Origin: Dendrophyllia cribrosa | Taxonomy: Eukaryota > Cnidaria > Anthozoa > Scleractinia > Dendrophylliidae | Direction of reading: 5' to 3' | Assembly (NCBI GenBank): GCA_024195265.1 | Contig: JAJLRJ010000002.1 | Span: 48,015,252 to 48,079,251 of the forward strand | DNA length: 64,000 nucleotides | In this document: positions 1 through 64,000 of the stretch, piece after piece | How the letters are laid out: each line of letters starts with the position of its first letter | Position numbering within the stretch: position 1 is the stretch's first letter | The notes under the pieces: model-generated | What the model was told of the DNA's origin: nothing | Database searches by the model: none | What the model saw: the letters and a program-made list of their open reading frames with translations, nothing else | Position numbers and translations under genes: made by a program

Positions 1-81
1 ATAAATCTTGTAAATTTGAAGGTTTAGAATCCTTGGTAAAATGTGATAATGCCCTAACGCTTAATGTATTGTTATGAGTAA

Positions 82-270
82 TATTATAAGTATACTGTAC
101 AGTAAACATGTGTCTTGACAAAATCGATCGTTGTAAAAGGTACAGTTAAAATTGCCTTCCAGCGACTATGTAGGATAAAACTATGTTCAGAAGCCGTAGA
201 TTTAAGTATTAATACTCAGTTCATGTAAATAGTATACAAAACAGTATAAACGTGTGTTCTGACAAAATCG
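82..270. repeat. Direct duplication, about 143-bp spacing
   Basis: Two similar blocks, near 90-126 and 232-270, both run from a GTATAC-like start through an ACAGTA core to a TTGACAAAATCG-like or CTGACAAAATCG end. The spacing is about 143 bp, close to the period of the tandem repeat that begins near 411. The two may be related, but the sequence similarity between them is not obvious by eye. No gene is seen between 1 and 410. Confidence 0.4.
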
Positions 271-410
271 TCTGAAAGGTAAGGGAAGTGGTGTTAAAAG
301 TGTATAAAGATTGAGGGGAGTTCGAACGAATAGGTAATTTAGCATGCGGTAACCATGGGACTAAAGACTTCAGCGTGCACGGGAAAATTTACGATCGAAA
401 TCGCGTATGA

Positions 411-960
411 TTCCGCTTCTGAAAAACTCTTAGCGAACACACGGTAGAAAACTAACGAAAAACGTTCAGGAAAACAAGCGATTAACTGGGGTTTTACGGT
501 TGCAGCAAAACCGCTTCGAATATCATGTTTTCACAGCGTTAACCGCTTCTGAAAAACACTTAGCGAACGCCGTGTTTAACACGCAGTTGAAAACTAACGT
601 AAACGCTCAGGAAAACAAGCGATTAACTGGCGTTATGCGGTTGCAGTAAAACCGCATGTGAATATCTTGTTTTCACAACGTTAACCGCTTCTGGAAAACA
701 TTACGAACGCGGTGTTAACACGCGTTAGAAAACTAACGGAAAACGTTCAGGAAAACAAGCGATTTACTGGAGTTTTACGGTTGCAGCAAAATCACTCGTG
801 AATATCATGTTTTCACGGCATTAACCGCTTCTGAAAAACACTTATGAACGCCGTGTAAACACACGGTGGAAAACTAACGGAAAACGTTCAGAAAAACTAG
901 CTATTCAATGGAGTTTTCGTAGCATTGGAAAACTCATGATGAACTGCATGTTTTCCTTGT
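411..960. repeat. Tandem repeat, about 140-bp monomer, four copies
   Basis: The motif CCGCTTCTGAAAAAC (with small changes) recurs at about 413, 543, 685 and 825. Each copy continues through a TTAACACG-like block, GAAAACTAACG, AACGTTCAGGAAAACAAGCG, a GTTTTACGGTTGCAG block and an ATCATGTTTTCAC block. Periods are about 130, 142 and 140 bp. The last copy decays after about 940, and weaker traces with GAAAA and CGTT spacing continue to about 1070. No coding potential is seen. It resembles a short satellite or minisatellite block. Confidence 0.8.
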
Positions 961-2978
961 GTTCAGCGATAGTGAATTCCGAATTCGCCGAACATTAACC
1001 CAAACTGGAAAATGCAATGTTAACACGATATTTTCCTCGCATTTACCGTTTGGTAAAATCACCGGTGAACGAGGGTTTTTTTGCCGTGAATGCAGCTGTG
1101 CTCACTGACATGCCGCCGAAAACATGTATGAAATAAAATTATGCATAACCTGCAACACAGAAGGCCCAAGATCTGAATTACCAAAAAAAATTCCTGCAGA
1201 AGAAATTTAAGAGAAAAAAAATCGTGCACAAGAAAGCACGTGAAAAAAATTCAAGCATTTTGGTAAAAAAAATTCTTGCAAATAGTGATGCCGAAAAAAC
1301 AAATTCATACTCAGGAGCTTATAACTCAGAAGAACTTGCCCAACCCCCCGTCCCTATATATGCGTTTAATAGCGTTGGTTTCCATTTCCGGTGGATTTGT
1401 GTAACGCAATCTTTCGGGTTGATGACGGTTAGCGACGCTCTCTTCTACGAAGCTGTGAACAGGTTCTTCGCGTCTTCTTTGAAGGTATGAGAACGTTTTT
1501 TAATTATTGCATTTGTTTGACATCTTGAAAAGTCGATAGCTGACTCGCTGGTCATTTCAAATGCCTATTAAGAAGTTTAATAGATACCTTGTATTGTCGG
1601 CCGGTGTTACATCGCACATTACTCCTGATTACTTATTCAAATTTTGCTTGTCTGCCTGGTCATTGAAGGTCAAAAAGTCTCCAGAAATAACAACTAATTC
1701 CTCCAAAATATGCTTCTTTTCCCTCGAGAATATTATTCAAAGAGTTCTGTTTTCTAAACTAACGGGTATTTTTGGAAATAATGGATTTTATATTTTTTTC
1801 TTTTCCGTATCGTTATTTTCTTGTCGTTGGGCTATTCGCCAAGACAGCGTTTGTTGACATAAACATCCTTCACTCTTTCGTCTGTCAAATTTCGCCGTTT
1901 TAACTGCCCCAAAATTTCATTGCAGTTATTTGAAGATGAGACATTGGTCTTTCGCTGGAGCGAACGTTCATGAAGCCAGGCCATGTATCATTGGCGATAT
2001 TATCCTTCGAAAATGGAAGGGAAAAGTTAAAAAATCGTTAAAATATTTAGCTCTTGATCAATATCGAGAATTTCGCTCTTAAACAAATTAAATTTATCTC
2101 CTTGATCGAATGATTACTTAAAATTTGGTTTAAAGAGCGATTTCTTTTCAACACGAGGTGTTAAAGATATGTAGTGAAATGGCCTCAAAAAGTCGTCTCA
2201 GGGCCTAAAAACCGAAATTGTCGCCGTATATATAGCTTAAATATTAATTGGATTGAACTTAAAGTTATCTTGATGTGATTCACTTATCTAAACCTTTATT
2301 CTGTGAAAGTTTGGGGAATTTCATTTTTTCTCGTCCGAAACACTTTAGGCGAAAATTACCGTGTGACGATATGTTTTCGCCCAATGGGACGATAAGTTTT
2401 TCCTTCTCAAGCGGGGGATGAAAACTGAAACTTGAACAATGCTTTTCTGAAACAACGACTTTTACGCGGGGACAACTTTAGCTCAGAGCGAACCACGCTT
2501 GCAGCGGAGAAAAGGCTCGTCACAACCATGGTACACGGGGATCTATTAGCAGGGACTTCTTAGGACTCAGCAAATACAACAGAACGTCGACCAGCATAGG
2601 TTTATTCGTCTCTGATTCTAACATTGATCTTAACTTTGATGTTAACCTGGCTCTACGCAGCCTTGAACGTAACCTGGATGTCAACCGACTAATGTTTACA
2701 AAATGACTTACTAATATAGTGCAGAGGGGACAAAGGCACTAGTTTCTCTATTGTTAAAGTACCTCAACGTGTACACGTTTCTGCTCACGATAACAAAAGA
2801 TCTATTTAAAATTCTAGGACACGTAGCGTTCTATATTGCTACCAAAGTTGATTGACAACCTAGAACACTCCCCATGAAAAGAAACTACATTAAAATTTTA
2901 CGAGAGCAGAAGGACTTTGCTTCCGTAACCCTTAAGGACAAAGGAACACTGGACTCTCTCCGATGAGTGAAAGGACAT
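961..2978. other. Anonymous sequence, no gene recognised
   Basis: Only short open frames occur here, with no recognisable domain. A possible splice donor (TTGAAG then GTATGAG) sits at about 1482-1493, after a stretch open in one frame, so a small exon cannot be excluded. Nothing else could be supported. Confidence 0.4.
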
Positions 2979-3165
2979 CAGGGGCGGATCCAGGATTTTG
3001 AAATGGGGGGGGGGGGGGGGGGGGGGGGGTGAAATTCACCTCAAAAAAGATAGCGGAGAAATAAAATATTATTTATTTGAGAAATACTTTAGAAAAAAGA
3101 AAGAAAGGGTCTCAGAAAAGGGGGGTGAAAATTCACCCATTTCTCCCCCCCTGGATCCGCCCCTG
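2979..3165. mobile_element. hAT-like MITE, 187 bp
   Basis: The ends are inverted repeats, CAGGGGCGGATCC at the left and GGATCC-GCCCCTG at the right. They are flanked by a perfect 5-bp direct repeat GACAT (2974-2978 and 3166-3170). The interior holds a long G tract (about 3003-3029). The CAGGGG terminus and 5-bp duplication fit a hAT-type non-autonomous element. The same family occurs at 18451-18628. The superfamily call is inferred from the termini and duplication length only. Confidence 0.75.
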
Positions 3166-3743
3166 GACATAACTACTTAAATATTCTTTTCATAAAACTA
3201 CGCTATTGAAAACGCACGCGGCAAGAGCTAGGCAGATGTACAACTTGTACACGTTTCTACTTGAATACATTATTTGATACTATTGTTTACTAGACTATGC
3301 TTTGGCTTATGTAATATTTTTAAACGAACTTTACTTTTGAATGTTTTAAGAACATTGGAAAAGTCTCTCGTGACAACCGTAGTCTAAACCAATTTCAATC
3401 TTGCTTACCGTAATATTTAAACGTTGTTTACAGTCAAAGTTTCAAGAAGGCATTTAACAAAGATAGAAAAACGTTTATCAACTTTAACCCGAATATATAG
3501 ACGTACAGGTCGTACAGAAGCGCAGGTCAATCATTTGTCAGCCTCAAACCCGCTGTTTGATTAGCTGTTTGACTTCGTGAAAACCGACCCGTACTGATAG
3601 TTTGAGGAACAAAGAGGAAGACTCATTCAATTAACAACTTTGGCTAACTTGCTTCCTTGGATTAATGTCATCCATGCCAGTACTTGCTACAAAACAATGA
3701 ATAAGGATTCAAAACAACTTTTGACATTGTGGACTCATGAATA

Positions 3744-4003
3744 CCGTATTTTCTCAATTAAACGCCCCCGGCGTTTATTTCAAACTTGGCCTAGTGGACC
3801 CGGCGTTTCTTTGAATCAGCAGTTTTTTCTCGCCCGCCATTTTTTAAGAAAGGGTTATTATTCGTTTCTCTTGGCGGCCGTGTACCTTGTCCTTAAATCT
3901 TAAGTTTATTATACCACAAATAAACGTTTTGGGGCTTACTTACAACTTCCTCTATTATACCCGGCGTTTATTCGGGGCCCGGCGTTTAATCAAGAAAATA
4001 CGG
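3744..4003. mobile_element. MITE with CCGTATTTTC termini, TA duplication
   Basis: The left end reads TA then CCGTATTTTCTCAATTAAACGCC-like sequence, and the right end is its inverse, CGTTTAATCAAGAAAATACGG then TA. The TA duplications lie at 3742-3743 and 4004-4005. Internally the GGCGTTTA motif recurs in both orientations. The size (260 bp), inverted ends and TA target fit a Tc1/mariner-type MITE. There is no coding capacity. Confidence 0.65.
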
Positions 4004-4005
4004 TA

Positions 4006-5955
4006 AATAATTTCAGTCTGCTCTGCGTCTCTTGTGTCATCTAAGCCTCTGCAATTTTTTTACTACGAAGTCCTTTCACCTCTGAATGACCGGGTTATCA
4101 TGATTTTGACTTTAAAGTATCCGTCAGCAAGAAAGCAGCATTTCTCTTATTTTGAGAACTAGTAAAGTTTTGTACCAAAAAAGCAGTACGTTGGTCTGAG
4201 CGCAGTGAAAACTGAATTTTGCAGAACACCAAGACAGGCCAACACGAGTTACGGAGTAAATATTCCTTAGATTTAGACACCTACATCGGAAAAAAATCTT
4301 CTGAGAGAATAACTAGCTGAAAGGAGAAGAGCCGTAAGCTGGACTATACGCGTGATACCTTCACTGGTGCGAGCATTAAGGTAAGTATAAAAAAATATAA
4401 GCCCGAAACCAAAGTGACGTCCGCGAGAAAGTGTTGATATTCCTGATATTGATTTTTCACCGCTTTTTTAAATAAAGCCCTAAACTGGGGATCTTATTTA
4501 GTGTCTACTCGAGTCTCTGGAGAAAAAGAAAAAGCCGGGGAGAGATTTTAGAAGGCTAGCGATGTAATTATCTGTTAAATAATGTATTTTGTTTCAGGTA
4601 TGTTTCCATGGCAAGCACGTTTTGGGTCTTCGAAACTGTTTCATGAAATTGTCGGCTTGTGATTTTTTTGTACCATATTTATATGAAAATTATTTAACAT
4701 ACAGCTCAAGACACTTTTTTTTTGTATTCAGTTTGTTTCATTTTCGACAAATGGAGGTGATTTCTACTACTGAAATTAAATGCCAAGATGCATATGATGG
4801 ATTTTCTAATTTGCTCTGACCGAAGATCTAGCGCTTGAAACGTATTTAAGCTTTTGAATCGCTTTACGGTGGTCAATTCAAGCACCTTATCAACCCGTAT
4901 TTCACTCCCCCATCGACGTAGCATCTCAGTTTCTTTAATTATAAACTAACTTTTTTTTAGGATAAATCACACGCGAAGATTATCATAAATTATTTAAAAT
5001 GCGGTTTCAAGACAACATAAAAGAACCGCCGGTTTTAATGCTCCCCGACATACCAAACTGAGGAATTTTTCTCCACCCTTTTAAAAGACGAACCACATGG
5101 TTATTCGGATAAATGCTTGACTTGGTTATTGTCAAAATAGCGAATGCTCTTGTTTAGGAAAAAACAGCACAATAACATTACGTGACCTTAAAATCTAACA
5201 TACACCATAAACGTAACCAATATACTAACAGGAAACCTTAATTAATTAAAGTTGAAATTAAAATATTCCGCTTCGAATTATAAGCAAATATAACAAATAT
5301 GAAATTGATTTCTTTGCACCCACGTGCACTTTAAGATACAAACCAAACATCATGTTTTTAATATAAAAAAGTTAAGTAGTCGTATACCGTTGAAAGTACT
5401 CTGACCGCCGGCCGTGCACACCTTTTGTTTTATTCGATCATACGCAATGACTGAATAACTAAGGGAAACATTTTATCGGTTAGTTGCACGAACAAAGTTA
5501 AAAAAATATATTGTGGTTATGCCCGGTCAAAGACCGAGTCAAGCTCAATGTGGGAGTAGATCAACCCATGGTCTTGCGATATTGCTTCAACACTCGTACT
5601 AACTGATATTGCCATACACTAAAGGAGGGTAAACTGATCGCTGAGCAATCTTTTTGTCAGATCAGAAGCCTGGTGATGCACATTGAAAGGAAAGATTATG
5701 GTTGTTTGTTATCCAGTTTTAACCCATTCTCTGAGTAGAAACTGATTTAATGTACGAATGAGATAATAGATGTCAAAGATCCTTTCTATCCCAGCAGGAT
5801 CACCCTGGTATCATTTACACATGTTGTGCCATGAGCGAGATTGTCGTTTATGGTTTATCGATGAAAATCAATTCCTCGTGAAGCGAGGTTTAATATATAA
5901 TTATATAGATAGGCCAAGCCTATAACAGCGTCGCACTTTGAACAAGCTTAATTAA
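4006..5955. other. Anonymous sequence, no gene recognised
   Basis: A good splice donor context (ATTAAG then GTAAGTATA) lies at about 4378-4388, and an acceptor-like TTGTTTCAG ends at about 4597, so a spliced untranslated exon is possible. No open frame here resembles a known protein. Confidence 0.35.
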
Positions 5956-6191
5956 GGCCCCGTTTACACGGGTCCGGACAAATTTTTGCACGGTCAAAAA
6001 CTTGCACGGTTCCACCTTACGTTTACACGAGACCGGCGGAACTGGACGAATTTTTGAACGGCTAAGTGTGCAAGTTCCGTGTAAACACCACTGCAATCTG
6101 TAACAGAATTTGCACGGATCCATGTAAACACGTGGTCTAGGAACAAAATTCGTCCGTGCAAAAATTTGTCCGGACCCGTGTAAACGGGGCC
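5956..6191. mobile_element. Foldback MITE, Harbinger-like TAA duplication
   Basis: The termini are long inverted repeats beginning GGCCCCGTTTACACGGGTCC, and the interior repeats TTTACAC and TTGCACGG motifs in both directions. The element is flanked on both sides by TAA (5953-5955 and 6192-6194), which fits the 3-bp TWA target of PIF/Harbinger elements. The open frame crossing it is only the palindrome read through. Confidence 0.7.
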
Positions 6192-7378
6192 TAAGGTGAA
6201 ACTCAGTAACTAAGGTGAAAGGTTGGAAGCACAAGAATTAAGATTGACGAACGGGCTATTTTCAATTTTAGCAATTCTCAAAAACAGTATTACCCGACCG
6301 TCTGCACAGTACATTTAGACCGTACAAAAGTTCACAAAAACAACTTTTCTCTGTCTAGAATAACTAGTACGACTACTTTCCGAATAAAATACAGTTTTTG
6401 TTTGTCAAAAATTGCCCGAGAAACTGATTTGGAAATCAAAATTGCAAAAATACACAAACATATTTGCAAAAGGCGACGCGAGTGAAGACAGAAAACCTAA
6501 GCCTTGTTTTGTTTACATAAAATCGCTTTTTAATCTATGTAATGAATTAACAAAGACACAAAAACGGACAACACAATCTTCTTTCGAAAAATTTTATTCA
6601 AATCTCCATTAATTTATGTTTAAAAGCAGAACACGTACCATTTATAGCCCATCAAGGCAGAGCTGTCCTCGTTGAAATTCAAGATAACAACACGACTTAA
6701 TTTGAACGTTTCATAAACATGTCTCCAAAACTAAGAGAACACAAAGGAAAAGTCAATCAAAAATTGATATCAACATAAATTCCCATCGAAAAAAGTGATT
6801 TATTTTACCTTTAAAGCACTGGACTGCTTGGAAATTCGTTAAAACTCCGCTTCTTCGGTTCTGAAATCCGTAATAAAAACAAGGCATCTCCCCGCATTGC
6901 TCCTGCATTGATAATATAAAGTTCCTCGAAGCAAGATTTTATCCCTGAAAGCTCTTCTTTTTCCACTAAAGCGGCTTCTGAGTATCCCTTAATTAGTATC
7001 CCTGTCTTGAATAGCAAACTGCGAAAAAATGCAGGGAAATAACGACTTTACTGCTCCGCCTAACACCGCGAAAGATCCAACTTGTTTAAAACTTTAAGTG
7101 TTTACCGAGCTGATGCCTGTGTAGCCGCGCGTGTGACGTTATACGCGCATGTTTTGTGACGTCATACGCGCCCGCGAGCTAGCTGGCGGGCACACGCGCG
7201 CCCGCGAAACATTCCCCATGACCTTGACCATGACCATGACCATGAAAAATGACGGGCATAGGTTCTGTGAGTATGGGGCTGCGCAGCCGGGCCTTCGGCC
7301 CGGCGAGTGCTCCGCTATAACTTGTCGCGCGTGGATCTCTTTTAGGTTGCCTTTATATATATGTATCGGGTTGGTCAA
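6192..7378. other. Anonymous sequence
   Basis: No recognisable gene. A CpG-rich stretch at about 7125-7320 contains repeated GACGTTATACGCGC/GACGTCATACGCGC-like units and a CCATGA/CCATGACC run near 7216-7241. It could be regulatory, but nothing in the sequence proves this. Confidence 0.35.
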
Positions 7379-7451
7379 CCTCGTCCCCAGGGCCTTCTCC
7401 GCTTTTTCAAATTCAAAATGGCGGGTCGAGCGGAGAAGACCCTGGTCGAGG
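7379..7451. mobile_element. 73-bp micro-MITE, CCTCGTCCCCAGGG family
   Basis: A very short inverted-repeat element. The left arm CCTCGTCCCCAGGG-CCTTCTCCGCT is mirrored by the right arm AGCGGAGAAG-ACCCTGGTCGAGG around an AAATTC/AAAATGGCGG loop. A near-identical copy in inverted orientation lies at 12223-12295. Confidence 0.75.
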
Positions 7452-9180
7452 CTGCAAAATACTCCAAGAATCTTGGAGTATTTTGACACGTGACAGGTGC
7501 TGAAAATCTACGCCATTCCGCATGTACAGCGGCTAAAACAAATATGGCTGCCTTCTTTGCTGCAGTCGCTGAAAATGACCTTTAGGTTTGGTTCAATATC
7601 AGAAATCAATACCAGCAGAACGAGAAATATGGAGTCCGTTCTCTTTGTATAGACGAATTTGCGTTATCATCAGGTACAATTTTGCGACTGTAAGACCGAT
7701 TTTGCGACCATATTCTTGGTGCTGCTTATGTGTTTTTCAGGTAAGATTTTTTTCTTAAGCTCATGTAAATTAACCGTCTTTAGACAAACTTTCAGCGTAA
7801 CTTTTCTATATAAATTGAACCGATTTTCCAAGGGCTTTTCGCGGTGAAAGCATTTTCGTCTTTTTTAAATATTTTTGTTTCAAATTTCTCTTCGGGTTTT
7901 CGAGTCAGCTGTGATTAACCGGATTGTATGCACACATTTCTTTCCTGATGTTCATGTTTCTAAGACAGTAAAAAACAGTGGTCAGTAATTATTAATTATG
8001 TTATTTTCTTTTATATTTTATAGCTGTGAATATCTCAGTTCTGATTAAGAAGTCTTATCGTCATTCAACATATGCGGAAAAATGTTTTTCACGCACACAC
8101 CAACATGCAAGTCATTCATGATGTGTGTGATCATTAAAGAATTTACTGATGGTGTTTCTCAGACAGGGGCAGATGTTTGAATTACAATTGGATGAAAAGT
8201 TAATATTCTCAAACTGGAAATGTTAACTGACCTTTTTAGGACCCAGTAAAAACTACGCCTGATGTTTTTAAGAGGATGAAAAATACTATTTTTGGTTCTC
8301 AGAAAGTCAAACTGAATATTTCAGAAGGCATTTCTTGGACATCATACCTGAGCTAACTGTTTCAGAGAAAAGGATTTTGTTTGTAATACTTTCAGGCTGT
8401 TGAATTTTCAGCTAAGGCATCTGAACAGATCTTATGGCAAACTTGGCTCGTTGGGTGCCCAACTTCCTGGCATTTTCACAAAATACCTACGACTCAATTT
8501 AGTGCACTCCTTCCAATTAGCCCCCCCCACCCCCCCGTAAAGATGCTATGCCACAAAGCTATCTTATCAAAAAAGTGACATTACAGTAGATATAATAGCA
8601 AATTTTATTCCAACTATGCTCATTGTTCGCATTACTTCTCGCCCCTGTGTATTCTGTTAAACCATCGAATACTTGCTAATTCTTCACGTATTTTGTTCAA
8701 ATACATGGAGTAACAAAGATAGGTTACTATGCTTGTTTTGGAGAAAACAACCACTTATTTACCAAGGGAACTTTTAGCAAAAAAATCATGCTACACAGAA
8801 CCAACTATTATTGCAAGGGGCTGCCATGGTTTCATGGCAGGTTTTACAGGAAGCTCCACAGGATTCAGTCACTTATTTCGGGTAACATTGATTCACCTTT
8901 CGGAGATTTATTTTCAACCTAAATAACCAGTAAAAAGCACAGTTTTTCTATGTTTGTCCCACACATCTTTTATGAAAATTACATAAACCTGCTAGAATCT
9001 TTACTTTTTCGTTGTAAATTTTGAATTCAAATTTAAGCAATGTTTATAAAATTCGAAAGAATTTAATTTAGTGAAGCTTAAAATAAAATTGTTTATGTTA
9101 AGCTGCCATATGCCTACATCAAAACCAACTGAAAGCCTCATTTTTTTGTGACCATAAATAAAGCCTTAATGATCCTCTTT
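7452..9180. other. Anonymous sequence, no gene recognised
   Basis: Short open frames only. A poly-C stretch lies at about 8521-8537. An ATG in a favourable context (7543, ATGGCTGCC) opens only a 13-codon frame, and I could not link it to a downstream exon. Confidence 0.35.
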
Positions 9181-9280
9181 CGAGGCAGGATGGTTGGTAT
9201 CTATGGTAATTGAGGACAACAATGCACAGGTGATGGGTAAAATCAGGGTGGCAGGGAAGCGTTGCTAGGAAACCCCCCAG

Positions 9281-9481
9281 GGACCAGGAGAGGAGTGTCC
9301 TCCTGGGGGGAGAGCAGATCAGGTGGTACCGGGGGTAGCCACCCTGAATGGGGTCCGCATCTGTTTCCAGTAGGGTGAGGCCCATATCCCTAGTCCATGG
9401 AACTAGAGAACCAGGAGAGGGGTGCCCTCCTGGGGGGAGTACAGATCAGGTGAGACCGTGGGCACCCACCCTGGAATGGAT
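9281..9481. repeat. GC-rich tandem duplication, about 128-bp period
   Basis: Two related blocks (9281-9354 and 9409-9481) share ACCAGGAGAGG, CCTCCTGGGGGGAG, CAGATCAGGTG and CCACCCTG motifs in the same order. They are much more GC-rich than the surroundings and contain internal inverted pairs such as CCTCC/GGAGG. No protein frame is convincing. It could be a repeat, or it could derive from a structured RNA gene. I cannot assign a family. Confidence 0.5.
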
Positions 9482-12222
9482 ATTTCTCCGGACTTGTCTC
9501 CAAGGGCTAAGCCTTGGCTGCACTTCCCTGCCGCCATATTTATTAATAAACAGTTCTGCTACAAAAAAAAACTTGTGGCTGGTAAACTTAAAAAGACAAA
9601 GGTACCAGTCATGGGAGGGTAAGGGGGGGGGGGGGGGGGGGGATTATTGATGCTATGACTGAGTGGGACACACGCTATTACATTATAGGTAGGAGCACTA
9701 ACTTCTTTTACGTGTCCCCAATTAGCAGCAATGCTAAATCTTTTTGACACATTAATAAAGTTATGATGATGATGATGAGCACAAGGGGAAAATATGACAG
9801 AAATGACTGGGACCTTTGTTTGATAACATCTTACAAAGATTGCCTTACATTGGACTTTGCCTTGAAACTGATAGATACATGTACATTGTAAATGAGGTGA
9901 CTAAATCAATATCAGGCTTGACCTTGGCATTTGAGAAATTACTGAAAATACTCTTGGACTTGGGCCGTGAAAGAGTACAGAGAAGAACAGAAATTGTTGT
10001 ACCCTGTGAGATTTGTGTGACAATAGGCCATACAATTAACAAGTGGACTATGGAATAAAATGTTACATGCAGGCAATGAGTGGATTAGTTCAATTGTCTC
10101 AGGTCTCTTTAACATCAGTTTATCCAATTAATATTGTTAACTACTCCCTTTTTGTTTCAACACATTTTTAAGCGACATTCCTGATTTGATCTCTTGAAGT
10201 TACAATCTTTCTTGTGGTTGAAACAGTGACATTGTTCAGGGCATGAACATCCTTAGTGACTTTTTGTCTTTAGAGCTTTCACATACATGTATTATTATTA
10301 TTATTATTACTATTATTCAAGAGCTATTAGGGAAATGGTCAAAACTATTGAACTCGGACAGGACCCATTGCTTTACAAAAGACTGGTGGTCTCTTTATGC
10401 ACACTCCTTCTCCCACCCAAATGCTGTTGTCTTGTTGGTATAGCCCCCATTCTATCAGGAGTAGAAACTGGGCAAAAGATTTCCACCTTCATGTGTCATT
10501 TTAGTAGCAATGCAAACTTCACATTTTTAGGCCAATAAATGTTGTCCATTAACCTAATCAGATAGGTGATATCTTGCATAGCCCCCCTACCACAATACAA
10601 AGTGGATCCTCTTCTAGTATATTTCCTATGACCACTTTCCTTACATATTATTGCCTTTTGAGTTATTACAGGGCTGTTCTGAAAACTACTCTAGTGATGA
10701 ACGCACCTTGTTTTTAATATTTATTGGAATAAAAAAATAACAGTGTCACTCAGTCCAAATAGACAAAATTTTCAGGAAAACATTTTATTTCATTCCAAAA
10801 TGCTTGATTTTCTGACCTAGTTAAAACTCTGACAATTCCAGCATTCACATTGTGCATGATCCAGACCATTATTATGACCAGAGAGTGCTTATATTAAGGC
10901 CTAAAATACAAGCTGTTGGCAATAAATTATTTCCTAGAATTACTTAGGAGGTTCTTGCACTGAATCGCCTCAGTTTTATAATTTCAAAGTAAATAAAGAA
11001 AGCTAACTCAAGAAATAATAGCTTTTATAGCAAATTCTAACCTCCTGACAATTTGCCAATAAATTCTCTCGATGAAGGATTCCCTTCTGTCAATGACAAA
11101 TGCCACCAATACAAATGGTTCATCTAAAACTGATGGTCCACAGAACAATTTTTGACAACCACAAGGGGAGGTGTGACTGCCATGGTTTTACATTAAACTT
11201 TTCAGAAACTGGGTCCACAAATAAAGTAAAACGAGGTAAAATAAAACAAAATGAGGAAAAACGTCTGAGCCTTTTGACTTGAAGTTATTTTGAATATTTG
11301 AGTAGCTGGCCATCTTTACTGTTGTTGTTGGTCACAATAGCTGCTGCCAGTTAATAATGACAGCCTTAGACATCAAGTAAAAGTACAAATACTCATGCAG
11401 TCACCATTGCACAAAAACAGCAGAAGAATCCCTACTAAATCCCCCTTTTGTGGATGTGGATATATGAATATCTTACTGGGCAGGGAACTTTCTTAAAGTT
11501 AATTAACTTTGCCATTTTACAATGCTCCTGGTCAAAGAGTCCACACCAGAGACAAGTGGATGATCATAATATATGCAGCTGCCTTCCAAAAACATCTCCA
11601 AAAATGTCAAGACAATGCCATAAAGCTACTCACTCTTACATAAGTTAATGGAAAATTTCAGGATTTTGAAATGTGCTAAATTGTTTTAAATATCTAAAAC
11701 TGTCAAATTTTAATTAATCCTCAACGATCAAGGGGACCTACTATTGAAATTGAAATTTTAAATATGCTTCGAACATTTCTCAATCTCTCTGTATTCAATC
11801 GGCAAATGTCTTTGACATTTAATACGAAAATTTTACAGTATTTATAAGCAACCGCTATAAATGTAATGAATTTGTAGGTTATATCTGATTCACAAGCTTT
11901 CCAGCCTAAAAAAGTAAGCCTTAAACAAAACCACCTTTTTGTAAGGAGATCCTTCGTCACCTTGTTTTTCATCACGGTCTGCATGCTTTCTTTCGGTAAA
12001 TGGTGAGTCAGCTTTGCTTTGATGTGAAGTCCGCATCTTCTTTAATTATGATTTCCGAGGCAAGCTTAATGGAGAATTCATTTATTTCTCGTAACTTCCA
12101 CAAAATACACCGCACATTATACTTTTTAGTCAGCCATTTTGAAGGGAAGAAAAAGCTGACCAACCAGAGCTTGTGAAAGAACGCCACAAATTAACTGCCA
12201 ATCAGCGGTCTTGTTAGATCAG
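9482..12222. other. Anonymous sequence with simple repeats
   Basis: Contains a G tract (about 9625-9641), a GATGAT run near 9763-9777 and an ATT microsatellite (about 10289-10318). None of the open frames crossing it resembles a known protein. Confidence 0.4.
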
Positions 12223-12295
12223 CCTCGGCCAGGGTCTTCTCCGCTCGACCCGCCATTTTGAATTTGAAAAAGCGGAGAAGGCCCTGGGGACGAGG
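12223..12295. mobile_element. 73-bp micro-MITE, inverted copy
   Basis: This is the reverse-complement copy of the element at 7379-7451, with one visible terminal change (CCTCGG for CCTCGA). Both ends and the AAAATGGCGG loop are preserved. Related but longer or partial copies with CCTCGTTCCCAGG termini occur near 15509-15549 and 28325-28386. Confidence 0.75.
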
Positions 12296-15200
12296 TTGCG
12301 GGTTGGTGTCTTGCAGTTGCCTAGCAACAAAACGGCGACAAAGCTCCAATTGACGTCATCCTGTGTGACGAGCAACTGGGAACGAGAATGTCTCAACTTC
12401 AAATTTCGGGGCCATTATGGCCATACAAACCAACCTTTCCAGTTAAACCAGGAATTCGATTTCTCGCCCCACGTGGCTTAAATTTTGCGGTGCACCCTCT
12501 TTCCCCGAGCTTCGTGAGGTTCTGCGAGACACCTTTTTATAGTATATTTTCCGATTTCTTTGTAGAAAAACAACTACTTAAATAATTGTTTATCGGCAGA
12601 AAAGAGTATTTTTACAATCATCACAACTGCGCGCAAATTTGATTGTGGTACTTGTTATCCCCCAAACGTTCTTTCCTTCATCATTCATTTTGAGTGTCAT
12701 TTTATTGATTACATGCATTTTATTGATTCGTTCCTTCATCCTTCTATAATGGCGGCCGATTTTTTACTTCATTATATTCATGCTAATTAGCCTACCAAGC
12801 CTTGTTAGCATGTGCCAAAATAAGACCGCGTTATCTCAAAATATTGACACGTCTTTCTATTTCTCCTTTAACGTTAATGAAAAGCAATATTATTTATCAA
12901 TTATGGCTCGAGGCAAAAACGTGATAAGATCAGAATAATTTAAATCCAGTTTTAAGGAAGCCGTACAGTCAGTACATGGTCAAAATACAAAACAACTTAT
13001 TTTGTAACAAGGAAAGTTTATTTACAGGTATTTTCAATTTTAGTTTACAAAACGTTAGTTAAAGCTCAGTGACCCATTATTTAAATGTTTTCACAGTTTC
13101 GAATGACATGAACGGACAGTCCTTGTTTTCTGTCAAAGAAAGACCAGAAGCAGTTTTCATTTTCTTTCAAGGATGTGGGTGGGCAAGTTATTCATTCGGA
13201 ATTAAAACTTTCACGAGATTAAACTGTTTTGCATTCGTATCAGTTTTGCCTGAGACAATTTCATTAAGAAGTGATAAGAACGCGCGAGAATTGAATGATG
13301 GGTCGCCATGGGCCCACATTAAATTATATTTAAAAGCAGTTGCTCATTGGTCGAAATTGTATTTTGACTATTGATGTCATTCGTGCAACCACTGACTCAT
13401 TCACTTGTTAAGTCCTATTTCTGTTATTCTCAGCCCTGACTGTGAGAACGTTCATGAGCTGCATATCTATCTTGCTTGTGTTTTTGTGTATTTACAACGA
13501 AAAAGCACAAACCTGTCTACGTCAGCTGGAACTAGATACTTTTGCTTGCTGTTTCATTTATCCTTCACTCAGGTAAATTGAGGTTTGTTGTTTCTTTCAC
13601 TGCTTTGTGTGTCTAAGAACATAATCACGTCTGTATGTCCAGCTTAGTGTGTACGCGTAGAAATTTCTTTCAAGAATGAAGCGGACAATTTACGACATTT
13701 AATGGATCTGAAACAGGTAATTTGTGCAATGACTATTTCTCTTGCAATCGATGCGAATACAGGTACACGCAGGCATTTGTTAGCTCATTCAGCGATTTTC
13801 ATCAGTTATCAGCTCATTTTGTTGTTAGAGAGATAAATAGACCTGAAAAGGCTTTTGCGACTTATGTACATCTTGTTTTCAACGCCGAATTCGGAGGTTC
13901 ATGTTCACCGTGACTCGACATTCGCAGCTGCTGCCTTAAAATTGTACTTTTCCTTCACACAACTGTGTCGGAAAAGAATGAAATGTCATTGAAAAGGCCG
14001 CCTCATACAATAAAAGCGAGTGAATTAAGCTAAAAGCCTGTGGCGTTACACAAAGGGACCGAATCTTAGAAGATTGGAAGCTCTAACTGAAGATGTTAAA
14101 TGGATTTTACGATCGAAAAGAAAATTTCCTTTTGAATTCTGAGTCAAAGAAAGTAATGCCGGAAACAGCTTCGCCACACTTTTACATTATTGTCAATTGC
14201 ACATAAATCGCATAACTTAAACTAAAAACGGGTTTATACACGTGCGTTTTTTCACGAAACGATAAGTGTTCACAATTAAATATGTTTAAAACTGTCTCCA
14301 GACTCGGCTAAGCTAAGGCTGGAACTGTTTTATTTTTTTTTGGCAGCTCCTGATATGATAAGGAGGATAGAAAATGTTAAGTGTGTGGGTGCGGTAAAGA
14401 TATGATTTTAATCATGATACGGGAAAAGGCCAATAAAGAATACTTGCGATGTCAAAAAGTATTGGTAACCCGGTTAGTGGGACTGATTTCATAGATATCA
14501 GAGACTTTTACGCTCCGCCATTTTGGATCAAGGATCAATTTTTTAGATATTAAATTTGACGGAAATTATTTCATATCGAATTCCGGGTTTTTATTCAGCT
14601 CCGAAAAGGTCTATACGATTTTTTTTTCTAACATGTTTTTGAGAACTGCAATTTCAGAGACATCATTGGGGGCCACGGATTAGAAATTTTATTAAAGTAT
14701 GAAAGGGCGCTAATTCGAGCTGGCTTTGAACAGTGTGTTATTACCCAGCAAGTTAGATAACATTAATATCAGTTAAAAGCCTGCAATTTAGTGGGGGTGA
14801 ATTTATCTGCAAAATTCGCGTGCGGTTGCCACATTTGCCTGAGAGGATATTTTTTTATTGTTTAGCTTAAAATCAATTAAAACAAATTCTCAGGGGCATT
14901 TGCGTCAACTACACGCGCATTTTTTAAATAAATCTACCTTACAGTTAGTTTTCTTCAATTGCCTTTATTCTACTATAGTTTTCACCTAAATAGAGTTGAG
15001 TACTCGAAACAATACATTTCATGATAGGCACACGAACACTTTGATTTTGTTGAAATGTTGAATACCACTTCAACATCGAGACTAATGGACCATAATAAAT
15101 CCATGTTTACATACAAAAAATGAAGTTGACCAACAAACCTTTCAGTGCTAAGTTCTAGAAACGGTGAATTGTTTTATCAGATAACAAACTTTTTGCTTCC

Positions 15201-16231
15201 TGATAGTTCTATAAATAATAAATTTAGAAATACACTGAATTAACGATAAAAAAAAAATAGCTAGAAAATTGTCCGACGTTTCGACGCCGCCACATCATTA
15301 TGAAGTAGAAAATAGCGTGTTTACAAAAAGGTTGACAGAATTGCATGCATAAATTTAACACATAATTAAGTAAAGTTGAAACAATTGTAAGTGCATGTCA
15401 AGTTTGATAAAGACAAATAATTCTTATCTAAAAAGACAAAATTTTATTACAGATTCCATATTCTATACTAGATAACATTTTGTTTCATTCTTAATTCGTT
15501 AATTGCCCAACCTCGTTCCCAGGGCTTTTCCCTTCGAGAGAGGGGCGGCGAACGTTCCAAAGAAATTTCGATCTCCACCAAGGGTATAAATACATGTTTG
15601 AAAATTATGTCGAGAATGGTTTGACCGTTCTCAACAAAAATATGCGTTGCTAAAAAGGTAGCAACTAGCAAATACAAACCCGGCAACTGAAGAGGTTCGA
15701 GAGGTGAACCGAAACCATGGTCTTGCCTGAATAAAATAGTGGCGTAAACGAAGCACTCGCCGGACTGTCAAAATTGACAACGGAGGTTTTAGTATAAACC
15801 GGCATCGAGCTCCACGCAGCTATAAAAGCGTAGCGAAAGGAAGCTAAAATTACATCCTTGACTGAGACAAACTTCAACTCTCTACAAGTTGAATAGCTTA
15901 TTTTAAAAGCTACAACTCTCTCTGCTATAAAGCTTGGATCATGAAAATTAAAATAGCTGGGCTCAGCGTGACATAAATAGCAGGAAAGTCATTCACAGCC
16001 AACAGATCATTTCAGATCCTGTCATGTCCGGTATTTCAGAGAGAAAAGTTAGAGAAATTCAAACCTTTCCTACATAAAAATCTACATGCCAATATTAATG
16101 GCGAAAGGACGCTAAAATGAGGTCAAAATCTACAAGTGCGACACCACGGGAAACTACATCCGACAGACTTGACCTCTAGTCCGTTGCACGCAGCTTTTGA
16201 AAGGTTTTAAAATTCAGTCTACACTCTACAG
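12296..16231. other. Anonymous sequence with repeat fragments
   Basis: No gene is recognised. At about 15270-15300 the text CCGACGTTTCGACGCCG followed by ACATCATTATGA resembles the tail of Penelope-like retroelements, but the piece is too short to be sure. At 15509-15549 there is a half copy of the CCTCGTTCCCAGG MITE family. Confidence 0.35.
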
Positions 16232-17952
16232 TCTTTTTTTTATTTATTTATTTTTTATTATTATTATTTTATTTTTAACTTCAACCGTCATAACAGACAT
16301 ACTTACAATTGTCAAGATTTCAAGATTATTTACATTACAGCCAAAAAAACAGCCGCGCAATTGCTGAATGAGGCTTGTATTACAAAGAATTAATGCTTAA
16401 TTATGTTGATAAAAGAGAAAATTGACATTTATTTACAGTACACTCTAAAATAAAACAAAAACACACCCAAACATACACACAAAAGCATACACACGAAACT
16501 AATTAAAGGGGGAAAATGTCTTTTGGCCATTTTTCATAAAAGGTTTCTAATTTATTATTCTTAGTGGAAATATATTTTTCAACTTGGTATTTAATTCTTA
16601 CTTTAAATTTGAAACCTTCTATGTTTGGAAGTACCTGTTTCTTTCTACAATCCCATAAATACAATTTACCAATTAATATCAGATAATTTAACAAGGGACA
16701 TTTTGACATCGTTATTCCAATTATAACCTCTCGTAAACGCAACCCGTGAAATTCCTTTGTTATTGTTAAATAATACTGTTCAACATTTTTCCACAACATA
16801 TTTGAGTGCCGACAGTAAAAGAGAAAGTGACATATTGTTTCCTGTTCAGTCTTGCAAAAAGTACATTTGTCATGCTGGAGATATCCAATTTTAAAAAGTT
16901 TTGCATTGGTGTAAAGTATTGAATTTAAAACTTTATATTGAAAGGATTTAACATAAGGCTCCTGTGCTGTTAAGTGGGGAAGGTTGTAAACAATTTTTAA
17001 ATCTTCGTCAGATAAGCCAAAATCATGTTTTAAATTCTTTGCATTATTAGGTAATTGTGCTTTATTTGATACTATTAAAGAATAATAGTCTTTCGTTTTC
17101 TTTTCCGCTATGTCAAAAATCTCATTTCCCTTTATAAAATAAGTATTATCTGTAAAGGTAGTGTACTCTATTATTTTCAAAGAGGAAGGAATTGCGCGCC
17201 TAAGACCTGTCCATGTAAGAAAATTAGTTTTCTCAACTATGTTATTAATTACATTAAAGGATTCTATGTTGTCGAGATTAAACAAGAGATCTTTAATGAT
17301 ACGTATCCCCAAGTCATAATAAGATTTATAAAAAACTGGTTTTCCATCTATTCTTATATCTTTGTTATTCCAAATTATACAGAGCCGTTCTTTATTAGCT
17401 AAAAAGAGATTTCGAAAATCTAACCAACATTCTAAAAGTTCTCTGTAGAAAACCGAGTTAATTGAAAGATCGTCCATTGCATAATTACATTTAAAAAGCA
17501 AAAGACCACCAACATTACTTAGGAGATATAACAAGTAGAATTTCCACGTACTTTCGTTATCGCTGAAAATACGTTTTAGCCAAGCTAATCGTACAGCTTT
17601 GACCAAGCTTTCAATATCTGTCATTTTAATGCCACCGTCTTCATAACTGTTTATTGAAGAGAGCCTTGTTACTTTATCCTTTCCATTCCATAAAAAGGAG
17701 AAAATCAAACTATTCACTTGTTTGATGATTTTACTTGGAGGTGAAAGAATCGAAGATATAAAAACTAGTTTTGGAATAAGTAATGACTTGATTATAATTA
17801 CTTTACCATAAATGGACAGTCCTCTAGATGACCATATATTTATCAGCTGCTTTATGCTGTCAACCTTCCCTTGAAAGTTTTTTTCGTAAAGTAATGATAG
17901 GTCGTATGTAAAAAAGGTTCCTAAAGCTTTAATAGGTTCACTTGGCCATTTA
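16232..17952 (-). mobile_element. Non-LTR retrotransposon, 3' half
   Basis: This is the downstream part of a minus-strand LINE whose upstream part lies at 26839-27474, beyond the inserted 8.9-kb DNA transposon. It contains the C-terminal coding region (16503-17952), a 3' untranslated stretch and an A/T-rich tail region (about 16235-16275 on the plus strand, A-rich in element orientation). The element is heavily 5' truncated, as is usual for LINE copies. Confidence 0.85.
16503..17952 (-). pseudogene. LINE reverse transcriptase polyprotein, C-terminal part
   Basis: This is the continuous C-terminal end of a LINE ORF2-like protein, about 480 residues to the stop. It begins, directly after the transposon junction, with KWPSEPIKALGTFFTYD, the block that follows the reverse transcriptase palm in L1/Tx1-like elements. 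Near its C-terminus it carries CTFCKTEQETICHFLFYC, a C-x2-C...H...C zinc motif like the zf-RVT domain. Removing the intervening DNA transposon and one TA puts this frame directly behind the segment ending KPFGI at 26841. The frame has no stop, so the copy was probably young when it was hit. The clade (L1/Tx1-like) is inferred from motif style. Confidence 0.85.
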
Positions 17953-17981
17953 CAGCGGTGCTCCGTCACGCGTGACCAGTA
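17953..17981 (+). repeat. Left terminal inverted repeat of the 8.9-kb transposon
   Basis: 29 bp, identical to the reverse complement of 26810-26838. It contains the perfect 12-bp palindrome GTCACGCGTGAC, so each end can pair with itself as well as with the other end. After the CCAGTA the two ends diverge. Confidence 0.92.
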
Positions 17982-18142
17982 AATTCCGAGATTTCAAACA
18001 ATGTGTCAAGTTTTGTTTACCATATTTGGGCATTTTAGTGTGTTCTGGGAAATTTGAAGAGAGATTGCAAAGTTCAAAGGGAGATTTGAAAATTTCAACG
18101 CATTTTACCAATGTTCAGACCGATTGATTATTAAATGCTCTA

Positions 18143-19342
18143 GGTCGGGAGTTCAGGCCAGGTAGACCTCTCAGTAAGGAAATAAGAAGACGGATAGTTG
18201 GCATGTATTTGAACGGAGAAGGACCGAGGGCAATCTCAAGAGTTGTTCGTGTTATTCATGGCGGCGTATGTGGCATTATTCGCCATTATCAAACGTACGG
18301 TACATATGCTCCCTTTAGTCAAGGAGGACGAAGTTATCCTTCTAAACTTTCAGACAACGTTCTAGAATCCATAGAATTGTTCAAATTGATGAAACCTAGC
18401 ATGTTTGGAAAGGAAATACGTGAAAGACTGTTGAACGATGGCATATGTGACAGGGGCGGATCAAGGGGGGGGGGGGGGGGTGCAGGGGGTGCGCACCCCC
18501 CCCCCCCCCCCCCCCTGAGATGACCTAGTCTGCGTTGTTCGCTTTTAAAATTTGTTTACGTCACCCTTCAGTTACGTCATTCCTTAGAGGTGCACCCCCT
18601 CCTAAGAAAAATCCTGGATCCGCCCCTGTGTGACGGGCGAAGCTTACCGGCTTTGTCCACGGTCAACAAGGGAATTGTAAACAAGCTCCGAATGTCATAC
18701 AAAAAACTAACTGTCATACCTGGAGAGAGCCAAAGTGATGCTAATGTCGAGAAGTGCAACGAGTGTCTTGAACTTACCTCGAGAATTGATCCATGCAAAC
18801 TTCATTTCTTTGATGAATCTTCTGTGATAAAAACTACCGGAAATCGTCGATATGGTCACAGTTTTGTTGGACAGCGTGCAATAGAAGTCCAGCGCTACGC
18901 ATCGAATGCTAACTATACTGTAAACCTTTTGCAAAGTCTGCGTGGGATCGATTATTATAACATACTGATAGGCCCATCCAATGGCGACGAGTTGGTGAGT
19001 TTTTTTGAATATGTGTTGGAAACTGAAGACGCATTGGGGGCGCCAATCCTTATGCCGGATGATGTAGTTGTAATGGACAACTGCGGCTTTCACCATGGAA
19101 GAGTGACTGAGAGGGCACTTAGAGATATTTTGGAAGATGCAGGGGCTCAACTAGTCTTTCAGCCTCCATATTCACCCCATTTAAACCCATGCGAGTATTC
19201 TTTTGGGCAAATGAAAAGGCACTTGCAATATGATGAGGCCTTTTCTGAATCATTTACTGAAGTTGCTATTATGCAGGCATTAAGTATGATAAATATAAGA
19301 GACTGCATCAATTACTTTAAGCATTGTGGATACTTGCTTTAA
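18143..19342 (+). pseudogene. Tc1/mariner-like DDE transposase, split by a MITE
   Basis: The product would cut and paste the host element at TA sites. The N-terminal part (18143-18450) shows a paired-type helix-turn-helix region starting GRPLSKEIRRRIVGMY and continuing through AISRVVRV. The C-terminal part (18634-19342) carries the RNase-H-like catalytic core: FFDES (first Asp, codon 18812), VMDNCGFHH (second Asp, 19076) and SPHLNPCE (Glu, 19193). There are 38 residues between the second Asp and the Glu. A 178-bp hAT-like MITE sits in between. Removing it and one TGTGA gives an uninterrupted 338-codon frame from 18143 to the stop. No in-frame ATG precedes the helix-turn-helix (a stop lies at 18125), but CTCTAG just before 18143 could be a splice acceptor, so a short upstream exon is likely. 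As it stands the gene is broken. Confidence 0.88.
18451..18628. mobile_element. hAT-like MITE inserted in the transposase
   Basis: The same family as 2979-3165: left end CAGGGGCGGATC, right end GGATCCGCCCCTG, 178 bp, with long G and C tracts at about 18464-18516. It is flanked by a perfect 5-bp duplication TGTGA (18446-18450 and 18629-18633). It interrupts the transposase between the DNA-binding and catalytic regions. Precise loss of the MITE plus one duplication copy would restore the frame. Confidence 0.88.
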
Positions 19343-19923
19343 TTTAGTTTCTGTTTAGGTGCCACAAGCAGATTTCTCTTTGTCAAAAGGGAAGATCATA
19401 GGGAATTTTGCTAGCAAAATATTATAGAAGTAGCAAGTGAAAGTTCAGCTTATTACTATTGAATTAATCATGTTTCACTATTTAACAAACAATATTGAAT
19501 TTTTGATTTTTTATGACTTAATTGTCAGTTCATTGATGTTCATTGTCAATCCTTTTAGCGAAAAAAAAAAATGAAATATAGAATGGAGAGCAAGGGTGGT
19601 GCAGTGGAGCAAGCATTTGTCTCCCACCAATATGGCTGGCCTTGGGCCTAGTGGTTGCATAAAGCAACTTAAGATATCAGATAAGTATTAAGTGTGATTT
19701 TTCTGCAACCATTAACTTTGTCCCAGAGGATTTTCTAGCATGGTATCACGGATAACTCGGCAGAAGATGGATCACAAGTGTGTGCAGGGCGTAGCTAGAA
19801 TTGTTCAAGGCGGGGGGGGGGGGGGAGGTGTCACGCCCAGGGTACTTACCAGATTGCCATGTTGATGTTGACATCCACGCTGTTTTGCTACATTTATCTC
19901 ACAAAGGGGAGGGGGGGGGGAAG

Positions 19924-19960
<37 letters not shown>

Positions 19961-20216
19961 AATGGTTGCAAAGAAGTCCCACTAACATGTAATCTTAAGT
20001 TGCTATCCCTAGAAGAAATGTCGTAAGTGGGTTTAGTTTGCTGTTGGTTTTCAATCTTGGTCTAAGAGGCCTTTCTCTGGGTTTTCCTGTTTCCCTCCTC
20101 AAAAACCAACACTTCCACATTTCATTTAGATCTAGCATGCACAAACATGTTAAATGAGTTAATAAGTATTTCATAGTTACAAGTGTTAAAAATATTTTTT
20201 ACAACCAAAAGCTTAT
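19343..20216. other. Non-coding interior of the transposon, homopolymers
   Basis: After the transposase stop there is no gene. Near 19596-19640 the text GGTGGTGCAGTGGAGC resembles a tRNA A-box, so this may be a SINE head, but no matching B-box was found. At 19811-19825 there is a G tract, and at 19923-19959 a C tract of about 37 nt. Confidence 0.4.
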
Positions 20217-20445
20217 AATAGACCAATTTACAGTTGCCTACTTAGTTAAACCTGCCCTTTGTGTGGAAACGAGGCTGGAGTTGACCTTGTTTTGATACAA
20301 ACCTTTTCATATGTAAATAATGTTATTATGCTAACATGATTTACATATAAAAAGCAGGAAGGTTTTTATCAAAACAAAGTCAACTTCAGCCTTGCTTTTA
20401 CTCAAAGGCCAGGGTACTAAGCACACAACTGTAAAATAGTCTATT
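20217..20445. mobile_element. Foldback MITE, AATAGACC termini
   Basis: Inverted arms run from AATAGACCAATTTACAGTTG at the left to CAACTGTAAAATAGTCTATT at the right. Matching internal blocks include GGCTGGAGTTGACCTTGTTTTGAT against ATCAAAACAAAGTCAACTTCAGCC (broken into arms around an AT-rich loop). It is non-coding and nested in the 8.9-kb element between its two genes. Confidence 0.75.
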
Positions 20446-20818
20446 AGCCTGTAGAGATGACATGACAGTCATAAAAAATTACTCTCATGTCATCTCCAGT
20501 CAGTAGGGTATGATAACATCTGAACTAATTTTGGTTGGAATTTTCACTCCACATTGCTAGATCCAATCCATGTACCAATAACTTTGAATTGGTTTCAGTG
20601 GTAAAATAAAGATTTTCTTCACCATGATTCATGTTTTAAAACTTGTTATGATGAACAAATGAATATTTTTATACAAGAGTCCACTGAAAGAAAACAAAAT
20701 GCTTTTATTGTTTCTCAATACAACCCAACCAATACAATCCCTGGCCTGTAGTAGATTTAAAGCTGCAAATGGTAGGCTTATCATAGCCAACTGTTCCTTG
20801 TATCATTTCTTCTAGTTA

Positions 20819-20979
20819 CAGCCATGCTCCGTCACGCCTGACCAGTAATCCACAAGACTGAAGTGAATATTCTCACGGGAATTCCGAATCTTGGAATGAA
20901 TTTTCAAAACTGACGTGTAAACTTGAAAACTCCATTCAAATTTTCAAAAATACTGGTCACGCGTGACGGAGCATGGCTG
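20819..20979. mobile_element. 161-bp MITE with sibling terminal repeats
   Basis: The ends are CAGCCATGCTCCGTCACGCC at the left and the inverse of CAGCCATGCTCCGTCACGCG at the right, flanked by TA (20817-20818 and 20980-20981). The termini differ from those of the surrounding 8.9-kb transposon mainly at positions 5-6 (CC for GG in the GGTG/CATG block), so it belongs to a sibling subfamily. The interior matches the right part of the element at 21428-21779, so it looks like an internal deletion of that type. Confidence 0.85.
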
Positions 20980-21427
20980 TAAGCTGTTTTACCAGACATA
21001 AAAAAGGAAACAATTCAGAGCATCACACAGAATTCCAATAATTAATCAGTCTCTGCCCCTTACGTTACCATACTGAAACTGAAATGGTGACCACAGTTGT
21101 AGCATTCAAAGTCAATTACAGGGGTAAGGAATTACGTACAAGTACTGGTGCACAGAATGTTAGCAATTTCAACGTTAAACTGATAGGTGTCCTGTAAAGG
21201 GGTGCTAGTGGGGCCAAACCTAAACCCCAAAAGACATTGCATTTTTGCCCATAATCACTTTAGTGTAACTCTTTAGGACAAAACTTAAGTACTCTTTTTG
21301 GAAGATTTTCTCCTTTTTGGTCTTGCCTAATCTTGTTATTTTCCTACCATGGCAGCAATTAAAGCAATTAGTTACCTCTGAGTGACAAATGCCAAATTTG
21401 ATGTGGATGGTTTTGCCCCAGCCCTTA

Positions 21428-21779
21428 CAGCCATGCTCCGTCACGCGTGACCAGTAGTCTAGAGAATGAAATGAATATTTGAATATTTCTTTGTAACGTC
21501 AGAGATTTGACTGAAACCTTGAAGATCTCTGTGGAAAACACTTTGACAGTCACGAATTAACGGAAAATAACTTCGCTGCACGCATAAAAAAAACTAATAT
21601 TGTTCGGATATGTAACATTTCAAACAAAATGATATTTTGTTGCTCTTTGTTTCCGAAAATGCGGTAAAATTCTTACGGGAATTCCGAATCTCGGAATGAA
21701 TTTACAAAACCGACGTGTAAACTTGAAAAATCCATTCAAATTTTCAAAAATACTGGTCACGCGTGATGGAGCATGGCTG
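21428..21779. mobile_element. 352-bp MITE with sibling terminal repeats
   Basis: Termini are as in 20819-20979 (CAGCCATGCTCCGTCACGCG), with TA at 21426-21427 and 21780-21781. Its right-hand interior (GGGAATTCCGAATCTCGGAATGAA onward) is nearly the same as that of the 161-bp copy, while the left-hand interior is extra. It has no coding capacity, so it must depend on a transposase supplied elsewhere, plausibly of the type encoded at 18143-19342. Confidence 0.85.
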
Positions 21780-22204
21780 TAAGTTCCTGCAAGTTAAGAT
21801 TAATTTGTGATAAACAGTAATTTAAAACTATTGAAATGTAAACTTAAAAAAGGACTTCATAATGCAAGAAGAGTTAAAAAAAACTCTTCTAGTACACTGT
21901 ATGTTTCTTGTTAATTGTAGTTTAGATGAACTCAACAAACGTTTGCAGCAATACTGGTCATTGTAAGCTTACTGTTGTGAAATAAAGCTTCCCTCTGCTC
22001 CTTGGATCAAGTGATTCTTCTCACAAATCCTTTTTGTTTTGTAATAACATGTACAGTAGTGGCATAAGATTTTTCTCACATTTCCACCTGCTTTTTCTTT
22101 CTTCCTTTTCTTTTGTTTCCGCCAAACTAAGTGTCAGTTTTGTTTTGTGTATCTGTGTATGTTTTTGTTTTGTTTTGGTAAAAAAAATTATTTCACATGT
22201 GCTA

Positions 22205-25200
22205 TCATGTTGTCATATTTACATGACCAACTGCTACAAAAGTATGGTCAACTGGAACCAAACAATTCATAATATTAGTTCTCAATATCAGTGTCACTTT
22301 TCCTTTATTTTTTGCTTCAGTCAAGCCACTGGAATCCTTGTTGGGTGACTCTACATCTACGTCCACAACATTCACTTGAGAATCACTGTTTTCATCATTT
22401 GGGGTGGATGTTGCTTGGGGTACTAAAGGGGGAGGTTGGGATGTAGTACTTCGTTTATCTTGCAGTGATTGTTGTTTTTCTGCTACAGCTGTGCGCGTTT
22501 TCAGTGACTGTCTCCATATCTCGCCTTTTGAACACTTGGATAATTTGGAATTGTAACTTAATTCCCTTCTTGATTTTCCTTTTCGGTGATCATGATGCTG
22601 ATGTGCTACTGGGCTGTATCGATTTTCACGCCTCTGGTTTGTGTGATAAGCTCTAATGGGTGAACTGAATGGAAACCGATAATCTGGACGACTAATCTGT
22701 AGTGCCTGTCTTTGAGTGGGTCTCATTCCATGGAAGTCACCCTGTGGTGCATTTACTGTTTGACCATTCCAAGGAGACCACTGAACAGGACTAGGTGTTC
22801 GGACACTTGAATGACTACCTACTGAACTTCTTGGACTAAAGATACTTCCAGTACTGTCAGCAAATCTTGGGTAAGGTCCAAATGCATTCCAGGAATCACT
22901 GTTAGCACCAGGGCTTCCCATTCTCAGCCCAGTAGGAGAGGGTGAAAGTTGGCTCATCAGTGAGGGAATTGGAGCTCTTTGAGGGTGATAACTTTGGACC
23001 TGCCTAACATGATATGGATAATATTGCGGACTGTTGCTGTTGAACACACTTGCACATGTATTTCCTGCAAATCAATCAATATCAGTCAATCATTCACTTG
23101 ACTAAAAAAAATCACCATATGGTCAGAGAAGTTGACTTCATGTGTTTCTTCAGATTACAAGTCTAGTAACTTTTGTTAAGTTTGACCTATCCTATTTGTG
23201 GACATTAGTTACGGTATCTTACTTCTTGTCTCATAACCAAACACTGTATTCTTATTTTACAGCCATTTTAATTCATGTTTTCCTTTCATTGTCTTGGATT
23301 ATGGTAATGTAACCAGGAAAAGAGATAATAAAAATTTTCCAGTAATCTGGTTTGAAAAGCCACAGGAATTATGTCAGAACATTCTGATGCAAAACGCCAC
23401 TTCATAAAATGAAAGGCATATGATAAAATCAACATCAATCAAATAACACTAAACATTTTTAATCTCTATAAGATGAAGTGAAAGACCTGTCTTTTGACGT
23501 ATGGTGTTGCGGTAGTCATTTATTAAAGCACACAGATCAGTTTCATCAGATGGTTGAATGTGTTTGCAAGCAGCAGCAAGAACTCTGAGATCATTATCAA
23601 GAGTTGGCCTATGCGAGTACTTCACTGGGTTGCATTGTTTTAGCCTATCCCTCATAAGTCTGAAGAAATTCCCCTGGCTCCTTTCCCTGCATAAAATATT
23701 AATAACAACAGAAGTATGGTCTTGTTATTACACTGAACATATGCATGTAACAAAAAAAGGGTGTACGCAAGTTTCAGGCAATAATTAGAAAAGAAGACAA
23801 GAAACATGAACAATCCTCTAATAATCACATTTACTTTTAGCCCCACCCCTGAGGTAGACTTCACAATCTTAAGGAAGTAAAAGGAAAAGTGTAAATCCAA
23901 AACATCTGTTTTCCTCAAGGCCAAGGGTGAACATAATAACCATAATAAGGATAACACTGTATATTTTATATATGGCTTCCAAAGAAATCAGAGATTCCCT
24001 GACTTTTAAAGTTCAAATTCCCCCAACTGGTCGCTTCCTCAAGCTGTCTTTTCCATCATTATTTTACCATATGCAAAACGTATCCTTTCAATTATCTTAC
24101 TTTGTGCACAGAACTTTTCTTGCCAAGAATTATTTTAGCATTTCATGGTGTCCAAACAATTTTTTTATTATTTCTTGTTTTCGTCAACAAACTGTTTCAA
24201 ATTTTTGCAAGCTTGTGCTCACAGTATGCATTATTTCTTGTTATAAAATGCTCAAGGAAATGCGCACGCTATCATTGGTTAAACCAAGTTCATTATAACT
24301 CGATAAAGCACGCGCGTGACGTAAGGTTCATTATAACCGTTTTTATTTTATAAAAGAAATAAAAAAACTTGTTCCTTGTGCATTGTTGAGTTATATAAGC
24401 ACTTGGGAATTTTTAAGAACACTCGAAAAGTGCGAAAAGCACTCGCCTTGGGCTCATGCTTCTCTGCACTTCTCTCGTGTTCTTAAAAATTCCCGCGTGC
24501 TTATATAACTCAATAATGCACTCGGCACGTTTTTTATTTCTTTAATAAAGCATGTACATTATGTAAAGAGTACATATGTTTTATGGTTATATAAAAACGT
24601 TTTTTTTTATTAATTCTATTGTGGGCATTTGTTTCAACATTTTACATAGTGACATAAAATACACATTTATGAAAAGAAATGAAAAGCTTCTTTGCAGAGC
24701 AGCCTTATTCAGTCAGTGACTTTACTGTTGGTGTTTTAGATTTGATTTAAATTACCTGACTCTTTTTCATTCTTTCCCAAAATATATATTCCTCAAGACT
24801 TTTTCCTGGCCTTGAAGGATTTACCTCACCACTTCCTTACTTTGAGTCACACCTATTTTAGAACTAAAATGAAGTGAAAAATAACAAACAATAATTTAAC
24901 ATACTTCAACATTTGAAAGGCTTCCTCCTCTTCCTCCTCTTCCTCCTTCTTCTTGCACAGTTTTTGTAATTCTTTCACCTCTGTTTCTTGCTTTCACAAA
25001 ACAGAAATAACAACAGTGAATTCAACTCCTTCATCACGTTTGTATTTATTAGCCAATAATAATTGGCTTTCCTCCTACCAGTTTGGGATTTTGAAATTGC
25101 TTAGTTTCATTTGAAATATTTATTTGCAATATAGAGTGTTTACTATCATTCCGATACTTAAAAAGTCCCTTGAACAGATATGTGTACTCAAACAAACAAA

Positions 25201-26684
25201 CAACATCCTTTATTTATACACGATAAAAGTTAAAGGTGGTGCTCATCAGAAATTTTCATAGCACCCACAAAAGGTAACAAAATTTTGTTTTGTGGGCATG
25301 ACTCAATTCATTTTGACCTAGCCTGAGTGGTACCAATAAAAATTATTCCAAAACAACAAATTACATGTAACTGGCATTGACAATTTTTGAAAAGATGATG
25401 CGGCTCATCCCCGATGTAATATCTCACAGCTGACATCACAATAGCAAAACAATACTGATGATGCAATCCAAAATGTGTAGTTCCAGAAAAAATCCATACC
25501 CACCCCATGGAAGGTCATTGGAAATTCCTAGGGGGAGGGGGGTCTTAAAAGCCAATATTGTAGAAGCAAAGTATGAAGCTAAACTGGAATTTCCTGGGGG
25601 GACGGGGGGGTGCTAAACAAAAAACCTTCCGTGGGGGGAGTATGGATATTTTCTGGAACTGCACAATCTAAATAAGAATAGGATGAAAAAAAAGAAAATC
25701 ATAAATTATATTACACCGGGGATGACCCGATGATGCACAAAAAGGTGACCGCACAAAAATGCCCCTATAAAGGCTACCATGACAACTCTAAACAGCAGTC
25801 ATTTTGGATTTTAGCACCTAAAAGGTACAACGAGCACCCCCGTTGTTTTTTATACGAGAGTCCCCCAGGGGTGTCCAACTTGAACCTATGCAGGAGAATC
25901 AAAAGCATTTTAACTGCAAACATTGATCTGGGGAGTTAAAAAAAATAAGCTACATTTTTTTTACACGAATATCGTACCTCTTGAATCTTGGCTTTGTGGT
26001 CTTTGTGTAAATTTAACACTCCACAATCAAAGTACGACTGGCAAGCTGGCAAAGTACAAGGTTTGTTTACCCTGTGCCCTCTCACGTGGCAATTCGAACA
26101 CACCACTGATCGACTACTGCCAATCGGTTCTCGTTCAGGAACCCTTTCTTTAAGGCTTACCAGTTTTGCCCGTGCAATGTCCAACTTGTAACGCAATGCT
26201 TCTTTGTCTTCGGTAATCCTCTTGATTGACTTCTCCACTCCCCTTCCTTCCCCACACTCACGATCATCTCGTTGCACAACTTTAAAAGATCCTGATACTG
26301 TTGTAGCGGAGATAGGAGAGCGATTTATCATTAAAAGTGGTGTCGTGGCCTTGGTCGATCCGCTGTTTTGGATAGCAGTGTGGATAGTGACTTCTTTAAT
26401 TTCCAAAGAGTAGTCACTTGAATCGTCGCACGTGTCCTCCGCAACATTTTCCGATTCTACTGTCTTCACACAGGACTGCAGCATTAATGATTCTTCTTGT
26501 TCGAAGAAACGGGAATGCCCCGTCGGCAAAATTTGTAATTCTGCGGTAGAAGATCGCCAACTTCGCTATCTAAAACATGACGAACATTAGCAAGTCTAGA
26601 GCCGAGAAAGCTTCGGGGCCTCTCGATATAACATAGGATAGATCCATCGATACTTCTTACTTCGACGAATATCGAACTTTCCAT
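22205..26684 (-). CDS. Transposon accessory protein, zinc-knuckle and coiled coil
   Basis: A spliced gene running toward the transposase, starting about 150 bp inside the right terminus. Exons by splice sites and phase: 26684-25978, 24990-24905, 23686-23487 and 23064-22205. All junctions keep frame and give about 617 residues once a one-base frameshift near 26491-26500 (codons after SSNK) is allowed for. Residues 1-65 (MESSIFVEVRSIDG onward) look like a small beta-grasp-type domain, which is only a guess. Residues about 150-182 are a predicted coiled coil. Residues about 196-231 hold C-x2-C-x4-H-x5-C-x4-C-x5-C and later His, a zinc-knuckle-like segment. Exon 2 is Lys/Glu rich. The last exon is Ser/Pro/Gln rich and probably disordered. 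The function is unknown. Its place suggests a DNA- or protein-binding partner of the transposase. The frameshift may be a real mutation or an assembly error. The donors at 23486 and 25977 are non-optimal, so the exact ends are provisional. Confidence 0.6.
24352..24544. mobile_element. Foldback MITE in accessory-gene intron
   Basis: Inverted arms pair AAAGAAATAAAAAAAC with GTTTTTTATTTCTTT. They also pair TGCATTGTTGAGTTATATAA with TTATATAACTCAATAATGCA, and GGGAATTTTTAAGAACAC with GTGTTCTTAAAAATTCCC. The loop contains an AAGTGC-rich stretch. It lies in the intron between exons 2 and 3 of the accessory gene. Confidence 0.75.
25479..25659. mobile_element. MITE with AGTTCCAGAAAA termini
   Basis: The left arm AGTTCCAGAAAAAATCCAT, then ACCC and ATGGAAGG blocks, is mirrored at the right by CCTTCC, GGGGAGT and ATGGATATTTTCTGGAACT. 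It is 181 bp, with G-rich internal direct repeats. No clear target duplication was found. It lies in the first intron of the accessory gene. Confidence 0.65.
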
Positions 26685-26809
26685 CTTCGATCCGTACCTC
26701 TACATCTTGATTTCTAAATTTCAACGAAATCTCCGATATTCCAATGTGATCTCCGTTGCGTCACTCTAAGTAGCGCGCTTATTGAAAGACTCGGATCACA
26801 TGTTCAAGA

Positions 26810-26838
26810 TACTGGTCACGCGTGACGGAGCACCGCTG
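26810..26838 (-). repeat. Right terminal inverted repeat of the 8.9-kb transposon
   Basis: The perfect inverse of 17953-17981, including the GTCACGCGTGAC palindrome, followed by the TA duplication at 26839-26840. Confidence 0.92.
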
Positions 26839-27474
26839 TAATACCAAACGGTTTTTCGTCTTTTCTTTTAAGCGAACCAATCCACATTCCTTCTGTTTTA
26901 GAGCTATTTATCTCCAACCCACTGAAGTTCTTAAATACTTCTAGTTCTTCAAATAACCTTTTTGCAGAATTTTCATCAGACAGGGTTGCTGTGGTATCGT
27001 CTGCGTATTGCAATAGCTTGGCTTCATGATTTCCTATTTTAATTCCTTTGATATCAACATTTTGACGAATAGAGGTTGCCAAGCTTTCAACAGCTAAGAT
27101 AAAGAGGTAGGGGGACAAGGGATCACCCTGCCTCACACCACGTTCTAAAGTAAAATAGTCTGATGCCATTCCATTATTTATTACACAGCTTTGAATATTT
27201 GTATAAAACATTTTGACCCAATTTATAAAATTAGGGCCAAAATTAAAGGCCTCGAGGCAACTGAAAAGATAATGCCATTCTAAAGAGTCGAAAGCTTTTT
27301 TAAAGTCAATGAAAATCAAGATACCTGGAATATTCTTTCTTTCTGTCTGTAAATTCCATTATATCGAAAATTGATCGAATAGTCTCACCAATATAGCGAT
27401 CTTCAACATAACCTGTTTGATTATAATGTATGATATTCGGTAGAACTTTCTTTAATCTTAAAGCTATCACTTTT
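26839..27474 (-). pseudogene. LINE reverse transcriptase, palm region (5' piece)
   Basis: This is the upstream part of the retrotransposon cut by the 8.9-kb element. In element orientation it shows FIDFKKAFDSLEW (palm motif A), RQGDPLSPYLFILAVE (fingers/palm motif B) and YADDTT (catalytic YxDD box, motif C), then SGLEINSSKTEGMWIGS, ending KPFGI at the junction. Upstream of about 27319 the frame shifts: a 4-nt duplication (AAAG-type) near 27340 separates an earlier segment (KVIALRLKKVLP ... TDRK) that belongs to the same protein. The copy is 5' truncated at about 27474, where another repeat begins. It was probably inactive before the DNA transposon landed. Confidence 0.88.
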
Positions 27475-27475
27475 G

Positions 27476-28044
27476 AGGGGGGCACAATGTGCCCGCGCTA
27501 AATTTCGACATTCATAACTTCTTTAATATGTATTCAAACGCCATCAAACTTTGTGACTTTTCCTAAAATTTATCTGGCAACAATTTCATATGACAATTTT
27601 TTGATCACGTAACTTGACGTTTCCATGGCAACAATATTTTGACAGCCATGTTTTTGAAAATTTGCATATTTATACCTTTGAATGAAGAAAAACAATGTTT
27701 ATTGGTATAACTTTTGTATTTTTACGTCATTTAGCGTTTATTTATTGGTTTTAATTAATTTTGCGTCAATTTGGACGGTTTTTAAAACGGTTTTTTAGAA
27801 ATCCAAGATGGCGGATCCAAGATGGCGGCCGTATAACTAATTACCTAATAACTACGTCATACGACGTCATCGTTCCATTGTGCGGACCGCAAAGGAGACA
27901 GTTTTGGACGTACTATGTACCCTCCAGGTTTCATTGTCATAGTCTTAATGTTCTTGAAGTTACGAAGGACGGGGGGGGGGCACAACAGTGCCCCCACCCC
28001 CCAGGCTCAGGAACTCAAAAAAAGCCCAGGCCGAATAGGGTTAA
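27476..28044. repeat. Interspersed repeat with tandem YY1-like motifs
   Basis: Starts GGGGGGCACAATGTGCCC and ends AGGCCGAATAGGGTTAA. Near 27798-27830 it carries AATCCAAGATGGCGG twice in tandem, matching the YY1 consensus CAAGATGGCGGC. A nearly identical inverted copy of its last part is at 59808-60064, and a diverged copy is near 42590-42805. No protein is seen. It is probably a non-autonomous DNA element or a solo fragment. Confidence 0.75.
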
Positions 28045-28324
28045 CAAACGGCTAAGTGTAGACTACCCGTTCAAAACATATAGAATAAGCAAATGGCATT
28101 TAAAACATCAGGTAAGAGTCGTGCAGACCTGCCACCCCCATATTACATACAATTACTTGATTTTATGAGCCACAATGGCGATGTTTCTCGGTCGAAATTA
28201 GAAATCGCAATGCTAATGTAACTTTGAGCAAATTCCATCAACCAATAAAAATACAGGATTAACCACAGGAATGCATACATTAGTGTTATAAGTATTATTT
28301 AAGGACACCACGTGACCAGCCGAT

Positions 28325-28386
28325 GTCGGGGTCTTTTCCCTTTTCCCGCCGCCCCTCTCTCGAAGGGAAAAGCCCTGGGAACGAGG
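28325..28386. mobile_element. CCTCGTTCCCAGGG-family MITE, short copy
   Basis: On the minus strand this reads CCTCGTTCCCAGGGCTTTTC, then TCGAGAGAGGGGCGG, then GGGAAAAG near the end, an imperfect inverted repeat related to the micro-MITEs at 7379 and 12223 and the half copy at 15509-15549. Confidence 0.6.
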
Positions 28387-28392
28387 TTGGTA

Positions 28393-28560
28393 AATAGACC
28401 ATTTTCGTATTCTCGGCATTGAACTGGTACTAGCTTGCAGTCGAGGCTCATGCGGGGGAATCTTTTCACATGCAAATATTTTTAATGATATTCCCCCGCA
28501 TTAGTCTCCATTGCAAGCTAGTACCAGTTCAATACCGAGAGAATACGAATATGGTCTATT
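28393..28560. mobile_element. 168-bp foldback MITE (AATAGACC, TATTCTCGG type)
   Basis: A nearly perfect palindrome. The arms contain TTCGTATTCTCGG, TTGAACTGGTACTAGCTTGC, GAGGCTCATGCGGGGGAAT and their inverses around an AAATATTTTTAA loop. Related copies lie at 46047-46205 and 48772-48937. Confidence 0.85.
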
Positions 28561-28834
28561 GCCCAGCCTCACGGCCCCAGCCTGCTTTTTCAATTGAGCG
28601 TTAGATTATTAAAAGGAGTCGCGCGTGCACCTCGCGAGTGAGTTCTCGAAGGTGTGAAAAATTACTCTTGGCTCAAAAGCATGGGATCAGAATACCATCC
28701 TCCGTTTGAGTGGCGTTTTACTGTTAGGATCTTGAGATGAATTACAGGTTTATTGTAGCAGTTGGAATTTGTTCCAATAGTGCAGTTTTTAAGAGTCATT
28801 TTGGTCCATATGGTTCAATAAAGTCTAAAGTGGT

Positions 28835-29260
28835 GAAGGCGCGGTGGTCTAGTGGTTAGCGCGTCAGACTTTCCACCTGAAGGTCGGCGTTTCGAGCCTG
28901 GTCTCTGCCGTCTTGTTGTTTCCTTCGGACAAGAAATTTTACGCCACACTGTCTCTCTCTACCCAGGTGTATAAATGGGTGCCGGCGACAAAATGCTGGG
29001 GTAACCCTGCGATGGACTAGCATCGCATCCAGTGGGGAGTAGCAATATTCCTAGTGGCTTTCAGAAACCGGGTGAAGCTCCGGCCGTGTGGGCCATCCGC
29101 AGCATCCGTGGCTCGTGTGCGACTTTACCTTAGATGTCAATTGATCGCTCACTCGGTCGATCGCCGATCGCGTATTTGCTCGCCCAGTCGACTATCCAGA
29201 GAGGACTGCTAGCAGTCTAGGTGTGATGGTTTTTCGTCATTCGGAGCTGCATAAAAATAT
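28835..29260 (+). mobile_element. tRNA-derived SINE
   Basis: The head has an A-box-like TGGTCTAGTGG (28845-28855) and a B-box-like GCGTTTCGAGCC (28887-28898), at normal tRNA promoter spacing. The body contains CCTGCGATGGACTAGCATCG and CCCAGGTGTATAAATGGG, motifs found in SINE families with conserved central domains. It does not fold as a mature tRNA: the anticodon arm runs into AGACTTTCCACCTGA, and no acceptor stem closes. The exact 3' end and target duplication were not found. Confidence 0.7.
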
Positions 29261-29771
29261 TAAGACAACTTTTTTGGTTTCCTGCCGTAGAGAATGAAAA
29301 AAACAAGGCATACAAAATCGCCGGCGGCAACCGCCACAGGCACTAAAAAAAGCGATCTCGCATTGACGGAAAGACGAAAAACCACCACGCATGGCCTATG
29401 TAACACTTATTTTAATTTTCTTGAAACATCAATATGGCGAAAAAAATATCGTTTTAAACGCCCACATTCACGTAGTAAACCAGTTATACCGGTATAATAT
29501 AGAATTCCGCAAGGAAGTGGGAATTAGTCAGTCGCCTCCTCCTCCTTAAAGTGCCTATGAAATGAAATTTATTTTTTGATGTATCGAAAGTTTCACCTTT
29601 TTAGACCTTGGAATAAAAGGTTTAAAGTGTCAGGGACGATGCGAAATGCTTTTTTTATGGTCTCAAAGTTAGGTTGTTGGCGCTAAAAAGTGGCTCCAAT
29701 TTGTGCGCGGCCAAAACCAGTGTCATATTACACTGTGACGTAAATAGTTGTACAAACTGCTGCGGGAATAT

Positions 29772-30830
29772 AACAACAACAACAACAATTTATTGAGGTA
29801 TTTCCATTTCTATACATGGCATTACCTTATATAAATTATATAATTATGTAAATTTCTAATACAGTTTCACTTGTTATATAACTTTTTATATCTAGAGTTC
29901 ATGATTTCATAGACAAAAGCAGCAACTGATCTACAAATAAATGGGTCGATGCTATTAAAGAGGAACAAAATTTTTGAACTAATATCTAATTGTTTAAAAA
30001 ATTGGTATTTTGCAGTGATTTCATCAAAAAATTTGATTCGAAAGCTATCATAAAAAGTGCAAGAGAATAGAACGTGAGATTCGTTTTCAACATCATTAAC
30101 CTGGCACAAATTGCAAATTCTTAAATTTTCAGGAGTTTTTGGTACAGTATGTCTTCCAGTTTCAATGCGGAGTTGATGATTTCCTAAGCGAAATTTATTT
30201 ATAGCGGTTCTATGGAGGGGATTTATAATAGCATCTAGAAAAACAGTTTGTTTAGTGTCTGTTTTAAAAGAGTTGTAAAAGCACAGTTTTCTGTTTGAGT
30301 TAAGAAGTGAGAGTTGATGGTTAATTAATGCTTTGCGTATATTTTGATTGACGTGGTTAATAAACGCTTTACAGTTGTTGTCATTTAAAACCATGGAACT
30401 AGAAATATACTTTTTGCATAGCATTTTAATTTTCTGTGACAATCCTGGCTGGTTTTTGTCAGCCATTTCTTTAGAGATCTGCAAACATTGTTTTGCAATG
30501 TTATTTTCTGGTAAAGTTTGTAAATGTATCCAGAATTTGAGAATGGAAGTGTCGATATTCAATTTCAAGGATAATCTTCCGAGTTCATTTCTAGCTGCAA
30601 CGTTTGGGCATTGTTTATTTACTCCTAAGGATTGCTTACAGAGGAAAATATGCGTTTTTTCTATTTCATCTTTTTCCCAAGTACTAATGTCATCTTTATC
30701 ATAGATTCCCCATACCTCAGACCCGTAGAGAAGAATTGGCAAAAAGAGTGAATTAAAAAGTTTATTAGTCATATTAAGTGGAACTTTGGAGAAATCTAGA
30801 ATATAGAGAACAAGAGAGCTGACAAGAGAC
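29772..30830 (-). mobile_element. 5'-truncated LINE tail inside the Mutator-like element
   Basis: In element orientation this begins near 30830 with no 5' part, runs through coding sequence (30772-29867) and a short 3' untranslated region, and ends in a (TTG)n simple tail (plus-strand ACAACAACAACAA, 29772-29789). Tail-anchored 5' truncation is typical of target-primed LINE insertion. Confidence 0.75.
29867..30772 (-). pseudogene. LINE reverse transcriptase C-terminus
   Basis: About 301 residues open to the stop. LPILLYGSEVWG matches the block after the reverse transcriptase palm in many LINEs. FRLGNHQLRIETGRH and CNLCQVNDVENESHVLFSC (C-x2-C ... H-x4-C) are the usual C-terminal zinc-bearing tail. 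The polymerase core and endonuclease are absent, so this is a dead fragment. Clade is uncertain. It is clearly a different family from the LINE at 16232-27474. Confidence 0.8.
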
Positions 30831-32489
30831 GTCGCTAGAGGTGGACCAATATTATGTGGCGAGCGGCCTCAAACATACGAGATATTAGAATTCTTCGATA
30901 ACAGAGGGTGTAACAAAGCTTTATTTCGCTCCAGAGGAAAATAGGCCGGCGAAACACACGAAATTTGTTCGTCGACATCGGAAAGGGTACGTCAAGCGAT
31001 GTTGTTTTCAATGAAAGCGCTTATTGTTAAGATTAATATTATTTTGCAAAAGAAAATAACATTCCGGCCGGTGTGGCCGTTTAATCAAGCATAATTTTTC
31101 CAATCCATATCCTGTTTGGAAGTTCCTTCAAGCCTCGGCTTGACTGGATAGCCGTCGAAGTCAGTGAGGCCTACAAAAATATACTGACTCGATCGGCACT
31201 GACTGGCGAGTAATATAAATGTTTATACGGTATTCCGAATTATAAAATTCAAAGTGCAGCGACGCAAGTGTTCACTGGAAGGCGTCTATTCTACGGAACA
31301 TCTATCAAACATTTACACGTACAAATGCGTAAGACTATTCGAAACAAAATACATCGCTGAATCATTGCGTGTTCGATCAGATCAATTTTTATACAATGAA
31401 ATATAAATCAGACATAAATGTAAACACGATACTTTGAACTCACTTACAAGCCGCCAAGTGGTTAAAATTTCCAGAAACGATCAATCGCTGGCAAGACACT
31501 GAACTAAGAAGCATAATTATTACGTATATACTTGAGTTCAAACATTTTGAATAAAAAAATAAAAAAATACGCTATCAAGGCACCTTGCCGCTAAAAATAC
31601 ACCATTCACATTCAATTCAGCAAGCCGCCTGAAAAACACCACCTCGGATATGCATAACATATCAGTATAATTTAGAAACTTTCAACTAGCAAGCCGCCAA
31701 GACATATCCTTCGCATTGAAAAAAGAACTTTAAGTAGACGAGCGAATTGCCAAGCCGATAAAATAAGTTCATAACCTCCACGCGCGATCAATGAACTTCA
31801 GAGAAGACCGGCCGAGTCGCTTATGCGCTAATATCATGATTGTTTGTACTACAAATATATCGTTCGCGTTCGATAAACGCTAGTCAACGAGCCACTAAAA
31901 AGAAATAACAAAAACGCCTCTGCGTTCAATAAGCTTACAACTTAACTGGCGAACCACTGAGACGCTGTGCTACTGAAATGTATACCTTTCACGTTCAATA
32001 ATCTAAATGATCAAACTCCGTCTTCTTCATGTTCACTTCCTTCGCTCAAGCGGCACAGTCGGTTCGTCTCGCTACGGCAAAACTACAGTGGACACGATCA
32101 TTTCAGTTGATCAAGAGTGATCCGAAACTGATCCTTTTCACCTTCAGAGGACTGTAAAAAAACAAATTAGGCGCTGCCTGACATTTGTACAGCCAAAAAC
32201 GTTGGCAAAATGACCATCACGCTAAAGGATTCCAAGGGAATTATAGCGTAAACAAACCAATGTGTCATACTATTTACGTAATTTACGTCATCACGCACGC
32301 CCACTCGCCCCCAGGCTCTCCAAAAATTAGAGCCACTTTTCAACCGAAGTGACGCATTTTCGAGGGGCTAAAAAACCGATTTTCTTTCTTTTCCTCGGGA
32401 AATGATTATTGTTTTCGTTCTTTGGACATAATAAACTAATGAAAAACGAAGAAAAAAAATTCATTTCATAGGCACTTTAATCCTCCTCC

Positions 32490-34711
32490 CTTGTGTTAAT
32501 TTAAGACAAAATTGCAACTGATCTGTCATTACTGAGTGCGATGATATAGGAAATAAAACTCCTTGTTACCGTTGTCAACGCAACAATGCTATAATGAGGC
32601 AGTGTTGTATCGGGATTGCTTGAGATCATGATATTTCAGCACTAGTTCTATCATAGTTTCCTATGATGGGTATTAGTCCGTTACTTTCGGCACAGACCGT
32701 ACAGTGGTGTCTTTTTGACTATTACGATCTTGAGACCAAACTGAATAAATGTTCCTTGTTTTGTCACAAAATATTTTGTTTATTCCTCTTAAAATCATAC
32801 TTCCTCTTCCGTAGACAGTACAGTTCAAACACGCTTAAACGATTTAATGCGGTCGTATCAGGAGGCACAGTTCCGGCTATACGCTAAGAAAGGAACTCCA
32901 ATTTGAATAGCTCAATAGGTGTCACATTGTGTTGCTGACAATACGGCTAATGGAATAAAACATTGTATTCAAGTTTTTACTTTATAAAGCATAGCTCCCA
33001 GAAATGACTAGTTTTGATTTATGCTAATATTTATCTGATTCAGTCTCATTTTATATCGATTACACAAATTTTACATACATAGGAAGCCGCTTTAATTAAG
33101 TTGTTGTCACTCTTCCAATAACAACCCAAATGACGTAACCTCTCTTTGAAAAACGTCATTCAGCCTTGTAAATTGATCAAATAGGCTATGAAGGTCATTT
33201 TTTTTTAATTCACGCCCCTCAGGGTGAAATAACTTTCTAAGGACTAAAGTACAACAGACGGGGTTATCGGTATAAATTAATTTTAACTGCGTGTTTGTCT
33301 GTGGTTCTGTTTTCAAGGACGGTGTGGTCGAATTATGTATTGAAGTTGCTTCATACACATTGACATGACGGGAGTAAATTTTGTTGTGTGATCTAAGTCA
33401 CGTTTAGTTTGGTAAGTTGGTTCACATTTATACGAATTATGTTGTCGAAGTTGAAGCGATCAACATTGTGTCGGCGCTCAACATGAATATACTTGTATGA
33501 AAATCAGACTTCACAGTAGAAATTCAGTAATAGACTTGTGGGAGAACTTACTTAATAATCTATAATTTGGGATAATCATATGAGCTTAGCCGAAAAGCAA
33601 AGAACCCCCTAAATATAAGATATCGATCCTTTATGTCGCGGCAGTTATATGTTTCAATGTTTAAGTCGCTATGCAGTGATTCTGTTCTAATTTTATTCAG
33701 TAGATGTATAACCTATTTAAAACTTATAGTTTCTAAGTAATCGATAGACTTCTCACGACAGTGGACCGTAAACGGAGGGGAACGGTGGCATTTATTAATA
33801 CTGAACTAACAATGATTCTGCAAAATAAACCCGAACGCACTTCAAACCACTTGAGATTTATTTATTTTTGACTGTGGTTAATTTCGACCTTGGCAAACAG
33901 ATCAGAGCAAATGTAGATTTTATCAAGCCGCGTTGTTAAGCAGTAATTGTTTCCAAACGCTGGGATGATGCAGTGTGCCAGCTTTGTTGAAAAGGACGAT
34001 ATTATTGTGGATCATGCCCACTGACCATGCAGTTCCATCGAAATAACTTGAATCTGCTGATCGAAGATGGAGAGCTGTGCGCTGGCGTTTAAGCCAATTT
34101 GGCCGATTAACTTTTCAGATTCAAACCGTACGCCATGTGGTTTATAGCCGCTACACGGCCATTATTAATTGAAAAGCTAGTAGGGTACTACTCATTTCCT
34201 GGGGTGTTGTTTATTTATTAGTAATTTGCAAAAGGAATGCTGAGATTTTTTTCTCAGTCGGAGGCTGGGAAAGACATTTCTTAAACCATTCTAATAAAAA
34301 AGAAATGCACATTCCAGCAACTTTTTTTCTACGGTCATCTGAATATGATAGTGATAAAAGTGATAAGGATTTCGACAATTAACTGAACTCGTTGACAATC
34401 GCTAACAGGTCTGGGGCTCGTTTCTCGAAAGTCCCGATGACTTTTGGAGCCTGGAGCTATAAAATTAGAATCTACAGCTGCATGGTGGAGAAGCTTTTAG
34501 CCCACAAATCATCCCGGCATGTTTGGTCCGACTTGGAATTTTGCTGCTTAGCTTCAAAACCAACAAATTTTGAATCTTTAATGTAAGCATTGCACATATA
34601 AACTAGCTTTTCGGGTCCGAACAATTATCGGAACATTCAAGACAATGAAGGGAGGAATTTAAATGTCATATTTGAATTTGCTGATGTTTTTTTTTTACCT
34701 TGTTGTTTCAG
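32490..34711. other. Upstream region of the receptor gene
   Basis: No coding region is recognised. An acceptor with a strong pyrimidine tract (TTTTTTTTTTACCTTGTTGTTTCAG) ends at 34711, so the receptor mRNA probably has at least one non-coding exon somewhere in or upstream of this stretch. Its donor could not be identified. Confidence 0.45.
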
Positions 34712-34809
34712 TGCGTGCACTCAGAACTACAGGAAACGTCTTTAAAAGTGGGCACTGCTTCGAGCAGCAATAAATATATTGCTTTATATAAGTTACAAGA
34801 TTAAGACTC

Positions 34810-38326
<3,517 letters not shown>

Positions 38327-38476
38327 GAAGAATATAAATACCGTTTACTAACTGCACAAAAGTACAGTTTGAACGGTTTCCATTAACATCCATGAAATAT
38401 CTTATGCGCCTTTAATCGCATCAGGGAGATATCAGAACTTATAACTTGTAACTTTTACTTCCGTGAGGTCGCATTC

Positions 38477-38482
38477 AATAAA
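38477..38482 (+). promoter_or_regulatory. Candidate poly(A) signal of the receptor gene
   Basis: AATAAA about 150 bp after the receptor stop. A second AATAAA follows at about 38590. Which one is used cannot be decided from sequence. Confidence 0.45.
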
Positions 38483-39166
38483 GGTCTGCCGATGAAATCC
38501 TTAAGTGCGACCTGCAGTCAAAGTAAAGGCATTGAACAATAATTTCATTACAAGTGCTGTTCAATTCGGTGCTCTTCACTGTTTTACAACAATAAATACC
38601 TTTTTGGGACTGTAACATCAACTGACTCGTAACTCAGGTAGATAACTCCTGTCAGAACGCTAATCCGCTTCCCTAAATGGCATTCCCAAGGATGTTCACA
38701 ATAGGCGTTTTAGAGGGTACAATAATGTAGTTCTTGTAACACTTTTAATAGGCAGTAGTGGGACCTGTACTTTTCGCGAATAAATAATAAATAAATAAAT
38801 AAATAATTGAATGTCCGTTGCTATACTTTGTATTAAAGTAACACATGTTAGATTACGCGTTTTTCTTTTTCGCCAATCGTATATATCCTATAGCGAGGTC
38901 AGCAAAACGATATGCAAGAACTTTACTCAATCACCATAGCTTAGGGCGAAGCTCACAAAAAATAGGGAGCTTTATAACCAATCAGGACAGCAAGGAAAAC
39001 GTCATTAAAAAAACATTCGAGCTTTGTAACTATTTCAATTTGTTTAATTTCTCCAATGAACTGAATTGTCAAAGAAATGAATTCGCAGGGTCTGCCATCG
39101 ATTTGAAATAGATAAAGGAAAATTAACGGTCGTGTGTTCACGTTCTCCACAAAACCTATAATTTTG

Positions 39167-39452
39167 TCATTTGACGTTGTTGTTTTGGAGGGAACAGTTA
39201 AGAAATGTATCAAAATGTAAAATTATTTTCCGCTCATTAAGGTCTCACGGACGGATTTCTCGCGCGTTGCTAAGGAAGTGAAAAGTCATTTCCGGTGAAT
39301 GACGCAGGCATTTCGGCAGCCAATCAGAAAAAAACCCGCGAGAACCCACTAAAGCACAGATCTCTGGTCAGACGAATAGCGCATGCGTTGATAAAAATAT
39401 AAAATAAAATGACTTCCGGTTCAACCTCGTTCCCAGTACCCTCGTTTCAGAT
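39167..39452 (+). mobile_element. Second copy of the 274-bp insert
   Basis: Matches 37607-37880 along its whole length, with small changes (extra AAATATAAAAT after GCGTTGATA) and the same CCTCGTTCCCAGTACCCTCG end. The flanks are not a 53-bp duplication here. Confidence 0.7.
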
Positions 39453-40122
39453 TGCTTCCGGTTTGCAGAAAAATCCTAAATTCTTGGCGGTCTCTAACTT
39501 GATTCATTATTTTTCAATGTTACATTTATCTAACCTGGATATGGAATATAACTAAGTATGCGTCTGTTGAAATCATTTTCAATACAATTTTTATGGACAA
39601 ATCAATATTTTAAATATCTCTAAAAATCTATGTTTTAAATTAAAACACCGACGAAACCCATACTTACGATGATGGGAAAATGAATAAATACCATAACACC
39701 GTCAACGATTTTCCGATAAAATGCGACACATCAAAAATTTTAGACTTTTTCGTTATTGCTCACGTGATCATGGGCGTGGCTCGATGACGCCATTTTTGGG
39801 TTTAGGACTAAGTTGAAGATTTGACTGTATGTAAACGATTAAAATTAACAAAAATAAAAAGCCATTACTGTCCCTAGCAACGGGTCCGAAAATATATGTC
39901 AGTGAACCCTTAAACCCATTGTTTTGTCAGGAGCTTATTACAAGCTCCTGGTTTTGTACCGTTCTCGCTGCCGTCGCCGTCGTCGAACGGAGATCAGATC
40001 TAGGATGTGTACTATGTCTGGACCGGGCAATCTATATACAACAAGATGGAAAGCAATAAGTGTTTTTATAAATAATTATTGCATGAAATTCGTCAGTAAA
40101 ATGTAATAAGTTGTTCGTCAAA

Positions 40123-40284
40123 GGGCCTGGTCGCACTACAGTCAAAAACAAAAATTAGCCCGTGCAAAATGACATAAAAACAAAAACATTCCACGAAAAG
40201 CGTGTCACACCGGAGCGATTTCTTTGTTTTCCTCGATATTTGCACGGTATAATTTTTGTTTTTGACTGTAGTGCAACCAGGCCC
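40123..40284. mobile_element. 162-bp foldback MITE, GGGCCTGG termini
   Basis: Left arm GGGCCTGGTCGCACTACAGT then CAAAAACAAAAATTA. The right arm is its inverse, TTTTTGTTTTTGACTGTAGT then GCAACCAGGCCC. It is non-coding. No clear target duplication was found. Confidence 0.75.
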
Positions 40285-40631
40285 ATAGTTACGTGGCGCT
40301 TAAATTGAATACAAAACGAAAACATATTACTTTGGCTAGTTATTTTATTGTTTATGGCTTTAACCTTAAAATGCTAAAAAAAATTCGAGCGTTGTCATAT
40401 CTGGATCCCAGGACAGGATATTGCGCTCGTTCCCTGTTCTCCAGCCATTTTTAGAGAAAAAGCTAGAGGCAAATAAAAGTTTAACTGAACTTCCTTCACA
40501 TATGGACCGATATTACCAATCGAACAATCAATCAATCAATCAATCAATTAGCTAATCAATAAATTTGTCAACCAAACAAATACAAACAAAATGGTAAAAG
40601 ATTCAATTAAAGTTGTATAATTATATATTTT

Positions 40632-40888
40632 GTATACAGCTATTTCAATTAACGTTGTCGGGCGAAAGCTCAAAGCTCAAAGCCTACAAGTCAAGACCGA
40701 ACGAGTAAACCGAGTGCCTGTTCCAGGCATGCAGATAGTTGGGAGCGGCGAAACGAAAAGAAACGGCGCGAACTGGCGAATGAGCGATGCGACGAGCGGG
40801 AAAAACGTTTCTTTTGGGCCGATCCCAACTATCTTGGCTTGTAGCTTTGAGCTTTCATCCGACAACGTTAATTGAAATAGCTGTATAC
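40632..40888. mobile_element. Hairpin element 1 of 4
   Basis: Arms GTATACAGCTATTTCAATTA and ACGTTGTC at the left, with their inverse at the right (GACAACGTTAATTGAAATAG and CTGTATAC). The interior also pairs (AGCTCAAAGC, CAAGTC against CTTGTAGCTTTGAGCT; TTGGGA against TCCCAA). Confidence 0.75.
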
Positions 40889-41126
40889 ACCTAATTGCAA
40901 TAACGTTGTCATAGAAAAATGAAAACTGAAAAAAGCCAAATAGGAATTAATTAGCTTTATCATAACAGCGCCGACACGCGGCACGGTTAAGCGTGCAGCG
41001 ACTATTGTTAATTTAAATTAAGCGTGCAGCGGCTATTGTTATTTGTATGTCTAATTAATTCCTATTGGCCTTTTTTCATTTTTCGTTTTTACATTTTCGA
41101 TGACAACGTTATTGCAATTAGGTGTA
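40889..41126. mobile_element. Hairpin element 2 of 4
   Basis: Begins next to the end of hairpin 1. Left arm CACCTAATTGCAATAACGTT, right arm AACGTTATTGCAATTAGGTG. Inner arms GGAATTAATTAG against CTAATTAATTCC. AAGCGTGCAGCG is repeated directly in the loop. Confidence 0.75.
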
Positions 41127-41265
41127 TATGTTGTAGTTCAATTTTATCCTTGGTTCGATTTTCATGTTCCTTTGTTTTATATTCATTATCATATATTAAC
41201 ATAGAAAAGAACAAAGGAAAATCAAAATTGAACCAAGGATAAATTTGAACTACAACATATATATA
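41124..41265. mobile_element. Hairpin element 3 of 4
   Basis: Left arm GTATATGTTGTAGTTCAA then TTATCCTTGGTTC. Right arm GAACCAAGGATAA then TTTGAACTACAACATATATA. It starts inside the last bases of hairpin 2. Confidence 0.8.
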
Positions 41266-41308
41266 CAGCTATTTGCAAAAACATTGGACCCACCACAAAT
41301 ATATCGAT

Positions 41309-41460
41309 GTATATGTTGTGGGTCAAAATTTTCCTTGGTTTAAAATTTACTTTCCTTTGTTTTTGGGTATAAAAATGCATGATAATGTGTGATAATGAGT
41401 TTTAAACAAAGGAAAGTAAATTTTGAACCAAGGAAAATTTTGACCCACAACATCTACATA
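41309..41460. mobile_element. Hairpin element 4 of 4
   Basis: Left arm GTATATGTTGTGGGTCAAAA then TTTCCTTGGTT. Right arm AACCAAGGAAAATTTTGACC then CACAACATCTACATA. The CCTTGGTT and TTCCTTTGTTTT blocks are shared with hairpin 3, so the two are related. Confidence 0.8.
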
Positions 41461-42589
41461 TAGCGATAATCAAAGGCCTACTACTTTTGTTTTATGATTT
41501 ATAAATCTAAATTCGAATTATAAAAGTTAACGTGTGTAAACAGTAAACACCGCCATAACCGAGGTATTGTTTGCGAGTATTGGGCCAGAAATGTGATGGA
41601 TCTATATAATGATATATTTGAGGTGAGTAAAAATGTACTAAAAACTATTATAATTAATTTTTTTATGTAATTATTATTGTTATACTGACGACTAAGACGG
41701 CTTAACTACTATAAAAATACAAATGTTAACGACATAAAACTGGCATAAACGACATAAACGTTCTCTTAAACCAATTACAAAATAGAGCAGTTTTCAATTG
41801 ACTGTCAAAAGTAATTACACAATTGCTTTGGTTTTGCATTGCTACGCTTTGTGATTGGCTAAAAAATCTCGCGCCACTTTCTCCACCAATCAGAAGTAAA
41901 ACCAAAACCAATCGTGACTTGCTCGCACGCGTTTTCCCGCGCTTGGCGCCGGCGACATGTAATTGCTTCGAGCTCTGATTGGTTCATTGGATTGTTTACG
42001 ACTGCTGTGATTGGTCAGAGTAATTACTTTGGTTTTGGTTTTACGACACTCAATTGAAAACTGCTCTAAGTAATATAAATTGATTAATATTTTTAAAATT
42101 ACGCACATAACTGTTTTTCATATTTATTTTGAAAAGAAACAAAGTGATAATATAGACCTCTCCTCAGTCCTGTAGAAGAGAGGAGAAATAATCCAAAAGT
42201 CATTATCACTAGGGCTCAAAATCATCAATGAAACGACACCAGCCTATTTAATTAAGTGACCTTTTCTCATAAAATTATCTCGGAATCGGCATGCTGACCA
42301 TAATTTTACAGTATCAACAGAAGACATCGCCGCAGTACCAAGAGCTAGGACAGATCATAATAGAAATGCCTTTACTTTTAATTACCGAATTAAAAATCTA
42401 GTATTCATTTCCAGATCAAATGAAATCTGAAAAGTATATAGAAAACTTATGACCCTATTAAGGCTACGGAGGGCGGATTGTCCGAGCTGACTTTGAACTT
42501 TTATAACTGTGAATGGATTTAACCAATTCCCATCAATAAATGATTTAATTATAATTTATGATTATTATAGCATTTTTTTTAATTCTGAT

Positions 42590-42805
42590 TAATTTTGACT
42601 CAATTTAGCGTTTTTTTTTTAGATGATGGAAATCCAAGATGGCGAATCCAAGATTGCGGCCATTCGAAATCATGACGCAATTCCTGTGTCATGAAACGTC
42701 ATTAAGTTGACCACAAATTTAATATTCTAGAAGTTATGGATTGTGTACGATTTCCGCCACTTCCGGTCAAAGAGACCAAGAAGCCTGATCTGGATAGGGT
42801 TTAAA
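42590..42805. repeat. Diverged copy of the YY1-motif repeat
   Basis: AATCCAAGATGGCGAATCCAAGATTGCGGCC near 42631-42661 matches the tandem motif of 27476-28044. The context before it (ATTTTGACTCAATTTAGCG) and after it (a TGACGTCAT-like block, then GGATAGGGTTTAA) is in the same order. It is more diverged than the copy at 59808. Confidence 0.55.
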
Positions 42806-42874
42806 AAATGAAACTCAATCTATACATATTGCCTTAACTTTAAGAATTATACCTTAGTTATAAGTAACAATTTA

Positions 42875-42973
42875 TAAACCATCTGAAAGCAATGGTCACA
42901 TGACACATCTCCGCGATATGGCCAGTACCTTACGCATGCGCAAAGTAACAGTCTGAGACTTTCAGATGGTTTA
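42875..42973. mobile_element. 99-bp MITE with TAAACCATCTGAAAG ends
   Basis: Perfect 15-bp inverted ends (TAAACCATCTGAAAG at the left, CTTTCAGATGGTTTA at the right) around a CATGCGC-containing loop. No coding sequence. Confidence 0.65.
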
Positions 42974-42995
42974 GTTCTTTATAGTTTTAGCTTTG

Positions 42996-44009
42996 AATAG
43001 CGTTCCGCCCAGGTGACGTAATATTTGGCAGCATTGCATTGTGGGATCGAAATGCGGACAAATATTTCAAAATGGCTGCCTCGGAAACACCAGTTTTTGC
43101 GATTCTTGTACATGTTCACGGTGGGAAATTTTTGATCAAAATTGGGCCAAGTTTTTTTGTTACAAATTATCTTCGTGAGTTTTTATCCTTTTGGCCTCAA
43201 ATTTTCCACAATAACATATATTCTCGTGGTCTATGGTTTGTTCTTTTTGTTTTTCAGTTTTCGGTATTTTTGGCGGGAAAGTGACGTCACGAATATTGGG
43301 CCAAAATTTAAATTTCACATTTTGATACATTCAATGGCTGCTGCTGAAAGAGCAAGCTCACACAAGTCCAAAGCCGAAGAGATAACCAAAACATTTTTAT
43401 TTCAGTCAAGAGATATCATTAGTTAAAATTTGCATTTGTGCTATTTTTAGTAACAAAATGGCGGGAATTTTGAAATTCAAACACTGAATTATATCTTTTT
43501 GACTGAATCAAGGTATTTTAGTTATCTCTTCGGTTTTGAACTTGTTTCAGCTTGCTCTTTCAGCAGCAGCCATTAAATGTATCAAAATGTAAAATTTGAA
43601 TTTTGGCCCAATATTCGTGACGTCACTTTCCCGCCAAAAATACCAAAAACTGAAAAAACAAAAAGAACAAACCATAAATTAAATAGCTGTTATTGTGGAA
43701 AAAATACCAAAAACTGAAAAAACAAAAAGAAAAAACCATAAATTAAATATCTGTTATTGTGGAAAATTTGAGGCCAATAGGATAAAAACTCACGAAGATA
43801 ATTTGTAACAAAAAAACATGGCCCAATTTCGATCCAAAATTTCCCACCGTGTTGAGGATAATTGTCGAGTTGTACGCAAGAACAGTGCTTCGTAGCACCT
43901 GATTTTTTCATAGCTTCCTGCATAGTTCTTGAATGTTAAATTTGTACGCATTTCAACCCCATGATGCTGCGCGAGTTTTCTATTTTTAGAATCTGGGCGG
44001 AACGCTATT
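42996..44009. mobile_element. 1-kb foldback element
   Basis: Outer ends AATAGCGTTCCGCCCAG and the inverse CTGGGCGGAACGCTATT. Long arms (about 43083-43360 against 43550-43900) pair over roughly 270 bp, including GGTGGGAAATTTTTGATC, TTCGTGAGTTTTTATCC, GGCGGGAAAGTGACGTCACG and ATGGCTGCTGCTGAAAGAGC with their inverses. The right arm contains a local tandem duplication of about 60 bp (43636-43763). The open frames crossing the arms are mirror images and not genes. Confidence 0.8.
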
Positions 44010-44061
44010 ATATCATATTGATCAATGAATTAAAGCTATCATGGATAAATAAATCTAGATT

Positions 44062-47000
44062 TCAGACGTACAAGGCGTATATGTCCATGCAAGTCTCCCC
44101 ACCATTGTCACTTTCAAAAACATTAAGCAGATCTTCGACGTACCAAACCTTAAACTCTTGACCAGTAGCTACTCTCAGGGGTACGGAGAGGTTGTTGAAT
44201 GTCAGTTCAGGTGAATCAGAACGCATACCGGGTAGTGTGTATGTTTTTGCCTCAGATATTTGCGGGAATACAACTGTATTGTTATCGCTAGTGACAACAG
44301 TTGCAAGGCTTTCTCCCACAGCGCATCCACAATAACTAAAACGGTTATTATCAGACCTTTTACAAGACACCTTGCCTCTTAAATGTACTAATTTAACTGA
44401 GGCGATAAAACCGTTAAGCTGCATGGTGAACGCTCCGTAAGAATCACCCTGGGCTCCAAAACACACTTCGTTTATGTTGACTTTGAGCCAAGTAGGAACT
44501 GAAACAAACACAAGAAATGCATTTTAAAATTCAATTAAACAGCAAGTAACAAGGAGGCTTTTGAGTGTTATTTTCTTATGGTTACAGTCCCCTCTGAAGT
44601 CAAGGCTCGAGTCGCGAACTCAGTCCAGCTCAGTCGATTTGAAACGTTAACGCACCGCTAGGCACTTTCAATGAAACTATTTCTTTCTAACTTTACCTTT
44701 TATGCCACAGAACTCTCCAATGTATCCAGGAAAACAACGGCAAACAAATCCATGGGTTTCGTACAGTGGATGACACGTGGAGCCATTCTGACACGGGGCG
44801 TACTCACAGGGGCTCTAAACAATAAAACACGAAATGACACATTCACTTCCTGAGTCAATAGACCAATTTCGATATATTAAAATTCATACTTGGCTCCGAG
44901 GCTTGGGCAATAAAACAAAAGAAATGAATAATTCAACGCTGAACCTTAATGTGATTTCTTTTGTTTTATTCCCCCAAGCCGCGGAGCCAAGTATGAATTT
45001 TGATATATCGAAATTGGTCTATTATGGGAACATGTAGTGTAGCTCTAACTTTTGAGTCAGTGGACAAAATCCTATGGTATGAACATTTAAATGAAACCTC
45101 TTCGGCAAAACTTTTGCATGGTACCATTTGTTTTTCAATATTTAACAAAATGATATTTGGGATGTTTTTCTTGAATTTTGGTTTGTAAGCACCCTTGGGT
45201 GTTAAAGAGATAATACCTGTCAGTTTCATTTACTCCGTGATCTTTTAAATTAATTTTATTTTCCTTTTTTTTTTATTGAACATTACTAGCTTTTACATTT
45301 ACATTTGCATAGAAAAAATAAATTAACAAGGTAACAGAAAAACAACAGGGTAATAGCTTTAGACAAAGGCAATAAGGTAAACAAGTAAAGTATAATTACA
45401 GAACATTGAATTGATGATGAAAAGAAAAGAAAATAATGTGTCAGGCATATGCCGGTAGTAACTGCTTGGATATGAAAAGATTCAAAAAGGTGGACTGAGA
45501 GATATGGTTAAACAAAACCTATCGAAAAACCGCAGCTAAAGATGAAGAGAGCAGTGATGTACTATGAAATAATTTTTTTAAAAAGCATTAAAAAGAGGCC
45601 ATTTTTTTTGGAAAAACGCTACCTTGTTTTGTTTCTATATCATATACAGATTTCGCATTTCGGAGGAAGCCCGTCATACGAGGTAAAAGTTATTTTGATT
45701 TGCTTTTGAAAGGTAAACTGTTTGATTTTCTGACCAGTCTACTGATTTAATGATTGAACGAACGAACGGACGAATGAATGAATAAATGAATGAATGAAGG
45801 TCTGGATGGATAGATAGATGGATGGAAGGGGAGAAGCTAAAGAAAAGATGGATCTGAACAGATGAATCGGTGTGTCCATCTATTAATGTTAAATGAACAC
45901 AGTGTTAAGTTTCTAAAACATCTTTCGGATGAATCACATCTATCATCAGTTTGAAGTGGATTATAACCACTAACTGGTTACAATCTAATAACCGCACGGG
46001 AATCATCAGATATAATTTGAGACGTGCTAAATCTTTAATGCAATGCAATAGACAATATTCGTGTTCTCGGTATTGCTTGCAATGGATACTCATGCGGGGA
46101 AATATATCAAAAAATATTCGCATGTGAAAAGATTGTCCCGCATGAACCTCGACTGCAAGCTACAATTCCAGTTCAATACCGAGAAAACGAATATTCTTGT
46201 CTATTCTTTAACACAATTGGCGTTTTCGTCAGTGTTATTCGCTATTGTGGCACTTCAAATTCGGAATTTTAAATCCTAAATTTTAGTTTTACTAATTCTC
46301 TTCTCTAAATTATCAAAAAAAAAAAATAGAAAAACAAAACAACATAACATCTGCTTACAAAGTATAGGAGACATTTTTAGATTTATAAAAATAGCTCTAA
46401 CGTAAGGTAGAAATTAGACTGCAAAACATTCGTATTTTTTGCGTTGGTCATACGAATGCGCGCGGTCTTTGAACGAAAGGTCTGGAGCGAGTGTGAATAT
46501 GGAGAGTGAGACTGGGGATGCGGGAGTGTGAGGCTCGCGCGCTTCGTGCGCGGGTATCCACGCTTCAGACGCTTTTGGCGCTTCGCGCCTTTGCGAGCGA
46601 GCCAGCGGAAAAAACGACTGTTTTGCAGTCTAGGCAGAAACGTTTATATTTAACTACACTTCTTACATCTAGCGTATTCACGAAAATCACCCAAAATGTG
46701 CCGCTAGCTAAATACAAATAAGAAAACTAGAAAGCCTTCAGCTCCCAAAAATAGCGTTTCGCTTTTAAATGAAACGTTGCAAAGAGCTAATCACCAACCA
46801 CTCTGGCTTTCAGCCAATGTCAAAAACGTCTGACTGCTCGTTGGTTCACCTCCTTCAGGATTTCAGAGTAACTGATAATATATAACGTAACAGATAAAAA
46901 TTATATCGCTAAATAAAACGAAAGAGTTATGTAGTGCGTTTCAGTTACAACAAAGACCTCTTAAATATAAATAATATAAATGATAAAGCTTTAAAATAAT

Positions 47001-47373
47001 GCAATCTTACCGGAATACTGTAGTGATAATACTCTGCACTGGGTTCAAAATGTTTAAAATGGCGAAACTTGTCAGAAGCCAGTAACGCGCAAAAGTGTTT
47101 TCCTTCAAAATCTGCTTGCAGTCCAAAGTTAAAAGATCGACATCCTACGGTCACGAGGCAATTTAGGGCGCATTTTATAGAATCATACACGAAGTCACCG
47201 TTGATGTGTTGTATTTTTAAGAACCGATGACGATTTTCGATAAAACTTGCATATCCAGATGAATATCCATCGAGAATACTTCTTAAATCATTTTGATCTT
47301 CTTTCACAGGGCTACTATCCATTACAAACATTAAAGAGCAAAATGACGCGAAATATATTCTCGAAAATTTCAT
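44062..47373 (-). CDS. Secreted PAN-EGF protein, paralogue A
   Basis: Three exons: 47373-47011 (phase 0), 44814-44697 (phase 1) and 44498-44062; 305 residues. Exon 1 has an N-terminal hydrophobic signal peptide (MKFSRIYFASFCSLMFV) and a PAN/apple-like domain with Cys68, Cys72, Cys78 and Cys95 (ALNC, GCRSFNFG, HFCALL). Exon 2 is a single EGF domain (CEYAPCQNGSTC ... GFVCRCFPGYIGEFC, six Cys). Exon 3 is an unrecognised Cys-bearing domain of about 145 residues with VCFGAQGDSYGAF, SDSPELTFNNLSVPLRVA and VWY. The protein is probably extracellular, with PAN and EGF modules for protein or glycan binding. Splice sites are standard (GTAAGA, TTTAG; GTAAAG, TTTCAG). Its paralogue lies 3.8 kb upstream in the same orientation. 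The role is unknown. Confidence 0.88.
44857..45023. mobile_element. 167-bp foldback MITE in intron 1 of paralogue A
   Basis: Almost perfect palindrome. AATAGACCAATTTCGATATA, TTCATACTTGGCTCCG and TAAAACAAAAGAAAT are mirrored at the right end, finishing GGTCTATT. It is 43 bp from the start of exon 2, within the intron. Confidence 0.85.
45745..45835. repeat. Degenerate tetranucleotide repeat in intron 1 of paralogue A
   Basis: GAACGAACGAACGGACGAAT, then GAATGAATAAATGAATGAAT, then TGGATGGATAGATAGATGG. A longer tract of the same kind lies in the corresponding intron of paralogue B. Confidence 0.8.
46047..46205. mobile_element. 159-bp foldback MITE, diverged copy
   Basis: Same family as 28393-28560 and 48772-48937: AATAGACAATATTCGTGTTC at the left and AATATTCTTGTCTATT at the right. 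The arms are more diverged (TTGCTTGCAATGG; GTTCAATACCGAG). It lies in intron 1 of paralogue A. Confidence 0.7.
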
Positions 47374-48771
47374 GTTTTCACCGTCTTGTATTTTGTAATT
47401 GGTTTATGTTACGTTTGTAGCGGTAACTTATGTAAAAAAAGGTGAATAACAAAGATGGTGTCTCGACATAGATAATGAAATGTAGTGTGTCAACTTTCCG
47501 CCAGTTATAATTAAATAAATAATCGGTAGTGCCCCTTTATTTATATAAACAACTGCATGGGAACATCTGCCTTCGCATCTACGCATCTGTGGCAGATGTA
47601 AATCATAGCGTCATCCTTCATTTAGCATTTTAAAGATCACAATTTTGTAATGTACCAGCCTAATAGGTCAAGAAAATTTTAGCTGAGAACGAAAATATTT
47701 AAACAAGTAATAGATTTAAACCATTACCTAGCCGTAAAATGGACAAGACTAAATTTCATTTGCGTTTTCATTTTCGAATTCTGAGAGCAATTGTGTAATT
47801 AGGCTTACAAACCAATTTAAATTTAATAACATTGTGACATCAAAGTGCTGATAAAGATTATTCTTGGTCATTATCGGATCCTTATTTTTAATAAGAACTG
47901 CGAAGATCGAAACGCATATATGGAACCTACAAAAAAACTCATTTTGCATGTTAATACGTTTGCTCGATCTCTCTCGCTAATGGAAACCCATATATGTATG
48001 TATTCTTTTGTTAAAGAAAAGGAATAGAACCATTTAGCAATAAATATTTCCTCAATCCATTTCATACATGTTTCAAGTTACTTCTCGTCAATAGTTTGAC
48101 ATGGTTCTATTGCGCAGGCTCTTTGCTTGCTAATAAAAACCAAGATACTCCTTACTCCTTAAGAATAAACGATGAAAATCTTGGTTTTAAGAAAAAAATG
48201 ACAAACAATAAGAACGTTAGCAGCATAATTTACTTGAGTTCTTAGCTTGGGTCTTCTGTATGACGCAGGGCCTTGTTGGATTCCTACTAATAAAAGTTTT
48301 TAATAAGTCCGATATTTAGAAAACAAAAGGCTGATATGTTACTATTAAGGAGGCTCGTACCCATTTCTCAAGTCCACACCCTTTCAATTTTAATGGCTTG
48401 CGTTTTATACGAATAGCAATGACAACAGCACTGATGAAGACAACGTCGGAAACGTCACGTTTCATCAAGTGCCGGATGCAGAAATAACACGCTTTGACAA
48501 TGGTTTATGATTGTCTAACTCTGGTTATTTGTTGCAATCGGCGTAGCATCTGTTCCTTATTTAGATATAAAATAGCGCAAAGCAGAATTCTTAGGTAAAA
48601 TATAAAGTTGTCACGCTGTTCTTGCGTGTGACATATTAAAGAAGCACTGTTTCTACATTTCGTTTATAAATATCCAAATTGGGATATGTTCTTCTTGGCA
48701 ATTTTAAAGAGACCCTCGGTATGGCTGCTTCACAGCGTAATACCGCGACATCGAGTGCGTAATGTTATTAC

Positions 48772-48937
48772 AATAGACCATATTCGTATTCTCGGTATTG
48801 AACTGGTACTAGCTTGCAATGGAGGCTCATGTGGGGGAATATCATTAAAAATATTTGCATGTGAAAAGATTCCCCCGCATGAGCCTCCATTGCAAGCTAG
48901 TACCAGTTCAATACCGAGAATACGAAAATGGTCTATT
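48772..48937. mobile_element. 166-bp foldback MITE (AATAGACC, TATTCTCGG type)
   Basis: Near-perfect palindrome with the same arms as 28393-28560 (TATTCGTATTCTCGG, GAACTGGTACTAGCTTGCAA, GGAGGCTCATG) and an AATATTTGCATGTGAAAAG centre. Overlapping frames on both strands translate to similar peptides because of the symmetry. Confidence 0.88.
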
Positions 48938-49837
48938 CTCAAGCCAGTTATTAGCATGTTTCGGAAAATTCTTCGGAAAGCAATCGAGCGTTCTGTTCGA
49001 TGCAAATAAATTTTTTACTAAGGTTTTGCACGTGCATATGAAATTTGAGAACAATACTCGCGAATAATGAGGACGCTCACTTGTGAACACAAAATCTGCG
49101 GGAAAAATTGGTACATTGGAGGCCCTATTTTATTGCCTTGCACGTCTTCAATGTCCTTGAAACTTGCAGGCCATATAAATTGATGATTAATCTCGAGATT
49201 GTCAAATTTTGAAAAAAAATTATTTCGCGGTTTCAAAATTATCATCACATTTGTAGGCGTAGACCAAATTACATACAAAAATGGCAACAAGAGCAGCTGA
49301 ACGCACGCTAATCAAATCCTTCTTTCTCGCAATCGGCCAAAGCAACCACCTCACTTTTTCACACACCATTTCAAATGGAATCAAACTACTATGAGATAAA
49401 ACTGCATTCAATTCAATTCAGCCAATTATGTCGATAGTATGTTTTTCTCTGTATTTATAATCCCCAAAACTTCATCCCTAAAAATTTTAAAAAACGCTCT
49501 CATACATTTCTTTCAAACTTTGTCCATTTGAAGCCCATGGTCTAATCAACTAGTCCACTAGCGGGTTTTACAAAAAAATTCTCTTGATCTAGAGAAACTC
49601 CGCAACTTGTGAATTTCGGAGGATCATCATTTCGTTGCCATGGAAGCACCGATGTAAACAAATCCTATACTCCCATAAAGTTCAATGTATTGTGTGTTTG
49701 CATGAAAAGTGGCTTGACTTTTTATGCACTACAACAAAAGATATGGCCCATTAAAATTGAAAGGGTGTGGACTTGAGAAATGGGTACGAGCCTCCATAAA
49801 TGTTTCATGTTTTTCTTAAATTAAGAAATTGCCTCTC

Positions 49838-50254
49838 AGACTACGTTTACACTAGAGGAGATTTTTCCGGATTCGTGACGAATCCGGAACATTTTGGTAC
49901 CGGATTCGTTTTGCCGTTTACACGCAGATGGATGAATCCAAAATAAAAACGTCCCGGTTTGGTCGCGTCTCCGGAGATTTTGAATCCGAAATCTAAAGTG
50001 AATACTTTGTATCCGATTACTGTAAATCCGCAATGTTTTGAAGTGTAAACAGTTGTTCCCATGAATCCGGATACTTTTTCGCCTGCTTTGTAACCGTTCC
50101 CGCATGAATGTCCTCGGATTTATCGATGTGTGTAAACGGTTGGGAATCCGAATACCCTTTAGTATAAACGCCTGCGAATCCGAATACCCTAAATTTAATA
50201 AATCCGGAAACATTTATGAATCCGGAAAAATCTTCTCTAGTGTAAACGTAGTCT
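49838..50254. mobile_element. 417-bp foldback element, AGACTACGTTTACACTAG ends
   Basis: Left end AGACTACGTTTACACTAGAG, then GATTTTTCCGGATTC. The right end is the inverse, finishing CTAGTGTAAACGTAGTCT. The interior repeats ATCCGGA/TCCGGAT and GTGTAAAC/GTTTACAC motifs many times in both orientations. GTTTACAC is shared with the MITE at 5956-6191. Confidence 0.8.
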
Positions 50255-51215
50255 CAGCATATGATCATTGGATTATTTCAGAAATGTCTCTTGCAGTGTA
50301 AAGAGCGCAAGGTTTTTTTGTTTTTTGTTTTGTTTTAACGTTTATTTGTTTGGTTTGCGCACGTAATTAATTAATCATAGAAGTCACAAATTATAATCTT
50401 TAAGTAATTTACAATAAATGGTTAAAAGTGCCAGTGATGGTATCGGAATTTTTATTGATTTAACATTATGAACATTACTTCGGCTATTTTTCCTTTTATT
50501 GAACTCTGTGCCTTTGACGTTTCATTTGGCATTTTCTCTAGTCGATTTTAATCAATTTTGGATCAATACAAGCGATTTTCTGGAAATTGAAAAATTCGAA
50601 AGAGATCCAAAATGGCGGCTTTATAAATGAATGACGTCATTTGTATCATATGACGTTATCATCGACACGTGACCTCTTGTAGAGAAAATGATGCATGAGC
50701 AATTTATTTAATATAATTAGGTTTAAATATCATAAAACAGTAAAATCACAAAAGGTGTTCAAATAATCTTCCCTATCTCTTGTACCACGGCCAGAGCTTA
50801 GGATAATATGGAGATTTAGCAAACACGACGACATGCAAACAGTTTTTTTATATGCGTCACCTGCTGCAAACATTTTTTTGTGTGTTTTTCAGGCTCGATC
50901 GCAATGACTTTATAAGAGACACGGCATTCTTGGAAAATAGGTTTAGATAATGATAATAGTATGTTTGCTTTTTTGAACCGTGTATAAATAAACGTAAATA
51001 AATAAACATTAATTGCGTACATCACTGCTATATGATCGTTTAATCATCTCATACCCTGCAAAGTAACTTCAGAAGGAATGACATGCATCCTAGGACGCCA
51101 TGCAACACTGATTACTCATTTTCGCTTTAATTATGTAATATACGAAGCATGCAGCTAATCATCCTCGATATAACAGAGTTAGATATCACTAGCTGACATT
51201 TACAACTGTTACATT

Positions 51216-53434
51216 TTAAACATACAACGCGTATATTTTCATGCAAGTTTTCCCTCCGTTATCATCTTCAGATACATCTTTTAAATCTTCATCGTACCAG
51301 ACACGAAACTCTTGACCGCTGGCTACTCTCAGGGGTACGGAGAGGTTGTTGAATGTCAGCTCAGGTGAATCAGTTTGCATACCGGGAAGTTTGTATGAAG
51401 TTATACGAGAAACCTGTGGGAAAACAACTGCATTGCTTTCATTAGTGAGAAAAGTTCGAAGTTTATCTCCTTTGGTGCACCCCCAGTAACTTGACCAAGT
51501 ATAACCACACGTTAGGTTTCCGCTTAAATGGACAAGTTTAAACGACATGATGTCGCCACTATACTTCATGGTAAACGCTCCGTATGTATCATTCCGCGCT
51601 CCGAAACAGACTTTTTTGCTGTTGACTTCGTTCCATGAAGGAACTGAAAGAAAGAAAAACAAAAACCGGGTTAATTTCGTATGAGACTTAGAACGCTAAT
51701 CATTTGTCAGAACAGCTCGCCGGTCAGACCAGTAGGTTTGTAATTATAATACGACTTTTTGAAGACCTGTTCCTACAAGAACATAAAAAAGGTTCATACT
51801 GTATTTCTGAATTGACCATTTCTGACAAATAATAGCATAATGTTACTTATTGAGCGGTCCGACGGGTCATTTCTGAGAATAACAAGCGCCCCAACAGTTG
51901 CCCCTTGGAAGCCCCTCAATTGGAGAAACTGGGAAAGCCTGTTCTGAAACGTTTTTTTTTTTGTAGCTTTCACACTCATAACATCGTTCTTTAACAGACA
52001 GTGATAACCTTTTATCTTGTAGAAGTCATCGATGCCCCTTTGCAAGAAATACTAGAAAAGCCTGTTCCCATATCTTGTGATATCGACGTCGCATTGTACT
52101 TTGAATTTTTATAACTAGTATAGGTAAGAGAAGTAAATGATTAACCTTTAATGTCGCAGAATTCACCGACGTAACCAGGAACACAAACACAAACAAAACC
52201 ATGCGTCTCGTACAAAGGAAGGCATTTTGAACCGTACAGACAGGGCGCATGCTCACAAGGTGTCTAATAAATAAAATAAAATATTATTTAAATAGTTCAG
52301 ATACCAATTAAATAGATGATTAAATGGAAGAACGAAAAAAGAACAATTAAACAAATGGATATGCAAAGAAATCAACATATGTAAGAAAGAACGAACGAAC
52401 GAGCGAGTGAATAAGTGAAAAATTGGATGGATGAGTGAGTGAATTGATTGATGGACGGATAAAATAATGAATGACTGAATGAATGCATGCATGCATGCAT
52501 GCATGGATGCATGTATAATTAATCAAAACATGTACAATGAATGTATGTATACATGGGCGAATACACAATGAATGCATGTATGAATGTCTAAATGTAGAGG
52601 AATGCATGCATGCATGGATGAATGCACGCTGAAAGCATACATGCATGCATTAATTAATGCATAATGAATGCACGCATAGCACACATGGTTGAATGCATAG
52701 TGAATGAACGAGCGAATGTGAAAAAGAACAAAATAAACGATTTTAAGATAAGAGTATCCCGATTTCGCCACTTTTCAGTCTTAGTGCCCCTCGCTGCTGT
52801 TTTAGTAACATTTTGTGTATTCGTAATATTTTTAATCCTGGAATATTGATATTAATATTAATAAATATATTGCATAAGTTGGCAAATATTGCATTTTGTA
52901 TACACTCTAAGGAACTCACTAATTTTGACGAAAGGTTGATGTTATTTGTTTATAGGATGGGGCCAATGCGCATGAGTTGTTAGTACAGATGTTAATGATA
53001 GAGTAATTGCTTTTCCTTCAAATCTACCCTTGATAAATAATAAAAGTAAGACATATTAAGCTTTGATCTCTCACCGAAATGCTGTAATGGTGATATCCTG
53101 CATTGGGTACAAAATGTCGAGAGTCGTTAAACCTGTCCGAGGCCAATAACTCGCAAAAGTGTTTTCCGTCAGAATCTGCATGAAGCCCGAAATTGAATGA
53201 TCGACATGTTACTGTGACGAGACAATTCAGTGCACACTGCATGGCGTCATGCACAGAATCGCTTTGAATGAGATGTATTTTCAAGTAGTAATAGCGGTTT
53301 TCAACGAACGTTGAATGTCCTGCTGAATGACCATCTAGGACGCTGCTTAATCCATCCTTGCTATAGCTGCAGAGGCTATTTGTTATCAACAGTAAACAAC
53401 AAAACGGGCCGAAAAAGGGCTTTGGAAATTTCAT
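51216..53434 (-). CDS. Secreted PAN-EGF protein, paralogue B
   Basis: Same three-exon plan as paralogue A: 53434-53075, 52263-52146 and 51643-51216; 301 residues. The middle exon is exactly 118 nt in both genes. Signal peptide MKFPKPFFGPFCCLLLI; PAN/apple-like Cys67, Cys71, Cys77 and Cys94 (ALNC, TCRSFNFG, HFCELL); EGF CEHAPCLYGSKC ... GFVCVCVPGYVGEFC; C-terminal domain VCFGARNDTYGAF ... TDSPELTFNNLSVPLRVA ... VWY. The exon 2 donor is GTTAAT, weaker than usual. A minus-strand ATTAAA (51126-51131) 85 bp after the stop could serve for polyadenylation. It is probably extracellular, with function unknown. The equal phases and exon lengths show a tandem duplication. Confidence 0.88.
52380..52660. 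repeat. Long degenerate tetranucleotide repeat in intron 1 of paralogue B
   Basis: Starts GAACGAACGAACGAGCGAGT, passes through GGATGGATGAGTGAGTGAAT and the run ATGCATGCATGCATGCATGC, then AATGCATGTATGAATG. The His- and Cys-rich minus-strand frames here are the repeat read out and are not exons. Confidence 0.85.
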
Positions 53435-55980
53435 GGCACTTGTGATCGTCGAATAAGTCGTGAATCGATTGATTCAAGTGTGGCTCTTATTAATTTATAT
53501 CTGCTAAAGTAGGATTATGGCAAAATTGAACAAATAAATTGTCATTGATCAGCCAGTAGTCAGTCGTAGTGATAAATGGTCTCAATAGAAGCTCTGTGCT
53601 ATCTGCCAACCAGGACACAAATATTTATTATTCATATTCAAAGATGAAATACAGGTAAAAAAAAGATAAGATTTATTATTTTCTAATACAGATAAATGGA
53701 CAAGACAAAATTACTTTTAATTAAATGTTATTGCAGTCCCGGAAGTAAACGTTTTTCCTTTGGTTGACAGCCATTTGACTGCAGATTTCATTAGGCTTTA
53801 TTTCTAAAATGTGTGTACTTGTACAGGGCACTTACGTTTTCGATTTCGTAAGATCTATTTATTTATCTCTATTACTCGATAATAGCCCATTTTCGATGTC
53901 GCGATTTCAAATATCTTAAAGAATATCGAATATACCAGAAAACAGGATCCATAAATAGATTTCCTATACTGACTTTAACAAAAATGCGACGTTTCGAAGA
54001 GATCTTCAAACTTGAATCTGCTTGGAATAACGAGTCAAAAATTGTTATTTTTACAAAGAAATGTATGGCAGGCGGGCATTGATAAATTTGTGAATTTAAA
54101 ATCTTTATATTTCCTACAGTTTTAAGCAGATATTTTTTTAACTTCACAATTTTGCAAAATTCAGTACGCGGAATCTAAGATTTACCCTGTTTTTCGTTTA
54201 ATTCAATATTTAACAATGCAGAGCTGCATGTTAAGCAGGATTTTGAACGCTGGAACTCCTTTTCCTGTTTAGTTTCCATCTAGTGATTTACGTCAATTCA
54301 TCCTGGTTTTGTAAGGGTACAGTAATTTCAATGCAAAATAAACGTGCCAACTGTTAAATTTAATTATATTAATAACGTGTTTAATCACTGTCTTTTATAT
54401 ATCGTTTCCTTGTCAATGTTTGAAGTTTATGGGTAAACAAGGACCATGGAAATGTCCTGGGCAGTTCAAGAAAGCGAAAACAAAATGAACGATAAAAGAC
54501 GAAAAAAATTGTAATGAGAGAGGGAGCAAAATGTGGTCTCGGTTTCCAGATTTTCCCAGTCCGAAAATGAAGATGAAGATAAACCCGTTGGAGCAAGCAG
54601 GCAACACGTGAATCGATGTGCAGATTTTGAATGAATTCGAAGGAGCAGATTTGGAATGAATAGAAGGAGCAGATGTTTGTGAAACTCACGAGGATTTAAA
54701 TGAAATTGAACATTCAACTATTTATAATAAAAATGTTAAATAGATAGCGGATTTACTGGAACATAGCCGACTTCTACCATCGCAGCAACCATTTCTTCTT
54801 GATAGCTTCTCGACTCATTTGATTTAAAGCACCGCCCGCACTTTCTTGCGTTGCTGTTTTTTTCGCCTTCCTGCTGTTTTAATTCGTCTTTTTCTATTTT
54901 CTTTTGTTTTGTTTTTGGCCTCCCAATTATAATTCTCTGCCGTCAAAAAGAACAATGAAGCCAAATTAAAAGGATGACCACGAAACACGAGAATTTGTCT
55001 GGAAATCTAATTGCGAGAAAAATTCACCAGAAGGTGACCGGAAGAAAACTTGAAGTCATTGATTGCCACAGTTAAACGAGGTGTTGGCGGTCTGACTTTG
55101 TTTGCGAGGCGAGAAATTATTTTAGTGCTGTTTTCACAAAGATAATTTTTCTCTTTTAAGGTATACTTTTAAGAGCAGCCACAACTCAATGCGAAAAAAT
55201 ACAAACTTGCTCGTTTTAGTTCCTACAGCCGCGTAGTGAGATTTTTCGGTTCCAAACCGCTTTAAACAATGTTTAGGAACATTTTCAAGGAAGCATAAAG
55301 CATATGCCATATTTCAAAACCAATTATTAGAAGACATTTTCAGAAAGTTGTGCTTGTTCGTTTTCTCCAGATCAAGCGATTTGAACAGCTTTGCCAAGGT
55401 AAACTTTCATTCAGCTTTGCCATGGTGAACTGCGATACGCGGCAATAATTTTTGCGCCTTTTTTTTCTGTCAATATTTTTTCTTTTCCTTTCGCCATGTT
55501 ATAAAAGAATTGGTTTATGCTTTTAGCTGTGCATTTATCGAGTTATGGTTGCACTTGGGAAGTTTGGAGAGCACTCGAGAAGCTAAGAAGAATCCACGCA
55601 TATATCCACGCAACGCGCTAGTCATACCATCCGCGGAGGACTGGTACGTTCTAAAAATAACTTGAGACACATTTTCATTGAAATCGGTATGTATGGAGGA
55701 TATTCTATTGGTCATAGTTAGTTATTCTACATTGAGAATTTTTTTTTTCTGAGCCTATTTTGCACTCTAACTCTACTGCGCAAAGGGTCGTGTAATACCG
55801 CTATTGGGAATGGCTAGAATTTAAATTCAATGTATTGAACTAGCAAAATCAACAAATGTTTTACCGGATCCTAACTTTTATTGCTACATTTATCGGAATA
55901 GAAATATATCGGAATTGTAGTATCTAGTATTTTAATACTTAAATCATCGTCAAAAATTCCATCCAAAATTAATTTCTAAA
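53435..55980. other. Anonymous sequence upstream of paralogue B
   Basis: Short open frames only, none recognised. The promoter of paralogue B should lie just above 53434, but no TATA or other element is distinct. Confidence 0.4.
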
Positions 55981-55983
55981 GCC

Positions 55984-56790
55984 TGCCGCACACTTGAGGA
56001 GAGTGCTGAGCAAAATTCCTCGCGCGGTAGTTAGCTCAGCTGTTTCCTCAAGTGTGCGTTGGAGTTTTTGTGAGTTTTTCGCCTCGCGAGGTCGTGAGGC
56101 AAATATCTGTCGTGTTTGATATTTTTGGCCTCACGAGACAAATTCCTCATCGTGTGCGGGCGCCGCCTGAATCTGGCTGAGCCAAATGAATCGATTAGCC
56201 AATAGCGAGCTCACGTGATTTGTGATACATTCAGGGTGCATACAAGATGTAATATTACATTTGCATAACTGCAATTACTGCAATGGTTTTAATATCCACT
56301 TTTTTAGAATATTTAAGGATAAAATTTACATTTAGAATTTTGTAAGGATTGAATTCATAAATAAATAAAATTTTAGTTTCTTTAATTTTTAACAGGTAGA
56401 AAGGGGGCATACTGAAAAGGAACAAAAACATTATTTAGGCTAATAAATAACCTTTAGCAGGGTGGGTTATGGGGTACAAATTTTGGACATGTGGTGTGTG
56501 ACGGATAGGGGTGTAAGGGGGAGGGGTATTGAAGACCAGTGAGGGTTAGGAGTCCGCCATCGTGAATGTCGAGCTTGAAATCACGTGAGCTCACCATGCA
56601 ATTTATTGGGTAATCGATTAATGTGGCTCAGCCAGATTCTCGCGGAGCCCGCACACGATGAGGAATTTGTCTCGTGGGGCAAAAAATATCAAACACGACA
56701 GCTATTTGTCTCACGACCTCGAGAGGCGAAAAACTCACAAAAACTTCCGTACACACTTGAGAGGATCCTCGCAGAAAGCTTATCACGCAG
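55984..56790. mobile_element. 0.8-kb foldback element
   Basis: Two arms of about 200-240 bp (about 55984-56222 and 56578-56790) pair imperfectly. Matching blocks include CGCACACTTGAG, TTTTTGTGAGTTTTTCGCCT, GTCGTGTTTGATATTTTT, GAATCTGGCTGAGCC and GAGCTCACGTGATTT. The left arm has an inner palindrome (CACACTTGAGGA/TCCTCAAGTGTG). The spacer (about 56223-56577) is AT-rich and non-coding. Confidence 0.75.
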
Positions 56791-59700
56791 CGCACCAAAT
56801 TTTCAAAGCCCTTTTAAATGATTTACTATATGGCATGCTATTGGGATATTTTGTAATCACGTGATCCGTTATTTTTTTTTCGAGACTCTGGGTAAACCGA
56901 GTGTCGGTCAATACGTCATTTTTGTCTCATATCGATTTTAAGACTGATAAACCTTGAAATTGAATTACTGGGAATTGCGAATCTTCCTACCCAGACTTTA
57001 TCAATCTTGGTATTTAATTGATGACATCCCATTGTTTTGATTTTGTGAGATTAATGTAGAATGTCTTATGTTGTCGTAATTTAAAACGAGCAATATCACG
57101 CCTGAGCAGTCTGAGCAAATATTTTGCGAATTAGGTCGTCACGAAACCAAATTTCATAAAAAAGCAAAGAAAATAAGACTTTTTTACTTTTACCGCCATG
57201 GACTTGGAAATGTTTAGCATGATAACGACTTATGATATATTATTTTCCATTCTCGAGAGACTAAAAACATAATTCTTAGTTCGTGGAGAGATACCCGCGT
57301 TGAAACATTTACTGATATGCGTTTTTCATTTCATTTCTTTTTATTAAAAGCGATCAACTTATTTGAATAAACAAGACTGATCCATTATTCTAGTCTTAGC
57401 TGCTGAGTGAAATTGTCGCGAAGTATCGACGATATACATCACAGAAAATCGGGTAGCTCGTCTTGGTGTTCTGGCGTAAGTTTCTTTTCTTTCTTTTTTT
57501 GTCCTACTATTTTTCTCCAGATTAAGGAACAGTTAAATAGAAAGCTTTGGTCAGTGCATTGATTGAAGGCATCCTGCGAGAATTTATTTTTGCTAGAAAA
57601 GAATAATACATTACTGTAAAATTAATATGCCTCCCTCGAAAGTAAATTGGCGGCAGCAATACAGACGTCAGTAAAATTTTCCAACTTCATGCCTTTAAAA
57701 TATACTAACTCTCAAAAATTGTCCATTTTTACTAATTTCAACATAATTTTGCCACCAATGTCGATGACTGTTTGCTACCAGCTCGACTATTACTATAAAA
57801 ATTTAAATTTACCGTCCCAAAATCATCTCTTTGTTTTTAGTAAAGATGGACAAATAAGAGTAAAATGTTTTATGAATTATACATTTTCGGCCCAGAATAT
57901 GAGAGACATGTTTAAATATAGTACAACAAACGGTGTGAAAATTTATATCACGTACTACGATTCTTTTGCTAGCATATGTAAAAAAACGCGTTCACATAAA
58001 GCCAAACTGGAAACCAGAGATCGACGTAAGGGATCGTTCGTGGTGTAGTTTGAAAACTTCCGCCTGTGACGCCCCAAACAGAGACCTTTTTCTTGGGAAT
58101 TGCTTAGCTTTTGCTTCATTTCTTTGTATTGTTTTTTAATGTTCAATTTTGACACAGGCAAAAAATAAATACTGTGCGTTCATTTTAAAAGCTTGCAAAG
58201 CCGGTTGCAACCGGGAAAAAAAATAAAAATCCTGTTTTGAATCAGTAAATTTGTATCATTAAATACTGTAATAGAAATTTGTTTCAAGACTACTTAAAAA
58301 TGTGTTGTTTCGAATTTCGTTTTAAACTAGAAATTTTAAAATAGCATTGAAATTACCCTCTTCTGATAATTTTAGGCAAACCCTTTTGAGTGCGGAATGA
58401 TTGACACCTCCAAGGATATTCATTGGCAACGTTTTTGGTAAACAAAGTAAGCTAGATGGATTTAAAGAGTGCAAATGCACGTAGTTCACTAACCCATAAA
58501 TGGCAACACCACTTGGAGAGCAAATGGAAAATCGAGCAAACCCAGCATAAAGTTTTTTAATGATAAGGTATGCTTATTGTTCTCTTCAATTATTCATTTT
58601 TTGCTTTCAGAGGATGATGTTTGTGAAAAATTCCGTAAATGTTTGAAATGGTCGTACAACTAAACGTTCAGCTAGGCGCAATTTTAAGTGAAATATGAGT
58701 CACAGACAATCCCAACTTATGGCTTCACGTCATGTAATTAGTTGTAAGCCCAAAATTCGAGAGCTAACGAAAAGAAACGTAAATTTTGTGGATACTCATT
58801 TTTTTTGTGCACTTCATATTTTTTTCATCTGTTAGGAATGTGGTTTGCTTTTGGGTCCGACAATCTTTGTTCTTTCCACGCGACTTGACATGAATTGAAA
58901 TGATTTGGACAAATGTTGATGACAATTGGCTTACTTGCAATTTGATTTACCCGGAGATAAACTATTCTGCAAAGAGAAATATTGGAAAATTAAGAGATTA
59001 TCGTGCATAAAACAAACCGATGCAAGCATATTTAAGAATAAATAGTAAGTACAGTAGGGTCTTAATTTGGTAGCGTAGCCAATCATTTTGAACAATTGGT
59101 GTCAGAATATCAATAGATTTATTAAACTTAAATGAAAAATGTTGGTGTCAGACAAAACTGTCAGGCGATAATCATTGATAAACACTACAGAATGTATGAT
59201 ATAAATTCATTAGCGAATTTTAACATTGGGTAATATTTTGCACGAAAGCCACAGCTGCCCTTCCGACTTGAAGCGGCTTTTCTGATGTCGCCATAGTTCA
59301 CAGGCAAAGTATTGTTTAGCAAGCGAGTCATAGCAATCGAAACGTGGCGAGTTTTAATTTATTTGTAAAAATCAATTATACGATATTGGGAAGCTGGACT
59401 TGGAATAAGGAGTGGCAGTGGCGAAGATTCAAAATGGCCCGAAAGTTTGATCAGAAGAAAACCATGCAGTTATTGAGGTAGTATATACTTTTGCGATGTC
59501 TCTTTTCAAAACACATTTTATTTTTCTATGCCTAGAGTAACCAAAGAAATTGCTGGAGTAAAATTTATCCCTTTTAGAGTACATATAAATGAAAATTCGG
59601 TAATTATGTGAGTTAAGCAACGTTGATAACATTATGGCAACAAAATACTTGCACGAAGGGTGTAAGCAATGCAAACGATTTCATGATGTACATTATTCTA

Positions 59701-59807
59701 TTGTAACTTTCACAAAAATTATAATCAAAATATATAGTCGGGTGGAGGCCACGAATGTAAGATTGTACAAATGTAATTTTGGACGCTACTTCTCTATAAT
59801 TAACCCT
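56791..59807. other. Anonymous sequence
   Basis: Apart from the frame at 57647-58048 (listed separately), only short unrecognised frames are seen. Confidence 0.4.
57647..58048 (+). CDS. Unrecognised open frame, 133 aa
   Basis: I do not recognise this protein. It is the longest open frame between 55 and 59 kb without an obvious repeat explanation. It contains an aromatic-rich middle (CYQLDYYYKNLNLP), a FVFSKDGQIRVKCF stretch and a basic end (CKKTRSHKAKLETRDRRKG). The first methionine is in fact a GCG-proximal alternative start in the frame, so the true start is uncertain. It may be a chance frame or an old exon. Confidence 0.18.
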   Translation: MAAAIQTSVKFSNFMPLKYTNSQKLSIFTNFNIILPPMSMTVCYQLDYYYKNLNLPSQNHLFVFSKDGQIRVKCFMNYTFSAQNMRDMFKYSTTNGVKIYITYYDSFASICKKTRSHKAKLETRDRRKGSFVV

Positions 59808-60064
59808 ATTCGGCCTGGGCTTTTTTTTTGGTGCCCCCCCCTTCCCCCCCCCCCCCCACCTATTAACTTCAAGAACATTAAAGCTACGACAATGAAACCT
59901 ATAGGGTACATAGTACGTCCAAAACTGTCTCCTTTGCGGTCCGCACAATGAAACGATGAAGTCATATGACGTGGGTATTAGGTAATTAGTTATACGGCCG
60001 CCATCTTGGATCCGCCATCTTGGATTTCTGAATTTTTTTTTAAAACCTCTTAAAAACCGTCCAG
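59808..60064. repeat. Inverted copy of the YY1-motif repeat
   Basis: Reverse-complement match to about 27768-28044: begins TTAACCCTATTCGGCC, then a poly-T and C-rich stretch, CATAGTACGTCCAAAACTGT, GTGCGG/CCGCAC blocks and the tandem CGCCATCTTGGAT motifs. It stops at ACCGTCCA near 60064, so only the 3' half is present. Confidence 0.8.
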
Positions 60065-63000
60065 GCTGTGGTTGTACATGTACTACGTTTTTTAGTCTGA
60101 AAAACATATTTGGGAAAAAAAATATGAGGAATCAAAGACATACTCCATTCATCCCAGAATATTTTAATTGGAAATGTTTTGCCTTAAAACCGGGATGACA
60201 AAGTGGAAACGGTTAAGAGATTCGGCTAAACAGGAAAATGTTATCTTCCATAAAAAAAAAATAATATAGTAATCAGTATTCGCTGTATTGGTGAAAATTG
60301 GACTGTTCGACGCCTTTTAGCGAACCTGTTTGCAGTAGACAATAAAAATGATATTTAACAAATAGATTCCATTTCGCCGTGTGTCTGTTCAGTTATAAAT
60401 CACAGATGACGTCAAAATGTGGTAAGAACAAAAAGGTGGCACACGAGCCGCACGAACTTGCCTCGTAGCGCTCGACTGTTCTAAGATTTGTTCCAGTTTA
60501 GGTATTTTTGAAGTCGCCAAGAACACTTTTCATCTTGGTTTCTCCTTTTTCTTGCTCGTAAACAGCTCCTGCTAAACATTTTTCGAGGCTTTCACTCGCT
60601 CAATCCAGAATAATCTCGCAAACATTTTCAAAACTATGCGCTATGTTGGACAAAACCAAACGAACATTTTTTCTATGACGTCAGCCGTGCGTCTGTACTC
60701 TGATAGATCATAGGCAATGACCAATCACAGAGCGTGTAGTATTCAGTTCATTGTATGAATCGGTGTAGATGATGTTACTGTGCTTTAAAAGTATAAATCT
60801 GAATTTCCGCTGAGTATTAGTTTTCAAAAGCTATGAGGATCTCTAGCAAAATAGTATTTTGGGTTTTTACCATATTTTATCTTTATATGTAGTTTTTGGT
60901 TTCTCTTATACGCAAACTTCATCACTTTTAATATCTATTTTTTTTTATTGTTGCAACACGTGCGCCTTCGGAACGTCTAGAAAAATAACTTTGAGTTTTT
61001 TGTACACACTACGTGAGGTTGAAAGCTAAATGTCATTATTTAAATGTCTTATTTCAGTAATTTAAAGCGATCGATGTCATTATTAATACCTTGAGCAAAT
61101 ATTTGTTGAGAGGAATGCTTTGCAAATGTCACGAAAATAAATTTATCGAATTAGTACATGTGAACTTCATTTTGTCATCATAAAACAGTGTTTTAAAAGT
61201 TAAAAGTTTTTAAAGCGTCCAATCCTTTGAAGACGTAACGACAAATTGTAACAAAAAATAGTGTGAGGATCTCTTCGATAAATTAAAAATTTATACTTTT
61301 TGTTTGCTTCCGATACCTGACCAACTATAAAAGGTAGCACGCATGTTTACACGAACGGAAATAAATTTCGTAATTAAAAGCGATAGCAGTAAGATAGACT
61401 ATTCATTCGTGCCTTTAATCTGTGCGCTTTCACAGCTCAAATTGAGATTTCAGCAAAATCAGAGGAAAAGAACGTTGTTTTTCCCTGTGACTGTACAGCA
61501 AGGCGTGAAAAACCACACGCAAGTACGTATACCTCAGGTGCGAGTTTCTTTATTTCATTATTTTGTGAATATGTAGCTCATTTAAGCGCGTCGGATGAGC
61601 ATTTATTTCTTTAGAAGAAATTGTTTTCCGTTAAAAAATATTTCCTTGGAAGATATAATGGGAACACAGTTCAATCATAATTTTGTGAGAGCAAACGTTT
61701 GACAGATTTACACGGTGTCAGTCTTTTTTACGACTGAGAATTATATGGGTGATAAAGGTGAATCTTTGTTTATAATTATTGCCGCATTAAATACATACAT
61801 TGCCTCGCTACAAAAAAAATATCTCTGAATATTCAAAGGGCATGGCATAAAAACCTTTTTTGTATGGAAGTGTGACTCCGATACACATTATTGTACTACA
61901 CACTCTTTGTGCAATGCCGTTTTCAAAACTCAAAATTTTACAAAGAAAGCATCGCTCATTGGCGCTCTTTCCCCCCCCCCCCCCCCCCCAATAATTTTGT
62001 AGTTTTTGATAGCTGATATGTGCTCAAAAATTACACCAAAAGATTTAAAAATTGCGCATATTAATACGTTTAACAAGCTCTTTCATCTTTTGAGGTCAAT
62101 TCGTGTTTATCACGATGCCTTCGTATGCCAATGAAACTAATGTAAACAATGACGTTAGCGATGATTCGATTAATATTCAGTATTCAAATCACGTAGTGAT
62201 ACTGAATTTGCTCGAGCGCCGGAGGCGTTTTTTTAAAACACGACCTCGTCGATCCGTGATTTTTTTGAAGCCTGTGTTTAATGTAGAAAATACGGTATGC
62301 TATTTTTTTGCAAGTTAAATTTGAAACACGCCATGACGAAATAACGTATCTGGGAATTCAAAATCTGAAATGTGATGATGGTTGTTTTCTTGTTCCTTTG
62401 TTCCTTTACTTTTCAACGTTAATTTCCCAAGTGGTGGAGTTATTTTGAAGCTGGGAAGGGCTGCACACCGGCATACAAAGGGCGAGAAGTGGCTGGTATA
62501 TGAACTTCTTCACCGTATTTATCCTTTCAAACCACTAGTTGCAGATGAAGTCGAACCTTTATATACAACCACTTCTAATGAACGACCTCCTATCCTAAGT
62601 AACTACGTTTCCACAATATCAAAATTTCTTCCGGTCAAGTGACATGCGGGGATGTTACGTGTTAATATTTTAATTTTCATAGGTTCGGTACAATAACTAG
62701 TGACGAGTCTAGCAAACAACTGAAATCTATGCTTTAATCTCCATCCCGCGTGTTCCAACCTCCAAACAGCAACTACAAGAAGAAGACTGAACTGGAATGA
62801 AACGATTCTCATTCCTTCTAGCCCGCGCGATCACATGCTTACCCAAATGATCACGTGATCAATATAACCAGAGATTTAAGTCGGATTGGACACTTAAAAC
62901 GCGCACCACCGTTTTCCAACTCGGCGTGCTTACATTGCACCTTACGAAACAAAGATTGAAATCTTCAACCCGAAAGTAATGACAAAAACAGTGGACGGCA

Positions 63001-64000
63001 CAAGTTACCATTATAAACGTTCACACGTCTCCAATGGTTTAACTGTTGAATCGGCCGAAAACCACTGATAAACAGTATCAAAAGCTACTTCGCTTAGTTC
63101 GTTTCAGTGATTTCCCGCCGGGTTGGCGTGACGTGAGATAATTTCTAGCTATTATCTGTATTGTGAAGTGAATTTTTATTCAAGTGGCACAGAGGAGATG
63201 AGACGAGAAGGAGTGGGAGATGGAGTTGTAACAAGAGGTTCATGAAGATTTAACGATGGCTTTACTGAGGTATGATTTCATGGTCTCTTTTATGACGTTT
63301 TCGCTGCTAAAAATAAGATAATCGCAGAATAAAATAATTTATTTTTGACGTTCTTTTTAGTGACGCGAGGAGAGTATTATAATATATATATATATATATA
63401 TATAAATTATATGAGAACGTACATATTGATCACAGTGGAATATCATAAATTACACGGAACGCTTGGACGTTGTCTTAAAATTTTACATTTTTAGCAATCA
63501 AGAAATGGCTTTGTATCAGTGAATATATTTTACGTAGGATTTTCTTTTCGAACAAAATTTAAATATAAATTGTGTTATTTCACTTCAATACGGATATGAA
63601 AATATATACTTATTAACTAACCTAAGGGCTTGTTTTTTAATATATCCCAGGCCATTTAATATTCCTTTCCTGAATATAGGTATTTTGCAGAGTTTCTTTT
63701 ACAGTTTTTCTTGAATATTTAGAGTAAATTTCAAGCAACAAAACGATCTAACTTAATATGCTTAATGCATCTATAAATTTGCAGAGAACTTTAAGTTGTT
63801 TCTACAAACGAGTATAATTATATATTTTGTGACAATTCGTACTGTCGAAATGGAATCTTCACTTTAAATGGCGTCAAGCCGTACTGAAAAGGGGAAACAA
63901 TGTCAAATTTATCGACAAAATATTAGCTAAACACTACTGTGGACGATGCAAAGATTTGTGATGTTTTAATTAAAACGGACAAACAGGGGAGACAGTTCTA
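60065..64000. other. Anonymous sequence with candidate first exons
   Basis: No gene is recognised. Candidate starts: ATG at 61343, shortly after TATAAAAG (61326), open until a donor-like CAG-GTGCGAG near 61540; and ATG at 63256 in ACGATGG context, with donor GAG-GTATGA at 63270. A C tract lies at about 61972-61989 and a TA microsatellite at 63382-63404. Confidence 0.25.

What the first reader, a model, noticed from the sequence alone, without database searches (positions are those of the whole stretch)
17953..26838. An 8.9-kb Tc1/mariner-like transposon that carries a convergent accessory gene
Seen: perfect 29-bp terminal inverted repeats, TA duplication, a Tc1-type DDE transposase at one end and a spliced multi-exon gene of opposite strand starting about 150 bp from the other end. 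Known: Tc1/mariner elements are normally 1-2 kb with one gene and no introns. Inference: this is a large two-gene family in which the second protein may serve transposition, end recognition or host interaction. The repeats nested inside show the copy is not brand new, but it still has perfect ends.
Basis: partly seen in the sequence, partly recalled or inferred. Interest (0 to 1): 0.88.

Follow-up and report, generated by a model that had tools for sequence, protein, structure and literature searches.

The report
Two-gene transposon with Pax-like ends
This 8.9-kb jumping gene from an animal genome carries two genes instead of the usual one, a transposase with a Pax-type DNA-binding domain and a second, unstudied protein found beside related transposases in many other places of the same genome, and because its ends resemble published Pax binding sites it likely jumps by reading its own ends the way Pax proteins read DNA, with the second protein predicted to help.

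Summary
Six copies compared in the own genome differ by 0.55-1.19%, carry remains of both genes and have unrelated flanks. The second gene is an old partner: 31 of 43 accessory loci lie within 10 kb of a PAX transposase (0.15 expected), 26 convergent; a diverged second family (3.9-5.3 kb) has the same layout. Two additions: the transposase has a Pax-grade paired domain (45 of 104 residues identical to Drosophila Paired), and TIR nt 13-24, GTCACGCGTGAC, resemble published Pax sites; the second family keeps this core (TTCACGCRTGAA) in register while its other TIR bases diverged. Against generality, a more distant locus (L050) has an inverted repeat around both genes without such a core. One copy lacks an internal MITE and keeps TACTGTA, a Tc1-type excision footprint. 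The accessory protein's helper role is inference. No copy examined has both genes intact, and the young copies look neutral.

The parts
17951..17952 (.). TA target-site duplication, left
17953..17981 (+). left terminal inverted repeat, 29 nt, identical to the right one
17965..17976 (+). 12-bp palindrome GTCACGCGTGAC, nt 13-24 of the TIR, Pax-type core
   Evidence: published Pax sites
18111..19342 (+). paired-domain (PAX) DD38E transposase gene, intronless; broken here by a frameshift near the start and by a MITE
18451..18628 (.). 178-bp MITE (ends CAGGGGCGGATC / GATCCGCCCCTG, flanked by TGTGA) interrupting the transposase; absent from C1, C3A and C22, present in C20; C3B has a deletion there
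20819..20979 (.). MITE1 with TIRs CAGCCATGCTCC + Pax-type core, TA-flanked; in all six copies compared
21428..21779 (.). MITE2, same TIR type; in five of six copies, missing in C22, which keeps TACTGTA there
22205..23064 (-). accessory gene exon 4 (Ser/Pro/Gln-rich tail, stop); no match found in the diverged loci
23487..23686 (-). accessory gene exon 3 (55-59% aa identity to the diverged loci)
24905..24990 (-). accessory gene exon 2 (Glu/Lys-rich)
25978..26684 (-). accessory gene exon 1: N-terminal conserved block, predicted helix, zinc-knuckle-like C/H module; one frameshift in this copy
26810..26838 (-). right terminal inverted repeat
26815..26826 (-). Pax-type core of the right TIR
26839..26840 (.). 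TA target-site duplication, right
26841..27358 (-). LINE reverse transcriptase, upstream half of the split ORF (RVT_1)
16503..17950 (-). LINE ORF, downstream half (zf-RVT); joins in frame with the other half to a 655-residue frame

Best explanation
This is a two-gene Tc1/mariner transposon, TA-flanked and repeated in its genome, whose paired-domain DD38E transposase likely binds a Pax-type site at nt 13-24 of each end and moves the whole 8.9-kb unit by cut-and-paste, while the co-inherited zinc-knuckle-like second protein is predicted to help it. Shown: the ends, the TA duplication, the split LINE frame, further copies with both genes at unrelated sites, the paired domain, the Pax-type core kept in register in two families, a Tc1-type footprint where an internal MITE is missing from one copy, and accessory genes beside PAX transposases at many loci. 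Inferred: that the paired domain contacts this core, that staggered 3-nt cleavage follows as in Sleeping Beauty, and that the accessory protein (conserved N-terminal block, predicted helix, CX2CX4HX4-5C motif plus a second C/H cluster) binds nucleic acid or transposase to aid synapsis, nuclear entry or end protection. Also inferred: the window copy would need transposase from elsewhere, since it and copy C20 share the MITE that breaks the transposase yet sit at unrelated sites.
For: Ends and TSD; LINE frame restored in the joined flanks; copies and divergence; no similarity between copies among 9 flanks of 6 copies at 5 loci; paired domain vs PDB: Prd 1.4e-16, Pax8 2.4e-16, against 3.2e-4 for the Sleeping Beauty PAI subdomain; 45 of 104 residues identical to Prd, keeping G15, R16, R44, H47, G48, G69, G70; Foldseek hits of relative P0001: Mos1 5.4e-10, Pax6 3.0e-9, Pax5 7.5e-9, Prd 4.9e-8, target TM 0.45-0.57; 38 residues between second D and E; TIR core vs published Pax sites; second family with the same layout and core register; family-1 vs family-2 TIR identity 1 of 9 at nt 4-12, 10 of 12 at nt 13-24; footprint TACTGTA; 31 of 43 accessory loci near a transposase vs 0.15 expected; accessory exon 1 identical at 47-55, 57-63 and 30-32% of codon positions 1, 2, 3 against four diverged loci, so long-term protein-level selection; 697 genome matches to the TIR-plus-core pattern vs 1 for the reversed control.
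Against: None of the six copies checked is intact in both genes, and substitutions among them fit neutrality (observed vs expected N/S 2.62 vs 2.62, 2.25 vs 2.52, 4.25 vs 2.59, 1.00 vs 2.64 on only 4 changes). No binding or transposition was measured. The window TIR departs from the Pax6 core at 2 of 11 positions; longer published sites fit less well (207 and 872 of 20000 shuffles as good), and family 2 fits the Paired and Pax2 sites only modestly (162-933 of 20000). N14, S46 and I68 of Prd are not kept. Among five more distant loci (L048-L052) no TIR with a Pax core was found; flanks were short, but in L050 a 28-nt inverted repeat brackets both genes and has no such core. Four non-composite loci have the accessory on the same strand as the transposase. 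12 of 43 accessory loci have no transposase hit within 10 kb. Exon 4 gave no match in four diverged loci. The accessory model is poor (pLDDT 41) and neither Pfam nor the PDB sequences name the protein.
Confidence: 0.7

Rival explanations
1. The second gene is a passenger, once captured and carried along with no role in transposition, perhaps acting on the host (for example against silencing).
For: Young copies show no sign of selection on it, nor on the transposase; no annotation in Pfam or PDB; many PAX transposases in this genome have no accessory hit within 10 kb (50 of 50 loci at 25-39% identity, 30 of 55 at 40-60%).
Against: It is present beside transposases only about 44-51% identical to each other, is conserved at codon positions 1 and 2, and in the elements whose ends were identified its first exon begins beside one end: more than a chance capture would keep.
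Confidence: 0.25
2. A composite: two single-gene or MITE-like elements flanking a host gene fragment moved once as a unit.
For: The element holds internal TIR-bearing MITEs, and left and right ends share nothing beyond 31 nt, the TA included.
Against: Both outer TIRs carry the same subfamily letters (GCGGTG) against GCCATG in the MITEs; several copies with both ends and both genes; a diverged family with the same layout and its own distinct TIRs.
Confidence: 0.03
3. The Pax match in the TIR is coincidence: an ordinary TIR palindrome, with Tc1-type binding elsewhere in the end.
For: Matches are partial in family 1 (9 of 11; 149 of 20000 shuffles as good, 181), several published sites were tried, and the inverted repeat around both genes in L050 has no such core.
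Against: The core alone is kept at the same register in a second family whose other TIR bases diverged; its right TIR matches the Pax6 core exactly (1 of 20000 shuffles); the transposase N-terminal part is Pax-like over 106 residues.
Confidence: 0.22

Closest known systems
Tc1/mariner DD38E Intruder family (PMC7731502; passages seen, some from the abstract)
   Same: TA target, TIRs, DDE transposase, 38 residues between second D and E
   Different: Intruder is 1.5-1.7 kb with a single ORF; the complete elements read here are 3.9-9.6 kb with two genes; kinship not tested by a tree
Transposases with PAIRED-domain similarity used as outgroup to PRD genes (PMC4901127, section 33 read)
   Same: transposase with a Pax-like paired domain, in acorn worm and oyster there
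   Different: that section reports no element structure, second gene or TIR site
Sleeping Beauty / Tc1 DD34E
   Same: paired-like bipartite DNA-binding domain, TA target, 3-nt CAG/CTG footprint (recalled)
   Different: the SB PAI subdomain matches only 48 residues at 3.2e-4; single gene (recalled)
Pax2/5/8 and Paired proteins
   Same: paired domain about 43% identical to Prd and Pax8; binding sites like the TIR core
   Different: transcription factors without a transposase domain (recalled); this is not a Pax gene
Multi-ORF Tec elements of Euplotes (recalled, no call)
   Same: large TA-flanked Tc1-related elements with extra ORFs
   Different: ciliate elements whose extra genes are unrelated as far as recalled; not compared here

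Membership tests
Tc1/mariner superfamily | TA target-site duplication | tested here: met
   TA at the element ends read, except the C3A/C3B junction, which has none
Tc1/mariner superfamily | TIRs and DDE transposase with D, D, E | tested here: met
Tc1/mariner superfamily | cut-and-paste with small footprint | tested here: met
   TACTGTA where MITE2 is missing in C22; shown for the MITE, not for the large element
Intruder (DD38E/IT) | 38 residues between second D and E | tested here: met
Intruder (DD38E/IT) | 1.5-1.7 kb, single ORF | tested here: not met
   paper PMC7731502
Intruder (DD38E/IT) | groups with IT transposases in a tree | not tested
   no reference sequences of IT held
Pax (PRD class) genes | complete paired domain | tested here: met
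   the relative P0001 is modelled whole; in the window the RED part is split by the MITE
Pax (PRD class) genes | transcription factor without DDE domain | tested here: not met
   DDE_3 follows in the window and lies in the same protein in 93 of the 120 relatives listed
CCHC zinc knuckle proteins | CX2CX4HX4C with Gly before His | tested here: inconclusive
   read by eye: exact in L048-L050, X5 in the window family; no Pfam zf-CCHC hit for the window family

The most novel reading that the evidence does not exclude
A clade of animal Tc1/mariner transposons is an obligate two-component system, PAX transposase plus zinc-knuckle partner, and in its Pax-grade families the ends are Pax binding sites. 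The paired domain of developmental Pax genes descends from such a transposase together with its end-recognition code, and the hundreds of MITE ends still in the genome (697 pattern matches) are live Pax-type sites that host Pax proteins can bind, so that transposon and developmental network can compete for, or exchange, the same DNA code.
Probability: 0.22. Interest if true: 0.93.

Novelty: new variant of a known kind. Interest (0 to 1): 0.77.

Why it matters
Most Tc1/mariner elements are 1.3-2.4 kb with one gene (PMC7731502, passage). A lineage that keeps a second, intron-containing gene across families would be a new architecture and a candidate helper for moving long cargo. The finding also bears on a long-standing question, how the Pax paired domain arose from a Tc1-type transposase: here a transposase has a Pax-grade paired domain and ends that resemble Pax sites, so end recognition and Pax recognition can be compared in one binding assay.

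Tried and rejected
Rejected: composite transposon, chance TIR pair, and host gene next to an insertion (LINE frame, further copies, second family). The 1826-aa open frame at accessory hit C21:28028008 is made by a run of N, not evidence of a host gene. Viral-contig scans with the TIR, transposase half, accessory exon and alignment A1 found no relative; the TIR 21-mer was not in genome contigs. The transposase C-terminal half found no PDB sequence at E 0.1. A 565-aa spliced accessory query found nothing (its first ten or so residues lie before the frameshift, in a frame that relatives do not use); the exon-1 piece found 5 relatives, 4 of them at 58-62% identity. The accessory structure model was too poor for a fold search. 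Coral MITEs of PMC2872659 are piggyBac-type with TTAA (passages). A right-end search of the genome and the empty-site search did not complete.

Literature: searches looked for PAX-type transposases or two-gene Tc1/mariner elements. Searches found no paper; the others were seen as lists of titles and abstract beginnings, for some only 25 of 450, 25 of 145 and 12 of 51, those of 79 mostly off topic. I saw no two-gene Tc1/mariner element with a PAX transposase and no report of Pax sites in TIRs there; this is weak evidence of absence. Only openly licensed PMC papers are held; Repbase and Dfam could not be searched. Passages of PMC8290160 and PMC8533490 gave background; PMC4345280 matched only by a primer. 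The acceptor check was off by one and printed the wrong dinucleotides; the probe letters show AG. On re-reading for this report I added the L050 inverted repeat without a Pax core and lowered confidence from 0.72 to 0.70, the novel case from 0.25 to 0.22, and raised the coincidence rival from 0.20 to 0.22.
Full report
WHAT IS THERE. The element runs from 17953 to 26838, flanked by TA on both sides. Its TIRs are identical over 29 nt and the ends share nothing beyond 31 nt, the TA included. It lies inside a LINE ORF on the minus strand: RVT_1 ends at the right junction and zf-RVT follows the left one. Joining the flanks with one TA gives a single 655-residue frame, which is what a unit insertion with TA duplication predicts.

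GENES. Left: an intronless transposase, 18111-19342. Its N-terminal part matches PAX (E 4.5e-22), its C-terminal part DDE_3 (E 3.8e-20). 38 residues separate second D and E, 87 first and second D. In the window it is broken by a frameshift just after the start (compare relatives P0001 and P0110) and by a 178-bp MITE; copies C1, C3A and C22 lack the MITE at that site, and C3A has an open 348-residue frame. Right: a gene on the minus strand, ATG at 26684, four exons in my model with GT-AG introns and matching phases (read); GT donors are kept in 6 of 6 copies. Exon 1 has one frameshift in the window and is open in C20.

COPIES. The left 101 bp has five 100% matches, the window included, and one 95% match in the own genome (627 Mb, 22 contigs); three 30-nt matches are right ends and one 76% match is a diverged element on C4. 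Besides the window I read C20 (7.8 kb), C1 (8.6 kb), C3A and C3B, and C22. All six carry remains of both genes and differ by 0.55-1.19% substitutions over the parts aligned. C20, C1 and C3B have both ends; C3A's right end is interrupted and C22's was not found in the stretch read. A further, truncated copy with a right end is L043. Nine flanks of the six copies (five loci) show no similarity between copies, so these are separate insertions, not one duplicated segment. Window and C20 share the MITE-broken transposase, so one descended from the other, or both from a broken copy; this points to movement in trans (inference).

FOOTPRINT. MITE2 (21428-21779) is in five of the six copies; in C22 the site reads TACTGTA. 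TA-CTG-TA is the 3-nt footprint known for Sleeping Beauty-type excision (recalled). This shows excision of a MITE with these ends, though the enzyme could be a sibling transposase.

PAX DOMAIN. The 106-residue N-terminal piece matches Drosophila Paired (1.4e-16), Pax8, Pax5 and Pax6 over its whole length, but the Sleeping Beauty PAI subdomain only over 48 residues (3.2e-4). It is identical to Paired at 45 of 104 positions and keeps G15, R16, R44, H47, G48, G69 and G70, but not N14, S46 or I68; [quoted passage not shown] The model of relative P0001 (pLDDT 85) hits Mos1 first, then Pax6, Pax5 and Paired, with target TM-scores of 0.45-0.57. A protein search with the catalytic half gave 527 relatives at E up to 1e-3, 120 listed; by my count of that list 93 carry both PAX and DDE_3, 25 DDE_3 only, 2 PAX only. 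Sources with species names include Porites lutea, Porites harrisoni, Oculina patagonica and Actinostola, so the host is likely an anthozoan (inference). Of 121 sequences compared (120 relatives and the window piece), 98 had a BLAST match to Pax chains, the window piece ranking 8th. PAX-like transposases were already used as an outgroup of Pax trees (PMC4901127, section 33).

PAX-TYPE CORE IN THE ENDS. TIR nt 13-24 are GTCACGCGTGAC, a perfect palindrome holding GTCACGC on both strands. Published sites, read in passages: Pax2 ..TTGTCACGCATGAGTGG.. (PMC2832668), Prd PHO CAATTAGTCACGCTTGA and Pax6 P6CON ANNTTCACGCWTSANTKMNY (PMC2612750), and CD19-2(A-ins), used for PAX9..GGTCACGCCTCAGTG.. (PMC5638407). 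Shuffles of the window TIR doing as well, of 20000: P6CON core 181 and 149, full P6CON 77, PHO 23 and 29, Pax2 20-mer 207, Pax2 16-mer 14, CD19-2 872, GTCACGC alone 145. GTCACGCNTGA occurs 10 times in the 64-kb window, all inside TIRs of this element or its MITEs. A second family (L045, L047, one TIR in L044) has TIRs CAGTCAACGCAC-TTCACGCRTGAA: against family 1, nt 1-3 agree 3 of 3, nt 4-12 1 of 9, nt 13-24 10 of 12, nt 25-29 1 of 5; its right TIR matches the Pax6 core 11 of 11 (1 of 20000 shuffles), its left 10 of 11 (14), but PHO only 9 of 12 (209 and 233) and the Pax2 16-mer 11 and 10 of 16 (162 and 933). The left TIR of L047 reads TTCACGTGTGA. The pattern TACAG-N9-KTCACGCRTGAM occurs 341 + 356 times in the genome against 0 + 1 for the reversed control; in the part listed most are MITE ends, and three family-2 pairs on C1 (22551289/22552696, 37133276/37134687, 42017911/42019319) bracket small elements holding the heads of both genes.

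LIMITS OF THE CORE. In five loci of more distant transposases (L048-L052) I found no TIR with a Pax core. Flanks were short. L050 has a 28-nt inverted repeat around both genes that lacks the core and may be the TIR of that family; L052 has two GTCACGTGA sites just upstream of its transposase, not followed up. So the core is shown for two families only.

THE SECOND GENE IS AN OLD PARTNER. A search with a relative of exon 1 gave 47 matches, a search with transposase P0001 gave 119 (312 candidates, 116 scored, so a lower bound). Merged to 43 and 110 loci, 31 of 43 accessory loci lie within 10 kb of a transposase (26 convergent, 5 same strand, one of these an effect of the C3 pair), 0.15 expected if placed at random. 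Six of the 31 belong to the window family. Seen from the transposase, 0 of 50 loci at 25-39% identity, 25 of 55 at 40-60% and 5 of 5 above have one within 10 kb. Of the 12 accessory loci without such a hit, one has it at 13.5 kb, C4 (L014) holds the heads of both genes between inverted ends, L043 keeps its right TIR and L044 a family-2 TIR; eight remain unassigned. L045 (5.3 kb) and L047 (3.85 kb) show the full layout in family 2. Accessory exon 1 against four diverged loci is identical at 47-55, 57-63 and 30-32% of codon positions 1, 2, 3; exon 3 at 59-62, 69-77 and 33-49%; exon 4 gave no match; the transposase against L045 and L047-L050 at 52-60, 64-71 and 32-35% (L014, a short stretch, 78, 73, 66). 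That is long-term selection on both proteins. Among the young copies the changes look neutral in both genes.

WHAT THE PARTNER MAY DO. Relatives P0121-P0124 are 58-62% identical over exon 1; P0125 matches over a short piece. By eye there is CX2CX4HX4-5C followed by a second C/H cluster, like a Gag-type knuckle; Pfam gives no support. A long helix, residues 143-179 of P0121, holds the best-scored part of an otherwise poor model. I infer a nucleic-acid-binding or bridging helper; this is the weakest step.

VERDICT. The main gains are that the two-gene architecture extends over diverged families and that, in two of them, enzyme and ends both look Pax-like.

Noticed in passing
L010/L011, G000:C3:4442721-4460298: Two copies lie end to end: copy A is cut in accessory exon 1 and joined directly, without TA, to the right end of copy B, which runs the other way; left ends face outwards with TA on both sides. 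Possibly an aberrant transposition product.
   Followed up: partly
genome-wide, e.g. G000:C1:1678388-1678742: A MITE family with ends CAGCCATGCTCC-GTCACGCGTGAC, often paired about 330 bp apart, makes up most of the listed part of 697 pattern matches.
   Followed up: partly
L050 and hits C3:10498620, C21:27872951, C17:21472976: Loci in which the accessory gene lies on the same strand as the transposase, unlike the convergent majority; L050 has a 28-nt inverted repeat around both genes.
   Followed up: partly
L052, about 1430-1465: Two GTCACGTGA sites just upstream of a distant PAX-type transposase without accessory gene.
   Followed up: no
window 24361-24538: 178-bp inverted repeat in an accessory intron, present in six copies and twice in C22.
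   Followed up: no
window 29867-30868 (-): 333-aa open frame resembling the C-terminal part of a LINE-type ORF (by eye).
   Followed up: no
window 34792-35619 (+): 275-aa frame that looks like a rhodopsin-type GPCR (by eye).
   Followed up: no
window 44062-44523 and 51216-51695 (-): Two similar frames (SVPTWLKVN.../SVPSWNEVN...), perhaps a tandem gene family (by eye).
   Followed up: no
L044:1189-1525 and 9238-9595: Arms of another inverted repeat beside a family-2 accessory gene.
   Followed up: no
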